Shown piece after piece: positions 1-64,000 of a DNA stretch of 64,000 nucleotides. A program made the translations under genes and the position numbers. Source of the DNA: Chlorophyllum brunneum (Eukaryota > Basidiomycota > Agaricomycetes > Agaricales > Agaricaceae). The notes under the pieces are model-generated. The model saw only the letters and a program-made list of their open reading frames with translations, did not search any database and had not been told where the DNA came from. Within the stretch, counting starts at the first letter, position 1. Each line of letters starts with the position of its first letter. The DNA lies in the NCBI GenBank assembly GCA_963576785.1, contig OY756140.1:3162001-3226000 (forward strand), written 5' to 3'.

Positions 1-36
1 AAGCCATCCTACTCAACACCTAAGGTGTTTAGGCCT

Positions 37-1208
37 GTCAGCCTAATAGTCGAGTGGTTTGGGTGTAGGCTTAATTCCTACCAGACTGCTTGGCTAGAAG
101 GTCCTGGGTTTGAAACCTGTGGGGGGGATTTATTCTCAACCATGGGAAGTACCAGTGCACGAGGCGTGGTTACTTAGCAATATTCCCGGGTGACACCGGA
201 TTAGGTTGTGTGGTCCTGTTTGGTACTGTCACAGGCTAGCATGGGAGTTGTCACACCCAGCCACATAGCAAGTCACATAGTGATGTCACACTGTCACAGT
301 GTGACCCAGCTATGTGCATCACCCAAGTCCAATATTGGCCAAAGGTGGTGGTGCCCTAATGCCGGGGCCTAACTTGGAAGGATTACCTAAGCCACTGCTG
401 GAGATAGGGCATTATAAGAAGGGGAATGTCGTGATAACAGTCCGACTTGGAGCGTACTGAAAAAAGCCGCTGAGATAGAATACCCCTCCCAGTCCGCTTC
501 AGCATAGTTCCGGTAGTTAGTAGACATAACCCAATCTTCAGATTGAGGATGCTAACTAAGTTGGCTTAAAATAACCTCAGGACCAATCTGGTAGCAGTGT
601 TTGCAAGGTGTAGATCTTAGACAGTTAAGCACAGGGATCCAGGCCATAAGGCATACTGAACCGGCTACTGAGGAATGGGAAGCAACTCTGGGGTAGCACC
701 TGGGTGAAGTTGTGGGCCGTAGCAGGTGATGTATTGGGGCATGCTGAAAAAAGCCATCGGTTATCAGAGAATGCTCACCTGGCTCGAGAGGACTAAATCC
801 TACATTGGTTGGCCTGGTACAGGAAAAATAGCCAGGTTCCAGCTCAAGTTGATTCCACATCGCCATTGGCTAAGGCTGGTGGTAAGAGACCCCTCAAGGG
901 GCTCTATAGATGGGTGAACTAACACTTACTGACCGGGCCTGGTCTCCAGACTGGGTTGCTGGTTGGAAGACCTCCCTACCTGCTTGCCTTCTCTGGCATC
1001 CACTCCCCTCGCCCTCTGGGCTTGGGAGTAGGATGCAATTCCTCCTACCATTGGTCTTGGGCAATGGTACTTATGCTTGGTAGGGCATAGCTACTCTTTC
1101 TCCATAGATACCCACTAGAGTACTCATTTGTATTCCGGCTGCAGGCTGTGTTTGAGCACCACGTAATAAATTGGCCCTAGGCTACGAAAAAAATAAAAAA
1201 TAAAAAAT
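37..1208 (+). mobile_element. SINE-1: tRNA-Leu-headed SINE with LINE-B type 3' tail
   Basis: A 1.17-kb non-coding retroelement inserted into A1. The head (37-120) aligns with the D-arm, anticodon arm and T-arm of a type-II tRNA: stem GTAGG/CCTAC around a CTTAATT loop, anticodon TAA, so tRNA-Leu(UAA)-like. The body (about 120-910) is shared with SINE-2 and SINE-3. The tail (about 910-1208) matches the LINE-B 3' UTR and ends in an A-rich (TAAAAAA)n tract. It is flanked by a diverged target duplication, AAGGTGTTTAGGCC at 22-35 against AAGGCATTCAGGCC at 1209-1222. Relative to SINE-2 it lacks about 190 bp of the tail region. It should be transcribed by RNA polymerase III, if at all, and needs a LINE partner to move. 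Confidence 0.85.
47..117 (+). promoter_or_regulatory. Internal pol III promoter (A and B boxes) of SINE-1
   Basis: The A box reads TAGTCGAGTGG at 47-57 and the B box GGTTTGAAACC at 107-117. The 60-bp offset fits a tRNA with a long variable arm (Leu/Ser type). The B box has TTTGA where SINE-2 keeps the canonical TTCGA, consistent with CpG decay. Confidence 0.75.
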
Positions 1209-1784
1209 AAGGCATTCAGGCCCATTATGCTCCTGAACACCTTTGGCAAGCTTATAGCGTTGTTGCCTTTGACATCGCTCAGTTCTTTCCTTCACTCAAC
1301 CACAACATGTTGTTGTTGATTCTACAGAAGCAAGGATTCAACCCCTGTGTTGCCTCTTATTTAGTCGGTCGCTCTATGCAGTATGCATGGGGAGACCATA
1401 AGTCTGATCTCAGACAGGCAGACATAGGGGTAGGTCAGGGCTCATCACTCTCTCCCATCTTTTCCAGCCTTTATCTCGCCCCCTTTATGAAGCTTTATGA
1501 CAGGGAGGCAATTGTGCTCGGGAGTACCCTGCTCTCATATGTTGACGATGGCCTTGCCATTGCCCAGGCTAAGACTTGGGAGCCTAATTTGGTATGCCTT
1601 AAGGAGGCATACCAGATTATCCATTGCCTAACTACCTCATTTGGGCTTGCTGTCAAGTATGACAAGTCTGAAGTTTTTTATTTCTCCCATAAATGGGGAG
1701 ATAATAACCCACCACTGGATTTGGGGTATGCTCCCCATACTGGCGATACTCTAAGACCCATTGGAGGTACTTGGGTTTTTTCTT
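1209..1784 (+). pseudogene. LINE-A ORF2 reverse-transcriptase fragment (copy A1)
   Basis: Middle of the RT domain of copy A1. It starts at the conserved AFRPI/LLNTFGKL block, then a deletion near 1255 jumps to the first catalytic block, VAFDIAQFFPSLNH. GVGQGSSLSP and the YVDD active-site box (LLSYVDDG, around 1538-1561) are visible. The reading ends at the TSD (TGGGTTTTTTCTT, 1772-1784) where a minus-strand LINE fragment was inserted, and resumes at 2347. It is a dead copy because of the deletion and the insertion. Confidence 0.88.
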
Positions 1785-2346
1785 CTTTTTTTATTTTTAT
1801 TTTTTAAATCAACATGTTTAAGGTGGTGCACAATTGCAGTCCACCTGTATCTACTATGACATGTAGGCTACAAAGAGGGTAGTATACAAAGATGGGCTCT
1901 CCCCTGGCCGAACTAGACCACCGACAGACGGTCTGGGTGAACGGTCGTGGAAACACACATGAACATGCAAATCCTAGACCAAATATGCAAGCAACCCCTA
2001 GCCTCCCCTCTCTAGGGAGAGTATATGTCAATTCACAATTAACTCCTACACACGCCAGAGATGTGGGGAGCTAGCAGGGGCCATGTTGCATTATCCAACT
2101 CCCGCAGGCAGTCCATTGGACTTGAATGCAAATGCAGCAGGGTTGCACCCAAGAAAAGATACCAGCTGGTCAATAGAGACCGGCAGGCCATGATGTCTCT
2201 TGTACAATAGGCAAGAGCAAAAGATATGAGTGGGGGTCTCCAGAGGAGCCCCACACTTGCAGCCGATAGGCTCTAGAGGATGGAACCAGGAGCGGTACTT
2301 GCCGGTTGGTGCATGCCCGAGAATGGCATGGTTCGCCCTCGTTGCA
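1785..2346 (-). mobile_element. 5'-truncated LINE-A insertion inside A1
   Basis: A 562-bp antisense LINE-A 3' end. On the minus strand it reads from the zinc-binding C-terminus (RANHAILGHAPTG, GCKCGAP, H-x2-C; about 2346-2091) through the 3' UTR to a poly(T) tract near 1785-1806. The 13-bp duplication TGGGTTTTTTCTT occurs at 1772-1784 and 2347-2359, so this is a genuine target-primed insertion truncated at the 5' end. Its target site was itself a T-rich stretch in the host RT sequence. Confidence 0.93.
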
Positions 2347-3923
2347 TGGGTTTTTTCTTTGATCGCACTCTTATGTTTAAAGAGCACGTTCGACATTACG
2401 CTACTAAGTCTCTGTCTATAGTCAAGGCCATGGGTATGCTTGGTAACTCATCACGAGGTCTTCTCCCTTCTCAGAAGAGGACTCTTTATTGCTCATGCAT
2501 AGTGCCTATTGCTATATATGGGTTTCAACTCTGGTTTTACAAAGGTGCCCATAACAAGGCCCTTCTGAAACAACTTAACACTGTGCAGCATAAAGCTGTA
2601 TTGTGGATCACTGGTGCATTCCGCACCAGCCCTACCAGAGGAGCTAAGGCTTTGGCTGGCCTCATCCCTATCCATCTCCATCTCAAGAAGCTAGCTACCT
2701 GTGCTGTCCACAGGGTAGCCACCCTTTCTGAGAACCACCCTGTTTGCTCTGTCATGGGGCATCAGTATATAGGGGGTTGTGTTCCACACCCCAGATCGAT
2801 TGCTCTCATGACCCCCGCCCAGGCGGGTAAAGTCAAGGGGCCAGTCACGGAGGCAAACTCTCGCTTGCCAGATTTGATGGAGATGTTCGAGCCGTTTGCA
2901 CTCGAAGCGTCGCCAGGTTCTCGTCTCATGGACCGCTTTGCGGCCCAGGTGACTTATAAAACATATGACGCCTCGCTCGGTGGAAACCCTGCGGGTCGTC
3001 AGGTGGATTTGCTCAACGATGCCCTCCATGGGTATCGCGAGGATAGACAGGTTGTCTATGCAGCGACGGACGCAAGTCTGTCGCTGGTTGGGGACTTCCA
3101 GGCAGTTTCCGCTGCCCATGTTTATAGGGGGACACGCCTGCTTCGTGCGACGCGTCACCCAGCCGGCAAGGTTACAGCCCCAGACGCTGAACTCTTTGCC
3201 ATCCATATGGCCTTGGGAGCTGCTGCGGCAGTCTCTGAGGCTGTACACATTGCGGTCTTCACAGACTCGATTGGTTCTGCCAAGCGAGCTCTTGACCCGT
3301 CCGTACACTCTGGCCAGGGACACTCCCTGGCTGTGTGTTGACTTCTGGTGGAATGGTTCAGGAATCGTCCTGACCGCTCCCTCACATTCTGGTCCGTTCC
3401 GTCATCAGCGAAATGGTCCATTCATCAGGGTGTGCATGTATTTGCCACTAGTCTCCAGGTTGCCGCCGGACGTCGTCCGGCGACATCAATTGATTCGCTG
3501 CGTAAAATCAACGTGGCAACTATTCAGAAGGCCTGGAAAGTCACTTTCCAGGACTCCTCTTATCGCGGTTCGAACTTCCTTGTTCTCAAGGACAGTAAGA
3601 ACAAAGTTTTGCAGCCGACATACCTCCATGGGGGTTCTTGGCTTCCTTCTTTTCCCTCTCAGTCGATTGCGACGAGGGCGAACCGTGCCATTCTCGGGCA
3701 CGCTCCAACCGGCGAGTATCGCTCCCGGTTCCATCCTCTAGAGCCTATTGGCTGCGAGTGTGGGGCTCCTCTGGAGACCCGCACTCATATCTTGTGCTCT
3801 TGTCCCTTGTACAAGAGACGTCGTGGCCTGCCGGTCTCCGTTGACCAGCTGGTATCTTTTCTTAAGCGCAACCCTTCTGCGTTTGCGTTTAAGTCCAATA
3901 CACCGCTTGCGGGAGTTGGATAA
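2347..3923 (+). pseudogene. LINE-A ORF2 C-terminal half: RT thumb, RNase H, zinc motif (copy A1)
   Basis: Continues the RT after YVDD (FKEHVRHYATKSL, LWITGAFRTSPT, IPIHLHLKKLA), then RNase H (ATDASL, DAELFAI, FTDSIGSA carrying the D-E-D residues), and ends with the family C-terminal motif CECGAP...THILCSC before a TAA at 3921-3923. One in-frame TGA at 3339-3341 interrupts it just after the third RNase H aspartate, where A2 has an Arg codon; CGA to TGA would explain it. Otherwise the frame is open over about 525 codons, so this is a fairly recent but inactive copy. Confidence 0.9.
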
Positions 3924-4204
3924 CGCGGCGCGGCCCCTGCTAGCTTCCCGCGTCTCTGATGTGTGTAGAAGTTAATTGCAAATTGACGCATACTCTCCTT
4001 AGGGAGGGGAGGCAAGGGGTCGCTCTATATATCTGGTCTAGGATTCACGTGTCCGTGCGTGTTTCCGCGACCGTTCACCCAGACTGCCTGTCAGTGGTCT
4101 AGTTCGGCCAGGAGAGAGCCTATCTTCGTGTACCTTTACATTGTAGCCTACATGTCACAGTAGATACAGGTGGACTGCGATTGCACACCACCTTAAACAT
4201 GTTG

Positions 4205-4237
<33 letters not shown>

Positions 4238-4274
4238 CCCCCGCCCAGGTGGTTAAGGTTAAGGGGCTGCTAAA

Positions 4275-4624
4275 ACCTAGGAGCCTAATTTGGTATGCCT
4301 TAAGCAGGCATACCAGATTATATATCGTTTGACTACCTCATTTGGGCTTGCTGTCGAGCATAACAAGTCTGAAGTTTTTCATTTCTCCCATAAATGGGGA
4401 GATGACAACCCACCACTGGATTTGGGGTATGCTCCCCATACCGGTAATACTCCGTTATGCCCTAAGACCCATCGGAGGTACTTGGGTTTTTTCGTCGATC
4501 ACACTCTTACCTTCAAAGAGTATGTTTGGCATTATGCTACCAAGTCTCTGTCCATGGTCAAGGCCATGGACATACTTGGTAACTCATCATGAGGTCTTCT
4601 TCCTTCACAGAAGAGGACTCTCTA
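4275..4624 (+). pseudogene. LINE-A RT fragment of copy A3 (part 1)
   Basis: Encodes the RT segment after YVDD (EPNLVCLKQAYQIIYRLTT, EHNKSEVFHFSHKWGD, TFKEYVWHYATKSL) and breaks off at KRTLY, where A2 is inserted. It carries a TGA at 4591-4593. The reading resumes at 7262 with KRTLYRSCVV. Confidence 0.82.
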
Positions 4625-4626
4625 CA

Positions 4627-6951
4627 ACGCCCAAGGCGTTCAGACCCATTGTGCTCTTGAACACCTTCGGTAAGCTCATCGAGAAGATGATCTCGAATCG
4701 CCTCCAGTTTGACTCTGTCAAACATGGAGTTTTTCATCCAAATCAGCTCGGTGGTATCCGTCAGAGGTCCACTGATGATGCTGGGATGCTCCTAACCCAC
4801 ATCGTTTGTGCGGGGTGGGCCAAGGGCCTCAAGACTAGTGTTGTCGCTTTTGACATCGCTCAGTTCTTTCCTTCGCTCAACCACTCTATGTTGTTGGCGA
4901 TTCTACGGAAGCAAGGATTCGACCCCTGTGTGGGTAGATTCTTTGCCTCTTACTTGGTTGGCCGCTCTACGCAGTATGCGTGGGGGGACCACAAGTCTGA
5001 TCTCAGACAGGCGGACGTTGGGGTCGGTCAGGGCTCTTCGCTCTCTCCTGTCCTCTCCGGTCTCTATCTTGCCCCCTTCATGAAGCTTTATGACAGGGAG
5101 GCGATCGCTCTTGGGAGCACTCTGCTCTCATACGTCGACGATGGCCTCGTCATCGCCCAAGCTAAAACTTGGGAACCTAATTTGGTATGCCTCAAGCAGG
5201 CATACCAGATTATTTATCGCCTGACTACTGCGTTTGGGCTTGCCGTCGAGCACGACAAGTCTGAAGTCTTTCATTTCTCCCGTAAACGGGGAGATGACAA
5301 CCCTCCGCTAGATTTGGGGTATGCTCCCCATACCGGCGATACTCCGCTTCGCCCCAAGACCCACTGGAGGTACTTGGGTTTCTTCTTCGATCGCGCTCTT
5401 ACGTTTAAGGAGCACGTTCGGCATTACGCTACTAAGTCTCTGTCCACGGTCAAGGCCATGGGCATGCTTGGTAACTCTTCGCGAGGCCTTCTTCCTACTC
5501 AGAAGAGGACTCTGTACCGCTCGTGCGTAGTGCCGATCGCTACGTATGGGTTTCGACTCTGGTTTTATGAAGGGGCCCGTAACAAGGCCCTTCTGAAACA
5601 ACTCAACACTATGCAACGTAAGGCTGCATTGTGGATCACTGGTGCATTTCGCACTAGTCCTACCGGAGGAGCTGAGGCCTTAGCTGGCCTCATCCCCATC
5701 CATCTTCATCTCAGGAAGTTAGCTGCCCGTGCTGTCCACAGGGTGGCTACGCTTTCCGACAATCACCCTGTTCGTTCCGTTATGGGGCGTCAGTATATAG
5801 GGGGTTGTGTTCCACACCCCAGATCGATCGCTCTTATGACCCCCGCCCAGGCGGGTAAGGTCAAGGGGCCGGTCACGGAGGCAAACTCTCGTTTGCCAGA
5901 CCTAATGGAGATGTTCGAGCCGTTTGCGCTCGAGGCATCCCCAGGTTCCCGTCTCCTGGACCGGTTCTCGGCCCAAGTGACTTACAAGACGTATGACGCC
6001 TCGCTCGGGGGAAACCCTGCGGGTCGCCAGGTGGATTTGCTCAACGATACCCTTCGTGGGTATCGTGAGGACAGACAGGTTGTCTACGCAGCGACGGACG
6101 CAAGTCTGCCGCTGGTGGGGGACTTCCAGGCAGTTTCTGCTGCCCACGTTTATAGGGGGACACGCTTGCTTCACGCGACGCGTCACCCGGCCAGCAAGGT
6201 TACAGCCCCAGATGCTGAACTGTTCGCCATCCGTATGGCTTTGGGAACTGCCGCGGCAGTCTCTGAGGCTGTGCACATTGCGGTCTTTACGGACTCGATT
6301 GGTTCTGCCAAGCGAGCTCTCGACCCATCCGTACACTCAGGCCAGGGCCATTCCCTGGCGGTGTGTCGTCTTTTGGTGGATTGGTTCAGGGATCGCCCTG
6401 ACCGCTCCCTCACCTTCTGGTCCGTTCCGTCATCAGCGAAATGGTCCATTCATCATGGTGTGCATGTATTTGCCACCGATCTTCAGGTTGCCGCCGGACG
6501 TCGTCCAGCGACATCTATTGACTCGCTGCGTAAAATCAACGTGGCAACTATACAGAAGGCCTGGAAAGTCACTTTCCAGGACTCCTCTTATCGCGGCTCG
6601 AACTTCCTTGCTCTCAAGGATAGTAAGGGCAAGGTGTTACAGCCAACGTACCTCCACGGGGGTTCGTGGCTTCCTTCTTTTCCCTCTCAGTCCGTCGCGA
6701 CGAGAGCGAACCGTGCCATCCTCGGGCACGCTCCAACCGGCGAGTACCGCTCCCGGTTTCATCCTCTAGAGCCTATTGGCTGCGAGTGTGGGGCTCCTTT
6801 GGAGACTCGCACTCATATCTTGTGCTCTTGTCCTCTGTACAAGAGACGTCGTGGCTTGCCGGTCTCTATTGACCAGCTTGTTAGTTTTCTTAAACGCAAT
6901 CCTTCTGCGTTTGCGTTTAAGTCCAACACACTGCTTGCGGGAGTTGGATAA
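4627..6951 (+). CDS. LINE-A ORF2, partial: RT, RNase H and C-terminal zinc motif (copy A2)
   Basis: 774 codons open with no start codon of their own, because the insertion is 5'-truncated. Numbering from TPKAF: RT block FDIAQFFPSLNH at 75-86 (first catalytic Asp 76), GQGSSLSP at 134-141, YVDD at 169-172. RNase H follows with D491 (ATDAS), E531 (DAELFAI) and D556 (FTDSIGSA). The C-terminus has C719-x-C721 and H730-x2-C733 (CECGAP...THILCSC), a motif typical of the end of fungal and plant LINE ORF2 proteins. In an intact element this protein would copy LINE RNA at a nicked genomic target. All catalytic residues are present. Any in-frame ATG upstream belongs to host A3 sequence and is not the native start. 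Confidence 0.92.
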   Translation, partial: TPKAFRPIVLLNTFGKLIEKMISNRLQFDSVKHGVFHPNQLGGIRQRSTDDAGMLLTHIVCAGWAKGLKTSVVAFDIAQFFPSLNHSMLLAILRKQGFDPCVGRFFASYLVGRSTQYAWGDHKSDLRQADVGVGQGSSLSPVLSGLYLAPFMKLYDREAIALGSTLLSYVDDGLVIAQAKTWEPNLVCLKQAYQIIYRLTTAFGLAVEHDKSEVFHFSRKRGDDNPPLDLGYAPHTGDTPLRPKTHWRYLGFFFDRALTFKEHVRHYATKSLSTVKAMGMLGNSSRGLLPTQKRTLYRSCVVPIATYGFRLWFYEGARNKALLKQLNTMQRKAALWITGAFRTSPTGGAEALAGLIPIHLHLRKLAARAVHRVATLSDNHPVRSVMGRQYIGGCVPHPRSIALMTPAQAGKVKGPVTEANSRLPDLMEMFEPFALEASPGSRLLDRFSAQVTYKTYDASLGGNPAGRQVDLLNDTLRGYREDRQVVYAATDASLPLVGDFQAVSAAHVYRGTRLLHATRHPASKVTAPDAELFAIRMALGTAAAVSEAVHIAVFTDSIGSAKRALDPSVHSGQGHSLAVCRLLVDWFRDRPDRSLTFWSVPSSAKWSIHHGVHVFATDLQVAAGRRPATSIDSLRKINVATIQKAWKVTFQDSSYRGSNFLALKDSKGKVLQPTYLHGGSWLPSFPSQSVATRANRAILGHAPTGEYRSRFHPLEPIGCECGAPLETRTHILCSCPLYKRRRGLPVSIDQLVSFLKRNPSAFAFKSNTLLAGVG

Positions 6952-7195
6952 TGCGGCGCGGCCCCTGCTAGCTTCCCATGTCTTTGACGTGTGTAGAAGT
7001 TAATTGCGAATTGACGCATACTCTCCTTAGGGAGGGGAGGCAAGGGGTCGCTCTACGTATCTGGTCTAGGAGTCACGCATCCGTGCGTGTTCCCGCGACC
7101 CTTCACCCAGACTGCCTGTCGGTGGTCTAGTTCGGCCAGGGGAGAGCCTATCTTCGTACATCTCTATATTGTAGCCTACATGTCACAGTAGATAC

Positions 7196-7221
7196 AGGTG
7201 GACTGCGATCGCGCACCACCT
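7196..7221 (+). other. LINE-A 3'-terminal hairpin
   Basis: AGGTGG and CCACCT form a 6-bp stem around a loop containing the palindrome GCGATCGC, about 10 nt before the poly(A). The hairpin is found at the end of every LINE-A copy and in the SINE-3 tail. It is a plausible RNA signal for recognition by the LINE reverse transcriptase. The role is inferred from position and conservation. Confidence 0.6.
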
Positions 7222-7230
7222 TAAACATGT

Positions 7231-7261
<31 letters not shown>

Positions 7262-7264
<3 letters not shown>

Positions 7265-8711
7265 AGAGGACTCTCTATCGCTCGTGTGTAGTACCTATTG
7301 TTACATATGGGTTCCAACTCTGGTTTTATGAAGGTACCCGTAACAAGGCTCTTCTGAAGCAGCTTAACACCATACAATGCAAAGCTGCATTGTGGATCAC
7401 TGGTGCATTCCACACCAGCCCCACTGGAGGAGTTGAGACCTTAGCTGGCCTCATCCCCATCCACCTCCATCTTAAGAAACTGGCTACCCGTGCTGTACAC
7501 AGGGTAGCCACTCTTTCTGAGAACAATCCTGTCTGCTCTGTCATGGGGCATCAGTATATAGAGGGTTGTGTTCCACACCCTAGATCAATTGCTCTCATGA
7601 CCCCCACCCAGGCAGTCAAGGTCAAGGGGCCGGTCACGGAGGCAAACTCTTGTTTGCCAGACTTAATGGAGTCATTCGAGCCATTCGCACTCGAAGCGTC
7701 CCCTAGTTCTCGGCTCCTGGACTGCTATGCGGCCCAGGTGATGTGCAAAACATACGATGCCTCGCTTGGTGGAAACCCTGCAGGTCGTCAAGTGGACTTG
7801 CTCAATGATACCCTGGTGAGTATCATGAGGACAGACAGGTGGTCTACACAGCGACGGACACAAGTTTGCTGTTGATTGGGGACTACCAGATGGTTTTGGC
7901 TGCCCATGTTTATAGGGGGATGCGTTTGCTTTGTACATTGCGTCACCCAGCTGGCAAAGTTACAGCCCCAGATGCTGAGCTTTTTGCCATCTGTATGGCT
8001 GTGGGGACTGCTGTGGCAGTTTCTGAGGCTGTACATATTGCAGTCTTTACAGACTCAATTGGTTCTGCCAAGCAAGCCCTTGACCCGTCCATACACTCTG
8101 GCCAGGGGCATGCCCTGGCTGTATGTCATCTTCTGTTGGAATGGTTCAGGGATTGTCCTGACCATTTCCTCACTTTCTGGTCCATCCCATCTTCGGTGAA
8201 ATGGTCCATTCATCAGGAGGTGCATTTATTTGCCACCGACCTACAGGTTGCCACTGGATGTCGTCCAGTGATATCCATTAATTTGCTGCATAAGATCAAT
8301 GTAGCAACTATTCAGAAGGCCTGGAAGAGTATCTTCCAGGACTCCTCTTACTGTGGTTCGAACTTTCTTGCCCTCAGGGACAGTAAGAACAAGGTTCTAT
8401 AGCCAACGTACCTCCATGGAGGTTCTTGGCTTTCTTCTTTTCCCTCTCAGTCCATTGTGACAAGAGCAAATCATGCTATTCTTGGGCACACTCCAACCGG
8501 CAAGTACTGCTCCCAGTTCCATCCTCTAGAGCCTATTGGCTGCGAGTGTGGGGCTCCTCTGGAGACCCACACTCATATCTTGTGCTCTTGTCCTTGGTAC
8601 AAGAGACGTCATGGCCTGCTGGTCTCTATTGACCAGCTGGTAGCTTTTCTTAAGTGCAACCCCCTAGCATTTGTGTTTAAGTCCAACATACCACATGCGG
8701 GAGTTGGATAA
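7262..8711 (+). pseudogene. LINE-A ORF2 C-terminal half (copy A3, part 2)
   Basis: Resumes at KRTLYRSCVVPIVTYGFQLWFYEGTRNKA and runs through RNase H and the C-terminal zinc motif to TTGGATAA. The frame shifts near 7815 within the SGNPAGR...VYTATD stretch. A TAG at 8400-8402 interrupts the segment before the C-terminal motif. Many codons show CG to TG or CA changes relative to A2, so it is an older copy with RNase H residues still recognisable (ATDTSL, DAELFAI, FTDSIGSA). Confidence 0.87.
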
Positions 8712-9010
8712 TGTGGTGCGACCCCTGCTAGCTTCCCACGTCTCTGACGTGTGTAGAAGTCAATTGTGAATTGACGTATACTCTCCCTAGGGAGGGGAGA
8801 CTAGGGGTCGCTTACTTCTTTGGTCTAGGATTCATGCATCCGTGCATGTTTCCATGACCATTCACCCAGACCACCTGTTGGCAGTCTAGTTTGGCTAGGG
8901 GAGAGCCTATCTTCATATATCACTACTTTGTAGCCTACATGTCACAGTAGATACAGGTGGACTGCGATCGTGCACCACCTTAAACATGATGATTTAAAAA
9001 AAAAAAAAAA

Positions 9011-9087
9011 GTATTGTGAAGTGCATCCCAGAGATCCGGGAGCACATGGCATGGCTCTCCATTGTACTGGATAGCATTGCAGGGTGG
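9011..9087 (-). mobile_element. LINE-A ORF2 scrap
   Basis: 77 bp that match, on the minus strand, the linker between endonuclease and RT in copy A5 (A5 plus-strand positions about 23045-23122). It ends abruptly at the edge of repeat R1. It is the remains of the sequence into which A3 inserted. Confidence 0.75.
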
Positions 9088-9337
9088 CCCATACACAGAG
9101 CCCCTTGTAGGCAAACTCCTAGTAGCCCAGAGATGGGGGTCTTGAGACAACATGTGCCCATAGAATACCCAGCATATTCCCAGGCTCCCATATTGGTGTC
9201 ACATCCAGCCATGTTGCAGGGACTTTGCCCCTCCTAAGAGGTAAAGCCTTTAGCTTGGGTGGACACCCCACTACTGAGAGAGCATGGTATCCCTGAGGAC
9301 TGGCCCATTGTTTGCTTGAGGCATCCTTCCTATACTT
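9088..9337. repeat. Repeat R1a (250 bp)
   Basis: Starts CCCATACACAGAG and ends GAGGCATCCTTCCTATA. A second copy lies on the other side of A4 (20010-20104 plus 23624-23796, split by A5), with differences mostly at CpG. No coding potential was recognised. The two copies exactly bracket A4, so one explanation is an unusually long target-site duplication. Confidence 0.7.
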
Positions 9338-9643
9338 TTTTTATTTTTTTTTTATTTTTAAATCATCATGTTTAAGGTGGTGCGCAATTGCAGTCCACCT
9401 GTATCTACTGTGACATGTAGGCTACAAAGTAGTGATATATGAAGATAGGCTCTCCCCTAGCCAAACTAGACTGCCAACAGGTGGTCTGGGTGAACGGTCA
9501 TGGAAACATGCATGGATGCATGAATCCTAGACCAAAGAAGTGAGTGACCCCTAGTCTCCCCTCCCTAGGGAGAGTATACGTCAATTCACAATTGACTTCT
9601 ACACACGTCAGAGACGTGGGAAGCTAGCAGGGGTCGCACCACA

Positions 9644-10187
9644 TTATCCAACTCCCGCATGTGGTATGTTGGACTTAAACACAAATGCTAGGGGGTTGCA
9701 CTTAAGAAAAGCTACCAGCTGGTCAATAGAGACCAGCAGGCCATGATGTCTCTTGTATAAGAGACAAGAGCACAAGATATGAGTGCAAGTCTCCAGAGGA
9801 GCCCCGCACTCGCAGCCAATAGGCTCTAGAGGATGGAACTGGGAGCAGTACTCGCTGGTTGGTGCATGCCTGAGAATGGCACAATTCGCCCTCGTCGCAA
9901 TGGACTGAGAGGGAAAGGAAGAAAGCCAAGAACCTCTATGGAGGTACATTGGCTGTAGAACTTTGTTCTTACTATCCTTGAGAACAAGGAAGTTCGAACT
10001 GTGATAGGAGGAGTCTTGGAAGGTCTGTAACCTTGCCAGCTGGGTGACATGTTGCACAAAGCAGCCATGTCCCCCTATAAATGTGGGCAGCCAAAACTGC
10101 CTGGTAGTCTCCAAACAGTGGCAGACTTGCGTCTGTTGCTGCGTAGACAATCTGTCTATCCTCACAATACCCACAGAGGGTATCATT
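9644..10187 (-). pseudogene. LINE-A ORF2 C-terminus (copy A4)
   Basis: Minus-strand reading gives the RNase H start region (YAATDASL counterpart, here in a shifted frame), then a deletion to FQDSSYHSSNFLVLKDSKNK and the C-terminal motif CECGAPLETCTHILCSC, ending GVG plus stop near 9644. The SINE-2 target duplication (10172-10187) interrupts it upstream. Confidence 0.8.
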
Positions 10188-11545
10188 TTTTATTTATTTA
10201 TTTATTTATCATGGCTTAAGGCCGATTTATTACGCGGCGCTCGAACACAGCCCACGGCCGGAATACAAATGAGTACTCTAGCAGGTATCTACGGAGAAGT
10301 GGTAACTATGCCCTACCAAGCAAAAGTACTGTTGCCCAAAACCAATGGTAGGAGGAATTGCATCCTACTCCCAAGCCCGGAGGGCGAGGGGAGTGGACGC
10401 CAGAGGAGGTGAGTGGGCAGGGAGGTCCCCCAACCAGCAACCCAGTCCAAAGACCAGGCCCAGTCAGTAGGTGTTAATTCACTGTAAATGCCCGGCGGTA
10501 GAGACGTACCCAGTTACTAGCCCAGCTAGGCCCCAACTTCCCCTTACTAAGACCCAGTCCCCCAGCCATGGTCACTCTTGCCAGAGTAATTGACTGCACC
10601 ATTTGTGTGGCTATCGGCATCTTCACCACACCTAGTCGCCGTAGGGTCCAGGCCTGTTCATTGGTCACCTGTCTACGGAGCCCCTTGAGGGGTCTCTTAC
10701 CACCAGCCTTAGCCAATGGCGATGTGGAATCAACTTGAGCTGGAACCTGGCTATTTTTCCTGTACCAGGCCAACTAATGTAGGATTTAGTCCTCTCGAGC
10801 CAGGTGAGCATTCTCTGATAACCAGCGGCTTTTTTCAGCACACCCCGGTACATCACCTGCTATGGCCCACAACTTTACCCAGGTGTTACCCCAGAGTTGC
10901 TTCCCATTCCTCAGCAGCCAGTTTGGTATGCCTTACAGCCCGGATCCCCATGCTTAACTGTCTAAGATCTACACCTTGCAGACACTGCTACCAGATTGGT
11001 CCTGAGGTTATTTTAAGCCAACTTAGTCAGCATCCTCAATCTGGAGATTGGGTTATGTCTACTAACTACCGGAACTATGCCGAAGCAGACCGGGAGGGGT
11101 ATCCTATCTCGGTGGCTTTTTTCAGCATGCCCCAAGTCGGACTGTTATCACAACATTCCCCTTCTTATAATGCCCTATCTCCAGCAGTGGCTTAGGTAAT
11201 CCTCCCAAGTTAGGCCCCGGCATTAGAGCACCACCACCTTTGGACTTGGGTAATGCACATAGCTGGGTCACACTATGACAGTGTGACATCACTATGTGAC
11301 TTGCTATGTGGCTGGGTGTGACAACTCCCATGCTAGCCTGTGACAGCACCAAACAATGCCAAACAGGACCACATAACCTAATCCGATGTCACCTGGGAAT
11401 ATTGCTAAGCAACCACACCTTGCGCACTGGTACTTCCCACGGTTGAGAATAAATCCCCCCCATAGGTTTCGAACCCAGGACCTTCTAGCCAAGCAGCCTG
11501 GTAGGAATTAAGCCTACACCCAAACCACTCGACCATTAGGCCGAC
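10188..11545 (-). mobile_element. SINE-2: longest tRNA-Leu SINE copy with LINE-B tail
   Basis: A 1,358-bp insertion in A4, minus strand. The head at 11545-11460 is tRNA-Leu(UAA)-like, followed by the shared body (about 11460-10665). A tail of about 430 bp (10640-10210) matches LINE-B 3' UTR positions 32701-33134 almost end to end. It closes with a (TAAA)n tract (10188-10209 on the plus strand as TTTTTATTTATT). The 16-bp duplication CACRGAGGGTATCATT flanks it at 10172-10187 and 11546-11561. It is the best reference copy of this SINE: it retains CpG sites and a canonical B box. Confidence 0.93.
11465..11535 (-). promoter_or_regulatory. Internal pol III promoter of SINE-2
   Basis: On the minus strand the A box TGGTCGAGTGG lies at 11535-11525 and the B box GGTTCGAAACC at 11475-11465. 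The B box keeps the canonical TTCGA. Spacing matches SINE-1 and SINE-3. Confidence 0.78.
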
Positions 11546-11633
11546 CACGGAGGGTATCATTGAGCAAATCTACCTGACAACCCACAGGGTTTCCACTGAG
11601 CGAGGCATCATATGTCTTGTAAGTCACCTGGGC

Positions 11634-11833
11634 NNNNNNNNNNNNNNNNNNNNNNNNNNNNNNNNNNNNNNNNNNNNNNNNNNNNNNNNNNNNNNNNNNN
11701 NNNNNNNNNNNNNNNNNNNNNNNNNNNNNNNNNNNNNNNNNNNNNNNNNNNNNNNNNNNNNNNNNNNNNNNNNNNNNNNNNNNNNNNNNNNNNNNNNNNN
11801 NNNNNNNNNNNNNNNNNNNNNNNNNNNNNNNNN
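11634..11833. other. Assembly gap (200 N)
   Basis: Exactly 200 undetermined bases inside the RNase H-proximal part of A4. Flanking LINE-A sequence is colinear, so the true missing sequence may be very short or absent. 200 looks like a placeholder length. Confidence 0.95.
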
Positions 11834-12409
11834 CCACATAGCAGTCCAGAAGATGAGAACCTGGAGATGCTTCGAGTGCAAATGGCTCGAATGTCTCTGT
11901 TAAGTCTGGCAAACGAGAGTTTGCCTCCATGACCAGCCTCTTGACCTTGACTGCCTGAGCGGAGGTCATGAGAGCGATTGATCTGGGGTGTGGAATACAT
12001 CCCCCTATATACTGATGTCCCATAACGGAGGATGGTTCTCAGAAAGGGTGGCAACCCTGTGGATGGCACGGGTAGCCAGTTTCTTGAGATGAAGATGGAT
12101 GGGGATAAGGCCAGCCAAGGCCTCAGCTCCTCCGGTAGGGCTGGTGCAGAATGCACCAGTGATCCACAACACAGCTTTACACTGCATAGTATTAAGTTGT
12201 TTCAGAAGGGCCTTGTTACAGGCACTTTCATAAAACCACAAACGAAACCCATACGTAGCAATAGGCACTACACATGAGTGATACAGAGTCCTCTTCTGAA
12301 CAGGAAGAAGGCCTCACGATGAGTTACCAAGCATGCCCATGGCCTTGACCATGGACAGAGACTTAGTAGCATAATGACAAACATGCTCTTTGAAGGTAAG
12401 AGCCCAGTC
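11834..12409 (-). pseudogene. LINE-A ORF2 RT C-terminus (copy A4)
   Basis: On the minus strand: LFWFYESACNKALLKQLN, LWITGAFCTSPTGGAEALAGLIPIHLHLKKLATRA, then SIALMTSAQAVKVK and PDLTETFEPFALEASPGSHLLD. It matches A2 residues around 310-450. It is broken by a frameshift near 12025 and by the SINE-3 insertion at 12409. The continuation is 19951-20009. Confidence 0.83.
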
Positions 12410-13557
12410 GGTCGGCCTAATGGTCAAGTGGTTTGGGTGTAGGCTTAATTCCTACCAGGCTACTTGGCTAGAAGGTCCTGGGTTTGAAACCTGTGGGGGG
12501 GGATTTATTCTCAACCATGGGAAGTACCAGTGCGCAAGGTGTGGTTGCTTAGCAATATTCCCAGGTGACATCGGATTAGGTTATGTGGTCCTGTTTGGCA
12601 TTGTTTGGTGCTGTCACAGGCTAGCATGGGAGTTGTCACACCCAGCCACATAGCAAGTCACATAGTGATGTCACACTGTCATAGTGTGACCCAGCTATGT
12701 GCATTACCCAAGTCCAAAGGTGGTGGTGCTCTAATGCTGGGGCCTAACTTGGGAGGATTACCTAAGCCACTGCTGGAGATAGGGCATTATAAGAAGGGGA
12801 ATGTTGTGATAACAGTCCGACTTGGGGCATGCTGAAAAAAGCCACCGAGATAGGATACCCCTCCCGGTCTGCTTCGGCATAGTTCCGGTAGTTAGTAGAC
12901 ATAACCCAATCTCCAGATTGAGGATGCTGACTAAGTTGGCTTAAAATAACCTCAGGACCAATCTGGTAGCAGTGTCTGCAAGGTGTAGATCTTAGACAGT
13001 TAAGCATGGGGATCCGGGCTGTAAGGCATACCAAACTGGCTGCTGAGGAATGGGAAGCAACTCTGGGGTAACACCTGGGTAAAGTTGTGGGCCATAGCAG
13101 GTGATGTACCGGGGTGTGCTGAAAAAAGCCGCTGGTTATCAGAGAATGCTCACCTGGCTTGAGAGGACTAAATCCTACATTGGTTGGCCTGGTACAGGAA
13201 AAATAGCCAGGTTCTAGCTCAAGTTGATTCCACATCACCATTGGCTAAGGCTGGTGGTAAGAGACCCCTCAAGGGGCTCTGTAGACGGGCGTGGCCCCTG
13301 CTAGCTCCCCATGTCTCTGGCATGTGTAGGAGTTAATTGCAAATTGACGCATACTCTCCTTAGGGAGGAGAGGCTAGGGGTCACTCATCATTCTGGTCTA
13401 GAATTCATGTATCCATGCACATTTCCATGACCGTTTACCCAGACCACCTGTTGGCAGTCTAGCTTGGCCAGAGGAGAGCCCATCTTTGAGTACCCTATAT
13501 CGTATGTACATGTCATAGTAGATACAGGTGGACTGCAATTGCACACTACCTTAAACA
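12410..13557 (+). mobile_element. SINE-3: tRNA-Leu SINE with LINE-A tail
   Basis: The head (12410-12495) and body (to about 13288) match SINE-1 and SINE-2. At about 13290 the sequence switches to the LINE-A 3' UTR (GTGGCCCCTGCTAGC onward). That tail is cut at 13557 by Gypsy-1 and completed at 19924-19950 with the LINE-A end and poly(A). The 15-bp duplication GGTAAGAGCCCAGTC flanks the whole unit at 12395-12409 and 19951-19965. The chimera therefore inserted as one molecule. Its pre-Gypsy length is about 1.17 kb. Confidence 0.93.
12421..12491 (+). promoter_or_regulatory. Internal pol III promoter of SINE-3
   Basis: A box TGGTCAAGTGG at 12421-12431 and B box GGTTTGAAACC at 12481-12491, in the tRNA-Leu-like head. 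Confidence 0.75.
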
Positions 13558-13849
13558 TGTTACGACCTTAGTCTGAGACTCAGGTTGCAAGTCTTTGGAT
13601 AAAGACAAGGAAATAGAGAGAAGAGTAAGGGATGATACGATTGGTAAAGTGTAAGGAATACATCAAGTATGACTATACTTTATATACTAGTGGTATGGGC
13701 TAAGAATAAAGGAACAGAGTAAAGGAGTCATAGGGGATGAGTAGAATGAGTCAATGAGAGTACAGCCATAAGGGATGAAACAAATACATAGAAATGATAA
13801 ATGTGCGGGCACATGATAAGAATGTACTGTCTATCTATAGTTCATAACA
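13558..13849 (-). repeat. 3' LTR of Gypsy-1
   Basis: 292 bp, starting TGTTACGACC and ending TTCATAACA on the plus strand. It matches the LTR at 19632-19923 at about 96 percent by eye. The element's polypurine tract adjoins it at 13850. Confidence 0.95.
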
Positions 13850-13863
13850 ATACCTCCCTTTTT
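13850..13863 (-). other. Polypurine tract of Gypsy-1
   Basis: On the minus strand AAAAAGGGAGGTAT ends directly at the 3' LTR. This is the expected primer for plus-strand DNA synthesis in an LTR element. Confidence 0.75.
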
Positions 13864-13892
13864 ACTTTCATGACCCCATGAAATACTGTAGT

Positions 13893-14834
13893 CTACTTGT
13901 CATCTTGTTCTTTGTATAAGGTGTTGACAAGTTGTCGTTTGGTGGGACCAATCATTGGAGTTCCTGATTTGCGTCGACATCCAATCCAAAAGGGGGCGTG
14001 GTCTTGGCCTCCTCTAAAGAGGGCTATGGTGCATCCTTTGAATGTAGCGGTATCGTTTGTTTTGGCTGCAACGAGGTTGTGTATTATCTCCTCCCAGTAG
14101 TTTTCTTCAAACTGTCCTCTGTCTTTGAGTGTAAGATAGGATGGGGGTGGATTGAATACTGTTGGTTTGGGTGGCGGATCCATATCAGGCAGTTGTATAA
14201 GGAGGTGGTCTACTTCATCTCGCATGTCTGGTTCCATTAGATGGTCTGGGACAGATTTGTCGATTCCCTCCATCCCTTCGTCTAACCAGTCCTATTCATC
14301 GTCTTTGTGGTAGGGCAGTTTGTCGGGTAAGGTAGTGGGGATGTAAGAGTCAAGATCCATTAGTCTCCATGCAAGTCTGTAGGTGGGATTGTTGCTCAAG
14401 TCGGTGAGGTGATTGAGTCTTTCACCTGTTATGATTAAGGCACTTTGGATGCATTTCTTTGCATCAGAGTGCACTAGTACATTGAGATCAGCGGCGGCTT
14501 TGTCTAATAACTCCTTTATGAGTTCATGTTTCCCAGTTGACATGGCAGCAGGAAGGGCTCTGGTAGTGGTGACAAGTAGAATACGGCTCAGTGCTTTGGC
14601 TTGGATTTGGAGGTTGTTGATGGTATGTGCGATGTATGTGAGTCCTTTGGTTGTGGCAGTATAGTGCTCGATTTGATCTCCGGTGGGCTGAGCATCAAGG
14701 AGGTTGTTAAGTTCTTGTTCGAACTCTGCGTCATTGGCAGGAAAGGGGGTAGGCTTGCGTTCGGTGTGCATGGTGTGTTGTGAAGGTAATTGGTGAAGTT
14801 TATGGTGCAATGGATACAGCGAGAGGTGCGTCAA
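13893..14834 (-). pseudogene. Extra 3' ORF of Gypsy-1, unknown function
   Basis: A reading frame of about 313 codons between the chromodomain and the 3' LTR, same strand as gag-pol, split by one TAG at about 14290 (the related copy has CAA there, so CAG or CAA to TAG). It starts near MTHLSLYPLHHKL or at the later MHTERKPTPFP. It contains a helical acidic stretch (FEQELNNLLDAQPTGDQIEHY), IAHTINNLQIQAKALSRILLVTT, and a C-terminal part with PPPSYLTLKDRGQFEENYW and HAPFWIGCRRKSGTPMIG. I see no signal peptide, membrane segment or catalytic motif. The position is that of env, but the protein looks soluble and intracellular. The counterpart at 53535-54443 keeps the protein pattern despite strong base divergence. 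Function unknown. Confidence 0.7.
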
Positions 14835-14879
14835 GTGTAGTGATCTCTTGTAACATGGGGTTTGTTGTTCATAATTGTC

Positions 14880-17800
14880 ACCTTTTACCCCCCCTTTTTA
14901 TAGGTTTTGTCCTCGAAATCTTGTCTAAAAATTCTTGAACTGCCTCCTTAGCATTTCCTAACTCTGACTCATTCTCCCATGTGTCTTCTTCGGAGGTATA
15001 CCCTTTCCAGTGTACTAGGAATTGATTTTGTCGTCCTCTTTTGCGATGTCCTCAGATTTTGTCTACTTCATATTGTTCTTCATCGTTGATAATCTCAGGT
15101 ATCGGTGGTAGTGGGATGCACTGGCTGTCAAACTTGGGTTTTCAATAGGGGGAGAGGAGTCTGCTGTTAAATATATCATATATCGCCCATGTTTCAGGCA
15201 ATTCCAATTGGTAGCTTGTTTTGCCTATTTTTGCTTTTATCCTGAATGGTCCATATTGTTTGTGATCCAGCTTTTTGGTTGGTCTTGTTGTCCTAATATT
15301 ACTTGCTTAGAGCCAAACTTGTTCTCCTAGAATGTACTCGTGTTCCGGTTTAATGTTGTTGCATTTCTCCATTTGTTCCTGACTGTGTTGTAACATCTTT
15401 GTCGCTTCTCATCGCATGTTTTGTAACTCCTGTATTCATTCCGTGATTGCAGGTGCTTTGGTAATACTTGTTATGTCTCCTTTCCAAGGGTGTCATCCAT
15501 AAACTATTTCAAATGGTGAATATCCGGTGGCTGTGTGGGTTTTGTTGTTGTATTGGAATTCTGCTGTCACTAGCCATTTCTTCCAATTGTCTTGCGCATG
15601 GTTTATTACATTTCTGAGGTATGTTTCAACCTCCTGGTTGATGCGCTCCATTTGACCATCGGTTTGTGGGTGGTATGCCGTGGATAAGTTTCACTGGGTT
15701 CCTGTTGCTCAGCATAGTTCTGCCATGAATTTGGATGCGAATTGTGGGCCTCTGTCACTAATAATTCTTCAGGGTATTCCATGTGTTCTCCATATGTCAT
15801 CTCGATAGATATCTCCTAGCTCCTCGGATGTTAAGATGGTGTTGACTGCACGTAATCTGATCATTTTGCTGAAACGATCGACTATGACAAGTATTGTGTC
15901 ATATCCTTCTGACTCTGGTAATGGTCCTATCATGTTGATTGATATCTCTTCCCAAGGTTCCGCTGGTGTCGGTAATGGATGGAGATGTGTTGTCGGTCTT
16001 GTTTGGAGTATTTTATTTCATTGGCATACTTCACATCCTTGGATGTATCATTTGACGTCGCTGCGCATCTGGGGCCACCAATAACTCCGTTTAAGGAGTT
16101 CGATCATTCGATATTGTCCCAGGTGTCCTACATCTGTTTCGTCGTGGTGTTGTCATAGTATTTCTTGTCATATTTGGTTGTTGGGTGGAACATATATCCT
16201 TCCTTCAAACATTGGTACCCCATCTGTTTCCCATATCTCCTTTGGTCACTTCTCTTTTTCTTTTAGCCATTGTGTTTCTCTTCTTGTCTCCTTTCGTATT
16301 TGGTGTTTCAGATCTTCTTCCCCTGAGATTTCCCAAATTTGTCGGATTGTGGTGATCATGCTATCGTCGAATAAGTGGTCGGGTAGTAGGGTGATATCAG
16401 TGTTGTCTCGAGTAGTGTCCGTTTTTGTTAGTCTTGACAAGACGTCGGCTTTTGTGTTGGTTTTTCCGGGGATATGTTTCAGCATGTAATGGTATTCTTG
16501 TAGCTCTATTTGCCACCTCGCTTGTTGTCCTGTGAGTTGTTGTGGTTTTTGGAAATATTCCAGGTTTTTGTGATCGGTCCATATTTCGAATGGTTCGTCT
16601 GTGTTGAGTAGATATTGTCTCCAGGTCTTGATTGCTTCTCGAATGGCGAGTAATTCTTTATCATAGATCTGATAGTTTTGTTCTGCAGGTGTCATTGTTC
16701 TTGAGTGGAATGTGATTGGGTACCAATGTTCTTCTTGTTTTTGCAATAATACCACTCCTACTCCATATCCTGATGCGTCCACTTCTACCCTGTATTGACC
16801 CTTGTCCTGTGGCATTGCTAATACCGCTTCACTTGTGATCTTTTCCTTGATACCTTTGAAGGCTTGTTGTTGTTGTTCCTTCTATGCCCATTGTGTGTCT
16901 TTTTTCTTCAACTTGTGTAGTGGGGCTGCTATGTTGCTGAAGTTGTGAATGAATCGTCAGTAGAAGTTTGCGAATCCTAGGAATTTTTCGACATCTTTTA
17001 GGGATTTGGGTGTTGGCCATTCTTTCACCGCTTTCACTTTCTCCTCCTCCATTTTAACACTACCTTGTCCAACCACAAATCCTAGTATAGGTATTTCTTT
17101 TGCATCAAATACGCATTTCGATCTTTTGAAATATAGTTGGTGCTTCACCGCAATGTCGAGAAATCATTTTGTTCTGTCTTTAAGTTCCTGTTGTGTGGTT
17201 CCCGGTATGATGAAATCATCCATGTAGTTGACAACTGCTCCTTCATGTAGCATTTCCCGAAAGACAGTGTTCATCATCCTTTGGAACATTGCTGGTGAGT
17301 TACTCATTCCAAAAAACATGACCGTTGGTTCGAACAGTCTGTTGTTCATTACAAATGCTGCTTTCCATTCATCACCTTCTCTTATCCTGACGTTATTGTA
17401 TCCCCAGATGATGTCGAGTTTGTTAAAGACTTTTGTGTTCTTGAGCTTATCGATAACTTTGCTTATGAGCAGAAGTGGCATTTTGTCTTTGATCATGTGT
17501 TCATTTAGCTTCTTGTAGTCTTGTACCAGTCGTTTGGTTCCATCTTTCTTGGGTATAAAGAAGCATGGTGTAGCGTAGGGGGATTGTGATGGTCGAATTT
17601 GTCCTGAGGCAATATTTTCATCGAGGAATATTTGCAGTTCTTATTTCTCCATTAGTGTCATTAGGTAGACCTTGGACTGTAATACCGGTGGTGCGTCTTC
17701 TGTCAAGTTTATTTTGTGGTCCCATATTGTATGTTCCGGTAGTTTTTCAAAGTTCTTCTTGTTGAACAGGTGCATATATGGCTGCAGGTATGTCAGTAGG

Positions 17801-18294
17801 TCCTCTGGGTTTGTTTGGTCAGTTTTCTTTTCCTTTATATGTTCTTTTACCGTGCGTATTCTTTCATTGAACCATATATCGTTGTGGTGGGTGGTGCAAT
17901 CCTTTGGACATCTATTGAGGCATATTATGTTGTTTGTCCAATCAATTTCTGGGTTGTGCTTGACTAGCCAATCGTGTCCGAGATATAGGTCCATGCTCTC
18001 TAGTTGTGTTACCATTACTTCGATTTCTTCCGTGTGTTTGCCATTACTTAATACCAGTTGTGCCATATCTGTTATTTCCCCCTTCTTGTTTTCGGTTCCG
18101 TCGGCATTGATTACTCGTATTGGGGTTTCGAGGGGTTTGGTTGTGATCTGTTCTTCTTCTACTATCCTCTGTGCTATGCACGTGTGTGTACATCCGGAAT
18201 CCACCAGTGTGGTGATTTGCTTGGGTCCTTTCTTTGTTCTGATCATTGAATCGAGGAGAAGTTTGCGCATCGAGTTTTGTTTTTGCGGGATCAC
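14880..18294 (-). pseudogene. Gypsy-1 pol: protease, RT, RNase H, integrase, chromodomain
   Basis: One pol frame on the minus strand with several stops. Protease: LVDSGCTHTCIAQ near 18200. RT: PSQSPYATPCFFIPKKDGT (about 17600), then VNYMDDFIIPG with the catalytic YMDD near 17215. RNase H: VDASGYGVGVVLLQK, YDKELLAI and WTDHKNLEYF at 16790-16550. Integrase lies at about 16245-15200 and is heavily broken. A C-terminal chromodomain at about 15090-14920 (QYEVDKI...FLVHWKGYTSEEDTWE) makes this a chromovirus. Chromodomains of such integrases bind modified histone tails and can direct insertion to heterochromatin. Stops at about 17638 (CAA to TAA), 17160 and 16988 are all explained by transitions. 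No ATG opens pol, so it was probably made as a Gag-Pol fusion. Confidence 0.9.
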
Positions 18295-18353
18295 ATATCG
18301 TCTATTGTGACATAAAACAGAAACTCTAGGTTTATTGGCTTGCAGGTTTGCGC

Positions 18354-19538
18354 CTACTTGGAGCCTTCGACAAAATCCTCTTTTGTCTCTTCTTCTATCT
18401 CCTTGGTAACCTCTCTGATGTGTGCTTTCTTCGGTGCTTTACAGTTCTTCGAGATGTGGCCCTGTTTGCCACAGTTATAGCACATTATTTTGGTGTATGC
18501 TATCTTTGTCTTCTTGCGGCAGTATTTGGCAATATGCCCATAGAGGTTACAGTTAAAATACCTCGGTTTGCCGTTCTGATCAGTGTCTGCCCTCTGTCTA
18601 CCAATTTCCATTGGTTGTCCCCCACCTCCATAGGTGACTCCTGTGCTTGTTCTGACATCTTCTCGTGTGATGTCCGTTGTTTTGTACCCCTGTCCTACTG
18701 CAAGGATGGTGTTTCTCCATTTGCTGTATGTATCTGGGATTGAGGCTGCTGGATAGCCTACAATGGTTTGGATAATGTCTGCTCTGGTATGTCGTTTGAG
18801 AAGGAATATGGCATGCACATCATTGGTTCCTGCTTGGGTTTTCAATGCTTTGAACTCTATTAAGAAGTCCGCAGTGTTCCTCGTTCTCTGTTTGAACAAC
18901 TCAATTTCCCCTTCTGCTATTGCTTTCCTATTCCCCAAGGAGAAGGTAGCTACCATCTTCTTTGCGAAGTCCTCGAATGCCGGTGTTTTCTTATCTTGAA
19001 TCATTTGTAATTTGGCATTGGCATAGGGACCTGCAAGTCCCCCTTTCATTTGAGCTAATATTCTGATTATCTTTTGCTCATTATCATCAATTTTGTTGAA
19101 GAGTGTCCATAAGGACATTGCCCTCCACCAATTGTCAAACTTGGTTCTATCTCCATTGAAATATCCTGGTTCTGGGGCTAGATTCTTTGGGAAGTTGATT
19201 TCATCGGCCATCTCTGATTCTGTTTCTGGTTTGCTGTGTTTGTTTTCATAGGTCTCGGCAACTTCTATGTCGGATGTGGCTTCAGCAATTTCTGTATCAA
19301 ATGGGGTCTTGGCAAATTCTATGTCAAATGTGGTCTCAGCAACTTCTGTGTTGAATAGGATCTCGAAAAGAGCTGTGTCTTCTTCTATACTGTGGTCGGA
19401 TTTCTGCCGTTTAAGGCCTTCAGGGAATTCTGGTTCTGTTTGTCGTTTGGATCCAGTGGTTACTGGTGATCCCTGGATATCTGTTGGTCTTGGAGCTCTT
19501 GGTCTTCTTGGTGTTCTCGATGAGCTACTGCTGCTCAT
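18354..19538 (-). CDS. gag: Gypsy-1 gag: capsid/nucleocapsid protein
   Basis: 394 codons, intact. It begins with a serine- and arginine-rich N-terminus, then an acidic stretch of imperfect repeats (FDTEIAEATSDIEVAET type, residues about 62-95). A retrotransposon capsid-like core follows (FDNWWRAMSLWTLFNKIDD, KKMVATFSLGNRKAIAEGEIELFKQ). The nucleocapsid end has two zinc knuckles: Y327-x2-C330-x4-H335-x4-C340, whose first Cys is replaced by Tyr, and a canonical CYNCGKQGHISKNC at 353-366. Gag would form the particle in which reverse transcription occurs. The ATG lies 94 bp inside the LTR-internal boundary, as expected. pol is in a different frame downstream. Confidence 0.9.
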   Translation of the reverse strand: MSSSSSSRTPRRPRAPRPTDIQGSPVTTGSKRQTEPEFPEGLKRQKSDHSIEEDTALFEILFNTEVAETTFDIEFAKTPFDTEIAEATSDIEVAETYENKHSKPETESEMADEINFPKNLAPEPGYFNGDRTKFDNWWRAMSLWTLFNKIDDNEQKIIRILAQMKGGLAGPYANAKLQMIQDKKTPAFEDFAKKMVATFSLGNRKAIAEGEIELFKQRTRNTADFLIEFKALKTQAGTNDVHAIFLLKRHTRADIIQTIVGYPAASIPDTYSKWRNTILAVGQGYKTTDITREDVRTSTGVTYGGGGQPMEIGRQRADTDQNGKPRYFNCNLYGHIAKYCRKKTKIAYTKIMCYNCGKQGHISKNCKAPKKAHIREVTKEIEEETKEDFVEGSK

Positions 19539-19611
19539 ATACTGTCGTCCTGGTCAGAGGCTATTATTCCAAGCCTAGCTATGAATAGTGGCACCTCTCT
19601 TGCAAGGTGAG

Positions 19612-19629
19612 TCGAATGACACTTTACCA
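19612..19629 (-). other. Primer-binding site candidate of Gypsy-1
   Basis: Two bases after the 5' LTR the minus strand reads TGGTAAAGTGTCATTCGA. It begins TGG, as expected for pairing with a tRNA 3' CCA, and it is conserved with C-to-T changes in the relative at 53-59 kb. The tRNA identity was not determined. Confidence 0.6.
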
Positions 19630-19631
19630 AA

Positions 19632-19923
19632 TGTTACGACCTTAGTCTAAGACTCAGGTTGCAAGTCTTTGGATAAAGACAAGGAAATAGAGAGAAGAGT
19701 AAGGGATGATATGATTGGTAAAGTGTAAGGAATACATCAAGTATGACTACACTTTATATACTAGTGGTATAGGCTAAGAATAAAGGAACAGAGTAAAGGA
19801 GTCATAGGGGACGAGTAGAACAAGTCAATGAGAGTACAGCCATAAGGGATGAAACAGATACGTAGGAATGATAAATGTGTGGGCACATGATAAGAATGTA
19901 CTGTCTATCTATAGTTCATAACA
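19632..19923 (-). repeat. 5' LTR of Gypsy-1
   Basis: 292 bp, paired with 13558-13849. It contains the promoter region of the element. Followed by the AAACA target duplication. Confidence 0.95.
19752..19760 (-). promoter_or_regulatory. TATA box in Gypsy-1 5' LTR
   Basis: The minus strand reads TATATAAAG about 164 nt into the 292-bp LTR, a normal place for the pol II promoter of an LTR element. The same motif is in the other LTR. Confidence 0.6.
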
Positions 19924-19950
19924 AAACATGATGATTTTAAAAAAAAAAAA

Positions 19951-20009
19951 GGTAAGAGCCCAGTCAAAGAAAAAACCCAAGTACCTCCAATGGGTTTTAG
20001 GGCGTAACG
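19951..20009 (-). pseudogene. LINE-A RT scrap (5' end of copy A4)
   Basis: Minus-strand RT sequence (KTHWRYLGFFFD block) that continues A4 after the SINE-3 TSD and ends at repeat R1b. It marks the 5' truncation point of A4. Confidence 0.78.
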
Positions 20010-20104
20010 GCCCATACACAGAGTCCCTTGCAGGCAAACTCCTAGCAGCCCAGAGATGGGAGTCTTGAGATGATATGTGCCTGTAGAATGCCTAGTGTGT
20101 TCCT
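20010..20104. repeat. Repeat R1b, left part
   Basis: First 95 bp of the second R1 copy (CCCATACACAGAG...). It is interrupted by LINE-A A5, whose TSD TGCCTAGTGTGTTCCT ends here at 20104. The rest is at 23624-23796. Confidence 0.72.
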
Positions 20105-23100
20105 TTTTTTTTTTTTTTTTTTTTATATCATCATGTTTAAGGTGGTGCACAATCGTAGTCCACCTGTATCTACTATGACATGTAGGCTACAAAAAGGGTA
20201 GTATATGAAGATGGGCTCTCCCCTGGCCAAACTAGACCGCCGACAGGCGGTCTGGGTGAACGGTTGCAGAGACACACATGAACGCATGAATCCTAGACTA
20301 GATATGCAAGCGACCCCTAGCCTCCCCTCCCTAGGGAGAGTATGCGTCAATTTGCAATTAACTTCTACACACGTCAAAGACGTGGGAAGCTAGCAGGGGT
20401 TGCGCTGCATTATCCAACTCCCGCATGCAGTATGTTGGCCTTAAATGCAAATGCAGAAGGATTACGTTTAAGAAAACTAACCAACTGGTCAAGAGAGACC
20501 GGCAGGCCACAATGCCTCTTGTACAAAGGACAAGAGCACAAGATATGAGTGCGGGACTCCAAAGGAGCCCCACACTCGCAGCCAATAGGCTCTAGAGGAT
20601 GAAACTGGGAGCGATACTCGCCGGTTGGAGTGTGCCCGAGAATGGCACGGTTTGCCCTTGTCGCAATGGACTGAGAGGGAAAGGAAGGAAGCCAAGAACC
20701 TCCATGGAGGTACGTTGGCTGTAAAAGCTTGTTCTTACTATCCTTGAGAGCAAGAAAGTTTGAACCATGATAGGAGGAGTCCTGGAAAGTGACTTTCCAG
20801 GCCTTCTGAATGGTTGCTACACTGAGTTTGTGCAGCAAATCAATAGACGTCGCTGGACGGCATCCAGTGGCAACTTGTAGGTTGGTGGCAAATACATGCA
20901 CACCGTGATGAATGGACCATTTCGCTGACGATGGAACGGACCAGAAAGTGAGGGAGCAGTCAGGATGATCCCTGAACCACTCCAACAAGAGACGACACAC
21001 AGCCAGGGAATGTCCCTGGCCAGAATGTACGGACGGGTCAAGAGCTCGCTTGGCCGAACCAATCGAGTCCGTAAAGACTGCGATATGTACCACCTCAGAG
21101 ACTGCCACAGCAGTTCCCAAAGCCATACAAATGGCGAAAAGTTCAGCATCTGGGGCTGTAACCTTGCCAGCTGGGTGACACATTGCATGAAGCAAACGTG
21201 TCCCCCTATAAACATGGGCAGCAGAAACTGCCTGGAAGTCCCCACCCAGTGGCAGACTTGCGTCCGTTGCTGCATAGACAACCTGTCTATCCTCACAATA
21301 CCCATGAAGGGTATTATTGAGCAAATCTACCTGACGACCCACAGGGTTTCCACCAAGCAAGGTGTCATACATTTTGTAAGTCACCTGGGTGGCGTAGCGG
21401 TCCAGAAGACGAGAACCTGGCAATGCCTCGAGCACAAATGGCTCAAACACCTCCGTTAAGTCTGGCAAACGAGAGTTTGCCTCTGTGACTGGCCCCTTGA
21501 CCTTGACTGCCTGAGCGGGGGTCATGAGAGCGATCGATCTGGGGTGTGGAGCACACCCCCCAATGTACTGATGCCCCATAACGGAGCAAACAGGGTGATT
21601 CTCAGAAAGTGTGGCAACCCTGTGGACAGCATGGGTAGCCAGCTTCTTGAGGTGAAGATGGATGGGGATGAGGCCAGCCAAGGCCTCAGCTCCTCTGGTA
21701 GGGCTGGTGCAGAATGCACCAGTGATCCACAATGCAGCTTTATGCTGCATAGTGTTGAGTTGTTTCAGAAGGGCCTTGTTACGGGAACCTTCATAAAACC
21801 AGAGTCGAAACCCATACGTAGCGATAGGAACTATGCACGAGCAATAAAGAGTCCTCTTCTGAGCAGGAAGAAGGCCTCGCAAAGAGTTACCAAGCATGCC
21901 CATGGCCTTGACCATGGACAGAGACTTGGTAGCATAATGTTGAACGTGCTCTTTAAAAGTAAGAGCACGATCGAAGAAAAAACCCAAGTACCTCCAGTGG
22001 GTCTTAGGGCGTAATGGAGTGTTGCTAGTATGGGGAGCATACCCCAAATCCAGCGGTGGGTTGTCATCTCCCTGTTTATGGGAGAAATGAAACACTTTGG
22101 ACTTGTTGTGCTCGACGGCAAGCCCAAACAAAGTAGTCAAGCAATATATAATTTGGTATGCCTGCTTGAGGCACACCAAATTAGGTTCCCAAGTTTTAGC
22201 TTGGGCGATGGCAAGGCCATCGTCGACATATGAGAGCAAGGTACTCCCAAGGGCGATTGCCTCCCTATCATAAAGCTTCATGAAGGGGGCAAGATAGAGG
22301 CCGGAGAGGACAGGAGAGAGTGAAGAGCCCTGACCCACCCCAATGTCCGCCTGTCTAAGATCAGACTTATGGTCTTCCCATGCGTACTGTGTAAAGCGGC
22401 CAACTAAATAAGAGGCAAAGAATCTCCCTACACAGGGGTTGAATCCTTGCTTCCGTAAAATTGCCAACAACATATTATGGTTGAGCAAAGGAAAGAACTG
22501 AGCAATGTCGAAAGCGACAATGCTAGTTTTGAGGCCCTTGGCCCACCCTGCATGAACAATGTGGGTTAGGAGCATCCCAGCATCATCAGTGGACCTCTGA
22601 TGGATACCACCAAGCTGATTTGGATGAAAAACTCCATGTTTGATGGAGTCAAACTGGAGGCAATTCGAGATCATCTTCTCGATGAGCTTACCGAAGGTGT
22701 TCAGGAGCACAATGGGCCTGAACGCCTTGGGCGTTGAATAGGACGGCTTGCCTGGCTTCGGTATGATGACCAACAAGCTCTCCTTGAAATGGGATGGCCA
22801 ATGCCCCACACGCATGCAAGCATTAGCTATTCTGATGAATAGCCGGAGGATATCGGGGTCCTTGGTGATCTCTTTGAGGTGGGTCCACGTTACATGGTCT
22901 GGCCCCAGGGCAGACACACCCGAGCATATGCTCAGGACGTCCATCAGCTCTAAGGCTGAAAAATGGACCCACTCCCTAGCCAGAAGACTTGGCAGTGGAT
23001 CAAGAATGGAAATATCCACAGCTCGGCCAGAAGCTGAATTGTAGGTATTGTGGAGTGCATCCCAGAGGTCTGGGAGTGCATGACATGGCTCTCCATTGTA

Positions 23101-23623
23101 CTAGATAGCCTTGCAGGGTGGAAGCATCCGCTTTTGGACCCATTCCATAAGGTCCCATGGTCGCTTGTTAGTAGAAGCAATCTCCTCAATGTGAGCATCA
23201 AAGAAGTTGCACTTAGCGCGCTTCTTAGCACATCTAAAATTAGAGTAGTCATCATGAGAACGAGTCTCACGATATCTCCCAAAGGTTTTGTGGCATTCCT
23301 GGTTCCACCAGGGTTTAGAGCAGTGAGTGATCATGATGTCCACTGCATGAGCTTCCTACACAGTGGAAAAGGCCTCTGCCATAGCATGAACTGTGGCTTC
23401 GACCTCATCAGTAGTAGTAGGTTCCAGAAGTCTAGCTACTTCCCGGAGGTCCTGGATAACATCAGTGAGGAAGAGCGCTATCTCTTTGCCACCATCATGC
23501 AGCAGGGTTTTCCTGTGAGTCTCCACTATCGTGGGAATGACTAGAAGCATCAGAACCAGTGGAACATGGTCTGACAGACCCCTAAGGGAGTAATCCAACC
23601 TAGGCCTATGGGAAATAGACAGG
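20105..23623 (-). mobile_element. LINE-A copy A5: longest LINE-A copy
   Basis: A 3.5-kb minus-strand insertion in R1b with poly(T) at 20105-20123, the LINE-A 3' UTR, and ORF2 from inside the endonuclease to the end. TSD TGCCTAGTRTGTTCCT at 20089-20104 and 23624-23639. It is 5'-truncated within the endonuclease domain and has two in-frame stops. It is the best source for the LINE-A ORF2 order: endonuclease end, linker, RT, RNase H, zinc motif. Confidence 0.94.
20410..23598 (-). pseudogene. LINE-A ORF2: endonuclease C-term, RT, RNase H (copy A5)
   Basis: One continuous frame of about 1,060 codons with two stops, at 23356-23358 and 23101-23103 (the latter TAG where CAG/Gln fits). The last 869 codons (from MDISILDPLP, 23019) are open. 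N-terminal part: endonuclease end RLDYSLRGLSDHVPLV with the conserved S-D-H. Then the WWNQECHKTFGRYR linker, GPDHVTWTHLKE and PSYSTPKAFRPIVLLNTFGK, the RT blocks FDIAQFFPLLNH, GQGSSLSP and YVDD (residues 264-267 of the open part), RNase H D586/E626/D651, and the C-terminal CECGAP...THILCSC motif. It would nick, prime and copy in an intact element. Here it lacks the endonuclease N-terminus. Confidence 0.92.
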
Positions 23624-23796
23624 TGCCTAGTATGTTCCTAGGCTCCCATATTGGTGTCGCATCCGGCCATGTTACGGGGACTTTGCCCCTCCCTCCTAAG
23701 AGGTAAAGCCCTTAGCTTGGGTGGACACCCCGCTACTGAGAGAGCGTGGTATCCCTGAGGACTGGCCCACCGTTCGCTTGAGGCATCCTTCCTATA
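23624..23796. repeat. Repeat R1b, right part
   Basis: Continues R1 after the A5 insertion (CTAGGCTCCCATATTGG... to GAGGCATCCTTCCTATA). It is the same sequence as 9173-9337, with CpG-type differences. It then passes into a distinct region at about 23797. Confidence 0.7.
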
Positions 23797-24954
23797 TGGT
23801 ACACGGATGGGATCTCACCACATGACTGCACATGTTGCCACTCCAAATCCAGACTACTTATGTGATATCAACTTAAACAGGTATACTCTATTGTTGATGG
23901 AGACCCATTGATGGAGGATCTAGACCTCTTGAGCTAGGCCGCTCCTTCTCAGTAACCGGGTGGCTTTTTTCAGTGCACTTCCAGTAAATGGCCCACTATG
24001 GTCCACTAGTTGGGCAGGCAGAGGCCACGAAGGCGTACCTCCAAGGCGCAACTCCTGGACTAGCTTCCCGTTCCCCTACAGCCACTTTTGCTATGTCCTA
24101 CCCCTAGAGGAAGCAACTTGTCTTTGGGCACGGATCTGCGTGCTAATACTGGCAGGGATCTCCATCTTGCAGGGGGCGCTACCAGGGTGGTGTTCACATT
24201 GGATCACATAAGCAACCTCCAGAACAGGTTACTAAGCAATCCACAGAACAAGTGCCAATCAACCTGAGTTTCCCTATGTCAACCCGTATCTGCCCAGTGT
24301 CCTGGAGTTTGGCATATCCCTACTAATGACCAGGTGCTACCCCCAGAGGGGTTCCCAAAGGCATGGTGACACTGGTGGGGGGTGGCCTGTCCTTTTAGTT
24401 GGCTTGTTTTCACCTCCATACCCCCTATTACCGTCCCTTATCCTTTCGGTCCCTTTTGGGTGCGACAGGGCGGCTTTTTTCAGTGCACTCCCCACAGACG
24501 TGCAAGCACAATTAGGGGTAGGCCCAGACATCCGTCATCAGCCAGGATAACCCAGTCTTGAGATACTAGCTGGACTTGAGCTGTAGCAGGAGTTAAAACT
24601 GCCATGCGAACCCTGTATGGGACTACAACTCCATTGGATTGATAGAAGGGCTGCCACCACTGGCAACCCAGCAAGTGCAAGCGAGCGAGGTGACCAGTAC
24701 TCCAGCCTTTAAGACCCTTTACCAAGGGGCCACCCTGTCAATCTGTGTATATAGGTGTCAGTCAGATGAACAGTAGGGATATACCCACCTTTAATTACCT
24801 TTACCAAGGGTGTGCTGCCCATTGACCAAGTAACGTTCCCACACGGACTGCCCCTCTACAGCCAGCAAAGGCTCAGAAAAGACCCAGGCCCATGAGAGAG
24901 AGCCCAGGAGATGAAAGGTGCAATAGGGAAAGGAAGTGGAAAAAGTGGTAGTGG
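23797..24954 (+). repeat. Diverged relative of the SINE body
   Basis: No coding homology recognised. The sequence shares scattered blocks with the antisense strand of the SINE body: GGCTTTTTTCAG followed by YRCAC at 23962 and 24472, AGACCTCTTGAGCTAGG...CTCAGTAACCGGGTGG, and a CTTCCCGTTCCCC...CAGCC stretch like the SINE CTTCCCATTCCTCAGCAGCC. The order of blocks is the same as in SINE-2, so it looks like an older or different subfamily. Neither a tRNA head nor a tail with TSD was identified. Confidence 0.5.
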
Positions 24955-25040
24955 TGGTAACAAGTCAAGGAGTGATGTGACAAAGGAAGTCAAGGGAGGT
25001 TTGTGGATGGGGACCCACAGCAACCTGGAGCTCGGTCATC
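24955..25040 (-). mobile_element. LINE-B ORF2 C-terminal scrap
   Basis: On the minus strand it matches the segment after RNase H in LINE-B (TKLQVSVGSCLQTSLDSLC in copy B2). It adjoins the 5' end of a plus-strand LINE-B piece. Confidence 0.6.
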
Positions 25041-25884
25041 ATTGCTTCTTTTCCCAGTACTCCCACCTATCAATCACATGACCACCCCCTTGTTGATCCT
25101 CCCAATGTTCTCAACGTCCCAGACAGTGAGTGCTTCAAGCGCGGACTACCATATGGGCCCCTAGCCCCCATGCCCCCTCGCAGTTCGAGGAGGAGGATGA
25201 GTGCTCATTGCATGGCCTCCTCAGAAGACAATGACATGGCCACTGCCTTCGAGGCAGCAGTTAGTCCTCCCCCTAGGTCCATCCCAGGCCCTTACTCCCT
25301 GGGTATCCCCCTCTATGGCAGCAGTGCCAGGGATACCTATGCCCCCATGGTTCCCCTTCAGCAAAGGAGATGCACTCCATTGCAACATGGGTCCCCAACC
25401 CCCTCTCGACCTGTCCCAGCTCCTGGCACAGAAGCCAGAGCTTTGTCCCTCCCCCCATCTTCCCCTCTCCCTGCCTCCCCAGAGGATATGGAGCAAGACA
25501 ACCAGGAGGAGTCTACTGCCACCCCCCTCTCTATCCTGGGCATCAATATTAGTGCCAGAGAGGATACCAATGCAATCCAATGGTCGCTCGAGATTGTTGC
25601 TGACTTCATGAAGATGGCACATCTCATTCCCCAGAAGGACACTCCATCCTTCCATCACATCACCTCTAGGCTATCTGAGATAGTCCAGACAGTAGCATCC
25701 TCCCCCATGTGGCATGAAACCTACACAGGGGTAAGTGACTCTCTCTCCCTGAGGGACTCGATTGCTTTGGCATTTCCTGCTTCCCCAGTGGTGACCTTCA
25801 GGCCCCTGGCTACCCCTCCAAGGGTACCAGGACCTTCCACCCTTGGCCCCCCCCAGCGCAGACCCCCTGTGCAGGAGTCAAGGG
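25041..25884 (+). mobile_element. LINE-B 5' end and ORF1 start (copy B4)
   Basis: Begins at CATTGCTTCTTTT, the same 5' terminus seen at 31276 and about 46965, so it is a 5'-complete LINE-B end. It has a 129-bp 5' UTR and the ORF1 N-terminal part. It stops at about 25884 against minus-strand LINE-B RT sequence. No TSD was found and the junction is a rearrangement. Confidence 0.75.
25170..25884 (+). pseudogene. LINE-B ORF1 N-terminal part (copy B4)
   Basis: About 238 codons from ATG (MPPRSSRRRMSAHCMASS) to GPPQRRPPVQE, where the true homology ends; further reading enters antisense RT sequence. It is proline- and serine-rich and low-complexity at first, with the conserved segments PGPYSLGIPLYGSSARDTYAP and MEQDNQEESTATPLSILGIN, then DTNAIQWSLEIVADFMKMAHL, which looks helical. 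The counterpart is in B2 (46836 downward). LINE ORF1 proteins bind element RNA. The zinc knuckles lie further C-terminal and are missing here. Confidence 0.75.
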
Positions 25885-26304
25885 GGAGGTTTATGTCTCC
25901 AGACTTCCTGGAAAAGTGGAAAATTTCAGACTTGTCATGCTCCATGACCAGCACAAACACTATGAAAAGATTGAAGAGAACAATGTATGCCCCCTTGAGA
26001 GTGTCCAAGTCCTGCTGTTGGTCTTGGGCAATGGCACTTCTACTTGGTAGAGCATAGTTACCATTTCTCCACAGATACCTGCTAGAGTACTTGTTTGTAT
26101 TCTGGCCACAGGCTGTGTTTGAGCATCATGTAATAAATTGGCCTTAGGCCATGATTCAAAAAAAAAAAAAAAAAAGAGGGTGTCCAAGTTCTCATCCCAG
26201 GTTTTAGCCTGGACAATGACAGTGCCATCATTGATATAAGACAACAGAGTACTCCTAGGGGAAGTAATCCATAAGTTGAAAACCTTCATAAGAGGGGGGA
26301 TATA
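25885..26304 (-). pseudogene. LINE-B RT middle segment (copy B1)
   Basis: Minus-strand reading over 26304-26176 and 26009-25885 gives PPLMKVFNLWITSPRSTLLSYINDG, where YIND replaces the usual Y-x-D-D (second Asp position Asp, first changed to Asn). It continues TVIVQAKTWDENLDTLKG...VMEHDKSEIFHFSRKSGD. It ends against B4. A 166-bp tail-only insertion splits it. Confidence 0.8.
26010..26175 (+). mobile_element. Tail-only LINE-B/SINE insertion
   Basis: 166 bp consisting solely of the LINE-B/SINE 3' terminal region (GGTCTTGGGCAATGGCACTTC... to GGCCTTAGGCCATGATTC) plus poly(A). It is flanked by GAGAGTGTCCAAG (25997-26009) and GAGGGTGTCCAAG (26176-26188). It is an extremely 5'-truncated insertion, and its parent may be LINE-B or the SINE since both share this tail. 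Confidence 0.88.
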
Positions 26305-27645
26305 ATGCCCATCAAACTTCATCTCCGAAAGTTGGCCGAACGACAATCGTCGAGGCTTCATACGTTGGACAATGAACACGCATTGGCAAGATTGACGAAA
26401 GAGTATCATTCTTCCCCCCACCAACTTCACATCAAGAACTTCACGGAGGTTCAGAAGAAGAAGACACTTGGAGCTGTGATGGACTTTTCATACCCCACCC
26501 CTGAGACTCGGTATATAGAACATTTTAATTCCGTTTCTAAATCTCTCTGGCCCGGACATAGGTTACTTGACCGTTTCTCTACTAATGTAACTTTTATAGG
26601 ATTCAACCAGGATAACCCTCACCTCTCGAAGACGCTTTGGGACGATGTAACAACGAACGCGACGACGGACGCAAAATCTATCACGATCGGCACGGACGGC
26701 TCGGTCCACCCCAATCCCAATCCGCTTGCCAGCCAGTTCACGGCGGCAGCCACCATTCAACATCTTGATGGTGGGAGCTCTATTATGAAGAGGCTCAGAG
26801 GAACCACATTGACGGACACAGAACTGGTAGCGCAGTACTTAGGTATTACCAAGGTGCTTGCCACTGCCATCTATGACCAGGTTGAACACATTTATGTGTT
26901 CACCGACTCCATTGTGGCCTCCCGGCTCCTACTCGACTGTTCACCACATTCCTGTCAACGACAGTCCATCCTCACCTCGAAGGCGCTCCTGGCTTGGTTT
27001 AGCAAGTCAGACCAACATCGCCTTTCGTTTTACCACATGCCGTTGAAATGCAAATACGGGATACAAAAAGCCACTCATGACTGGATCCAAACGGTCGCCT
27101 GGCCTAACCGGGGTCGAAACCACTGAGTGCCAAACTCGATCGACTACCTACAGAAGAAATCTGCTGAACGCACCATTCACACATGGCAGGCTATGTTCGG
27201 GTTCAAGACTTACAGCGGTAGCTCCTTCCTCCACCTCCCGGTGCGAGTGAACGGAGCCCCCGCCTTACCGTCGCACATCAAGTCCGGTCCATGGATACGA
27301 GAATGCGGATACCAGCCCCAGCTCTTCGCAAGAGCTTGTCGCGCCATCTTATGCCACACCCCGATTGGAGAATATTGACTACGATTCTTTCCTAACGAGG
27401 ACCTTTCGTGCCACCACTGCAACAGTCAAATGGTGCAAACGCGGTCACACATCCTGCATCGTTGTAATAACTTCGATCATCATTTCGGCGTCGACACAAT
27501 CAAAACATTCATCAACTTCTTGCATTGCAACCCCTCCATGTTCAGCTTCCCTCCGGAACCTGACCGCCCTCGTATCCATGCTGGTTCAATTCCACCGTTA
27601 CATTGTCATCAAGTCCAGAGGAGGTTTGGGTCTGTACCTGCATAG
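26305..27645 (+). pseudogene. LINE-C ORF2 C-terminal part: RNase H and zinc motif (copy C1)
   Basis: One frame of about 446 codons with two TGA stops, at 27124-27126 and 27376-27378; the first is a Gln codon in copy C2 and both fit transitions. RNase H residues are visible in TIGTDGSVHPNPNP, LTDTELVAQYLGI and VFTDSIVASRLLLD. A C-terminal CHHCNSQMVQTRSHILHRCNN (C-x2-C, H-x3-C) is the counterpart of the LINE-A zinc motif. It ends at TAG 27643-27645. Still rich in CpG, so relatively young. Confidence 0.88.
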
Positions 27646-28045
27646 GATCCTTTTCTTTTCTCTTTTTTCTTTTGCTCTCCTGGTTATGGATTTCCAATTC
27701 ATTTCTCTATCTCCCCTTCCCTCGCTTGTCTACTATTTTATGTAGTCTTCATTCAACTTTCATCTCTCCCGTGGTGCCTGGGCAAATACCCGCCCACATG
27801 CTATGTACCGTTTGATGTTCCCCCTTGTGATTGCAAGTAGATAGTTCCTTTTCTATCAATCTCTCTCTCTCACTCTCTCTCTTTCCGAATTTCCTTTATT
27901 TCCTTATTCTGCTGAACATCGTAGGTACCAAACATCTCTCTAGTGTACGCGCTAGATGTCAACGAGTCTCGTAGGGTTAGTTTACTAGTAGTTTACTTTC
28001 CCTTCTCCGAACATTTTGTACGTTCTGCCTTTGTATGTATGTACA

Positions 28046-28069
28046 TGCGGACTGCGTTCGAGCACTGCT
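28046..28069 (+). other. LINE-C 3'-terminal core
   Basis: TGCGGACTGCGTTCGAGCACTG lies just before ATATAAATTGTTGAT and the poly(A). The same core is in C2, and related cores end LINE-A (GGACTGCGATCGCGCACC) and LINE-B (GGCTGTGTTTGAGTGCC). It is possibly the RNA signal read by the RT. Confidence 0.5.
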
Positions 28070-28080
28070 ATATAAATTGT

Positions 28081-28122
<42 letters not shown>

Positions 28123-28131
28123 GGGGATATA

Positions 28132-30097
28132 GAGGCCAGAGAGGACTGGGGACATGGCAGAACCCTGCCCAATGCCCACATCTGCACCCCGAGGATCAGA
28201 GAAGAAGCCATTCCACATATAAATGGTAGAACAGCCTACCAAATACAAAGCAAAAAAGGTCCTCACATTAAGTGGGAACCCCTGCTTGGCAAGTATGGCC
28301 ATGAGCATCTCATGGTTCAAGGAGGGGAAGAACTGAGTGATGTCAAATGTGACAATGCTTGTCCTGAGACCCTTAGCCCACCCAGTACAAACCAGGTGGG
28401 TAAGGAACAACCTAGTATCCTCAGTAAAACATTGGTGGATGCCTCCAAGTTGATAGGGATGAAAAATGTCATGTTTAATGGCATCAAACTGGATGTGGTT
28501 GGAAAGCATTTTCTCAACCAGTTTACCAAGCATGTTCAGGAGCACAATAGGCCTGAATGCCTTGGGAGTAGAGTAGGAAGGCTTCCCCAGTTTTGGAATG
28601 ATAACCGAGAGCAACTCCTTGAAAGTGCGGGGCCAGTGACCCACTGCAAGGCAGGCATTGGCCAGGTGCAGGAACACTATCAAACAATCTTTATCGATGA
28701 TGATGTACTTGAGGTGGGACCATGTAACATGGTCCGGCCCCAGAGAAGACATATTGGAGCAAGAAGACAAACTCTCCATAAGCTCCAATACCAAGAAGGG
28801 AGCCCACTCCCTGACTAGAAGATCAGGAAGGGGGTCAAGGACAGACATATCACACTGCCAATCAGCGGCCAAGTTGTACATTGAGTGGAGAGTATCCCAA
28901 AGGGAGTCCATACCATGACAAGGCTGTCTGTTAAATTGGATAGCCTTGCAGGGGGGTAACTTACAAGCCTTGACCTACTCCATAAGGTCCCAAGGTCATT
29001 TGTTAGTGGAAGTGATCTCTTCAATCTTGGAATCAAAGAACTGATGTTTGGCTGCTGTACAAGCATGCCTGAAGTCCCCCCAGTCACTATGGCTCCGAGA
29101 GCCCTAATATCTGGAGAAGGAAGTGGTGCACACCTCATCCCACCAGGGGCAAGTATGGCAAGTAATCTGGATCTCCTTTGAGTGGTGGGTCCACACATCA
29201 GAGAAGGCTTCAGCCATGGCAAATGCTAAGGTATCCACTTGTTCTGGGGATTCCAGAGAGGGACAATCACAAAGATCAGTCATCTCATTGATGACATGTC
29301 TCAAAAAGGTCTTCTCTTCATCAGAGCCCTTTGGGAGGACAGACTTGATGATCCTGACATCAATGGGAGCAATGGGAAGGGTAACAGTCAATAGGACATG
29401 ATCCGAAGTACCCTGCAGGGATAAGTCCCAATAAGGAAAAGTCCTTGATACATTGGGAGAAGAGATGAACACCAGTCAATCACCAATGGGTGAAGATCTG
29501 GGTTGTGGGAGATAAACGTTGGACCTAGGTTGGTTGGCATAACCAAATCAAGACTGAGATCACAACTCATTTCCATGAGTCTATGCGCTGTCATTCAATG
29601 ATGCAGAACCTTAGGATCCCACTCCGAAGAATAATAGTTGAAATCCCCACTCATAAAGTCGAATGGGGGAAGAACATCTATCTTTCCATAAAGGAAGTTG
29701 ATGGCAGTGTGCTGATCATCTAAATAGACATTCAGGAAGTTGTATGCTTTCACATTGGTAAAGAGCATCAGTGCAAGAATATCAGGGTGATTGACAAGAT
29801 CCCTCCTCATTGATGGCCTTAGATATTGCAGCCAAGTGTGTACATATGCCATTACTCAGGGCAAGGACCCCTGAGTAGGGGGATACACCACCATGAGCCA
29901 GTCAGGGTGCTTTGGTGCACCAGTAACATCATCAAGGGAGCAGGGCAGATAAACCTCCATGGAGGTTCTTGGAAGAAGAGAATATTGAAATCATCTTTCA
30001 ATTTCTTGAGCAGAGTGTCAACATATACATAAGATTTAGCAACATTAAACAAAAAAACCCTAACACCCTCCAGACAGTCCAGGTTGTTTCTAGACAT
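28132..30097 (-). pseudogene. LINE-B ORF2: endonuclease and RT N-terminus (copy B1)
   Basis: Starts at ATG 30097 (MSRNNLDCLEGV), overlapping the ORF1 stop by 8 nt. Endonuclease signatures: NILFFQEPPW (catalytic Glu), DFMSGDFNYYSSEWDP, TAHRLMEMS and GTSDHVLL (S-D-H). The linker WWDEVCTTSFSRY follows, then RT start GPDHVTWSHLKY, STPKAFRPIVLLNMLGK, TFDITQFFPSLNH and GIGQGSAMSPVLSG. Two frameshifts (about 29850 and 29470) and several stops break it. The endonuclease nicks target DNA in this class of LINE. Confidence 0.88.
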
Positions 30098-31275
30098 AAG
30101 GGGGGTTATGAAGGGGGATAGGAAAGCAACAATGTCTGGCATGTACCTCTCGATAACAGGCTGTCAGCCAGGCCCAGTTGTGTTTGTGATTCCAGAAAGC
30201 ATACTTCCTGGAGTCAGCAGGATGCTCCTTCTTGCAGTTATGACAATGAGGAGGATAAGGGCATGGTTGACCAGAGGGGGTAGTAGGAACCAGAGGTGTA
30301 GCCTTTGGTTGTCCCTTACAATATTGTGCAAAAATGCGATGGTTCATACGGGAGTGAGGACTACCACAGTTGGGACATGCAGGGCCATCAGCCTTGCACC
30401 AGGAAGAGGCATGGCCCCACTTGTAATAGCGGGTACACAGTGACTTGTTACGACAGGGGTTAGCAGAGAGTATTATGTACTGCTTGTTCCCAAATATGAT
30501 CTTCTTGTTCAGAAGACCAAGGGCTTGGATACCTCCCATAGAGTCCCAAATATCAAAGAATGCTGTACAGGAGTCAGACATCTTGGAGTTGCACACCAGC
30601 CTTGGGGGACCCTTAAGACTAATAAGAGGAGCATAGACCAACAAGGTAAGGACCTCCTCAACATCTGCTGGGATAAATTGAACTCTGGCCACAGAGTTCT
30701 TGAGGAAGGGGACATTGACCACATGGAGGTACAATATTGATGAAGAGAGTCCGATCCAGAAGGGCACTCCTAGGGGAGACAGATGTTCAACCAATGTCCT
30801 AAAGATTTCAATATCCTTGGTCAAGGCAAGTTTATTGGTGGCCATGGAATAGCCATCATACACAAGTGTGGTACCTTCCACAATCAAAGAGCTTTGTCTA
30901 GCCTTCAATGCCTTACAGGCCTGTTGGATAAGGTTATGAAGACTAGCCAAGGTATTCAACTTGTTTTCATAGGAGACTAGGACCTGCTTATGCAAAGGTC
31001 CAGGAATTGTGAACACTGGCTTTTTAGGGTAGGCATTTGACAAGGGAGTTTGCTTTGCAGCCTTGGCTTGTGCATGAAGACTGAGGACCTGCTCCACAGA
31101 GAGATGGGGGAAGGCAACTTTCAATGAAGAAAGTGGGTCCACCCCAGGCTTGGCCAAAGCCAGTTGTTTTGCTGCAGCCAAAATAAGCCTTCTGACCTGG
31201 CTTGGGCTTCGAAGTGAGTATGGAGGAAGGAGGTCCAGAGGGCCTCTTGTAGGGGACCTGAGGCTTTGTAGGAGC
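30090..31275 (-). pseudogene. LINE-B ORF1: zinc-knuckle RNA-binding protein (copy B1)
   Basis: 363 codons are open from 31181 (MAAAKQLALAKPG) to the stop at 30090. A frameshift near 31180 disconnects the stretch up to 31275 (VKAPTKPQVPYKRP). It contains a mid-region with LTLLVYAPLISLKGPPRLVC and C-terminal zinc knuckles: CTRYYKWGHASSWC (first pair lacks the second Cys, replaced by Tyr, also in B2), CPNCGSPHSRMNHRIFAQYC, and CPYPPHCHNC. It would coat LINE RNA. The N-terminal 270 residues are missing. Confidence 0.87.
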
Positions 31276-31386
31276 CTTTACAGCATTGCTTCTTTTTCTG
31301 GAACTCCTACCTGTTGATCACATAATCACCCCCTTGTCAATACTTCCAATATTCTTCATGTCCCAGACAGTGAGCACTCCAAGAGT
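31276..31386 (+). mobile_element. LINE-B 5' UTR piece, inverted relative to neighbours
   Basis: 111 bp starting CATTGCTTCTTTTTCTGG, identical in position to the 5' ends of B4 and B2, and stopping just before where the ORF1 ATG would be. It is in plus orientation between two minus-strand LINE-B pieces (B1 and B2). Confidence 0.72.
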
Positions 31387-31389
31387 GGA

Positions 31390-32115
31390 TTTCCATACAG
31401 GCTCAGCTGTGGCAGAAGGCAGCCACAAACCTCCATTGAAATAAGTAGGCTGGAGGAGCTTACCATTACACCCTTTGAGAGTCATGAACTGGTTGCCTGA
31501 ATAAGTAGGATCCTGGAATTGAGTGATCCGGGCATCCTGGCAGGATTTGATGACTTTCTGACAAAGAGAGTCAAGAGAGGTTTGCAGACAGGAACCTACA
31601 GAAACCTGGAGCTTGGTATAGTACTGGTGTATGATGCCATGAATGGCCCACTTCTCCAAAAAGTAAGTGTGCCAGATGTGTAGGGAGCACTTGGGGTAAC
31701 CCCCAAACTACTCCATAAGAGTGTTACACACAGCAAGCAAATGAGCCTGACCAGAGTGAATAGAGGGGTCCACTGCCCTCCTGGCCATGCCAGGGGAGTC
31801 AGTGAACAAAATAATGGAGTCACAATTGGGGAGACTAGTAGCCTTCCCAATTGCAATCCAGATAGCATACAACTCTGCATCAGGAGCCATCACTTGACTG
31901 GCCACATATCTTGTCTGAAAGACACATTGGCCTGATTGGTAGATCTGGGCAGCAAAAACTGCCTGGAACTCCCCCCACAGTGGCAGACTTGTGCTTATTG
32001 CTATAGTGAGAACCCCTGAGTTGGCATTAGCATGTTCCAAGGTACTGTTCAGATGCTGAACATGGATGGCCCTCTTGTCCTAAGAGTAAGGAGAGTCATG
32101 GAAGGATACCTGGGC
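31390..32115 (-). pseudogene. LINE-B RNase H and C-terminal part (copy B2)
   Basis: Minus strand: TIAISTSLPLWGEFQAVFAAQ (the first catalytic Asp of RNase H is replaced, normally TDAS), APDAELYAIWIAIG with the Glu, ILFTDSPGMARRAVDPSIHSGQ with the next Asp. The C-terminal stretch ends at GLWLPSATAE, with a stop or frame change near 31708. It is cut before the zinc motif. Confidence 0.82.
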
Positions 32116-32600
32116 AGTACTGTACCGAACTTCAGGTCTCTGTAGGTTCCCATCCGCAAACCTCGCTTGACTCCCTTCATCAGAAGGTTGTCAAATCCTG
32201 CCAGGATGCCTGGATCACTCGATTCCAGGATCTTACTTACTCAGGTAGCCAGTTCATGGCTCTCAAAGGGTGCAACAGTAAGCCTCTCCAGCCCACTTAC
32301 CTCCATGGAGGTTTGTGGCTGCCTTCTGCCACAGCAGAGTCTAACTCGCTGTCCGCCCGCATGTGTAGGGTTATACTCAACCATGCACCTATCGGGGCCT
32401 ATAGGTCTTGGTTCTTCCAGGACGAACCATTCTGGTGTCCATGTGGGGCTCCTTTCAAGTCTCGTGTGCATATTCTTACCAACTGTAGTCGGTTTGACAC
32501 CTCTAGGGGGTACCCTGCCATGCTGGGTGCCCTCGTCAAGTTCTTGAAAGCAAACCCTCAGGCGTTCGCTTTCCCATCCATTCCTCAGGGAATTGGATAA
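32116..32600 (+). pseudogene. LINE-B ORF2 C-terminus with zinc motif (copy B3)
   Basis: About 160 codons, in the frame MALKGCNSKPLQPTYLHGG...SWFFQDEPFWCPCGAPFKSRVHILTNCSRFD...SIPQGIG to the stop at 32598-32600. The C-P-C...H-x3-C motif parallels that of LINE-A. The first 140 bp read in another frame. Truncated by incomplete reverse transcription. Confidence 0.82.
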
Positions 32601-33086
32601 CTGGCTTAGGGTAGGTGGGTTATTGTCTGGCGCCGGAGAACTCTGGTGAAAGTCTGGTGAAGACCGTCGGAGTTTTATGAATGGAGTTGTCCCCTTCGGT
32701 GACTAGGTGTGGTGAAGACGCCGATAGCCACACAAATGGTACAGCCTATTACTCTGGCAAGGGTGACCATGGCCAGGGGAATGACTCTCAGTAAGAGGAA
32801 CTTTGGGGGCTAGTAGCTAGACCGGTAACTGGGGGTTTCCATTGCTGGGCATTTGCGGTGAATTAACACTTACTGACTGGGCCTGGTCTCTGGACTGGGT
32901 CGCTGGTTGGGGGACCTCCCTACCCACTTGCCTCCTCTGGCATCCACTCCCTTTGCTCTTCGGGCTCAGGAGTAGGACGCAATTCTGTCTACTGTTGGTT
33001 TTGGGCAATGGTATGTATGCTTGGTGGGGCATGTCCACCACTTCTCCGTAGATACCCGCTAGATTACTCCTTTGTACTCTGGCCAC

Positions 33087-33106
33087 GGGCTGTGTTTGAG
33101 TGCCAC
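33087..33106 (+). other. LINE-B 3'-terminal core
   Basis: GGGCTGTGTTTGAGTGCCAC lies 30 nt before the poly(A), preceding AATAAATTGGCCTTAGGCC, in which GGCC-TTA-GGCC is a small palindrome. Present in B3, the tail-only insertion and the SINE tails. Confidence 0.5.
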
Positions 33107-33153
33107 ATAATAAATTGGCCTTAGGCCACGATTTAAAAAAAAAAAAAAAAAAA

Positions 33154-34613
33154 GAAGGATACCTGGGCCACAAAGTGGTCTAGGAGATAGTGACCAGGCT
33201 GAGCCACTGCAGAGCAGTGATCAAACTGTTCAGTAAGGGATGGGAGCATGGAGACAGCTTCCATAAGGGAACCCTTGACCTGTCTCAGAAGGCAATTGGT
33301 CAAAAGGAAGACTGAGAAAGGGTGAGGGGGGGGCACCCTTGGAGTTTAGGCAATTAAGGAGAGATTGGAGAGGGTGGGTATCAGAGAGGGTAATGAGACA
33401 GTAGTTTTCTCTTAAAGCCAACTTCTTCAGATAGAGGTGGATGGAAGTAAGACTAGCAAAGGCTTTGGTACTACCAGAGGGGGAGGTGCAAAATGCACTG
33501 GTAATCCACAATGCAGCCTTACATTGCATAGTATTGAGGGATTTGAAAAGACCCTTACAGCAAGTCTTGTAAAAATACCACAGATGGAAGCCATACATCG
33601 CAATAGGGACAATGCACAACCTATATAGGAGGCGCTTCTGCTTGGGGGTCAGACTGCATAAAGAGTTACCAAGCATGCCCATTGCTTTCACAGTGGACAA
33701 GGCCTTGGTAGAGTAGTGCCAAACATGTCATGTTTAATGGCATCAAACTGGATGCAGTTGGAAAGCATCTTCTCAACCAATTTACCAAGTATGTTTAGGA
33801 GGACAATAGGCCTGAATGCCTTGGGAGTAGAGTAAGAGGGCTTGCCTGGTTTCAGAATGATAACCGAGAGCAACTTCTTGAAGCTGTGGGGCCAATGACC
33901 CACTGTGAGGCAGGAATTAGCCAGGTGCAGGAACACTGTCAAACAATCCTCATTGATGACAATGTACTTGAGGTGGGACCATGTAATGTGGTCTGGCCCC
34001 AGAGAAGATGTATTAGAGCAGGATGCCAAGGCCTCCTTACGCTCTAATGCTGAGAAAGGGGCCCACTCCCTAACTGGGAGATCAGGGAGAGGGTCAAGAA
34101 CAGACATGTTGTACTGTTGATCAGCAGCAGAGTTGTACATCAAATAGAGGGCATTCCACAGGGAGTCCATTCTATGACAAGGCTATCTATTAAACTGGAT
34201 AGCCTTGCAGGGGGGTAACTTACAAGCCTTGACCCACTCCATAAGGTCCCAGGGTTGTTTGTTAGTAGAAGCAATCTCCTCAATCTTGGAATCAAAGAAC
34301 CAACATTTGGCTGCTGTACAAGCATGCCTAAAGTCCCCCCAGTTATTATGGCTCCGAGAGCCCTGGTATCTGGAGAAAGAAGTGGTGCATGCCTCATCCC
34401 ACCAGGAACAAGTACGGTGAGTAATCCAGATCTCTTTCAAGTGGTGGGTCTATGCATCAGAGAAGGCTTCTACTATGGTCTGGCCAGGGTATCCACCTGT
34501 TCTAGGGATTCCAGAAAGAGATGATCATGGAGATCAGTCACCTCATTGATGACATGTCCTAGGAAGGCCTCCTCTTTATTGGAGCCCTTTGGAAGGACAG
34601 ACTTGATGATCCT
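33154..34613 (-). pseudogene. LINE-B RT (copy B2)
   Basis: Minus strand from the endonuclease-RT linker (WWDEACTTSFSRYQGSRSHNNW) through GPDHITWSHLKY, KPSYSTPKAFRPIVLLN and a large deletion near 33722 that skips the catalytic blocks, to STVKAMGMLGNSL, KRLLYRLCIVPIAMYGFHLW, LWITSAFCTSPSG and SIHLYLKKLALRE. The catalytic YxDD region is absent, so the copy is dead. Confidence 0.85.
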
Positions 34614-34659
34614 TATTATGTCCAAACCTTGAACCTATGTCAGAGGTTATGACAAATTC

Positions 34660-35250
34660 CCAGAAGCAATACCACTTGACCCACTACCATGATCCAATGA
34701 CACTGTCATTGACTCTCTACTTCAACTAGCCTGGAAATATGCACCATACTTACATGTATGTGACACTGATGGACTCTACTTATGCACCATTAAGAACAAC
34801 CTCTATAGTACCTGGAATAACAGTTGGAAAGCATGACTGACTACCAAAGAAACTATGCAGTACATCTACCCCTACATGTACACTTGCAGTCCAGTGCTCG
34901 AAGTGCTCATTCACCAACAAGTTGTTGATGGAATCTATTGCATAGAGATGCAACCTAGGGACTTATCACCAGACAATGAACCTGTTGTACCCAGCAGTGA
35001 CAGCAATGGCTCTCCCCATCCACTATTGCAATCTACTCAAGCCTTTGTCAAGTCACCCAAGTCTTATCTCTCCAAAGAACTAATTGTATCAACATTATCC
35101 TTATCATCCAACTCCAATCATCCTATGGATGCAGTTCTTCCATCACCACCATCGTTATTATTGCCCTCTACCACTTTGTCCTGCACGTCTTGTAACTGCA
35201 GCTGTTCTGATGAATCTCCATCATCATCTGAGATCTCTGAGAATGAGTAA
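34660..35250 (+). pseudogene. Coding-like reading frame inside the Gypsy-2 LTR
   Basis: A frame of about 195 codons within the LTR: KFPEAIPLDPLP, then SNDTVIDSLLQLAWKYAPYL, NLYSTWNNSWKA, then 131 open codons from ATG 34855 (MQYIYPYMYTCSPVLEVLIH...EISENE, TAA at 35248-35250). Two TGA codons in the first part fit transitions from CGA. The C-terminal third is Ser/Pro-rich with a short Cys cluster (CTSCNCSC). I recognise no domain. LTRs rarely encode protein, so it may be an acquired or fortuitous frame. Confidence 0.4.
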
Positions 35251-35362
35251 ACACTTACCTGTTTCATCCTTATCAGTTTCATATCTATCAGTTTCACATT
35301 GTGAAACTTGTTTCAGTCTCATTATCTATACTCCATAGTATTTATAGAAAAGAAGTAGTTGG

Positions 35363-35370
35363 TATAAATA
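35363..35370 (+). promoter_or_regulatory. TATA box in Gypsy-2 LTR
   Basis: TATAAATA about 300 bp before the LTR end, followed by a purine/pyrimidine-mixed leader. Plausible pol II promoter of the element. Confidence 0.5.
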
Positions 35371-35671
35371 GCCGACTGTATTAGGAAGTCAAAGCTTAAG
35401 CTTTGATCTTCTACAGGGATAGCCTTCTTGATTGCCCAAGAAGAGTTTCTATTGACAGTTGCTGTCAATCAATAGAAGATTGCTTAACTGCTTATTCTCT
35501 ACTTGCCCTCATCACTCAGAGCTACGAGATAAACAGGATTCCCATTTCTTGATTGAGTAATAACAGTTTGATAATGTTTGCTTATCCAGTTACTTGGCTG
35601 AGATAGGTATTAAGGCCATACCCTAGAGGTCACATCCTCTTCAATTGCCCTTAGTAGCTGAATCCATAACA

Positions 35672-36087
35672 ATAGATCAAAGCTTCCACTGAGTCATTTC
35701 AGCATAGGGAACAAGAACCCCAGTGTTATCTGCATCATTGCCATTATCACTAAACAAGGATAATATCTTCCTGCATCATTGCTGCTGTTGCTGTTACAGG
35801 AAGCCGAGAAAAGTTGTACATAGTGCCTATCTGCTGCATAGGAGTGTAACTCACTATCAGTCACATAGGACCCACACTGTACTTGCCGGTACCTGGAGTA
35901 CCCCTCAAGTTAGTAGGGCTAAGCACAAAGACCCACTCATAGAATATATGCTATCAACTGACTTTGTGGTTTTCTTCTTGAGAAGAAGAGAAATGCCTGC
36001 CATGTGTCCTGCCTCTGGATTCCCATTGAGAAGTACTCTGGTTGAAAGAAGACCCAGAAGGAATGGAAGGTCACAACTACTAGGCTA
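35672..36087 (+). other. Gypsy-2 leader between LTR and gag (left part)
   Basis: 416 bp with no coding homology. It contains no TGG-initiated primer site directly after the LTR (it begins ATAGATCAAAGC). The leader resumes at 40129 after LINE-C C2 and runs to the gag ATG at 40252. The C2 target duplication ends at 36087. Confidence 0.6.
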
Positions 36088-36530
36088 GATTCCTTCTACT
36101 ATATCCATCAGGAACCTGGTTTCCTCATCCGAATCCTTGGGGATGGTTAATCTTTCGACAACAATATTCATTTGCGGAATAGGCAACCTAATTAAGAGGG
36201 GGGCGTAGTCAGAGTTGTACCGATCACTTGCCTGGATAGTGTGGGTGGGGATGTATGGTAACATTCCTGAGACAAATAGCAGGTCGATGACCGTGTCTGG
36301 TAGATTGGGGTCCGAGGCATAGCGAGTTGGTATGGCTGCAGACGGAGTTGTCCTCACAAGATTAAGGGCTTTGGTGATCATAAGGAGACAGTCCGCACTC
36401 ACCGGATGTTGATCCGTTGAAGGGTCCCATAACTCCGATCAGATGTTGATATCTCCCCCCATTAGAAGAAAGGGTGGGAGGTCGAAGAGGCGCTCCTCGA
36501 GGAAATGGAGGGCAGTGTTATGGCTGTGGT
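36088..36530 (-). pseudogene. LINE-C endonuclease segment, inverted (copy C2)
   Basis: Minus strand: TALHFLEERLFDLPPFLLMGGDINI, then SELWDPSTDQHP, SADCLLMITKALNLVRTTPS, VIDLLFVSGMLPY, ASDRYNSDYAPLL (the S-D-Y-A block replaces the usual S-D-H) and EETRFLMDIVEGI. It matches the endonuclease order of LINE-B (MSGDFNYYSSEWDP, VIDLVFIS, TSDHV). One stop lies between DINI and SELWDP (TGA, Trp expected). Confidence 0.85.
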
Positions 36531-39500
36531 AACAAGAACTGGCTGATGAATGATGCGGACGAGCTGGAGAGAGCTGTTGCCAAATTGGGAGTTTTATTTG
36601 ACAGATCCTGGAACTGGAATGCGAAGAAGACCAAGATCACCACTAGATCCAAGATCACCACTAGATCCAAAACCTGGTGGAATGAGGAGTGCTCCACTGC
36701 ACTCGCTATGCACCATGCAGACTGCAAGAACAAGCACAAATGGAACACTTTTCGCAAGACCACGAGGAAAACGAAAAGAGCATATTTCGACAAGAAGATC
36801 CAAGAAATCTCAGTCGACCAAAAACGTCTGTGGGATCTGATACCATGGGTTAAAGATCATGCACTCCCGGCTATGGAGGCTATGCGTCATAACGGCCGTC
36901 CTTGTCTTACTCTGGACAATCTGTGGATGTCACTCGACCAACACTACAACGCTGCCCGCGACAGACTAACATACACGGCAGTCCTGGACAAACTCCCTCC
37001 ACCAAATGGAATGGAAAATAGGACTTGGGTGAACTTCTCTCTCCTAGAGATGATGGAGTCACTCAAGGATACCTCAAATTCTTCCTCCCCTGGTCCCGAC
37101 CATATTTCCTGGTCCCATCTTAAGCAGATCGTCGCCGATGAAACTTGCGCCGGTCTCTTCCTCAAAATCAGCAGTGCATGTCTGAACATCGGACATTGGC
37201 CTGCACACTTTAATAAGTCAACGTCGGTGATCATCCCCAAACCCAACAAACCCGACTACTCCACTCTGAAGGCATTCAGACCGATCGTCCTCCTCAATAT
37301 GTTTGGCAAACTAATAGAGAAGATGCTCGCTAAACGACTCCAATTCGAGGCGGTGAAATTCAAAGTTCTCCACCCTCACCAACTGGGAGCTATCTGCCAG
37401 CGGTCCACTGAGGACGTGGGTCTCTTCCTAACGCACATCATCCGGGGAGCTTGGATGAAAAAGAAGAAGACATCGGTGCTTGCATTTGATGTTGCCCAAT
37501 TCTTTCCCTCCCTCAATCATGATCTCCTTATCGACATACTAGGACGTCAAGGATTTCCCCCTCAAATCACAGCGTTCTTCAACAACTACCTCAAAGAACG
37601 CTGCACAACCTACTGGTGGAATAACAAAACCTCCCTGGAGTTCAACGCAGCGGTGGGGGTAGGTCAAGGCTCGGCCCTTAGCCCTATTCTCTCCGCCTTA
37701 TTCCTCACCCCCCTCCTTCACATCTTCAACATCCGTATGGAGGAACACCGCGACAGGTGGGACTTTGACATCCTGTTGTTTGTCAACGACAGCACCTTAG
37801 TTGCACAATCCCCGTCCCTGGAACGGAATGTCGAAATCCTCCAACACATGTACTGTGAAATGGAGTGGCTCATGAATGAATTTGGCCTTGAAATTGAACA
37901 TGGCAAGTCCGAGGTCTTCCACTTTATGCGTGCAAGACAGGACTCAAATCCCTCCATCAATTTGGGATCCCTGCCATTTACTAATTGCAACCCCCTCAAA
38001 CTGAAGACCCATTGGCGGTACCTCGGCTTCTACTTTGACCGGACGTTGACCTTCAAGGAACATGTTCGATTCTACTCCGCCAAAGCAATATCCACGATTA
38101 AGGTGATGAAAATGCTAGGGAACTCCGTTAGAGGCCTGTCCCCCAGCAACAAAAGACTACTATACTGCTCGTGTGTTGTACCGGTAACAACATACGGATA
38201 CCGACTTTGGTTTCACGATAGGTCATGTACTAAAGGGACTTGTGAAATCCTCAACAAGATGCAACGAAGTGCGGCACTCTGGATTACCGGGGCCTTCCAG
38301 ACTTCTCCCACCGGTGGCGTAGAGTCCCTCGCGGGGCTCATGCCCATCAAACTCCATCTCCAAAAGTTGGCCGAATAACAAACGTCGAGGCTTCATACAT
38401 TGGATGATGAACACGCATTGGCAAGATTGACAAGAGAGTATCATTCTTCCCCCCACCAACTTCACATCAAGAATTTCACGGAGGTTCAGAAGAAGAAAAC
38501 ACTTGGAGCTGTGATGGATATTTCGCGCCCCACCCCCAAGACTCGGTATATAGAACATTTTAACTCTGTTTCTAAATCTCTCTGGCCTGGACATAGGTTA
38601 CTTGACCGCTTTGCTACTAATGTATCTTTTATAGGATTTAACCAGGACAGCCCTCACCTCTCGAAGACACTTTGGGACAATGTTACGACGAATGCAACAA
38701 TAGACGAAAAATCCATCATTATCGGCATGGATGGCTCGGTCCACACCCGCTTGCCAGCCAGTTCATGGTGGCAGCTACTATTCGACACCTAGACGGCAGG
38801 AGCTCTATCATGAAGAGGCTTGGAGGAACTACGTCGACAGACACAGAACTAGTCACGTAGTACTTAGGAATCACCAAGGTACTTGCAACCGCAGAATATG
38901 ACCAGGTCGAACACATTCACGTGTTCACCGACTCCATCACAGCCTCCCGGCTCTTACTCAATTGTTCGCCGTACTCCTGCCAGCGGCAATCTATCCTCAT
39001 ATCAAAGGTGCTCCTGGCTTGGTTCAACAAGTCGGACCAACACCACCTTTCCTTCTATCACATGCCATCAAAGTATAAACACGGTATACAAAAAGCCACT
39101 CACAATTGGATCCAAACAGTCACCTGGCCTAACTGGGGCAGAAATCACCAAGTCCCTAACTCCGTGGACTACTTACGCAAGAAGTCTGCCAAACGAGCAA
39201 TCCATACATGGCAGGCCATGTTCAGCTTCAAGAAATACAGTGGTAGCTCCTTCCTCCACCTCCTAGTGCGAGCGAATGGGGCCTCCACTCTACCATCACA
39301 CATCAAGTCTGGTCCCTGGATACGAGAATGCGGTTACCAGCCTCAGCTCTTTGCAAGAGCGTGTCACGCCATTTTATGCCACGCCCTGATCGGGGAGTAT
39401 CAACTCTGATTCTTTCCCAACGAGGACTTATCATGCCACCACTGCGACAATCAAATGGTCCAGACTAGGTCACACATCCTCTATCATTGCAACAACTTCG

Positions 39501-39670
39501 ATTATCATTTCAGCGTTGACACCATCAAGACTTTTGTCAATTTCTTGTATTGTAACCCTACCATGTTCAGCTTCCCCCCGGAATCTGACTGCCCTCGTAT
39601 CCATGCCGGGTCAATACCCCCGCTACATCGTCATCAAGTCCAAAGGAGGTTTGGGTCTGCGCCTACATAA
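36531..39670 (+). pseudogene. LINE-C ORF2: RT, RNase H, zinc motif (copy C2)
   Basis: RT is open to 38375 (about 615 codons): WWNEECSTALAMHHAD linker, GPDHISWSHLKQ, LKAFRPIVLLNMFGKL, FDVAQFFPSLNHDLL, VGQGSALSPILSA. At the active site it reads LLFVNDSTL, where Y-x-D-D has become V-N-D, as in B1. Then LWITGAFQTSPTGG. TAA at 38376-38378 falls where C1 has CGA. RNase H follows; a 10-bp deletion near 38745 shifts the frame, after which DTELV, VFTDSITASRLLL and the C-terminal CHHCDNQMVQTRSHILYHC are read. It ends at TAA 39668-39670. Inactive. Confidence 0.9.
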
Positions 39671-40128
39671 ATCCTTTCCTTTTTCTCTTTTTTTCTTATG
39701 CTCTCCCGGTTATAGACTTCAATTCCATTTCTCTATCTCCCCTTTCCTCGCTCGTTTACTATTTTATAGATAGTTTTCTTTCAACGTCCATCTCTCCCAT
39801 AGTGCCTGGGCAAACACCCTCCCACACACTAAGTACCGTTTGTTGTTCCCCCTTGTAATTGCGAGTAGATAGTTTCTTTCTGTCAATCTCTCTCTCTCAC
39901 TCTCACTCTTTCCAAATTCCTCTTCCCCTTTTTCTCGCTGATCAACGTAGGTACCAAACATCTCTCTAGTGTACATGCTAGATGGCATCGAGTCTCGAGG
40001 GGTTAGTTTACACATAGTACACTTTCCCTACTCTGAATATTTTGTACATTTTACTTTTGTTATGTATGTACACACGGACTGTGTTCAAGCACCGTTATAT
40101 AAATTGTTGATTAAAAAAAAAAAAAAAA

Positions 40129-40251
40129 ACAACCACTAGGCTATGGAGAAGCTGTCTGTAAAGAAGCTAAACCAAGCAGCTGCCACCTAGTCAGCCAGAC
40201 AATACTAGCAACTGTGAAGACACATCATGCCTTGTTGCTGTTACGCCAGTA
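40129..40251 (+). other. Gypsy-2 leader, right part
   Basis: Continuation of the Gypsy-2 leader after C2, beginning with the TSD copy and ending at the gag ATG. No motif recognised. Confidence 0.55.
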
Positions 40252-42123
40252 ATGGATTCCCTCGAAAAGCGAGAGCACTCAGTAGAGAATGCCCTCAAAA
40301 CCTGTTGTGTATTCCTAGAAAGTACAGGAAGAAGTTGTGAATAATTGTCAGTGAGATAAAGGTGCAACTTGGTCAAAATTGAATGAGTCTGATGTTATGC
40401 GAAGCAAAAGGAGACTACTCCACCTGTACCTTCAGTCTACAGGACTAGATTGCAATCTAAGGCTGCAGTGTCTTACAGTATTGAGCCTACTCAATGAACC
40501 TCCCAGCAAAACCCAGAACAAGTTCAATATTCCCCACCAGCCTCCATCCAATGGTCTACCTCGACCACTTCCCAACCCTTTGAATGACCCTCAACTAGTG
40601 CCACAGCTAGTAGGATTAGAACCAGTGAACCTGCCCTAAGACAGAGTTCAGAGTCTTATCAGACACTTGCTTACATGCAATCTGACTGGGCATAACAAAC
40701 AATCTCAAGACAACAATCACAGTAATCCCAGCAATCCCAGCAGTCCAACCAACAGTACAGAGATATTGTCTTTACCGAGTCTGAACACTTAGACAACCCC
40801 AAGCACTCTGAATATGGAAGTGAGTACTCTGAAGAGCCATTACTGCAGATCCCAGAACTTAAGCCCCAATACAAATTTGATGACAATATATCGAACCCAC
40901 CAAACCCACTCGCTGGAGCCCTCCAGCTACTCTGAGAACAAAGAGAAAGAGAAGCTCAACAAAGTCAAACCAGCCAGACAACCAACTATCAGTCAACTAG
41001 TTACCAGACAATCCAACCAGTGGTACCTGCCAGCACCTACTAGCAGATAACCAGAACACCAGGACCTCCAATTATACTCAGGACAATCCAACAGCCACAA
41101 ACCTGCCAATCATCCCTGTCAAACTCCCCAGCAAGCTCACCACCAAACTCACCCACAGGATCAAACATGCCAGACCCCAAGCTCCCAAAGCCTGCCATTT
41201 TCTACAGTGACCCACTTGACTATCCCAACTGGAAGCAGAACCTCCAGATCTACTTCACATCATAGTCCAACAATCTACCAAACGACAAGCCCAAAATCAT
41301 GTATGCCCTCCTTAGCATGGAAGGATCAGCCAGAGAATGGAAACAAGCCTACACTATCTCACACACTACCAACAATGTCTTCAGTCCCACCCAGACCATC
41401 GAACAGTTCCTCACAGAACTTGACACTTTATTTCTACCCACAAACAACACTCTTGTCGCCATCAATCAACTATCTAATGTCACCCAGAATGGACAACCTG
41501 CCGCAGTCTACCTTGAGCAATTCAAGAATATGTGTACCTGAGCCAGAATCATCCATGCAGAGACCAAAATCATGTTTTTCATTAAAGGACTAGATCCATA
41601 TTACAAAAGGCTTGTCTATAGTCAGAACCCTGCCCCAAATGACATCAATGCTTGGTACACAGCCACATGAAATGCAGCAACAATGGCGCACCTATAACAG
41701 AATTTTAGCTCAATAGGACATTATCACTCAGTATGACATACCTCCCATTGCTCGAAGTATCACACTCTGAAAGCATCAAGTTTGATGTCTTATGCAAGAC
41801 CTTACCAGCCAACTCAAAGAAGCAGTAACCCCCCAGGCTATGGTCCCATGGACATTGACCACATCCTCAAGCAGCAGCTCAATAATCTTTACCCAATGGG
41901 AGAAGGATCTGATGAAGAAGGAGAAGAATCTGAGGAAGAAGCATCATCAGATGATGATGAATATTTGAACACAACTACCCAGCAAGTTGCCCACATGGCC
42001 ACAAAACTTGCCACAGCCCAACTCAATGCTATTTTATCACCCAAACTCCGGAAGTTATACAACAAACAAAAATATTTCATATGCAAATCTGCTGGACATT
42101 TCTCCAGAAATTGCCTGCAATGA
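40252..42123 (+). pseudogene. gag: Gypsy-2 gag
   Basis: A frame of about 620 codons starting MDSLEKREHSVENALKTCC, with at least a dozen stops in the N-terminal half and a few later. The N-terminal half is Gln/Ser/Asn-rich (QSQQSNQQYRD, LLQIPELKPQYKFDD). The capsid-like core is PKPAIFYSDPLDYPNWKQNLQIYF, IMYALLSMEGSAREWKQ and TIEQFLTELDTLF. Near the end are a very acidic run (GEGSDEEGEESEEEASSDDDE) and a single zinc knuckle, CKSAGHFSRNC preceded by F (first Cys of C-x2-C not retained). Stops are largely TGA/TAG/TAA from CGA/CAG/CAA/TGG. It would form the particle. Confidence 0.83.
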
Positions 42124-42332
42124 AGCCATGGAAAGAACCATGCCAGCATGTCAAAGAATACTGCTTATAAGTCCAAATGCTTTGACTGAAGCAAGTGACA
42201 ATTCAAGTCTACTCAAATCACGAATGTAATGGAAGATGCCTCTGATAAAGAGATAGAGGAACTCTTCAACGTTGCAGATGGTCATCCCAACAAAGACCTA
42301 ATCAAGTCTTTTGTCTGAAGAGACTAGCTACT

Positions 42333-43883
42333 GTGTCTAGATTCCAAATTATAAAGAAACTGCAGATTTCTTATTTGACGCCACAACACAATGACTATCC
42401 CCAACCCAAGCTATCTTGCAAACCCAACACTGAACAAAACACCACCATTAACATTGTTCCAAAGAACAATACTATCTATGTTCCAACTACTGTCTACTTA
42501 CCTAGTACAACTACCAAACACCTTGCCCTCCTAGATTCAGGAGCAGCCAGAAATTACATTGACCTATCTCTTGTAGAACAATAGAACCTACCAACCTGTC
42601 CACTCAACACACTAGTCACCATCCTTAATGCCAATGGAACCACCAATGGACAAGGACAAGCCACCTATGATGTTGTCCTTAGACTCACCATAGACAGACA
42701 ACAAATGATTCTAAAACCAAGAATCATTGGACTAGGAATGCCATGCCTAATCTTAGAAATGCCCTGGCTATCACAATTCAATCCAGAAGTTGATTGGTCA
42801 AGGAGAACTATGAAATGGAGAACCCCATTTATTGACAACCCCCAGCTCAACTGCCTTGTCACCTCCATGGATGACAGTGCAAATAAAGCCAAACAAGTGA
42901 ACCACATCTACCTTGAACCTGCCACATATGAAGAAATAAATTTCAAAGCCAATGCCTTCCAGTTTATTGCCCAGCGATATAGAGAGAGGAAAGAGACTGA
43001 CCCTCTGAAAATTGTACCAGCCAATTTTCATGACTACCTTGATATATTCAGTGAACAAGCTGCTTCACAATACCCACCCACTCAACCATGGGATCACAAA
43101 ATCAAGATGAAAGAATCTTTCGAACCAAAAGCTGGACCCACTTATCAACTATCACTCCAAGAGACCAATGAACTTGATAAATTCATTGAGGAGAACCTAG
43201 CCAAAGGTTATATTCAATGATTGAAATCACCTATGGCCTCACCTTTCTTCTTTGTAGGGAAGAAAGATGGAAAACTCCACCCATGTCAAGACTATTGATA
43301 TCTCAATAGTTACACTATCAAGAATGTGTACCCAATCCCACTCATTTCATCACTACTTGACAAACTTAAAGGATCAAATTGGTTTACCAAACTTGACATA
43401 TGCACCAGATACAACAATATCCGCATCCAAAAAGGTGATGAATAGAAAGCCACATTCAGAACACCAAAAGGCCTATATAAGCCAACTATGATGTTCTTTG
43501 GGATGTGCAACTCCCCAGCCACTTTCTAATCCATGATGGACCACATATTCTGCCCCTTGATTGACAAAGGAGGAGTCCTTGTATACATGGATGATATTCT
43601 TGTACATGCCAAAACACAAGAAGAACTCCAACACCTTACCTGTGAAGTATTAAAACTACTTCATGAACATGACCTATTTCTCAAGCCCAAGAAATGTGAA
43701 TTCGAGAAACAATGTCCCAAGTACCTCGGTACTGTAATCTCCCCATCATCCATTGAAATGGATGCAGCCAAACTTGAAGGAATCAAGAATTGGCCAATAC
43801 CCAAAATGACCTGCAATGTGCGAAAATTTATTGGATTCTGTAACTTCTACAGAAGATTCATCAAGAATTATGCACGACACCAA
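42333..43883 (+). pseudogene. Gypsy-2 pol: protease and RT, truncated
   Basis: In a different frame from gag. Protease: LALLDSGAARNYIDLSLV. Then IGLGMPCLILEMPWLSQFNPEVDW. RT: SPMASPFFFVGKKDGKL, then QDYxYLNSYTIKNVYPIPLI, FTKLDICTRYNNIRIQKGDE, MMFFGMCNSPATF, LVYMDDILVHAKTQEEL (YMDD at 43584-43595), KKCEFEKQCPKYLG and FIGFCNFYRRFIKNY. Several stops. The frame stops at a deletion that removes the rest of pol. Microhomology (AATAGAAGATTGC) at the break suggests end-joining or strand slippage. Confidence 0.88.
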
Positions 43884-44082
43884 TAGAAGATTGCTCAACT
43901 GCTTATTCTCTACTTGCTCTCATTACTCAGAGCTACAAGATAAATGGGATTCCTATTTCTTGGCTGAGTAACAACAGTTTGATAATGTTTGCTTATCTGG
44001 TTACTTGGCTGAAATAGGTATTAAGGCCATACCCTAGAGGTCACATCCTTTTCAATTGTCCTTAGTAGCCAAATCTGTAACA
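43884..44082 (+). repeat. 3' LTR remnant of Gypsy-2
   Basis: 199 bp matching the last part of the 5' LTR (35472-35671), ending CTGTAACA. Followed by the TSD ATCCT at 44083-44087. Confidence 0.88.
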
Positions 44083-44849
44083 ATCCTGATGTCAATAGGA
44101 GCAATAGGAAGGGTAATGGTCAAAGGAACATGATCCGAGGTACCCTGAAGAGACAGGTCCTGATAAGGAAAGTTTCTTGATATATCAAAAGAAGAGATGA
44201 ATACCAGATCAATCACTAATAGGTGAAGATCTGAGTTGTGGGAGATAAACATTGGACCTGGGTTAGTTGGTATAACCAAATCAAGACCAAGATCACAACT
44301 CATTTCCATGAGTCTATGCGCTGTTGTTCAATGATGCAGAATCTCAGGGTCCCACTCTGAAGAATAAGAGTTGAAATCCCTACTCATAAAGTCGAATAGG
44401 GGAAGAACATCTACCTTCCCATGAAGGAAGTTGATGGCAGTGTGCTGATCATCTAAATAGACATTCAGGAAGTTGTACACTTTTGCATTGGTGAAGAGCA
44501 TCAGCGCAAGAATGTCAGGGTGATTGACAAGGTCTCTCCTCATCAATAGCCTTAGATATTGCAGCCAAGTGTGTACATATGCCATCACTCAGGGCAAGGA
44601 CCCCTGAGTAGGGAGACACACCACCATGAGCCAGTCAGGGTACTTTGGTGCACCAGTAACATTATCCCTCTCCACATCAGTGGTCGAGAAAGTAGGGTGG
44701 ATGAACTTCCATAGAGATTCTTGGAAGAAGAGAACATTGAAATTATCTTTCAATTTCTCAAGCAGAGTGTTAACATATACATAAGATTTAGCAACATTAA
44801 ACAAAAAAACCCTAATGCCCTCCAGATGGTCCAGGTTGTTCCTAGACAT
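44083..44849 (-). pseudogene. LINE-B endonuclease (copy B2)
   Basis: Minus strand from ATG 44849 (MSRNNLDHLEGIRVFLFNVAK): NVLFFQESLW with the catalytic Glu, LVVC-type core, VNHPDILALMLFTNAKVYNFLNVYLDDQHTAINFL, DFMSRDFNSYSSEWDP (Gly of G-D-F-N changed to Arg), HRLMEMSCDLGLDLVIP, IDLVFISSFDISRNFPYQDLSLQGTSDHVPL (S-D-H intact). Two stops and one frame change. Continues at 34613 after Gypsy-2. Confidence 0.87.
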
Positions 44850-46836
44850 AAGGGGGGTTATGAGGGGGGATGAAAGAGCAATGACATCTGTTATGCACCT
44901 CTCGATAACAGGCTGTCAGCCAGGCCCAGTTATGTTTGTGATTCCAGAAAGCATACTTCCTGGAGTCAGCAGGATACTCCTTCTTGCAGTTATGACAATG
45001 AGGAGGATAAGGGCATGGTTGACCAGAGGGGGTAGTAGGAACCAGAGGTGTAGCCTTTGGTTGTCCCTTACAATACTGTGCAAAAATGCGATGGTTCACA
45101 CGGGAGTGAGGACTACCACAGTTGGGACATGCAGGGCCATCAGCCTTGCACCAGGAAGAGGCATGGCCCCACTTGTAATAGTGGGTACACAGTGACTTGT
45201 TACGACAGGGGTTAGCAGAGAGTATTATGTACTGCTTGTTCCCAAATATGATCTTCTTGTTCAGAAGACCAAGGGCTTGGATACCTCCCATAGAGTCCCA
45301 GATATCAAAGAATGCTGTACAGGAGTTGGGCATCTTGGAGTTGCACACCAACCTCAGGGGACCCTTGAGGTTGATAAGAGAAGCATGGACCAAAGAGGTG
45401 AGGACCTCTTTGATGTCTACTGGGGTGGACTGAACTCCAGCTACAGAGTTTTTGAGGAAGGGGACATTGACCACATACAGGTACAATATTGATGAGGGGA
45501 GGCCAATCCAGAAAGGAGCTCCTGGAGAGGAGAGACACTCAACCAATGCCTGAAGGATCTTGATATCCTTGGTAGTGACAAGTTTATTGGTGGCCATGGA
45601 ATAGCTATTGTAAGCAAGTGTGGATCCCTCCACAATGAGTGAGCTTTGCCCAGCCTTCAATGCCTTACAGGCCTACTGGGTAAGAGTATAGAGACCAGCT
45701 GAGGTGTTTGACTTGTCTTCATAGGAGACTAGGAGCTGCTTACACAAAGGTCTGGGAATCAAGAATGCTGGCTTCTTAGGGTGAGCACTTGACAAGGGAG
45801 GTTGCTTTGCAGCCTTGGCTTGTGCATGAAGACTGAGAACCTGCTCCACAGAGAGGTGGGGAAAGGCAGCTCTCAAGGAAAAGAGCAGATTTACCCCTAG
45901 TTTGGCCAAAACTGGTTGTTTTGCTATAGCCAAATAAGCCTTCTGGCCTAGCTTGGGCTTCAAAGTGAGTGTGGAGAGAGGAGGTCCAAAGGGCCTCTCG
46001 TAGGGGACCTGAGGCTTTGTAGGAGCCTTTACAGGTCAGATAGGTGCCTTTCCCTTAGGGTCCATGTGTGGATGTTTGACTGGAGTTTTCTCTGGGTCCA
46101 TAAAATCATCCTCCTCCTGCACAGAGGGCCTGCGCTGGGGGGGGGCCAAGGGTAGAAGGACCCAGTGCCCTTGGAGGAGTAGCTAGGGGCCTGAACATCA
46201 CCACTAGGGGAGTAGGAAATGCCGAAGTGATCGAGTCCCTTAGGGAGAGAGAGTCACTTGCCCCTGTGTAGGTTTCATACCATATGGGGGAGGAGGTGAC
46301 CATCTGGACTATCTCAAATAGTCTAGAGATGATAGGATGGAAGAATAGAGCATCCTCCTGGAGAATGAGATGGGCCATCTTCATGAAGTTGGCCACAATC
46401 TCGAGTGACTGTTGGATTGCATTGGCATCCTTTCTGGTACTGATGTTAATGCCCAGAATAGAGAAGGGGGTGGCAGTAGGCTCCTCCTGGTCATCCTGTT
46501 CCATGTCCTCCAGAGAGGCAGGGGGTGGGAAAGACAGGAGGAGGGACAAGGCTCTGGATTTCATGCCAGGAGCTAGGGGAGGTCAAGAGGGGGTTGGGGG
46601 GTTGGGGACCCATATTGCAACAGAGTGTGTCTCCTCTGCTGAAGGGGAACTACAGGAGCATAGGTATCCCTGGCACTACTGCTGTAGGGGGGGATACCCA
46701 GAGAATAAGGACCTGAAGTGGACCTGAGGGGCTGGAGAGTGGTTTGGCTTGCCTCGAAGGCAGCCACTATCTCTTTGTCATCTGAGGAGGCTGAATAATG
46801 GGTACTTGTCCTCTTCCTCAAACTGTGGGAAGGCAT
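44842..46836 (-). pseudogene. LINE-B ORF1, nearly complete (copy B2)
   Basis: About 660 codons from ATG 46836 (MPSHSLRKRTSTHYSAS) with frameshifts near 46575 and 46150 and stops near 46035 and 45673. Order: Pro/Ser-rich N-terminus (PGPYSLGIPPYSSSARDTYAP type), EEPTATPFSILGIN, helical DANAIQQSLEIVANFMKMAHL, SLRAAFPHLSVEQVLSLHAQAK, central IFGNKQYIILSANPCRN, then zinc knuckles CTHYYKWGHASSWC (second Cys replaced by Tyr), CPNCGSPHSRVNHRIFAQYC, and CPYPPHCHNC. The stop at 44842 overlaps the ORF2 ATG. It acts as the RNA-binding partner of ORF2 in LINE particles. Confidence 0.87.
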
Positions 46837-46965
46837 GGGGGCTAGAGGCCTGTACAGAAATCCGTGCTTAGAATGCTCACTGTTTGGGATGTGGAGGACA
46901 TTGGGAGTATTGACAAGGGGGTGATTATGTGATTAACAGGTGGAAGTTCCAGAAAAAGAAGTGAT
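46837..46965 (-). other. LINE-B 5' UTR (copy B2)
   Basis: 129 bp upstream of ORF1, matching 25041-25169 and 31276-31386. The shared terminus suggests the start of the LINE-B transcript, with an internal promoter possibly in this stretch. No clear promoter motif. Confidence 0.6.
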
Positions 46966-47329
46966 GCCCATTTTGGCTACTGAAGAGGCCACAGCAGTCA
47001 AGTTTACATGTGTTTTACATGTCCCAGAGCTCAAGGGCAACCTCCTATCATGCCTATACCTTACCCAGTACAAGAACTTCAATATCTTGATCACTACTTG
47101 CTCTATGGAGTTCGAACTTGGAGGAAACACACTTTTCATGGCTACCATCCATTCCAACAACTCAGCATCACTCAACAGCATTACCAGGCACTCTGAAATG
47201 GCCCTCCACACCTCTATCCTTCCTCTGGACCTCTCTCTATGGCATAGATGCTTCATTTACCACAATTATACTGATATGAAGAAGATAGTCAGTCAAGACC
47301 TTGTCATAGGCCTTAAACTCGACTCTACC
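46966..47329 (+). pseudogene. Copia-1 fragment: pre-integrase domain (left copy)
   Basis: Reads MPILATEEATAVKFTCVLHVPELKGNLLSCLYLTQ, then LPLDLSLWHRCFIYHNYTDMKKIVSQDLVIGLKLDST. This is the protease-to-integrase linker of Ty1/copia (VLHVP-x-L-x-x-NLLS and the LWHxRxxH region). It ends at the LTR-X boundary. The last about 110 bp are repeated at 47869-47981 in the right-hand copy, so two copia copies or a duplication meet here. Confidence 0.83.
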
Positions 47330-47631
47330 TGTTAAAGGTAGGAACACAGAAGGGGGTAGAAATGGTAGAGGCAAGATAAAAGAGGATGCAAAGAGAGTAG
47401 AGAGCAGACACTCAGATACTGACACAGGCACTAATACTAACACATAATGGGTAAAGAATTGATATTTGGGGGAGCTGGGATGCTCTATATATGTACAGAG
47501 GGTAGTCTGTGTACTACCAAATCATGTAACTAACTATCTAAGACTATCTAGGATAAGATGAGATGAACCAGATAAGATAAGATAACATTAGATAAGCTCA
47601 GATAAGATGAGATAGCTAGTCAACTCTAACA
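47330..47631 (+). repeat. Solo LTR-X copy 1
   Basis: 302 bp, TGTTAAAGG...CTCTAACA, repeated at 51952-52267. It contains a TATATATG-like promoter stretch and a run of GATAA motifs near the end. Flanks do not show a 5-bp duplication (CTACC against GTGAG), and different elements lie on each side, which suggests recombination rather than a simple solo LTR. Confidence 0.75.
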
Positions 47632-47856
47632 GTGAGTCTCTACTACTGTGGGTGTGACTGGAAGTGTCAGAACTAGTAGAACGTCTAATGGACTCCTAAG
47701 GGAGTAATCTAACCTAGGTCTATGGGAAATAGACAGGTCTGATGGAACAAACACAAGATCAATAACCAAGGGCCAAAGATCCTTGTTGTATGGAATATGA
47801 GTAGGTCCAGGCTCGAATGGAAGAGCAAGGTCTAGACCAATGTCAGTCCCAATGGA
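47632..47856 (-). mobile_element. LINE-A endonuclease fragment
   Basis: Minus strand: IGTDIGLDLALPFEPGPTHIP, LWPLVIDLVFVPSDLSISHRPRLDYSL. It overlaps and extends upstream the endonuclease part of A5 (23540-23600 region), so it supplies LINE-A sequence missing from A5. It carries the usual D-L-V-F block; the S-D-H is changed to PLDV. Confidence 0.78.
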
Positions 47857-50800
47857 GATCTCTACCCTTCCTCTTGACCTCTCTCTATGGCATAAATGCT
47901 TCATTTACCACAATTATGCTGATGTGAAGAAGATGGTCAGTCAAAACCTTGTCACAGGCCTTAAACTCAACTCTATCACTGCTCCAGACCCTATTTGCAA
48001 GCCATGCCTGGCAGGAAAGATGCATACAAACCCATTCCCCTCTTTCTTCAGTCACAACTGCTCTCCATTTGATCTGGTACACACAGACCTTCACAGACCA
48101 CTCCCAGTTAGCACAGTCCAAGGTTACAAGTACTGGATCTCATTTATCAACAATTCCACATGTTTTTGAGTGATTTACCCACTCAAGGCCAAGTCTGAGG
48201 CCTTTGAAGTGTTCAAGGTCTACAAATCTTGGGCTGAGAACCAGTTGGGGATGAAAATTCGAGCTCTACAGGACAATAAAGGCAGTGAATACATGTCTGA
48301 AGCATTTTTGAGGTTCACTGAGCAGGCTGGGATTGAAAGGAGGCACTCTACTTGCAACAGACCCTAGCAAAATGGCCTAGCTGAATGAGCAAATTGTACT
48401 ATGGAGGAGAGGATCACTGCTATGCTCTCAGAATTGTAGTTACCACCGTCATTTTGGGAGGAATGCCTTGCTTCAATAGTACACATTTGGAACTGCCTCC
48501 CTACAGCTTCTCTTGTGAATTTGATGCCATTTGAAGCATTTTATGGCCATAAACCAGACATTTCACACCTTAGAGTATGGGGTGTACTGCCTATGTCCAT
48601 GTCCAATGAGATAAGCAAAATTCCCTCCAACCACACTTCAAAAAATGCGTCTTTATTGGCTACCCAGCTGGCTACAAAGGCTGGAAGTTCTATAACCTGA
48701 TCACTCGCAAGGTCTGCATCTCTGAATGAGCAGATTTTGATGAAAGACACTTCCCTGGCCTCTCTAGAGCAAAAATGGAAGCTATACCATCATTTGCTGG
48801 TCCACTACCCTCTCCAAACAATCCTCCACCTTCTAACTCATCCACTGGCTCTCCATCGACGTTTCTGGACTTGCCCTCTTTTGGAGATGAAGGGGGTGAT
48901 GTAGATGACCTCTATGTGCTGCCACAAGCTCAACAGCCTTGAAATGCATCCACAGTTCCTCTCCCAAGTCAGCCAAGTCCATCACCAGCCTCACCATTGT
49001 TTCCAAAGTGTCCCAGTACTCCTCCACCACCCTCACAGCCTTCTAGCTTGTCATTTATGCTTTCTATGACCCCAACAACCCCTCCAGCTCGTTCTACACC
49101 CTCAACTGAACCACCACCTCATAGGCATTCAAATCGAGTGAGAAAAGAGCCTGGGGAGTGGTGGAAGGTCAAAGTAAACCCTCTGGTTGAAGAAGATGAT
49201 GAAAAAGAGGCTCTACTGGCTGATTCTGGTTTTTGTGAGGTTGAGTTTGCTGCCAGTATCTCTGGACCAGATCCTCGAACCTACAAGCTCACCATGACTG
49301 CCCCAGATGCCCAACAGTGGAAAGAAGCATGTGAAACAGAGATTTTCAATTTGCAGGCCAATGGGACTTGGGACGTCATTGAGCTTCCTCCAGGCAAGAA
49401 AGCAGTTGGTTCTGGTTGGGTATTCAAAGTTAAACACCATTCTGATGGTTCAATTGAATGCTACAAGGCCAGACTTGTTGCAAAGGGCTATTCTCAATGT
49501 CCAGGCTATGACTATACTGAAGTCTTTGCCCCCACCTTTCATCCTGCCTCCCTTTGCCTCATAATTGCTCTAGTAGCCAGAGAAGGCTACTAGCTTCGAT
49601 CTATCAACATTTCATCTGCTTTTACCTATGGAGAACTTGAAGAAGAGATCTATATGTACCAGCCTGAAGGATACCATGTGGGAGGCCCCAACAGTGTTTG
49701 TAGGCTTCAAAAATCACTCTATGGACTCAAGCAGGCTGCCAGACAGTGGAATAAGAAGCTCCACAGCATCATGACCACCTTGGGATACTCGAAATTGTGC
49801 TCTGCCAGCTCTATCTACCTTTATTCAAAGGGAGCAGTGAAGGTTATAGTCCCAGTTTTCATTGATGACATTACTCTGGTGTCAAAGGATGACTCAGCTG
49901 TGCAATTAACGATCCAGGAGCTCTCCAAACACTTCAAACCTTGAGATCTCGGTCCCACAACATTCCTCCTTGCTGTACAAGTCCACCAAGACATTCAGAA
50001 CTGCTCTATTTCGCTCTCCCAGCAGCAATATGTCAAAGAACTCCTAGAACAATACCATATAGACGACTCTAAGCCTGTTCAGACCCTTCTCTCACCTGGA
50101 ACCGACCTCTCAGCTGTTGTACCCACTCCAGACAAGCAAGAAACGATGAAAACAGTTCCCTACCTTGCAGCAGTTGGTTCTCTGCAATATCTAGCCACCA
50201 TGACATGTCCAGACATTGCTTTTGCTGTCTCTTACCTTGGAAGGTTCAACCACCACCCAGCTCCCAAGCATTGGATGGCAGTCAAGCATCTTTTGCATTA
50301 CCTGAAGGGAACCATCAATTACAAGCTTGTCTATTGCTCCCAGAATGACCAACTGTTGAAGTTTCGGACATATTCTAGAAATAGACTATGAAGTCATTAT
50401 GATAATAATAGACTAATCCATTACTTTCCAGTAACTTCATTCCGTAGTAACTTCCTATGAGTTGCTCTGCATACGATGAGAGTCATAAGTACTTGATAGA
50501 TTATTCTACATAGTACCAATGACTAGATACTATGTTCTGCAGTACTCCGCAGGCACTACGCCGCAGTTAAAGGGAGTCATAAGGAACAATCTATGCTTTA
50601 CTAGTATTTTATGTAGTATGACTTGCCTATGTTACAATATGTATATAAACTCCATGTAGCAGACCTAGTTCTGCATCTTGTTCAATCGAACAACCTCTTC
50701 ATCATTGCCTATCTCTTTGAGTACAACACCTCAATCGATTTAATCAACTTTGACCTCTATGCTTCTGACACTGACCGCTTTATCAATAATATCTGTCTAT

Positions 50801-51387
50801 CCAAATTACCTTTCTACAGGTATCAGATAGAAGCTTATTATCTCAGTGAGTAGACCCTATATTCTCTCCCACTGCATTTACTGCTGCCCCCAGCAAACAA
50901 CTTGTTACGGTCGTTTTCTCAACACCAACAACTCTTTACCACCTACTCTGATGCATCTCATGGCTCCTGCAAGACCACAGGACAAGCTACAGGTGGATAT
51001 GTAACCTTGGTTGGTGGTGGAGCAGTTGGTTGGTCCTCTAAGCATCAGGCTTTTGTCACTCTTTTGAGTACAGAGGCTGAGTACGTTGCTGCTGTTGAGG
51101 CTGGGAAGGAAATCATGTGGACTTGCAACATTCTGAGTGAATTTGGCTACTCCCTAGACCATTCTTCAACTCTCTACATTGATAACAAGTCAGAAATCAG
51201 TGTAGCCAAGAATCCAGAGCACCACGGATGCATGAAGCTCTTGGATCTTTGATTCTACTAGCTCAGAGATGCTGTAGATGAGGGAATCATTGATCCAGTG
51301 TTTGTACTAGGAGAAGAGCAAGTTGCAGATATATTCACCAAGGCAGTCTACCCTCAAACCATCAAATTGCTTGGACTTAGTTGTTGA
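47857..51387 (+). pseudogene. Copia-1 pol: integrase, RT, RNase H
   Basis: Integrase: CKPCLAGKMHTNPFP zinc end, HTDLHRPLP (D), LQDNKGSEY (D; usual S-D-N-G-G-E), and QNGLAE (E) before a TGA. A frameshift near 48583 follows. A variable Pro/Ser-rich linker lies at 48780-49130. RT: WDVIELPPGKKAVGSGWVFK, YKARLVAKGYSQ, INISSAFTYGELEEEIYMYQPEGY (first Asp changed to Asn) and VFIDDITLVS (FIDD in place of YVDD, 49858-49869). RNase H: FTTYSDASHGSCKTTG, STEAEYVAAVEAGKEI, LYIDNKSEISVAKNPEHHG. About ten stops. The 576 bp added by LTR-Y plus its TSD keeps the frame by chance. Confidence 0.88.
50354..50924 (+). repeat. Solo LTR-Y inside Copia-1 RNase H
   Basis: 571 bp with perfect inverted ends TGTTGA...TCAACA and a 5-bp duplication CCAAC (50349-50353 and 50925-50929). 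Removing the LTR and one duplication restores NDQQLFTTYSDASH. TATATAAA at 50642-50649 is a probable promoter. It is left by recombination between the two LTRs of an LTR element not otherwise seen here. Confidence 0.92.
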
Positions 51388-51411
51388 AGGATTGGTTGGA
51401 TCAGGGGGGTG

Positions 51412-51588
51412 TGTTAGAGTATGCAAGTTGTGATCTGCACCAAGTTATAGATTGTGAGGTGATGGATTGATTGTGTCATGTAATGGGTTGAACTTAGACA
51501 CCTGTGGACATCTCAGAGGCTTTTCTAGTCTCTAACAATAGTCCACAGGTGAGTAGAACCTTGTACACTTATTCTCTAGTCTCTAACA
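51412..51588 (+). repeat. Copia-1 3' LTR (end uncertain)
   Basis: Begins TGTTAGAG directly after the polypurine tract. CTCTAACA, the inverse of the start, occurs twice, ending at 51537 and 51588, each followed by ATAGTCCACAG; the region contains a short direct duplication. 51589-51685 holds nothing I can name. Confidence 0.55.
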
Positions 51589-51685
51589 ATAGTCCACAGT
51601 CTCCAGAGATATCTGGTCACTTAATAGACTTATTTCTTGCTCTCTAGGACTATTCAACAGTCCCACTGCATACTACTTTTATCAG

Positions 51686-51951
51686 TTATCCAACTCCCAT
51701 AAGCATTGTGTTGGACTTAAATGCAAATACAGAAGGATTGCACTTAAGAAAAGCTACCAGCTGGCCAATAGAGACCAGCAGGCCATGATGTCTCTTGTAC
51801 AAAGGACAAGAGCACAAGATATGAGTACGGGTTTCCAGAGAAGCCCCACACTCACAGCCAATAGGCTTTAGAGGATGAAACCAGGAGCAGTACTTGCCGG
51901 TTGGTGTGTACCTGAGAATGGCATGATTCACTCTTGCTGTAATAGACTGAG
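51686..51951 (-). mobile_element. LINE-A C-terminal fragment
   Basis: Minus strand: ITARVNHAILRYTPTGKYCSWFHPLKPIGCECGASLETRTHILCSC, ending GVG and a stop at 51686-51688. It is cut on the right by LTR-X. CpG sites have mostly been lost. Confidence 0.85.
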
Positions 51952-52300
51952 TGTTAAAGGTAGGAACACAGAAGGGGGTAGAAGAGGGTAGAGGCAAGAT
52001 AAAAGAGGATACAAAGAGAGTTGAGACACTGACACTGACACTGACACTAACACTGACACTAACACTAACACTGACACATAATGGATAAAGGATTGATATT
52101 TGGGGGAGCTGGGGTACTCCTTATATATATACAGAGGGTAGTCTGTGTACTACCAAATCATGTGACTAACTATCTAAGGCTATCTAGGATAAGATGAGAT
52201 GAACCAGATAAGATGAGATAACACTAGATAAGCTCAGATAAGATAAGATAACTGGTCAACTCTAACATTTCTACCCCCTTCTGTGTTCCTACCTTTAACA
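51952..52300 (+). repeat. LTR-X copy 2 with 33-bp inverted end
   Basis: 316-bp LTR-X (51952-52267) followed without gap by 33 bp (52268-52300) that are the exact reverse complement of the first 33 bp of LTR-X. Contents: (GACACT/AACACT)n at about 52023-52078, TATATATA at 52123-52130, and a cluster of about seven GATAA motifs at 52185-52255. It is either two LTR-X copies head-to-head after recombination, or an element with 33-bp terminal inverted repeats. No flanking duplication seen. Confidence 0.7.
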
Positions 52301-52437
52301 GGTTCTTGAATAAAGAGAATATCAAAGTGATCTTTGAGATCCTCAAGTAAAGTATCTACTAAAACATAATTTTTATTACAATTCTGTTGATATACATAGA
52401 GACTTCGTAGTTCTAAAGGTTGCCTATTCATTAGCAA
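52301..52437 (-). pseudogene. LINE-D ORF2 start (endonuclease N-terminus)
   Basis: MNRQPLELRSLYVYQQNCNK, then VLVDTLLEDLKDHFDILFIQEP: the N-terminal strand and the catalytic Glu block (FIQEP) of an endonuclease/exonuclease/phosphatase-type domain, parallel to LINE-B NVAKSYVYVDTLLKKL...FFQEP. Truncated by LTR-X. Confidence 0.78.
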
Positions 52438-52470
52438 GCTATAGAGTATGAGGGTTGGTGAGAGAAGATC

Positions 52471-53530
52471 ACTGTCAAAGACAGTTGGTACTTACCTCGC
52501 AATAGAACTTCTTGATCTTCTCAGATTTGAACCGAGTATCAAAAAATTTACACTTCTTTGAGGTTGTATGGTGCAGACCTCAACAGTTGAGACAATGTGG
52601 CATATGAGGACAAGGCTCATCTGCCAGTATGGGAGGGATGGGGGGCTGCACACTGGAATTACCCTTGCAGTATCCACATAGAGTCCAGTGGTATTCTTTG
52701 CAATGAGGACTACCACAGGTCAGGCATTTTAAGGCCTGCACCTTGCAGAATTGAATGAGGTGACCCCAGTGGAAGCAACACTTACACAGAGACACTCCTA
52801 GAGAGGCTGTGGAGGGCCTGATAGCACAGGCATACCTACTGATATGGAGTAAATTCTGGAGGAGGGAGTTTGCCCATTGACCCTTCTGAGAGTCATGAAT
52901 ATTGAAGTAAACTGTGGCAGTATCAGATGCCTTGGAATTCCTCAAAATACAGAAGGGGTCCATTAATGTGAACAGGTCAGAAAACACAGTGCATTTTATG
53001 ATCTGCTCAATCTTAAAAGAGGACCAGCAGGTCTTGCCAATCCTAAAGAAGGAGATGTCAATAACCTCAAGATAGGACTTTGACTGAGGGAGGCCAACCA
53101 TGAACACAGTTCCCTGAGGGACAGCCTTCAAGATCTATGTCCTGGCAACCTCAAGGTCAGCAGGAGTAGGAACAGCATTGGTATACAAAGCAAATCCCCC
53201 ATACTTGGCAGAGGTAGACTCTACATGAATGTGAAGGCATGAGTCCACAAAACCATAGTTAACCATAGTTTTGAGGTGGAACGAGAAGACTTTGGGGGTA
53301 GCCTCAAAGTTAACAATGATCTGGCACCGAGAGGGACCAGTAGTGGTCATCCTTGGCCTCTTTTTGGAAGTCTTAGACTTGGGAGAAGAGGCCTGCTCAC
53401 CCATGGCAAGGATCCTGTCTGGAGGAAGTGAGGAGAACATCTGTACAAGCTGCACAACAGTTCCTAATACTGTAGTTGCCTTTCCCTTCCCTTTTGGTTG
53501 GGAGTAGGCTCCTTGGCCACCAGAGAACAT
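52471..53530 (-). pseudogene. LINE-D ORF1: zinc-knuckle protein
   Basis: One frame of about 350 codons with one TAG at 53132-53134. N-terminus MFSGGQGAYSQPKGKGKATT, then basic SPKSKTSKKRPRMTTTGPSRC. A middle region resembles LINE-B ORF1 (GTVFMVGLPQSKSYLEVIDI against PFWIGLPSSILYLYVVNVPF). C-terminal zinc knuckles are CKCCFHWGHLIQFC (canonical C-x2-C-x4-H-x4-C), CLTCGSPHCKEYHWTLCGYC, and CPHMPHCLNC. It probably binds LINE RNA. It ends before ORF2 with a gap of about 35 nt rather than the overlap seen in LINE-B. Confidence 0.8.
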
Positions 53531-53534
53531 GACC

Positions 53535-54443
53535 TATTATTGAAGTTCCTGAGCAGCATTGGCATCCAATCCAAAAAGGAGCATAGTCTTGTCCCTCTCT
53601 GAAGAGTGTAATAGTGCAGCCTTGGAAAGTAGTAGTGTTGTTCATTTTGGCTATAACTAGATTATGGACTATTTCTTGCCAATAATTGTTGTCAAGTTGT
53701 CCTCCTTCTTTTAGCATGAGGTAGGATTGAGGTAGATTGAATATAATTGGTTTGGTTGGTAGATCAAAGTCAGGAATATGGATTAGCAGGTAGTCTACTT
53801 TGTCTTTCATGTTAGGTTCCATTAGTTATTCAGCCACTGATCTCTTAATTCCTTCTATTCCTTTGTCTAACCATTCTTGTTTATCTTCTTTGTAGTATGG
53901 CAGTTTGTTGGGTAACATAGTAGGAGTATAAGAGTCAAGGTCCATTAGTTGTCAGGCTAGTTTGTATGTAAGGTTGTTACTCAAGTTAGTAAGATGGTTG
54001 AGTCTTTCACCTATCATGACTAGGGTACTTTGGATACATCTCTTTGTATCAGTGTGTACCAATGTGTTGAGGTCTGTAGTAGCTTTTTCCAATAATTCTT
54101 TCATGAGCTTTTATTTTTTGGTTGACATAGCAGTTGGGAGAGTTTTGACAGTAGTAACAAGTAAGATATAGTTTAGAGCTTTTGCTTGGATTTGAAGATT
54201 GTTGATGGTATGGACAATGTATGTAAGTCCTTTAATGGTAGAGGTGTAGTATTTGACTTGTTTTTCAGTGGACTGGGCATCAAGGAAGTTGTTGAGTTCT
54301 TGTTCAAATTCTGTGTCATTGGTTGGAAAAGGGGTAGGTTTGCATTTTGTATGCATGGTATGTTGTGAAGGTAGTTGGCAAAGTCTAGTATGCAGTGAAT
54401 ACAGCTTGAGATGCATCAAGTGTAGTGATCTCTTGTAATGCAA
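53535..54443 (-). pseudogene. Extra 3' ORF of the Gypsy-1 relative
   Basis: Matches the Gypsy-1 3' ORF along its length: QLPSQHTMHTKCKPTPFPTND, FEQELNNFLDAQ, TINNLQIQAKALNYILLVTT, ERLNHLTNLSNNLTYKL, LMEPNMKDKVDYLLIHIPDF, LPQSYLMLKEGGQLDNNYWQEIVHNLV, APFWIGC. Stops at about 54111, 53945 and 53825. Protein similarity persists despite many base changes, which supports a real coding past. Function unknown. Confidence 0.72.
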
Positions 54444-54479
54444 GGTCTGTTGTTTGTAATTATTACTTTTTACCCCCCC

Positions 54480-57400
54480 CTATTTATAGGTTTTGTCCTC
54501 AAAATCTTGTCTAAAAATTTCTGAACTACTTTCTTCACATTTTCTAACTCTGACTTATCTTTCCATATGTTTTCCTCAGAGGTACACCTCTCCTAGTGTA
54601 CTAGATATTGATTTCTTTGTCCTATTGTGTAGTGTCCTTGGATCTTTTCTACTTTGTACTATTCTTCATCATTGATGATCTCAGACATTGGTGGTGGTGG
54701 AGTATGCTGGCTGTCAAACTCAGGTTTGTGATAAGGGGAGAGGAGTCAGCTATTAAACACATTGTGTATTACCCATATTTCAGGTAGTTCCAGTTGATAA
54801 CTTGTTTCATCTATTTTTTCTTTTATTTGGAATAGTCTATAGTATTTATGATCTAGTTTCTTGGTTAGTCTCATTGTTCTGATATTACTTGCTTCAAGCC
54901 ATACTTCTTCTTCTGGAGTATACTCATGTTCTAGTTTGGTGCTGTTGTATTTCTCTATTTGAGTCTGGCTATATTGTAATATTTTGATTATTTTTTGTTG
55001 CATATTCTGTAACTTCTGTATTTGTTCTGTGTTTATAAGTGCCTTGGCTGTATTTGTTATATCTCCTTTCCAAGGGTTTCATCCATAAACTATTTGGAAT
55101 GGTAAGTATCTGGTAACTATGTGGATTTTGTCATTGTATTGGAATTCTGCCATGGTTAGCTATTTTTTCCAGTTGTCCTATATATCATTTATTATGTTTC
55201 TGAGGTATGTCTCAACCTCCTGGTTGATATGCTCCATCTGACTGTTGGTTTGTGGGTAGTATGCCATAGATAAGTTTCATTGGGTGCTAGTCACTTAGTA
55301 TAGTCCTGCTATGAATTTTGATACAAATTAGGGGTCTCTGTCATTGATAATTCTGTGGGATATCCATGCATTCTCCATATATTGTCCCAATATATATATC
55401 CTAACTCCTTGGATAACAAGGTGGTGTTAACTGCATGTAGTCTGATTATTTTGCTGAAATAATCAACTATGACAAGTATTATATCATATCCTTCTGACTC
55501 TGGTAGTGGTCCTATCATATTGATTGAGATTTCTTCCTAAGGTTCTGCTGGTATCAGTAGTGGATGGAGATATGTAGTAGGTCTTGTTTGGAATATCTTG
55601 TTTCATTGGCATATGTTGCATCCTTTAATATATTATTTGACATTATTACACATTTGGGACTACTAATAAGTCCATTTAATCATTTAGTATTGTCCTAGGT
55701 ATCCTATGTCAGATTTGTTATGATGCTGTTAGAGTATTTTCTGTCATAATTCATTGTTAGGTAGTGTGTATATTCTTCCTTCAAATATCAGTAATCCATC
55801 TTCTTCCCATATCTTCTCTGGTTATTTCTTCTTTTTCTTCAACTATTGTGTGTTTTCTTTTTTGTCTCCTTTTGTAGTCAGTGTTTCAATTTTTCTTCTC
55901 CAGAAACTTTCCAGATTTGTCAGATCTCAGTGATTGTATTATTGAATAAATAGTTAGGTAGTAAGGTGATGTCAGTATTGTCTCAGGTAGTATCTGTTTT
56001 TGTTAATCTTGATAGTATGTCTGTTTTTGTGTTGGTCTTTCCAGGTATATATTTCAGCATGTAGTAATATTCCTGTAGTTCTAGTTACCATCTTGCTTGT
56101 TGCCCTGTGAGTTGTTGCTGTTTCTGGAAATACTCTAGGTTTTTGTGGTCAGTCTATACTTTGAATAGTTCTTTTGCATCAAGTAGGTATTATTTCTATG
56201 TTTTGATTGCTTCTCAGATTGCCAATAGTTTTTTGTTATAGATCTGGTAGTTATGTTCTGCAGGTATTATTGTTCTTGAGTGGAAAGTAATTGGGTGCCA
56301 ATGTTCTTTCTGTTTTTGTGATAGTATTACTCCTACTCTGTAACCTAATATGTCTACTTCTACCCTGTATTGTCTCTTATCTTGTGGTATTGCTAATACC
56401 AGTTTGCTTGCGACTTTTTCCTTGATCTTTTCACATACTTGTTGTTGTCACTCTGTCCATGTCCATTGGATATTTTTTTTCTTCAACTTATGTAGTAGTA
56501 CTACTATGTTGCTAAAGTTATAGATGAATTATTGGTAGAAGTTTGCAAAACCTAGGAATTTTTTGATGTCTTTCAGAGATTTGGGTGTTGGCCATTCTTT
56601 TACCACTTTTACCTTCTCCTCTTCTATTTTAATGCTGCCTTGTCCAACTACAAATCCTAATATGGGTATTTCTTTGGCATTAAATAAGTATTTTGACTTT
56701 TTGAAGTATAGCTAGTGTTTGGCTGCTATGTCCAGGAACTATTTTGTTCTCTCTTTCAGTTCCTTCTGTATGGTCCATAGAATAACGAAATCATCTATAT
56801 AATTGATGACTGCTCTTTCATGTAATATTTCTCAGAATATAGTGTTTATTATTCTTTGGAACATTGTAGATAAGTTACTCATTCCAAAAAATATGACTGT
56901 TGGTTCAAATAATCCATTGTTCATCATGAATGCCACTTTCTATTCATCACCTTCCCTTATCTGGACATTGTTATATCCCCAAATAATATCAAGTTTGTTG
57001 AAGACTTTGGCATCTTTTAGTTAATCAATGACTTTGCTTATAAGAGGAAGTGGCATCTTGTCTTTGATTATATGCTCATTTAGTTTCTTGTAGTCTTATA
57101 TCAGGTGTTTTGTTCCATTCTTCTTGGGTATAAAGAAACATAGGGTGGCATAGGGGGATTGTGATAGTCAAATTTGTCCTGAGGTAATATTTTCATCAAA
57201 GAATTTCTGTAGTTCCTGCTTTTCCATTATCATTATGAGGTAGACTTTGGACTATAGTACCAGTAGCATGTTCTCAGATAGGTTTATCTTGTGATGCAAT
57301 ATCATATGTTTAGGCAGTTTGTCAAAGTTCTTTTTGTTGAACAGGTGTGTGTATTACTGAAGGTATATTGGTAGGTCTTCTGGATTTGTCTAATTAGTTT

Positions 57401-57860
57401 TCTTTTCTTCTATATGTTCTTTGACCATGTATATTCTTTTGTTGAACTGTATGTCATTGTGGTATGTGGTGCAATCTTTTGGGCATCTCATGAAGTATAT
57501 AATATTGTTTGTCCAATTGATTTCAGGATTATGTTTGACTAGCCAGTTATGTCTGAGGTAAAAGTCTGTGCTCTCTAGTTGTATTACCATTACTTTGATT
57601 TCTTCTATGTATTTTCCATTGTTTAATACCAGGTGTGCCATGTTTGTTATCTTATCTTTCTTGTTTTTGGTTCTGTTAGTATTGATTACTCTTATTGGTA
57701 TTTCAAGGAGTTTGGTTGGAATTTGTTCTTCCTCTACTACTCTCTGAACTATGCATATATGGGTACATCTGGAGTCTACTAGCATGATGATTTGCTTGGG
57801 TTCTTTTGTTATTCTGATAGTTTGCACATCAAGTTTCATTTTTGTGGAATCACATATCAT
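54480..57860 (-). pseudogene. Pol of the Gypsy-1 relative
   Basis: Protease LVDSRCTHICIVQ (Gly of D-S-G changed to Arg), RT and RNase H blocks, integrase, and a chromodomain near 54690-54520 (EIINDEE, KVEKIQGH, NQYLVH). Stops everywhere. At shared positions it informs the ancestral codons of Gypsy-1: TAG against TGA for an original Trp (56745/17160), and CAA-TAA against TGA-CGA for original Arg-Arg (56530/16988). Confidence 0.85.
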
Positions 57861-57914
57861 CTATTGTAAAATAAAACAAAAACTCTATGTTTAGTGGCTG
57901 ACAGGTTTGCACCT

Positions 57915-59155
57915 ACTCAGAGCCTTTGACAAAATTCTCTTTTGTCAGTTCTTCTTCTTTTTTATTGCTTTTGGTGATTTCTCTAATATATACTTTCTTT
58001 GGTACTCAGCAATTCCTTGAAATGTGGCCTTGCTTGCCACAATTATCACACATTATCTTGGTATATGTGACTTTGGTCTTTTTGCAGCAGTATTTGGTGA
58101 TATCCCCATATAGATTGCAGTCAAAACATCTCAGTTTGCTATTCTGATTGGTGTTAGCTTTTTGTCTTCCAATCTCCATTAGTTGTTCTCTACCTCCATA
58201 TGTGACTCTTGTGCTTATTCTGACATCTCTGCAAGTAATATCTGTGGTTTTGTACTCTTGTCCAACTACAAGGATTATGGTTCTCCATTTTTCATATATA
58301 GTTGGGATCAAGGCTGTTGGATAGCCTACAATGATTCTAATAATATCTGCTCTGATATGTTGTTTAAGAAGGAAAATGGCATGTGTGACATCTGTTTCAG
58401 CTTAGGTTTTCAATGCTTCAAACTCTATCAAGAAGTCCACAGTATTTCTCTTTTCCTGTTTGAACAATTTTATCTCTTCTTCTGCTATTGCCTTCCTATT
58501 CCCCAAGGAGAATGTGGCTATCATCTTCTTTGCAAAGTCATTGAATACTGATGTTTTCTTGTCTTGGATTGCTTGTAACTTGGTATTAGCATAAGGATCT
58601 GCTAGTTTTTCTTTCATTCATACCAATATCCCAATTATCTTTTGTTTATTGTTATTGATTTTGTTGAAGAGTGTCCATAAGAATATTACTCTCCATACCA
58701 AACTTAGTTCTATCTCCATTAAAGTATCTGGGTTCTAAGGCTAAGTTTTTTGGGAAATTAATTTTGTCAGCCATTTCTAATTCTGTTTCAGATTCTCTGT
58801 GTTCATTCTCATATGTCTTGGCAATTTCTATATTGGATTAGTTCTTGGTAATCTCTATGTCAGATGTTTTAGATTCACTATGTTCATTTTCATAGGTCTC
58901 AGTGATTTCTATATTGGATGGGGCTTCAGTAACTTCTATGTCAGATATAGTCTTAGTAACTTCTGTATTGAATAGAGTCTTGAAGAGTACTGCTTTTTTG
59001 TCTATACTATGTTCAGATTTCTGTTGTTTGAGTCCTTTAGGGACTTCTGGTTCTGTTTGTCATTTGGATCTGGTGGTTATGGATGATCTCTGGATATTGG
59101 TTGGTCTTGGAGCTCTGGGTCTTCTTGGTGTTTTTAATAAGCTACTACTACTCAT
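57915..59155 (-). pseudogene. gag: Gag of the Gypsy-1 relative
   Basis: ATG at 59155 (MSSSSLLKTPR). The same acidic repeat region, capsid core (FAKKMIATFSLGNRKAIAEEEIKLFKQ) and two zinc knuckles: CFDCNLYGDITKYC (His changed to Asp, first Cys kept) and CDNCGKQGHISRNC. Several stops. The first knuckle here retains the Cys that Gypsy-1 has lost. Confidence 0.85.
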
Positions 59156-59248
59156 ATAGTATTGTTCTGGTCAGAGGTTATTATTCCAAGCCTAGCTATG
59201 AGTAGTGGCACCTCTCTTACAAGGTGAGTCAAATGATACTTTACCAAA

Positions 59249-59559
59249 TGTTACAATCTTAGTCTAGAACTCAGGTTGCAAGTCTTTGGATAAAGATAAG
59301 GAAGATAGAGAGAAAAGTAAGGGATAATATGATTAATAAAGTATAAGAAATACATTAAGTATTACTACACTTTATATACTAGTGGTGGTTACTAAGAATA
59401 GGAGAATGGAGTAACAGAGTCATAGGAGATAAGTAGAGTGAGTCAGAAAGGGTATAACTTTAAGGAGTGAAACAAGAAATAAAATGGATATAGTGAAATA
59501 ATAAGTACAAGATGATGGGTGTATAATAGGAATGTAATGTCTATTTATAGTTCATAATA
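59249..59559 (-). repeat. 5' LTR of the Gypsy-1 relative
   Basis: About 311 bp, TGTTACAATCTTAGTC...GTTCATAATA, aligned with the 292-bp Gypsy-1 LTRs. Contains TATATAAAG on the minus strand (about 59371-59379). Confidence 0.85.
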
Positions 59560-60164
59560 CCAACAACTCATTAGATTCCTGATATATCCCATAATTGGCT
59601 TGCAACCTGATATTGCCTATGCTATTGTGAAACTAAGTCAGCATATGGCCAGTTCTTCAGAGGAGCATTACAAGTATAGTTTATACTTGTACTACTACCT
59701 TCTGAGCATATGATACTATTATCTCATCTTTAACAGGCAATCTAAGAAGTCCATTCTAAAACTTCTCTGATTCTAACTTTATAGAATATCTTGCTATGTA
59801 CAAATCTACTTCCAACAACCTAGTCTTGATGGCTGGCAGACCAGTTTCCTGGTTAAGTTGCTAACAAGCTACCACAGTACTTTCTACCACAGAAGCCAAG
59901 TATGTTGCCATGTACAAGACATCTTGTCAACTGATTTGGGTCTATCAACTGCTAGGTAAGATTGGTTTTGAACAGTCTGCTCCATATCTTATGTGTGACA
60001 ATTTGGGCTTGACCTTCTGGGCTTCCAACCTAGTTATTAAATGTCAATCCAAATATATCACAATTTACTGGCATTTCATCTGTGAACTTATTGAGATGGA
60101 TAAAATAGAATTATTTTATGTTGAGTCAGAGAAGAATCTGCATGAAAAGTCTGGATACTATTAA
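59560..60164 (+). pseudogene. Copia-2 fragment: RT end and RNase H
   Basis: LIRFLIYPIIGLQPDIAYAIVKLSQHMASSSEEHYK (the RPDIAFAV-x-x-LSQ block), then in changed frames LDGWQTSF, and RNase H STTEAKYVAMYKTSCQLIW, LMCDNLGLTFWASNLVIKCQSKYITIYWHFICELIE. It ends near a stop at 60162. Clearly copia and old; different from Copia-1. Confidence 0.8.
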
Positions 60165-60660
60165 GTTTCAGTAATGTTGCAATTATTTACCTATTTAGTT
60201 CAGTACTTGATTTAATTGCACTTTGAGCTAGGAAAAGTATTGTCATTTGCATTTTCTAAGCTGTATTCTATGTGACTAGCTCTTTAGTTTATTATTCATC
60301 TAATATTTGTCATCAAGGCTATATCCTCTAACTCATATTATACACCATTTCCTCATGTATTTCATAAGCTGACTAATCACTATCACTCTTATTATACTAC
60401 TGGATACTGCTGAGTATTTGCAGTGTTTCAAGGGACTCTGTAGTTATTACTGACTCATTATGTATAGTTATTACTCATAGGTTGTAGGGTTTGCAACCTA
60501 GACATTTAGTATATAAGCAGCATGTATTTCTTCTATGTAACTTCAGACAATCTACTCAATTTCTATCCTTACTCTACTCAACTCACAGCAACTCTTACTA
60601 GCACTTCACCATTCTACTAACATACTTATCAGTAAGTCAGATCATCTGTCTGCTACTATG
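60165..60660 (+). repeat. Probable Copia-2 3' LTR
   Basis: Follows the RNase H end. It contains TATATAAG at 60510-60517 and a pyrimidine-rich leader-like stretch after it. Exact ends not determined; the second LTR is not in the window. Confidence 0.35.
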
Positions 60661-60954
60661 TAATACTGTGCTATTCAATATGGAGGACTGGTGTACAGGA
60701 TAAGTATAGGGGAAGTATAGGAGAAATAAAGGAAAATTACTTAAGTTATAGTTTCATACTCAATGTTAGGAAAATACTCCAAGCATGGAAGAAGATTCTA
60801 TGTCCCTTTTGGTCAATAAGGAGACATTGGACATATCAGAGGAAGTAAGCTTGCATATGTAGTGCCAATCCTCTACTAAGACTAATAGTATCTAACCTAC
60901 CTATCAACTTAGAAGCTATGCTATTTACAGATTTAACTCCTCTCAAGCCCAAGC
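60661..60954. other. AT-rich sequence, no feature recognised
   Basis: About 294 bp of AT-rich sequence without CG and without recognisable coding. Probably decayed LINE or LTR sequence. Confidence 0.5.
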
Positions 60955-61300
60955 CCAGGCCACCTTATCTATCAAGATGATAAAAGTATTAGGGACTTTA
61001 GTCCAGGACCTTTCTCTGTACAACAAATGAATTTTCCACAGGTCTTGTATTATTTCTGTAGTCATATATAAGTATAGGCCATAGTTTCATGAGTATGCCT
61101 GGATAAAAGGTACAGTGGATTTACTAACCAAGATATAGCATCAAGTAATACTATGGGTCACAGGTACATTCCACATGTCTTCTGGTGATATTAAGTCTCT
61201 TGCTGGACTCATATCTATTAAGCTTTACTTGTGTAAGCTTATAAAGTATCAATTAACTTGTACAGTTGACTCTTTCAGCTTTCAGTTCCTATGCTGAGCT
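60955..61300 (+). pseudogene. Old LINE RT C-terminal remnant
   Basis: Reads MIKVLGTLVQDLSLYNK, then HRSCIISVVIYKYRP, WITGTF-type block WVTGTFHMSSGDIKSLAGLISIKLYLCKL with stops. Matches LINE-C (KVMKMLGNSVRGLSPSNK; LWITGAFQTSPTGGVESLAGLMPIKLHLQKL). All CpG lost. Confidence 0.75.
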
Positions 61301-62305
61301 ATAGATTATGAGAGAGTATGGGTTGCTAGAATATTTGCTTTTTGGTACCAAAAAAAGCAAGAATACTAAAAATATTCTCCATGTACAGAAGTTGTTTAGA
61401 GAATAGTTACATGAGATCTTTATAGGGAAATTAGTCAGAGATACTAGTATCCTTTAAGTTTTTTACTTGTTTTAGATGAATGTAATAGTTGAAGGTAGCT
61501 AACATTTGTTTTATTTATCTTGCAAATGAGTAATTAGTAGTGGCAAGATACTATTTCATAAGTACAGATAACTGAAGCAGCTATCCTTTCTTAATCTCTT
61601 AGGACTACCTTTCTTTTTTGGACAGGTGCTTGAGATGGACAAGAGATTAGCTATACTATATCTAGAAGTAATAGTATCTTTGAGTCCTTTAATGGGACTA
61701 CTATTGGCTCCAGTGACAAGTCCAGATTACAGTTGAAGTACAGATAGAAGAAAGTCAGAATAGCTTTCTCCATAGGATCTACTACTAGACTATCAGAAAT
61801 AGAGTCAGATATTAAAGCTGGAATAGAGTCTAATGTCTCCAAGACACTACCCTCTCTCTAATATATCATTAGCTGAGCCCTCTATTCCTCTCTCAACTCC
61901 TACTACTTTTACTCCACATGCTGTTTAGTTTAATATACTAGGGCCATTTTTTTTTGCCTTTGTCAGGTCTTCTGTATCTTTATTTGCTAAGAAGGTTTTA
62001 GTCTCACTTGTGTTGAAAGTTGATAGCTTGTTATTTTATTTTTAGTCTTTTTTTTTTGTTTCAGTGTTTTCTTGCCCTTATATCATTTGTTTACCTCTGT
62101 AGGTAGAGTATTTCTCATTTATACATAGTATCCCATATTCTTAAGGTCCAGCTTTTTCTTATGGACCTCAGGTTTATAGTAATCTGTATCTATATTAAAT
62201 TCTTACTAATATATAGTTTTCTCTTGTGGACCTTAGTTTACAAGCATCATTAATACCTACTATTGTACTTACAAACTCTAAACTTATTTTCTTAGGTTAT
62301 AGGCT
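61301..62305. other. AT-rich sequence, no certain feature
   Basis: Old decayed sequence with long T runs (61946-61956, 62047-62058) and short repeats (GGACCT near 62154 and 62238). It may hold the LTR/leader of the copia fragment that follows. Nothing supportable. Confidence 0.45.
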
Positions 62306-62449
62306 CTAATCCAAGTGAGACAATATCTAAGATGCTTCATTTTCTGAAGCTCTCAGATAAAAATGACAATTTTTGGTCTAATAATATGAAGACTGCATTG
62401 TAGGTCCAATATCTTTGGCTTTTTATTGATATGGTTTACTTTTATTACA
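62306..62449 (+). pseudogene. Copia gag N-terminal fragment
   Basis: SETISKMLHFLKLSDKNDNFWSNNMKTAL, then VQYLWLFID: the copia Gag start pattern KLxGxNYxxWKxxMxxAL. It is interrupted by a LINE-A piece at 62450. Confidence 0.65.
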
Positions 62450-62612
62450 ATAGACTGAGAGGGAAAGGAAAGAAGCCAAGAACTTCCATAGAGATATATT
62501 GGTTGTATAACTTTGTTTGTCTTGCCCTTAAGTACAAGGAAATATGAACCATAATAGGAAAAGTCCTAGAAAGTGACTTTTCAGGCCTTTTGAATGGCTG
62601 TTACATTGAAAG
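62450..62612 (-). mobile_element. LINE-A fragment
   Basis: Matches A5 plus-strand positions about 20668-20818 (GACTGAGAGGGAAAGGAA..., TCCTAGAAAGTGACTTTTCAGG), antisense LINE-A just before the C-terminal motif. CpG-free. No poly(T) or TSD seen. Confidence 0.78.
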
Positions 62613-64000
62613 AGAGAGATTTTGTTCTCCAAAACCACTAAGAAAGGATTCTGTCAATAAGAATAGGAATATCTGTGGGCAAGATACAGATAATTACCTA
62701 TATTGGCTGTGATCTGATGGTACTACAATAGGCTTGATATGAGATACAGTTAATTTCTCTCAATGTGAGTACATAGCTAATGCTACAACTTCATAAGAGA
62801 TATGGGATTTGTTATGATCAATCCATGTTACCCAATGTCAGGGGATTATAGTTCGTTATCTTTACCAAGAAATCTACTTAAAGAGATAGGATAAATGAAC
62901 TCCAATGTCTGATCATTTTTTTGTGTTTATTGCCAAATACTAGAAGCTAAAGAAAGGCTGGATAAGATACAAATCATTCATATAATACTGCTTTTGCTTT
63001 CATATACAAATATCTAGGAGGTTGTCAAATAAGGCCTTCTTAGCAAAGGGATAAACCTTATCTTGGAACTAGTTACTACTAAACTTGTTGCTATTTATGA
63101 ACACTTGCTGCAAGACAAACAGGCAAGAGAGAGATTTTGGAGAAAGTAAAGATCTTATTCTCAAAGCTGAGTGGTTTTTCAAGTAAAAGTAGTGGAAAAG
63201 ATAGTAAAAAGTCAAAAAAGAGAAAATGAAAGCCAATATATCATAGACATTACTTTGTCTATTAGATATTTTGACTATACAATACTCAACTATTCAACCA
63301 TGCCAGGTTTCTTGGATATTTAGTGGGAGCTCCACATAAATCTGAATTTAAAAGTGATAAATTATGGATGTTGGTAGGAGGAGGGTGGTTGGAGGTAGCA
63401 GTCATATTATATCCATATCTTCTTGTCAACTCAGGAAGTACTTCAAGTTCTTGAGCACTATCAACAAGATTGAAATATCAAAGTCCAAAGTTGTACAACT
63501 AGTTGAACCTATGGGATATAGATAAGTAGCTAAAATTTTGAACTCTGATCAGTACATCAGTTTGAACCTTGTTATGGCCATGGGTGGCTGTTGGATTGTG
63601 AGGGCTTCCTACTTTGTCCTGACCCACCCAACCAACACATGGTTCATGAAGCACAAGGCTCCCAACAGCTAATAGGCAGTAACTCCAAATACTTTCCACA
63701 AGTACAACAACTCACTGTGGATACCACCTGCAGAAATATGAAAAGAAAGCAAGGTAGAGGAAATGATGAACAACGAAAACAGGCCAAATGCCAACCCGAA
63801 AATTAGGAATTCAAGTAACATGAATTTCTAGAGGGCATATTCAAGGAAACAACTTTATACCACATATATTAGTAAGGTCCTTATTGCCTAGTGTTATGCA
63901 ATACTCTAGTATATGTATGTGGTGAAACAAACAGGTTTTGTGAGTTTCTCATTGTGTGCCGAGAATTGTTACCTCGCCACAGACAACCAGCACCTACAGC
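62613..64000. other. AT-rich ancient repeat layer
   Basis: Almost no CG until the last 250 bp. A stretch at 63040-63160 reads like a helical gag (LLAIYEHLLQDKQARERFW) and may continue the copia gag, but with many stops. No gene supported. Confidence 0.4.
63511..63569 (+). repeat. tRNA-like head of a possible old SINE
   Basis: TATAGATAAGTAGC (63517-63530) resembles an A box and AGTTTGAACCT (63559-63569) a decayed B box, at tRNA-like spacing. The TTTTGAACTCTGATC stretch lies at the anticodon-arm position. No second copy in the window. Confidence 0.25.

Follow-up and report, generated by a model that had tools for sequence, protein, structure and literature searches.

In the papers considered here, LINE chimeras are put down to template switching, whether accidental or at sites of pausing, or alternatively to ligation of RNA. 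SINEs derived from tRNAs and carrying LINE-like tails have a non-coding body and depend on LINEs for their insertion. In Magnaporthe, chimeric retroelements known as MINE (WEIRD-MGL) were reportedly described by Fudal in 2005. In one report on MINE, GCC is the preferred triplet before an A or U and is interpreted as a site of pausing, and micro-homology is not described (PMC2104539). The same report presents a non-coding RNA of approximately 1 kb with a fixed end, joined to a 5′-truncated LINE at many positions and flanked by target-site duplications (TSDs), with a triplet preference before the LINE part, several elements at one site and no solo copy reported (PMC2104539).

In mammals, U6/LINE-1 chimeras comprise a full-length RNA of the pol III type followed by a sense, 5′-truncated LINE, with TSDs; both template switching and RNA ligation have been proposed for them, and the passages considered here report no LINE-site guide encoded by the partner (PMC4476161, PMC13174262). 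Linear group II introns can retrohome via the first reverse-splicing step alone, in which the 3′ end of a structured RNA is joined to the downstream exon (PMC3280974).

Here, we describe a module, M1, from a 64-kb window. M1 copies are MINE-like chimeras, as the WEIRD-MGL elements of Magnaporthe are, and share with these a non-coding RNA of approximately 1 kb with a fixed end, a LINE part 5′-truncated at many positions, TSDs, a triplet preference before the LINE part, several elements at one site and the lack of solo copies among the alignable ends. They also resemble U6/LINE-1 in their putative pol III type RNA, which may be full-length, sense 5′-truncated LINE and TSDs, tRNA-derived SINEs in the tRNA-Leu-like head with pol III box-like sequences, the non-coding body and the LINE-dependent insertion, and linear group II introns in the attachment of a putatively structured RNA by its 3′ end. 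In contrast with MINE, M1 has a tRNA-Leu head; in contrast with tRNA-derived SINEs, whose LINE tail is fixed, it has no such tail, the attached sequence changing from site to site; and in contrast with U6/LINE-1, it holds a candidate guide.

Results

M1 copies in the window

A tRNA-Leu-headed module of approximately 880 nt is common to three elements in the window, SINE-1, SINE-2 and SINE-3, two of which have LINE-B tails and one a LINE-A tail (Table 1). An earlier note on this DNA had proposed that the three share head and body, which was borne out: the modules of SINE-1 and SINE-3 are 91% identical over 37-914, and those of SINE-2 and SINE-3 form inverted repeats of 794 nt (10668-11461 and 12496-13289) with 99% identity. 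ARAGORN detected tRNA-Leu(UAA) heads in two of the three copies (38-128, +; 11454-11544, -), and the pol III box-like sequences of the head may represent an internal promoter. The tails also matched as previously assigned. With the tail of SINE-2 itself as the LINE-B query and that of SINE-3 itself as the LINE-A query, the SINE-1 tail matched LINE-B at 914-1205. Further 3′ ends of LINE-B were located elsewhere in the window (26010-26175 and 32692-33152), as were those of LINE-A (e.g., 3927-4199 and 6955-7227). The switch in SINE-3, formerly placed at about 13290, is exact, with LINE-A starting directly after the terminal GGG of the module.

With regard to the TSDs, said to be clean and 15-16 bp long in SINE-2 and SINE-3 and diverged in SINE-1, that of SINE-3 does comprise 15 bp (GGTAAGAGCCCAGTC), while 12 exact bp were found for SINE-2 beyond its A-rich tail. 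No exact repeat of at least 8 was found in the SINE-1 flanks, where a diverged pair, AAGGTGTTTAGGCC and AAGGCATTCAGGCC, differs by three transitions. The tail of SINE-3 is split by sequence with 297-nt direct repeats that are 96% alike (13557-13853 and 19631-19927). The TSDs bear out the proposal that the chimeras were inserted as units.

Table 1. Positions of M1, M2b and LINE features within the window.
Feature	Positions	Strand
M1 module copy 1 (SINE-1), tRNA-Leu(UAA)-like head, GGG end 912-914	38..914	+
SINE-1 candidate guide 4-mer GTCG in box GGGGAAT-NNNN-TGATAACAGTCC (box 421-443)	428..431	+
LINE-B 3′ part attached to SINE-1	915..1208	+
M2b 3′ part, attached to LINE-A	9088..9334	-
LINE-B 3′ part attached to SINE-2	10188..10667	-
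M1 module copy 2 (SINE-2), AGG end 10670-10668	10668..11545	-
SINE-2 candidate guide 4-mer GTTG, CpG-decayed GTCG (box 11139-11161)	11151..11154	-
SINE-3 5′ TSD	12395..12409	+
M1 module copy 3 (SINE-3), GGG end 13287-13289	12411..13289	+
SINE-3 candidate guide 4-mer GTTG, CpG-decayed GTCG (box 12796-12818)	12803..12806	+
Module core hairpin 1, conserved, GCU-GAAAAA-AGC	12820..12849	+
Module core hairpin 2, conserved	13107..13137	+
LINE-A 3′ UTR part attached to SINE-3	13290..13557	+
Remainder of SINE-3 LINE-A tail and A-run, past inserted element	19928..19950	+
SINE-3 3′ TSD	19951..19965	+
Second M2b copy, 3′ end, attached to LINE-A	20011..20040	-
LINE-A copy, RVT_1 domain, ORF 20410-23019; reference template for junction mapping	20134..23623	-
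Long M2b-type module without 3′ domain, before LINE-A; box 24401-24424, candidate guide GAGG 24413-24416	23624..24986	-

M1 joining points across the genome

Genome-wide, at least 73 module ends were found at one fixed stopping point, with RGG next in 70 and a near form in three; a reversed-pattern control gave no ends vs. these 73, which are therefore not due to chance. Body matches, scored from 40 of 95 candidates, reached query position 870-879 in 42 out of 42. The sequence could be aligned across the junction for 69 of the 73 ends, which were distributed over 53 distinct sites within LINEs of several families and within repeats of other kinds, and no solo M1 copy was seen among these 69. 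By window match, the targets were LINE-A (25), LINE-B (10), LINE-C (11), other repeats (23), M2 (1) and none (3). Junctions within LINE-A itself numbered 24, a set that omits L010, which is joined to a copy of M2b, and 18 of these lay upstream of the LINE-A 3′ UTR. The LINE part was 5′-truncated, in the same orientation and with a variable start. Up to four alignable M1 copies were found per site, and five at the LINE-A 3′ UTR site.

Among the copies with a full-length module (n = 38), the median pair was two transversions apart, so that the copies look like products of one master RNA joined anew. Same-site pairs (n = 13) differed by 0-3 transversions, spread from the 0th to the 71st percentile of all pairs, and thus, at the low resolution of this comparison, shared sites define no clear lineages. 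The head was present in 34 of 36 long M1 copies, a set selected by score. In another 13 copies, picked because their -1 base is not A, six were 5′-truncated.

An exact TSD beside the A-rich tail was observed in 13 of the 36 M1 copies, as well as in SINE-3; the other 22 include copy L035, for which no repeat of at least 8 was found in DNA that covers its LINE-A tail. The 5′ flank differed from the upstream LINE sequence in all 32 copies tested of the 36, which rules out insertion of the module into pre-existing LINEs. With transitions allowed and the best score taken from as many as 15 aligned copies, 133 of 136 junctions had neither untemplated nor lost bases (67/69 for M1; 31/32 and 35/35 for its relatives M2 and M2b, respectively).

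Junction motifs and a candidate guide

The pre-junction triplet depends on the 5′ partner and not on the LINE, a new observation: on the LINE-A reference, it was CGN at 22 of 24 M1, CTY at 23 of 25 M2 and CCW at 23 of 31 M2b junctions. When all targets were considered, M1 showed CGNH at 54/69 junctions, M2 CTYH at 29/32 and M2b CCWH at 26/35, compared to means of 5.2, 2.1 and 2.7, respectively, at 30 other offsets; the strict motif was absent from the remaining 15/69, 3/32 and 9/35. The M2 and M2b motifs correspond to a CCTC-like sequence shifted by one base, and CTY is found at up to 21/35 M2b sites when another offset is used. Codon-linked cutting was ruled out, as junctions occurred in all three phases.

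All three partners contain a homologous box with a variable 4-mer, GUCG in M1, GGAG in M2 and GAGG in M2b. When all 256 4-mers were scored for pairing over the junction with the targets of a given partner, the one in the box of that partner ranked first, and those of the other two ranked 14th to 70th. Of 201 homologous windows compared between M1 and M2, the box was the only one in which each of the two 4-mers ranked first (rank product of the runner-up, 168); between M2 and M2b alone it was not unique, since three invariant GGAGG sites outranked the box, which is decayed in the copy compared. Full four-pair complementarity, with G-U allowed, was found at 38/69 M1, 23/32 M2 and 20/35 M2b junctions, and GTCG occurs four times in M1 and GGAG nine times in M2. 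The joining point falls within the duplex that the guide would form, which is where cleavage and joining would be expected. The guide-target pairing rule is well supported, but it was identified post hoc, with the motifs already known, for a guide of only 4 nt in one genome.

Other places for the guide, namely the loops of terminal hairpins, the 5′ end of the RNA and the 3′ stem, were assessed by eye and did not fit all three partners. Covariation of the -1 base with individual positions of the module stayed within the 95% permutation limit in every column, in an alignment disturbed by 5′-truncated copies. L178, the sole odd match among 100 listed box-search places and a candidate fourth partner, was unrelated.

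RNA class of the modules

On L006, which contains both M1 and M2, Rfam yielded no match to either with E values as high as 10, and there was none on window positions 9900-14100 at E up to 1. M1 and M2 were not matched by the Rfam covariance models for group I or group II introns, no group II domain V candidates were found in them by a simple self-made descriptor, and the fold predicted for the 3′ part of M1 showed no excess stability over shuffled sequences (z -0.92). TTTT was absent from 34 of 34 M1 copies, which says little on pol III since the chance of at least one was only 0.70. A 3′ tail of its own, recognized by a partner LINE as in SINEs, was not found in M1, whose tail varies by site.

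Discussion

Most M1 copies seem to carry a different LINE tail, at a site apparently chosen by the guide. On the sequence evidence, the best explanation, at about even odds, is a guided joining of M1, M2 and M2b to LINE RNA, followed by LINE-driven insertion. The three would be structured non-coding RNAs without a tail of their own, and the four-letter guide in the conserved box would pick the LINE RNA site by pairing across the joining point, from -3 to +1. The fixed 3′ end of the partner (...CGGG) would become attached to the LINE RNA, its GGG being linked to position +1 and the upstream LINE RNA discarded. As the fused RNA would retain the LINE 3′ end, the LINE machinery could copy it by target-primed reverse transcription, and the fused copy would enter the genome with a TSD. 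The fixed partner end, the many LINE sites, the partner-specific triplets, the complementarity, the exact junctions and the TSDs in part of the copies are observed, whereas the chemistry, be it a ribozyme, a guided template switch or a ligase, is inferred. Points against this explanation are the lack of Rfam matches and of a domain V, the unremarkable stability of the predicted M1 fold, the junctions that lack the strict motif or full complementarity, the one-base relation of the M2 and M2b motifs, the post hoc identification of so short a guide, the further occurrences of GTCG and GGAG in the modules and the non-uniqueness of the box between M2 and M2b.

Somewhat more tentatively, M1, M2 and M2b may be mobile ribozymes of a new class that is not recognizable as group I or II; they would perform a guide-directed first step of reverse splicing onto LINE RNAs and be carried by the LINE machinery. 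The candidate guide spans -3 to +1, like EBS1 plus delta in group II introns. In contrast with group II introns, the targets here are LINE RNAs, the 3′ end is GGG and neither a group II model match nor a domain V was found. WEIRD could be a member of the class, its GCC being read by its own guide. For MINE, one main partner and one motif are reported (PMC2104539); in the present genome, a single template shows three motifs for the three related partners, matched by a 4-nt guide.

The guide might instead bind the LINE RNA while the LINE reverse transcriptase jumps from +1 to the 3′ GGG of the partner, with no ligation. This would fit the guide and TSD evidence equally, and template-switching oligonucleotides likewise recall the GGG at the partner 3′ end. 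Both MINE and U6 chimeras are currently explained by template switching (PMC2104539, PMC4476161). However, the enzyme would have to halt inside a 4-bp duplex after copying +1, nearly always, and add no untemplated bases at 133 of the 136 junctions, and we consider this course somewhat unlikely. Ligation by a protein is improbable: after cleavage of the LINE RNA, with or without direction by the guide, an enzyme of the tRNA-ligase type would add the partner 3′ end, as in the U6/LINE-1 proposal. RtcB RNA ligation is listed for LINE-1 chimeras (PMC13174262) and exact junctions are compatible with it, but alone it leaves a partner-dependent cut site matching the partner box unexplained. Plain switching of the MINE type at LINE RNA pause sites, with no role for the guide, would account for the equal architecture of a 5′ RNA, a 5′-truncated LINE, TSDs and a preferred triplet (PMC2104539); it is very improbable, since pausing alone would not change the preferred triplet with the partner on one LINE-A template.

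Least credible, and almost negligible in likelihood, is the earlier note's lineage moving between two LINE partners, in which a LINE-B tail was swapped for LINE-A to give two mobilized subfamilies: sites common to several copies would allow re-mobilization of a few chimeras, but 69 alignable M1 junctions fall at 53 distinct sites, and the 13 same-site pairs, at low resolution, form no clear lineages. On the note's alternative, a one-off template switch, the result is mixed: the exact SINE-3 junction is unique genome-wide, yet 23 other M1 copies also join LINE-A, so that neither a subfamily nor a one-off event describes it.

If guided joining holds true, a LINE site choice encoded by the partner would mean that what looked accidental is a parasitic strategy under a program, and could account for the triplet preference of Magnaporthe MINE; if it is catalyzed by RNA, a ribozyme would be parasitising retrotransposons. 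The pairing rule is directly testable.

That M2 is a plain 5′ UTR of LINE-A is doubtful, as other LINE-A copies (L033, L053, L061 and L074) extend upstream without M2, into sequence that resembles, by eye, an endonuclease ORF.

M1 is joined to LINEs and other repeats at many sites

The 26-nt 3' end of the tRNA-Leu-headed module M1 was found 73 times at up to two mismatches in the 38.9-Mb genome (14 contigs; window on contig C2), against none for the control; a looser pattern shows the 73 to be a lower bound. The copies end at one point (RGG in 70/73), and the sequences downstream differ. Alignment to a copy that continues unbroken across the joining point was possible for 69 of them, and these junctions fell at 53 distinct sites with at most four copies each. 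By best window match, the 73 targets were LINE-A (25), LINE-B (10), LINE-C (11), other repeats, classified in part (23), the related module M2 (one, at locus L010) and none (3). With several LINE families and other repeats as targets at so many sites, the SINE lineage with two tail subfamilies proposed in the earlier note was not borne out. Among the best 120 of 356 protein relatives of LINE-A, the named ones were mostly agaric, e.g., from Candolleomyces and Cyclocybe, which points to an agaric host.

The description of the three chimeric copies in the window (SINE-1, SINE-2 and SINE-3) held: M1 is common to all, with a tRNA-Leu-like head called in two of three, and is followed by LINE-B in SINE-1 and SINE-2 and by LINE-A in SINE-3. 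The TSDs of SINE-2 and SINE-3 were confirmed, and that of SINE-1 is diverged. SINE-3 shares 99% identity with SINE-2 across 794 nt and 91% with SINE-1. The check on whether the SINE-3 junction was a one-off gave a mixed result: the exact junction is unique in the genome, but five other copies are joined to the LINE-A 3' UTR, 5 nt further in.

The SINE-3 tail is split by an element that looks like an LTR retrotransposon: its direct repeats are 96% identical over 297 nt or more, and it carries an ORF that encodes a zinc knuckle and matches gag weakly. Identity is 99% between the modules of SINE-2 and SINE-3, compared with 91–94% between SINE-3 and the other full-length copies scored, which differ mainly at CpG. 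Being inverted, 0.9 kb apart and followed by unlike tails, the two modules look homogenised by gene conversion.

Features of the chimeric copies, guide boxes and related loci
Feature	Position	Sequence or basis
SINE-1, M1 module	38-914	
SINE-2, M1 module	10668-11545	
SINE-3, M1 module	12411-13289	
SINE-3, start of LINE-A tail	13290	
SINE-3, TSD	12395-12409 and 19951-19965	GGTAAGAGCCCAGTC
Element splitting SINE-3 tail	13557-19927	
Direct repeats of this element	13557-13853 and 19631-19927	
ORF inside this element	18354-19538, minus	
M1 box		GGGGAAT-GTCG-TGATAACAGTCC
M2 box		GGGGGAAC-GGAG-TGATAACAAGCC
M2b box		GGGGGTATG-GAGG-TGAAAACAAGCC
Composite with M1 and M2	L006:1501-3888	
M1-M2b fusion, L010	C4:2544317	
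End clusters, examples	C9 0.94-1.02 Mb; C7 1.04-1.36 Mb	

The target triplet follows the 5' partner

A second module of 1.43 kb, M2, and its variant, M2b, have the 3'-terminal design of M1 and a core hairpin in common with it (two hairpins per M1, two per M2), three base pairs of which differ on both sides from version to version. Both are also fused to LINEs, again at many places. Of 34 M2 ends analysed (those without the M1 signature among the first 100 listed places of 117), 32 were alignable and gave 26 sites; of 38 M2b ends (all those of the M2b end search), 35 were alignable and gave 25.

The junction was set after the module's GGG, and a motif was counted if any of up to eight aligned copies showed it. 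CGN followed by non-G was present in 54/69 M1 targets (30 other offsets: mean 5.2, maximum 11), CTY in 29/32 M2 targets (mean 2.1, maximum 7) and CCW in 26/35 M2b targets (mean 2.7, maximum 8). At the junction, CTYH was found in 0/69 M1 targets and CGNH in 0/32 M2 targets. A shift of one base along a CCTC-like sequence separates the M2 motif from that of M2b: of 35 M2b sites, 6 showed CTYH at the junction itself and up to 21 at a different offset. On the LINE-A reference, the window copy used for junction mapping, CGN, CTY and CCW numbered 22, 0 and 0 for M1 (n = 24), 0, 23 and 2 for M2 (n = 25) and 1, 6 and 23 for M2b (n = 31); excluding L010, which joins the M2b portion of this reference, the M1 figure for CGN is 21/23. 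In another LINE, M1 copies used three neighbouring CG sites of a CTCGA/TCGT/CCGA/ATGCC-like stretch. All three codon phases were represented among the junctions.

The LINE triplet depends on the 5' partner. A pause site, as the GCC triplet before A/U was interpreted in the accessible text on MINE of Magnaporthe (33 chimeras, 28 chimerization sites; PMC2104539), cannot know which partner gets attached.

A variable box matches the target

M1, M2 and M2b appear to form a guide-bearing RNA family whose members are joined to LINE RNAs at guide-matching sites. The variable 4-mer of each box, reverse-complemented, gives the LINE sequence from -3 to +1: CGA/C, CTC/C and CCT/C, respectively (slash, junction). 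All 256 4-mers were scored on the alignable targets, a G-U pair counting half. The 4-mer of each box came first on its own partner's targets (means of 3.22, 3.33 and 3.11 of 4 for M1, M2 and M2b) and 14th to 70th on those of the others, and no other offset between -12 and +12 scored above 2.4. Pairing at all four positions, G-U allowed, was seen in 38/69, 23/32 and 20/35 targets, respectively.

The box was located by looking, after the target motifs were known. Among 201 M1 and M2 windows with at least 12/16 flanking bases identical, both 4-mers ranked 1 only at the box (next rank product, 168). Between M2 and M2b the box was not unique: three invariant GGAGG sites, shifted by one base, took rank 1 for both modules, and in the copy that represented M2b (L040) the box is decayed (AAGG, rank 3). 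Taken by itself, this comparison would not have picked out the box; the GGAGG sites, identical in both modules, cannot alone explain their target difference. The box was readable in 45/73 M1 copies (GTCG 19, GTTG 15, GTCA 8, GTTA 2, GCCA 1), and CpG decay would explain every variant except GCCA.

Insertion and origin of the chimeras

Among 36 long-flanked M1 copies, 13 had an exact TSD of 9–16 nt adjoining an A-rich tail, to which SINE-3 adds one. In some of the 22 others the LINE part extends past the flank examined; in the M1 copy L035 the LINE-A tail was in view, yet no repeat of at least 8 was found. Insertion of modules into existing LINEs was rejected, since upstream LINE sequence was absent from the 5' flank in 32/32 tested. 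The chimeras look like single insertions from one master RNA. The median pair among the 38 full-length M1 copies (of 73) is two transversions apart in ~890 nt, and many tails on one near-identical module argue that chimeras formed anew many times.

The M1 head was present in 34/36 copies of the first sample, chosen by score, and 6/13 copies picked later for carrying a base other than A at -1 were 5'-truncated; full length at the 5' end is thus not universal. Such truncation is usual for LINE insertion.

Substitutions among M1 copies, e.g., those at window positions 38-914 and 12411-13289, are concentrated at CpG-type columns (92 columns with a mean minority frequency of 0.288 vs. 798 with 0.017), which points to methylation-linked or RIP-like CpG mutation of the host's repeats.

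Joining mechanism and known systems

At 67/69 M1, 31/32 M2 and 35/35 M2b junctions, the six LINE bases that follow GGG agreed with the best of up to 15 aligned copies when transitions were allowed. Hence neither loss of bases nor untemplated addition is evident on the LINE side. The guide duplex spans the point of joining. We rank joining at the RNA level first, giving it about an even chance; linear group II introns do comparable joining on DNA exons, according to the accessible part of PMC3280974. Guided template switching comes second and is rather unlikely: the sites that it predicts are no different, but it requires the polymerase to halt inside the duplex. For U6/LINE-1 chimeras, the accessible text of PMC4476161 attributes them to template switching and that of PMC13174262 to RNA ligation or template switching. 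A new ribozyme behind the guide-bearing family is possible; counting against an RNA catalyst, there was no Rfam match, domain V was not found, and the fold z-score was -0.92.

The architecture is that of MINE, in which WEIRD RNA is joined to MGL (PMC2104539, accessible part), and the guide-bearing family is a new variant of MINE-type chimeras. Searches of open PMC papers turned up no mention of a partner-encoded guide, and none was found in the accessible text of the MINE and U6/LINE-1 papers.

Genomic distribution and unusual copies

M1, M2 and M2b ends, among the listed places, cluster mostly in one region per contig on contigs C1-C13, which suggests centromere-like retroelement islands; a few lie outside, some near contig ends. 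One M1 copy (L166) and one M2 copy (L030) are both missing the segment that separates the two core hairpins, a loss of the kind that recombination or slippage between the hairpin repeats would produce. Opposite-orientation M1 pairs occur at three loci, two head-to-head with one member 5'-truncated (L017, L026) and one with 3' ends facing (L095), possibly through twin priming or nested insertion. The L006 composite, in the order M1, LINE-A 3' UTR fragment, M2 and LINE, is a tripartite chimera or else the result of nested insertion. At L010, a 5'-truncated M2b, not a LINE, is joined to M1 at a CGA-type site, resembling the WEIRD-MgSINE chimera of Magnaporthe.
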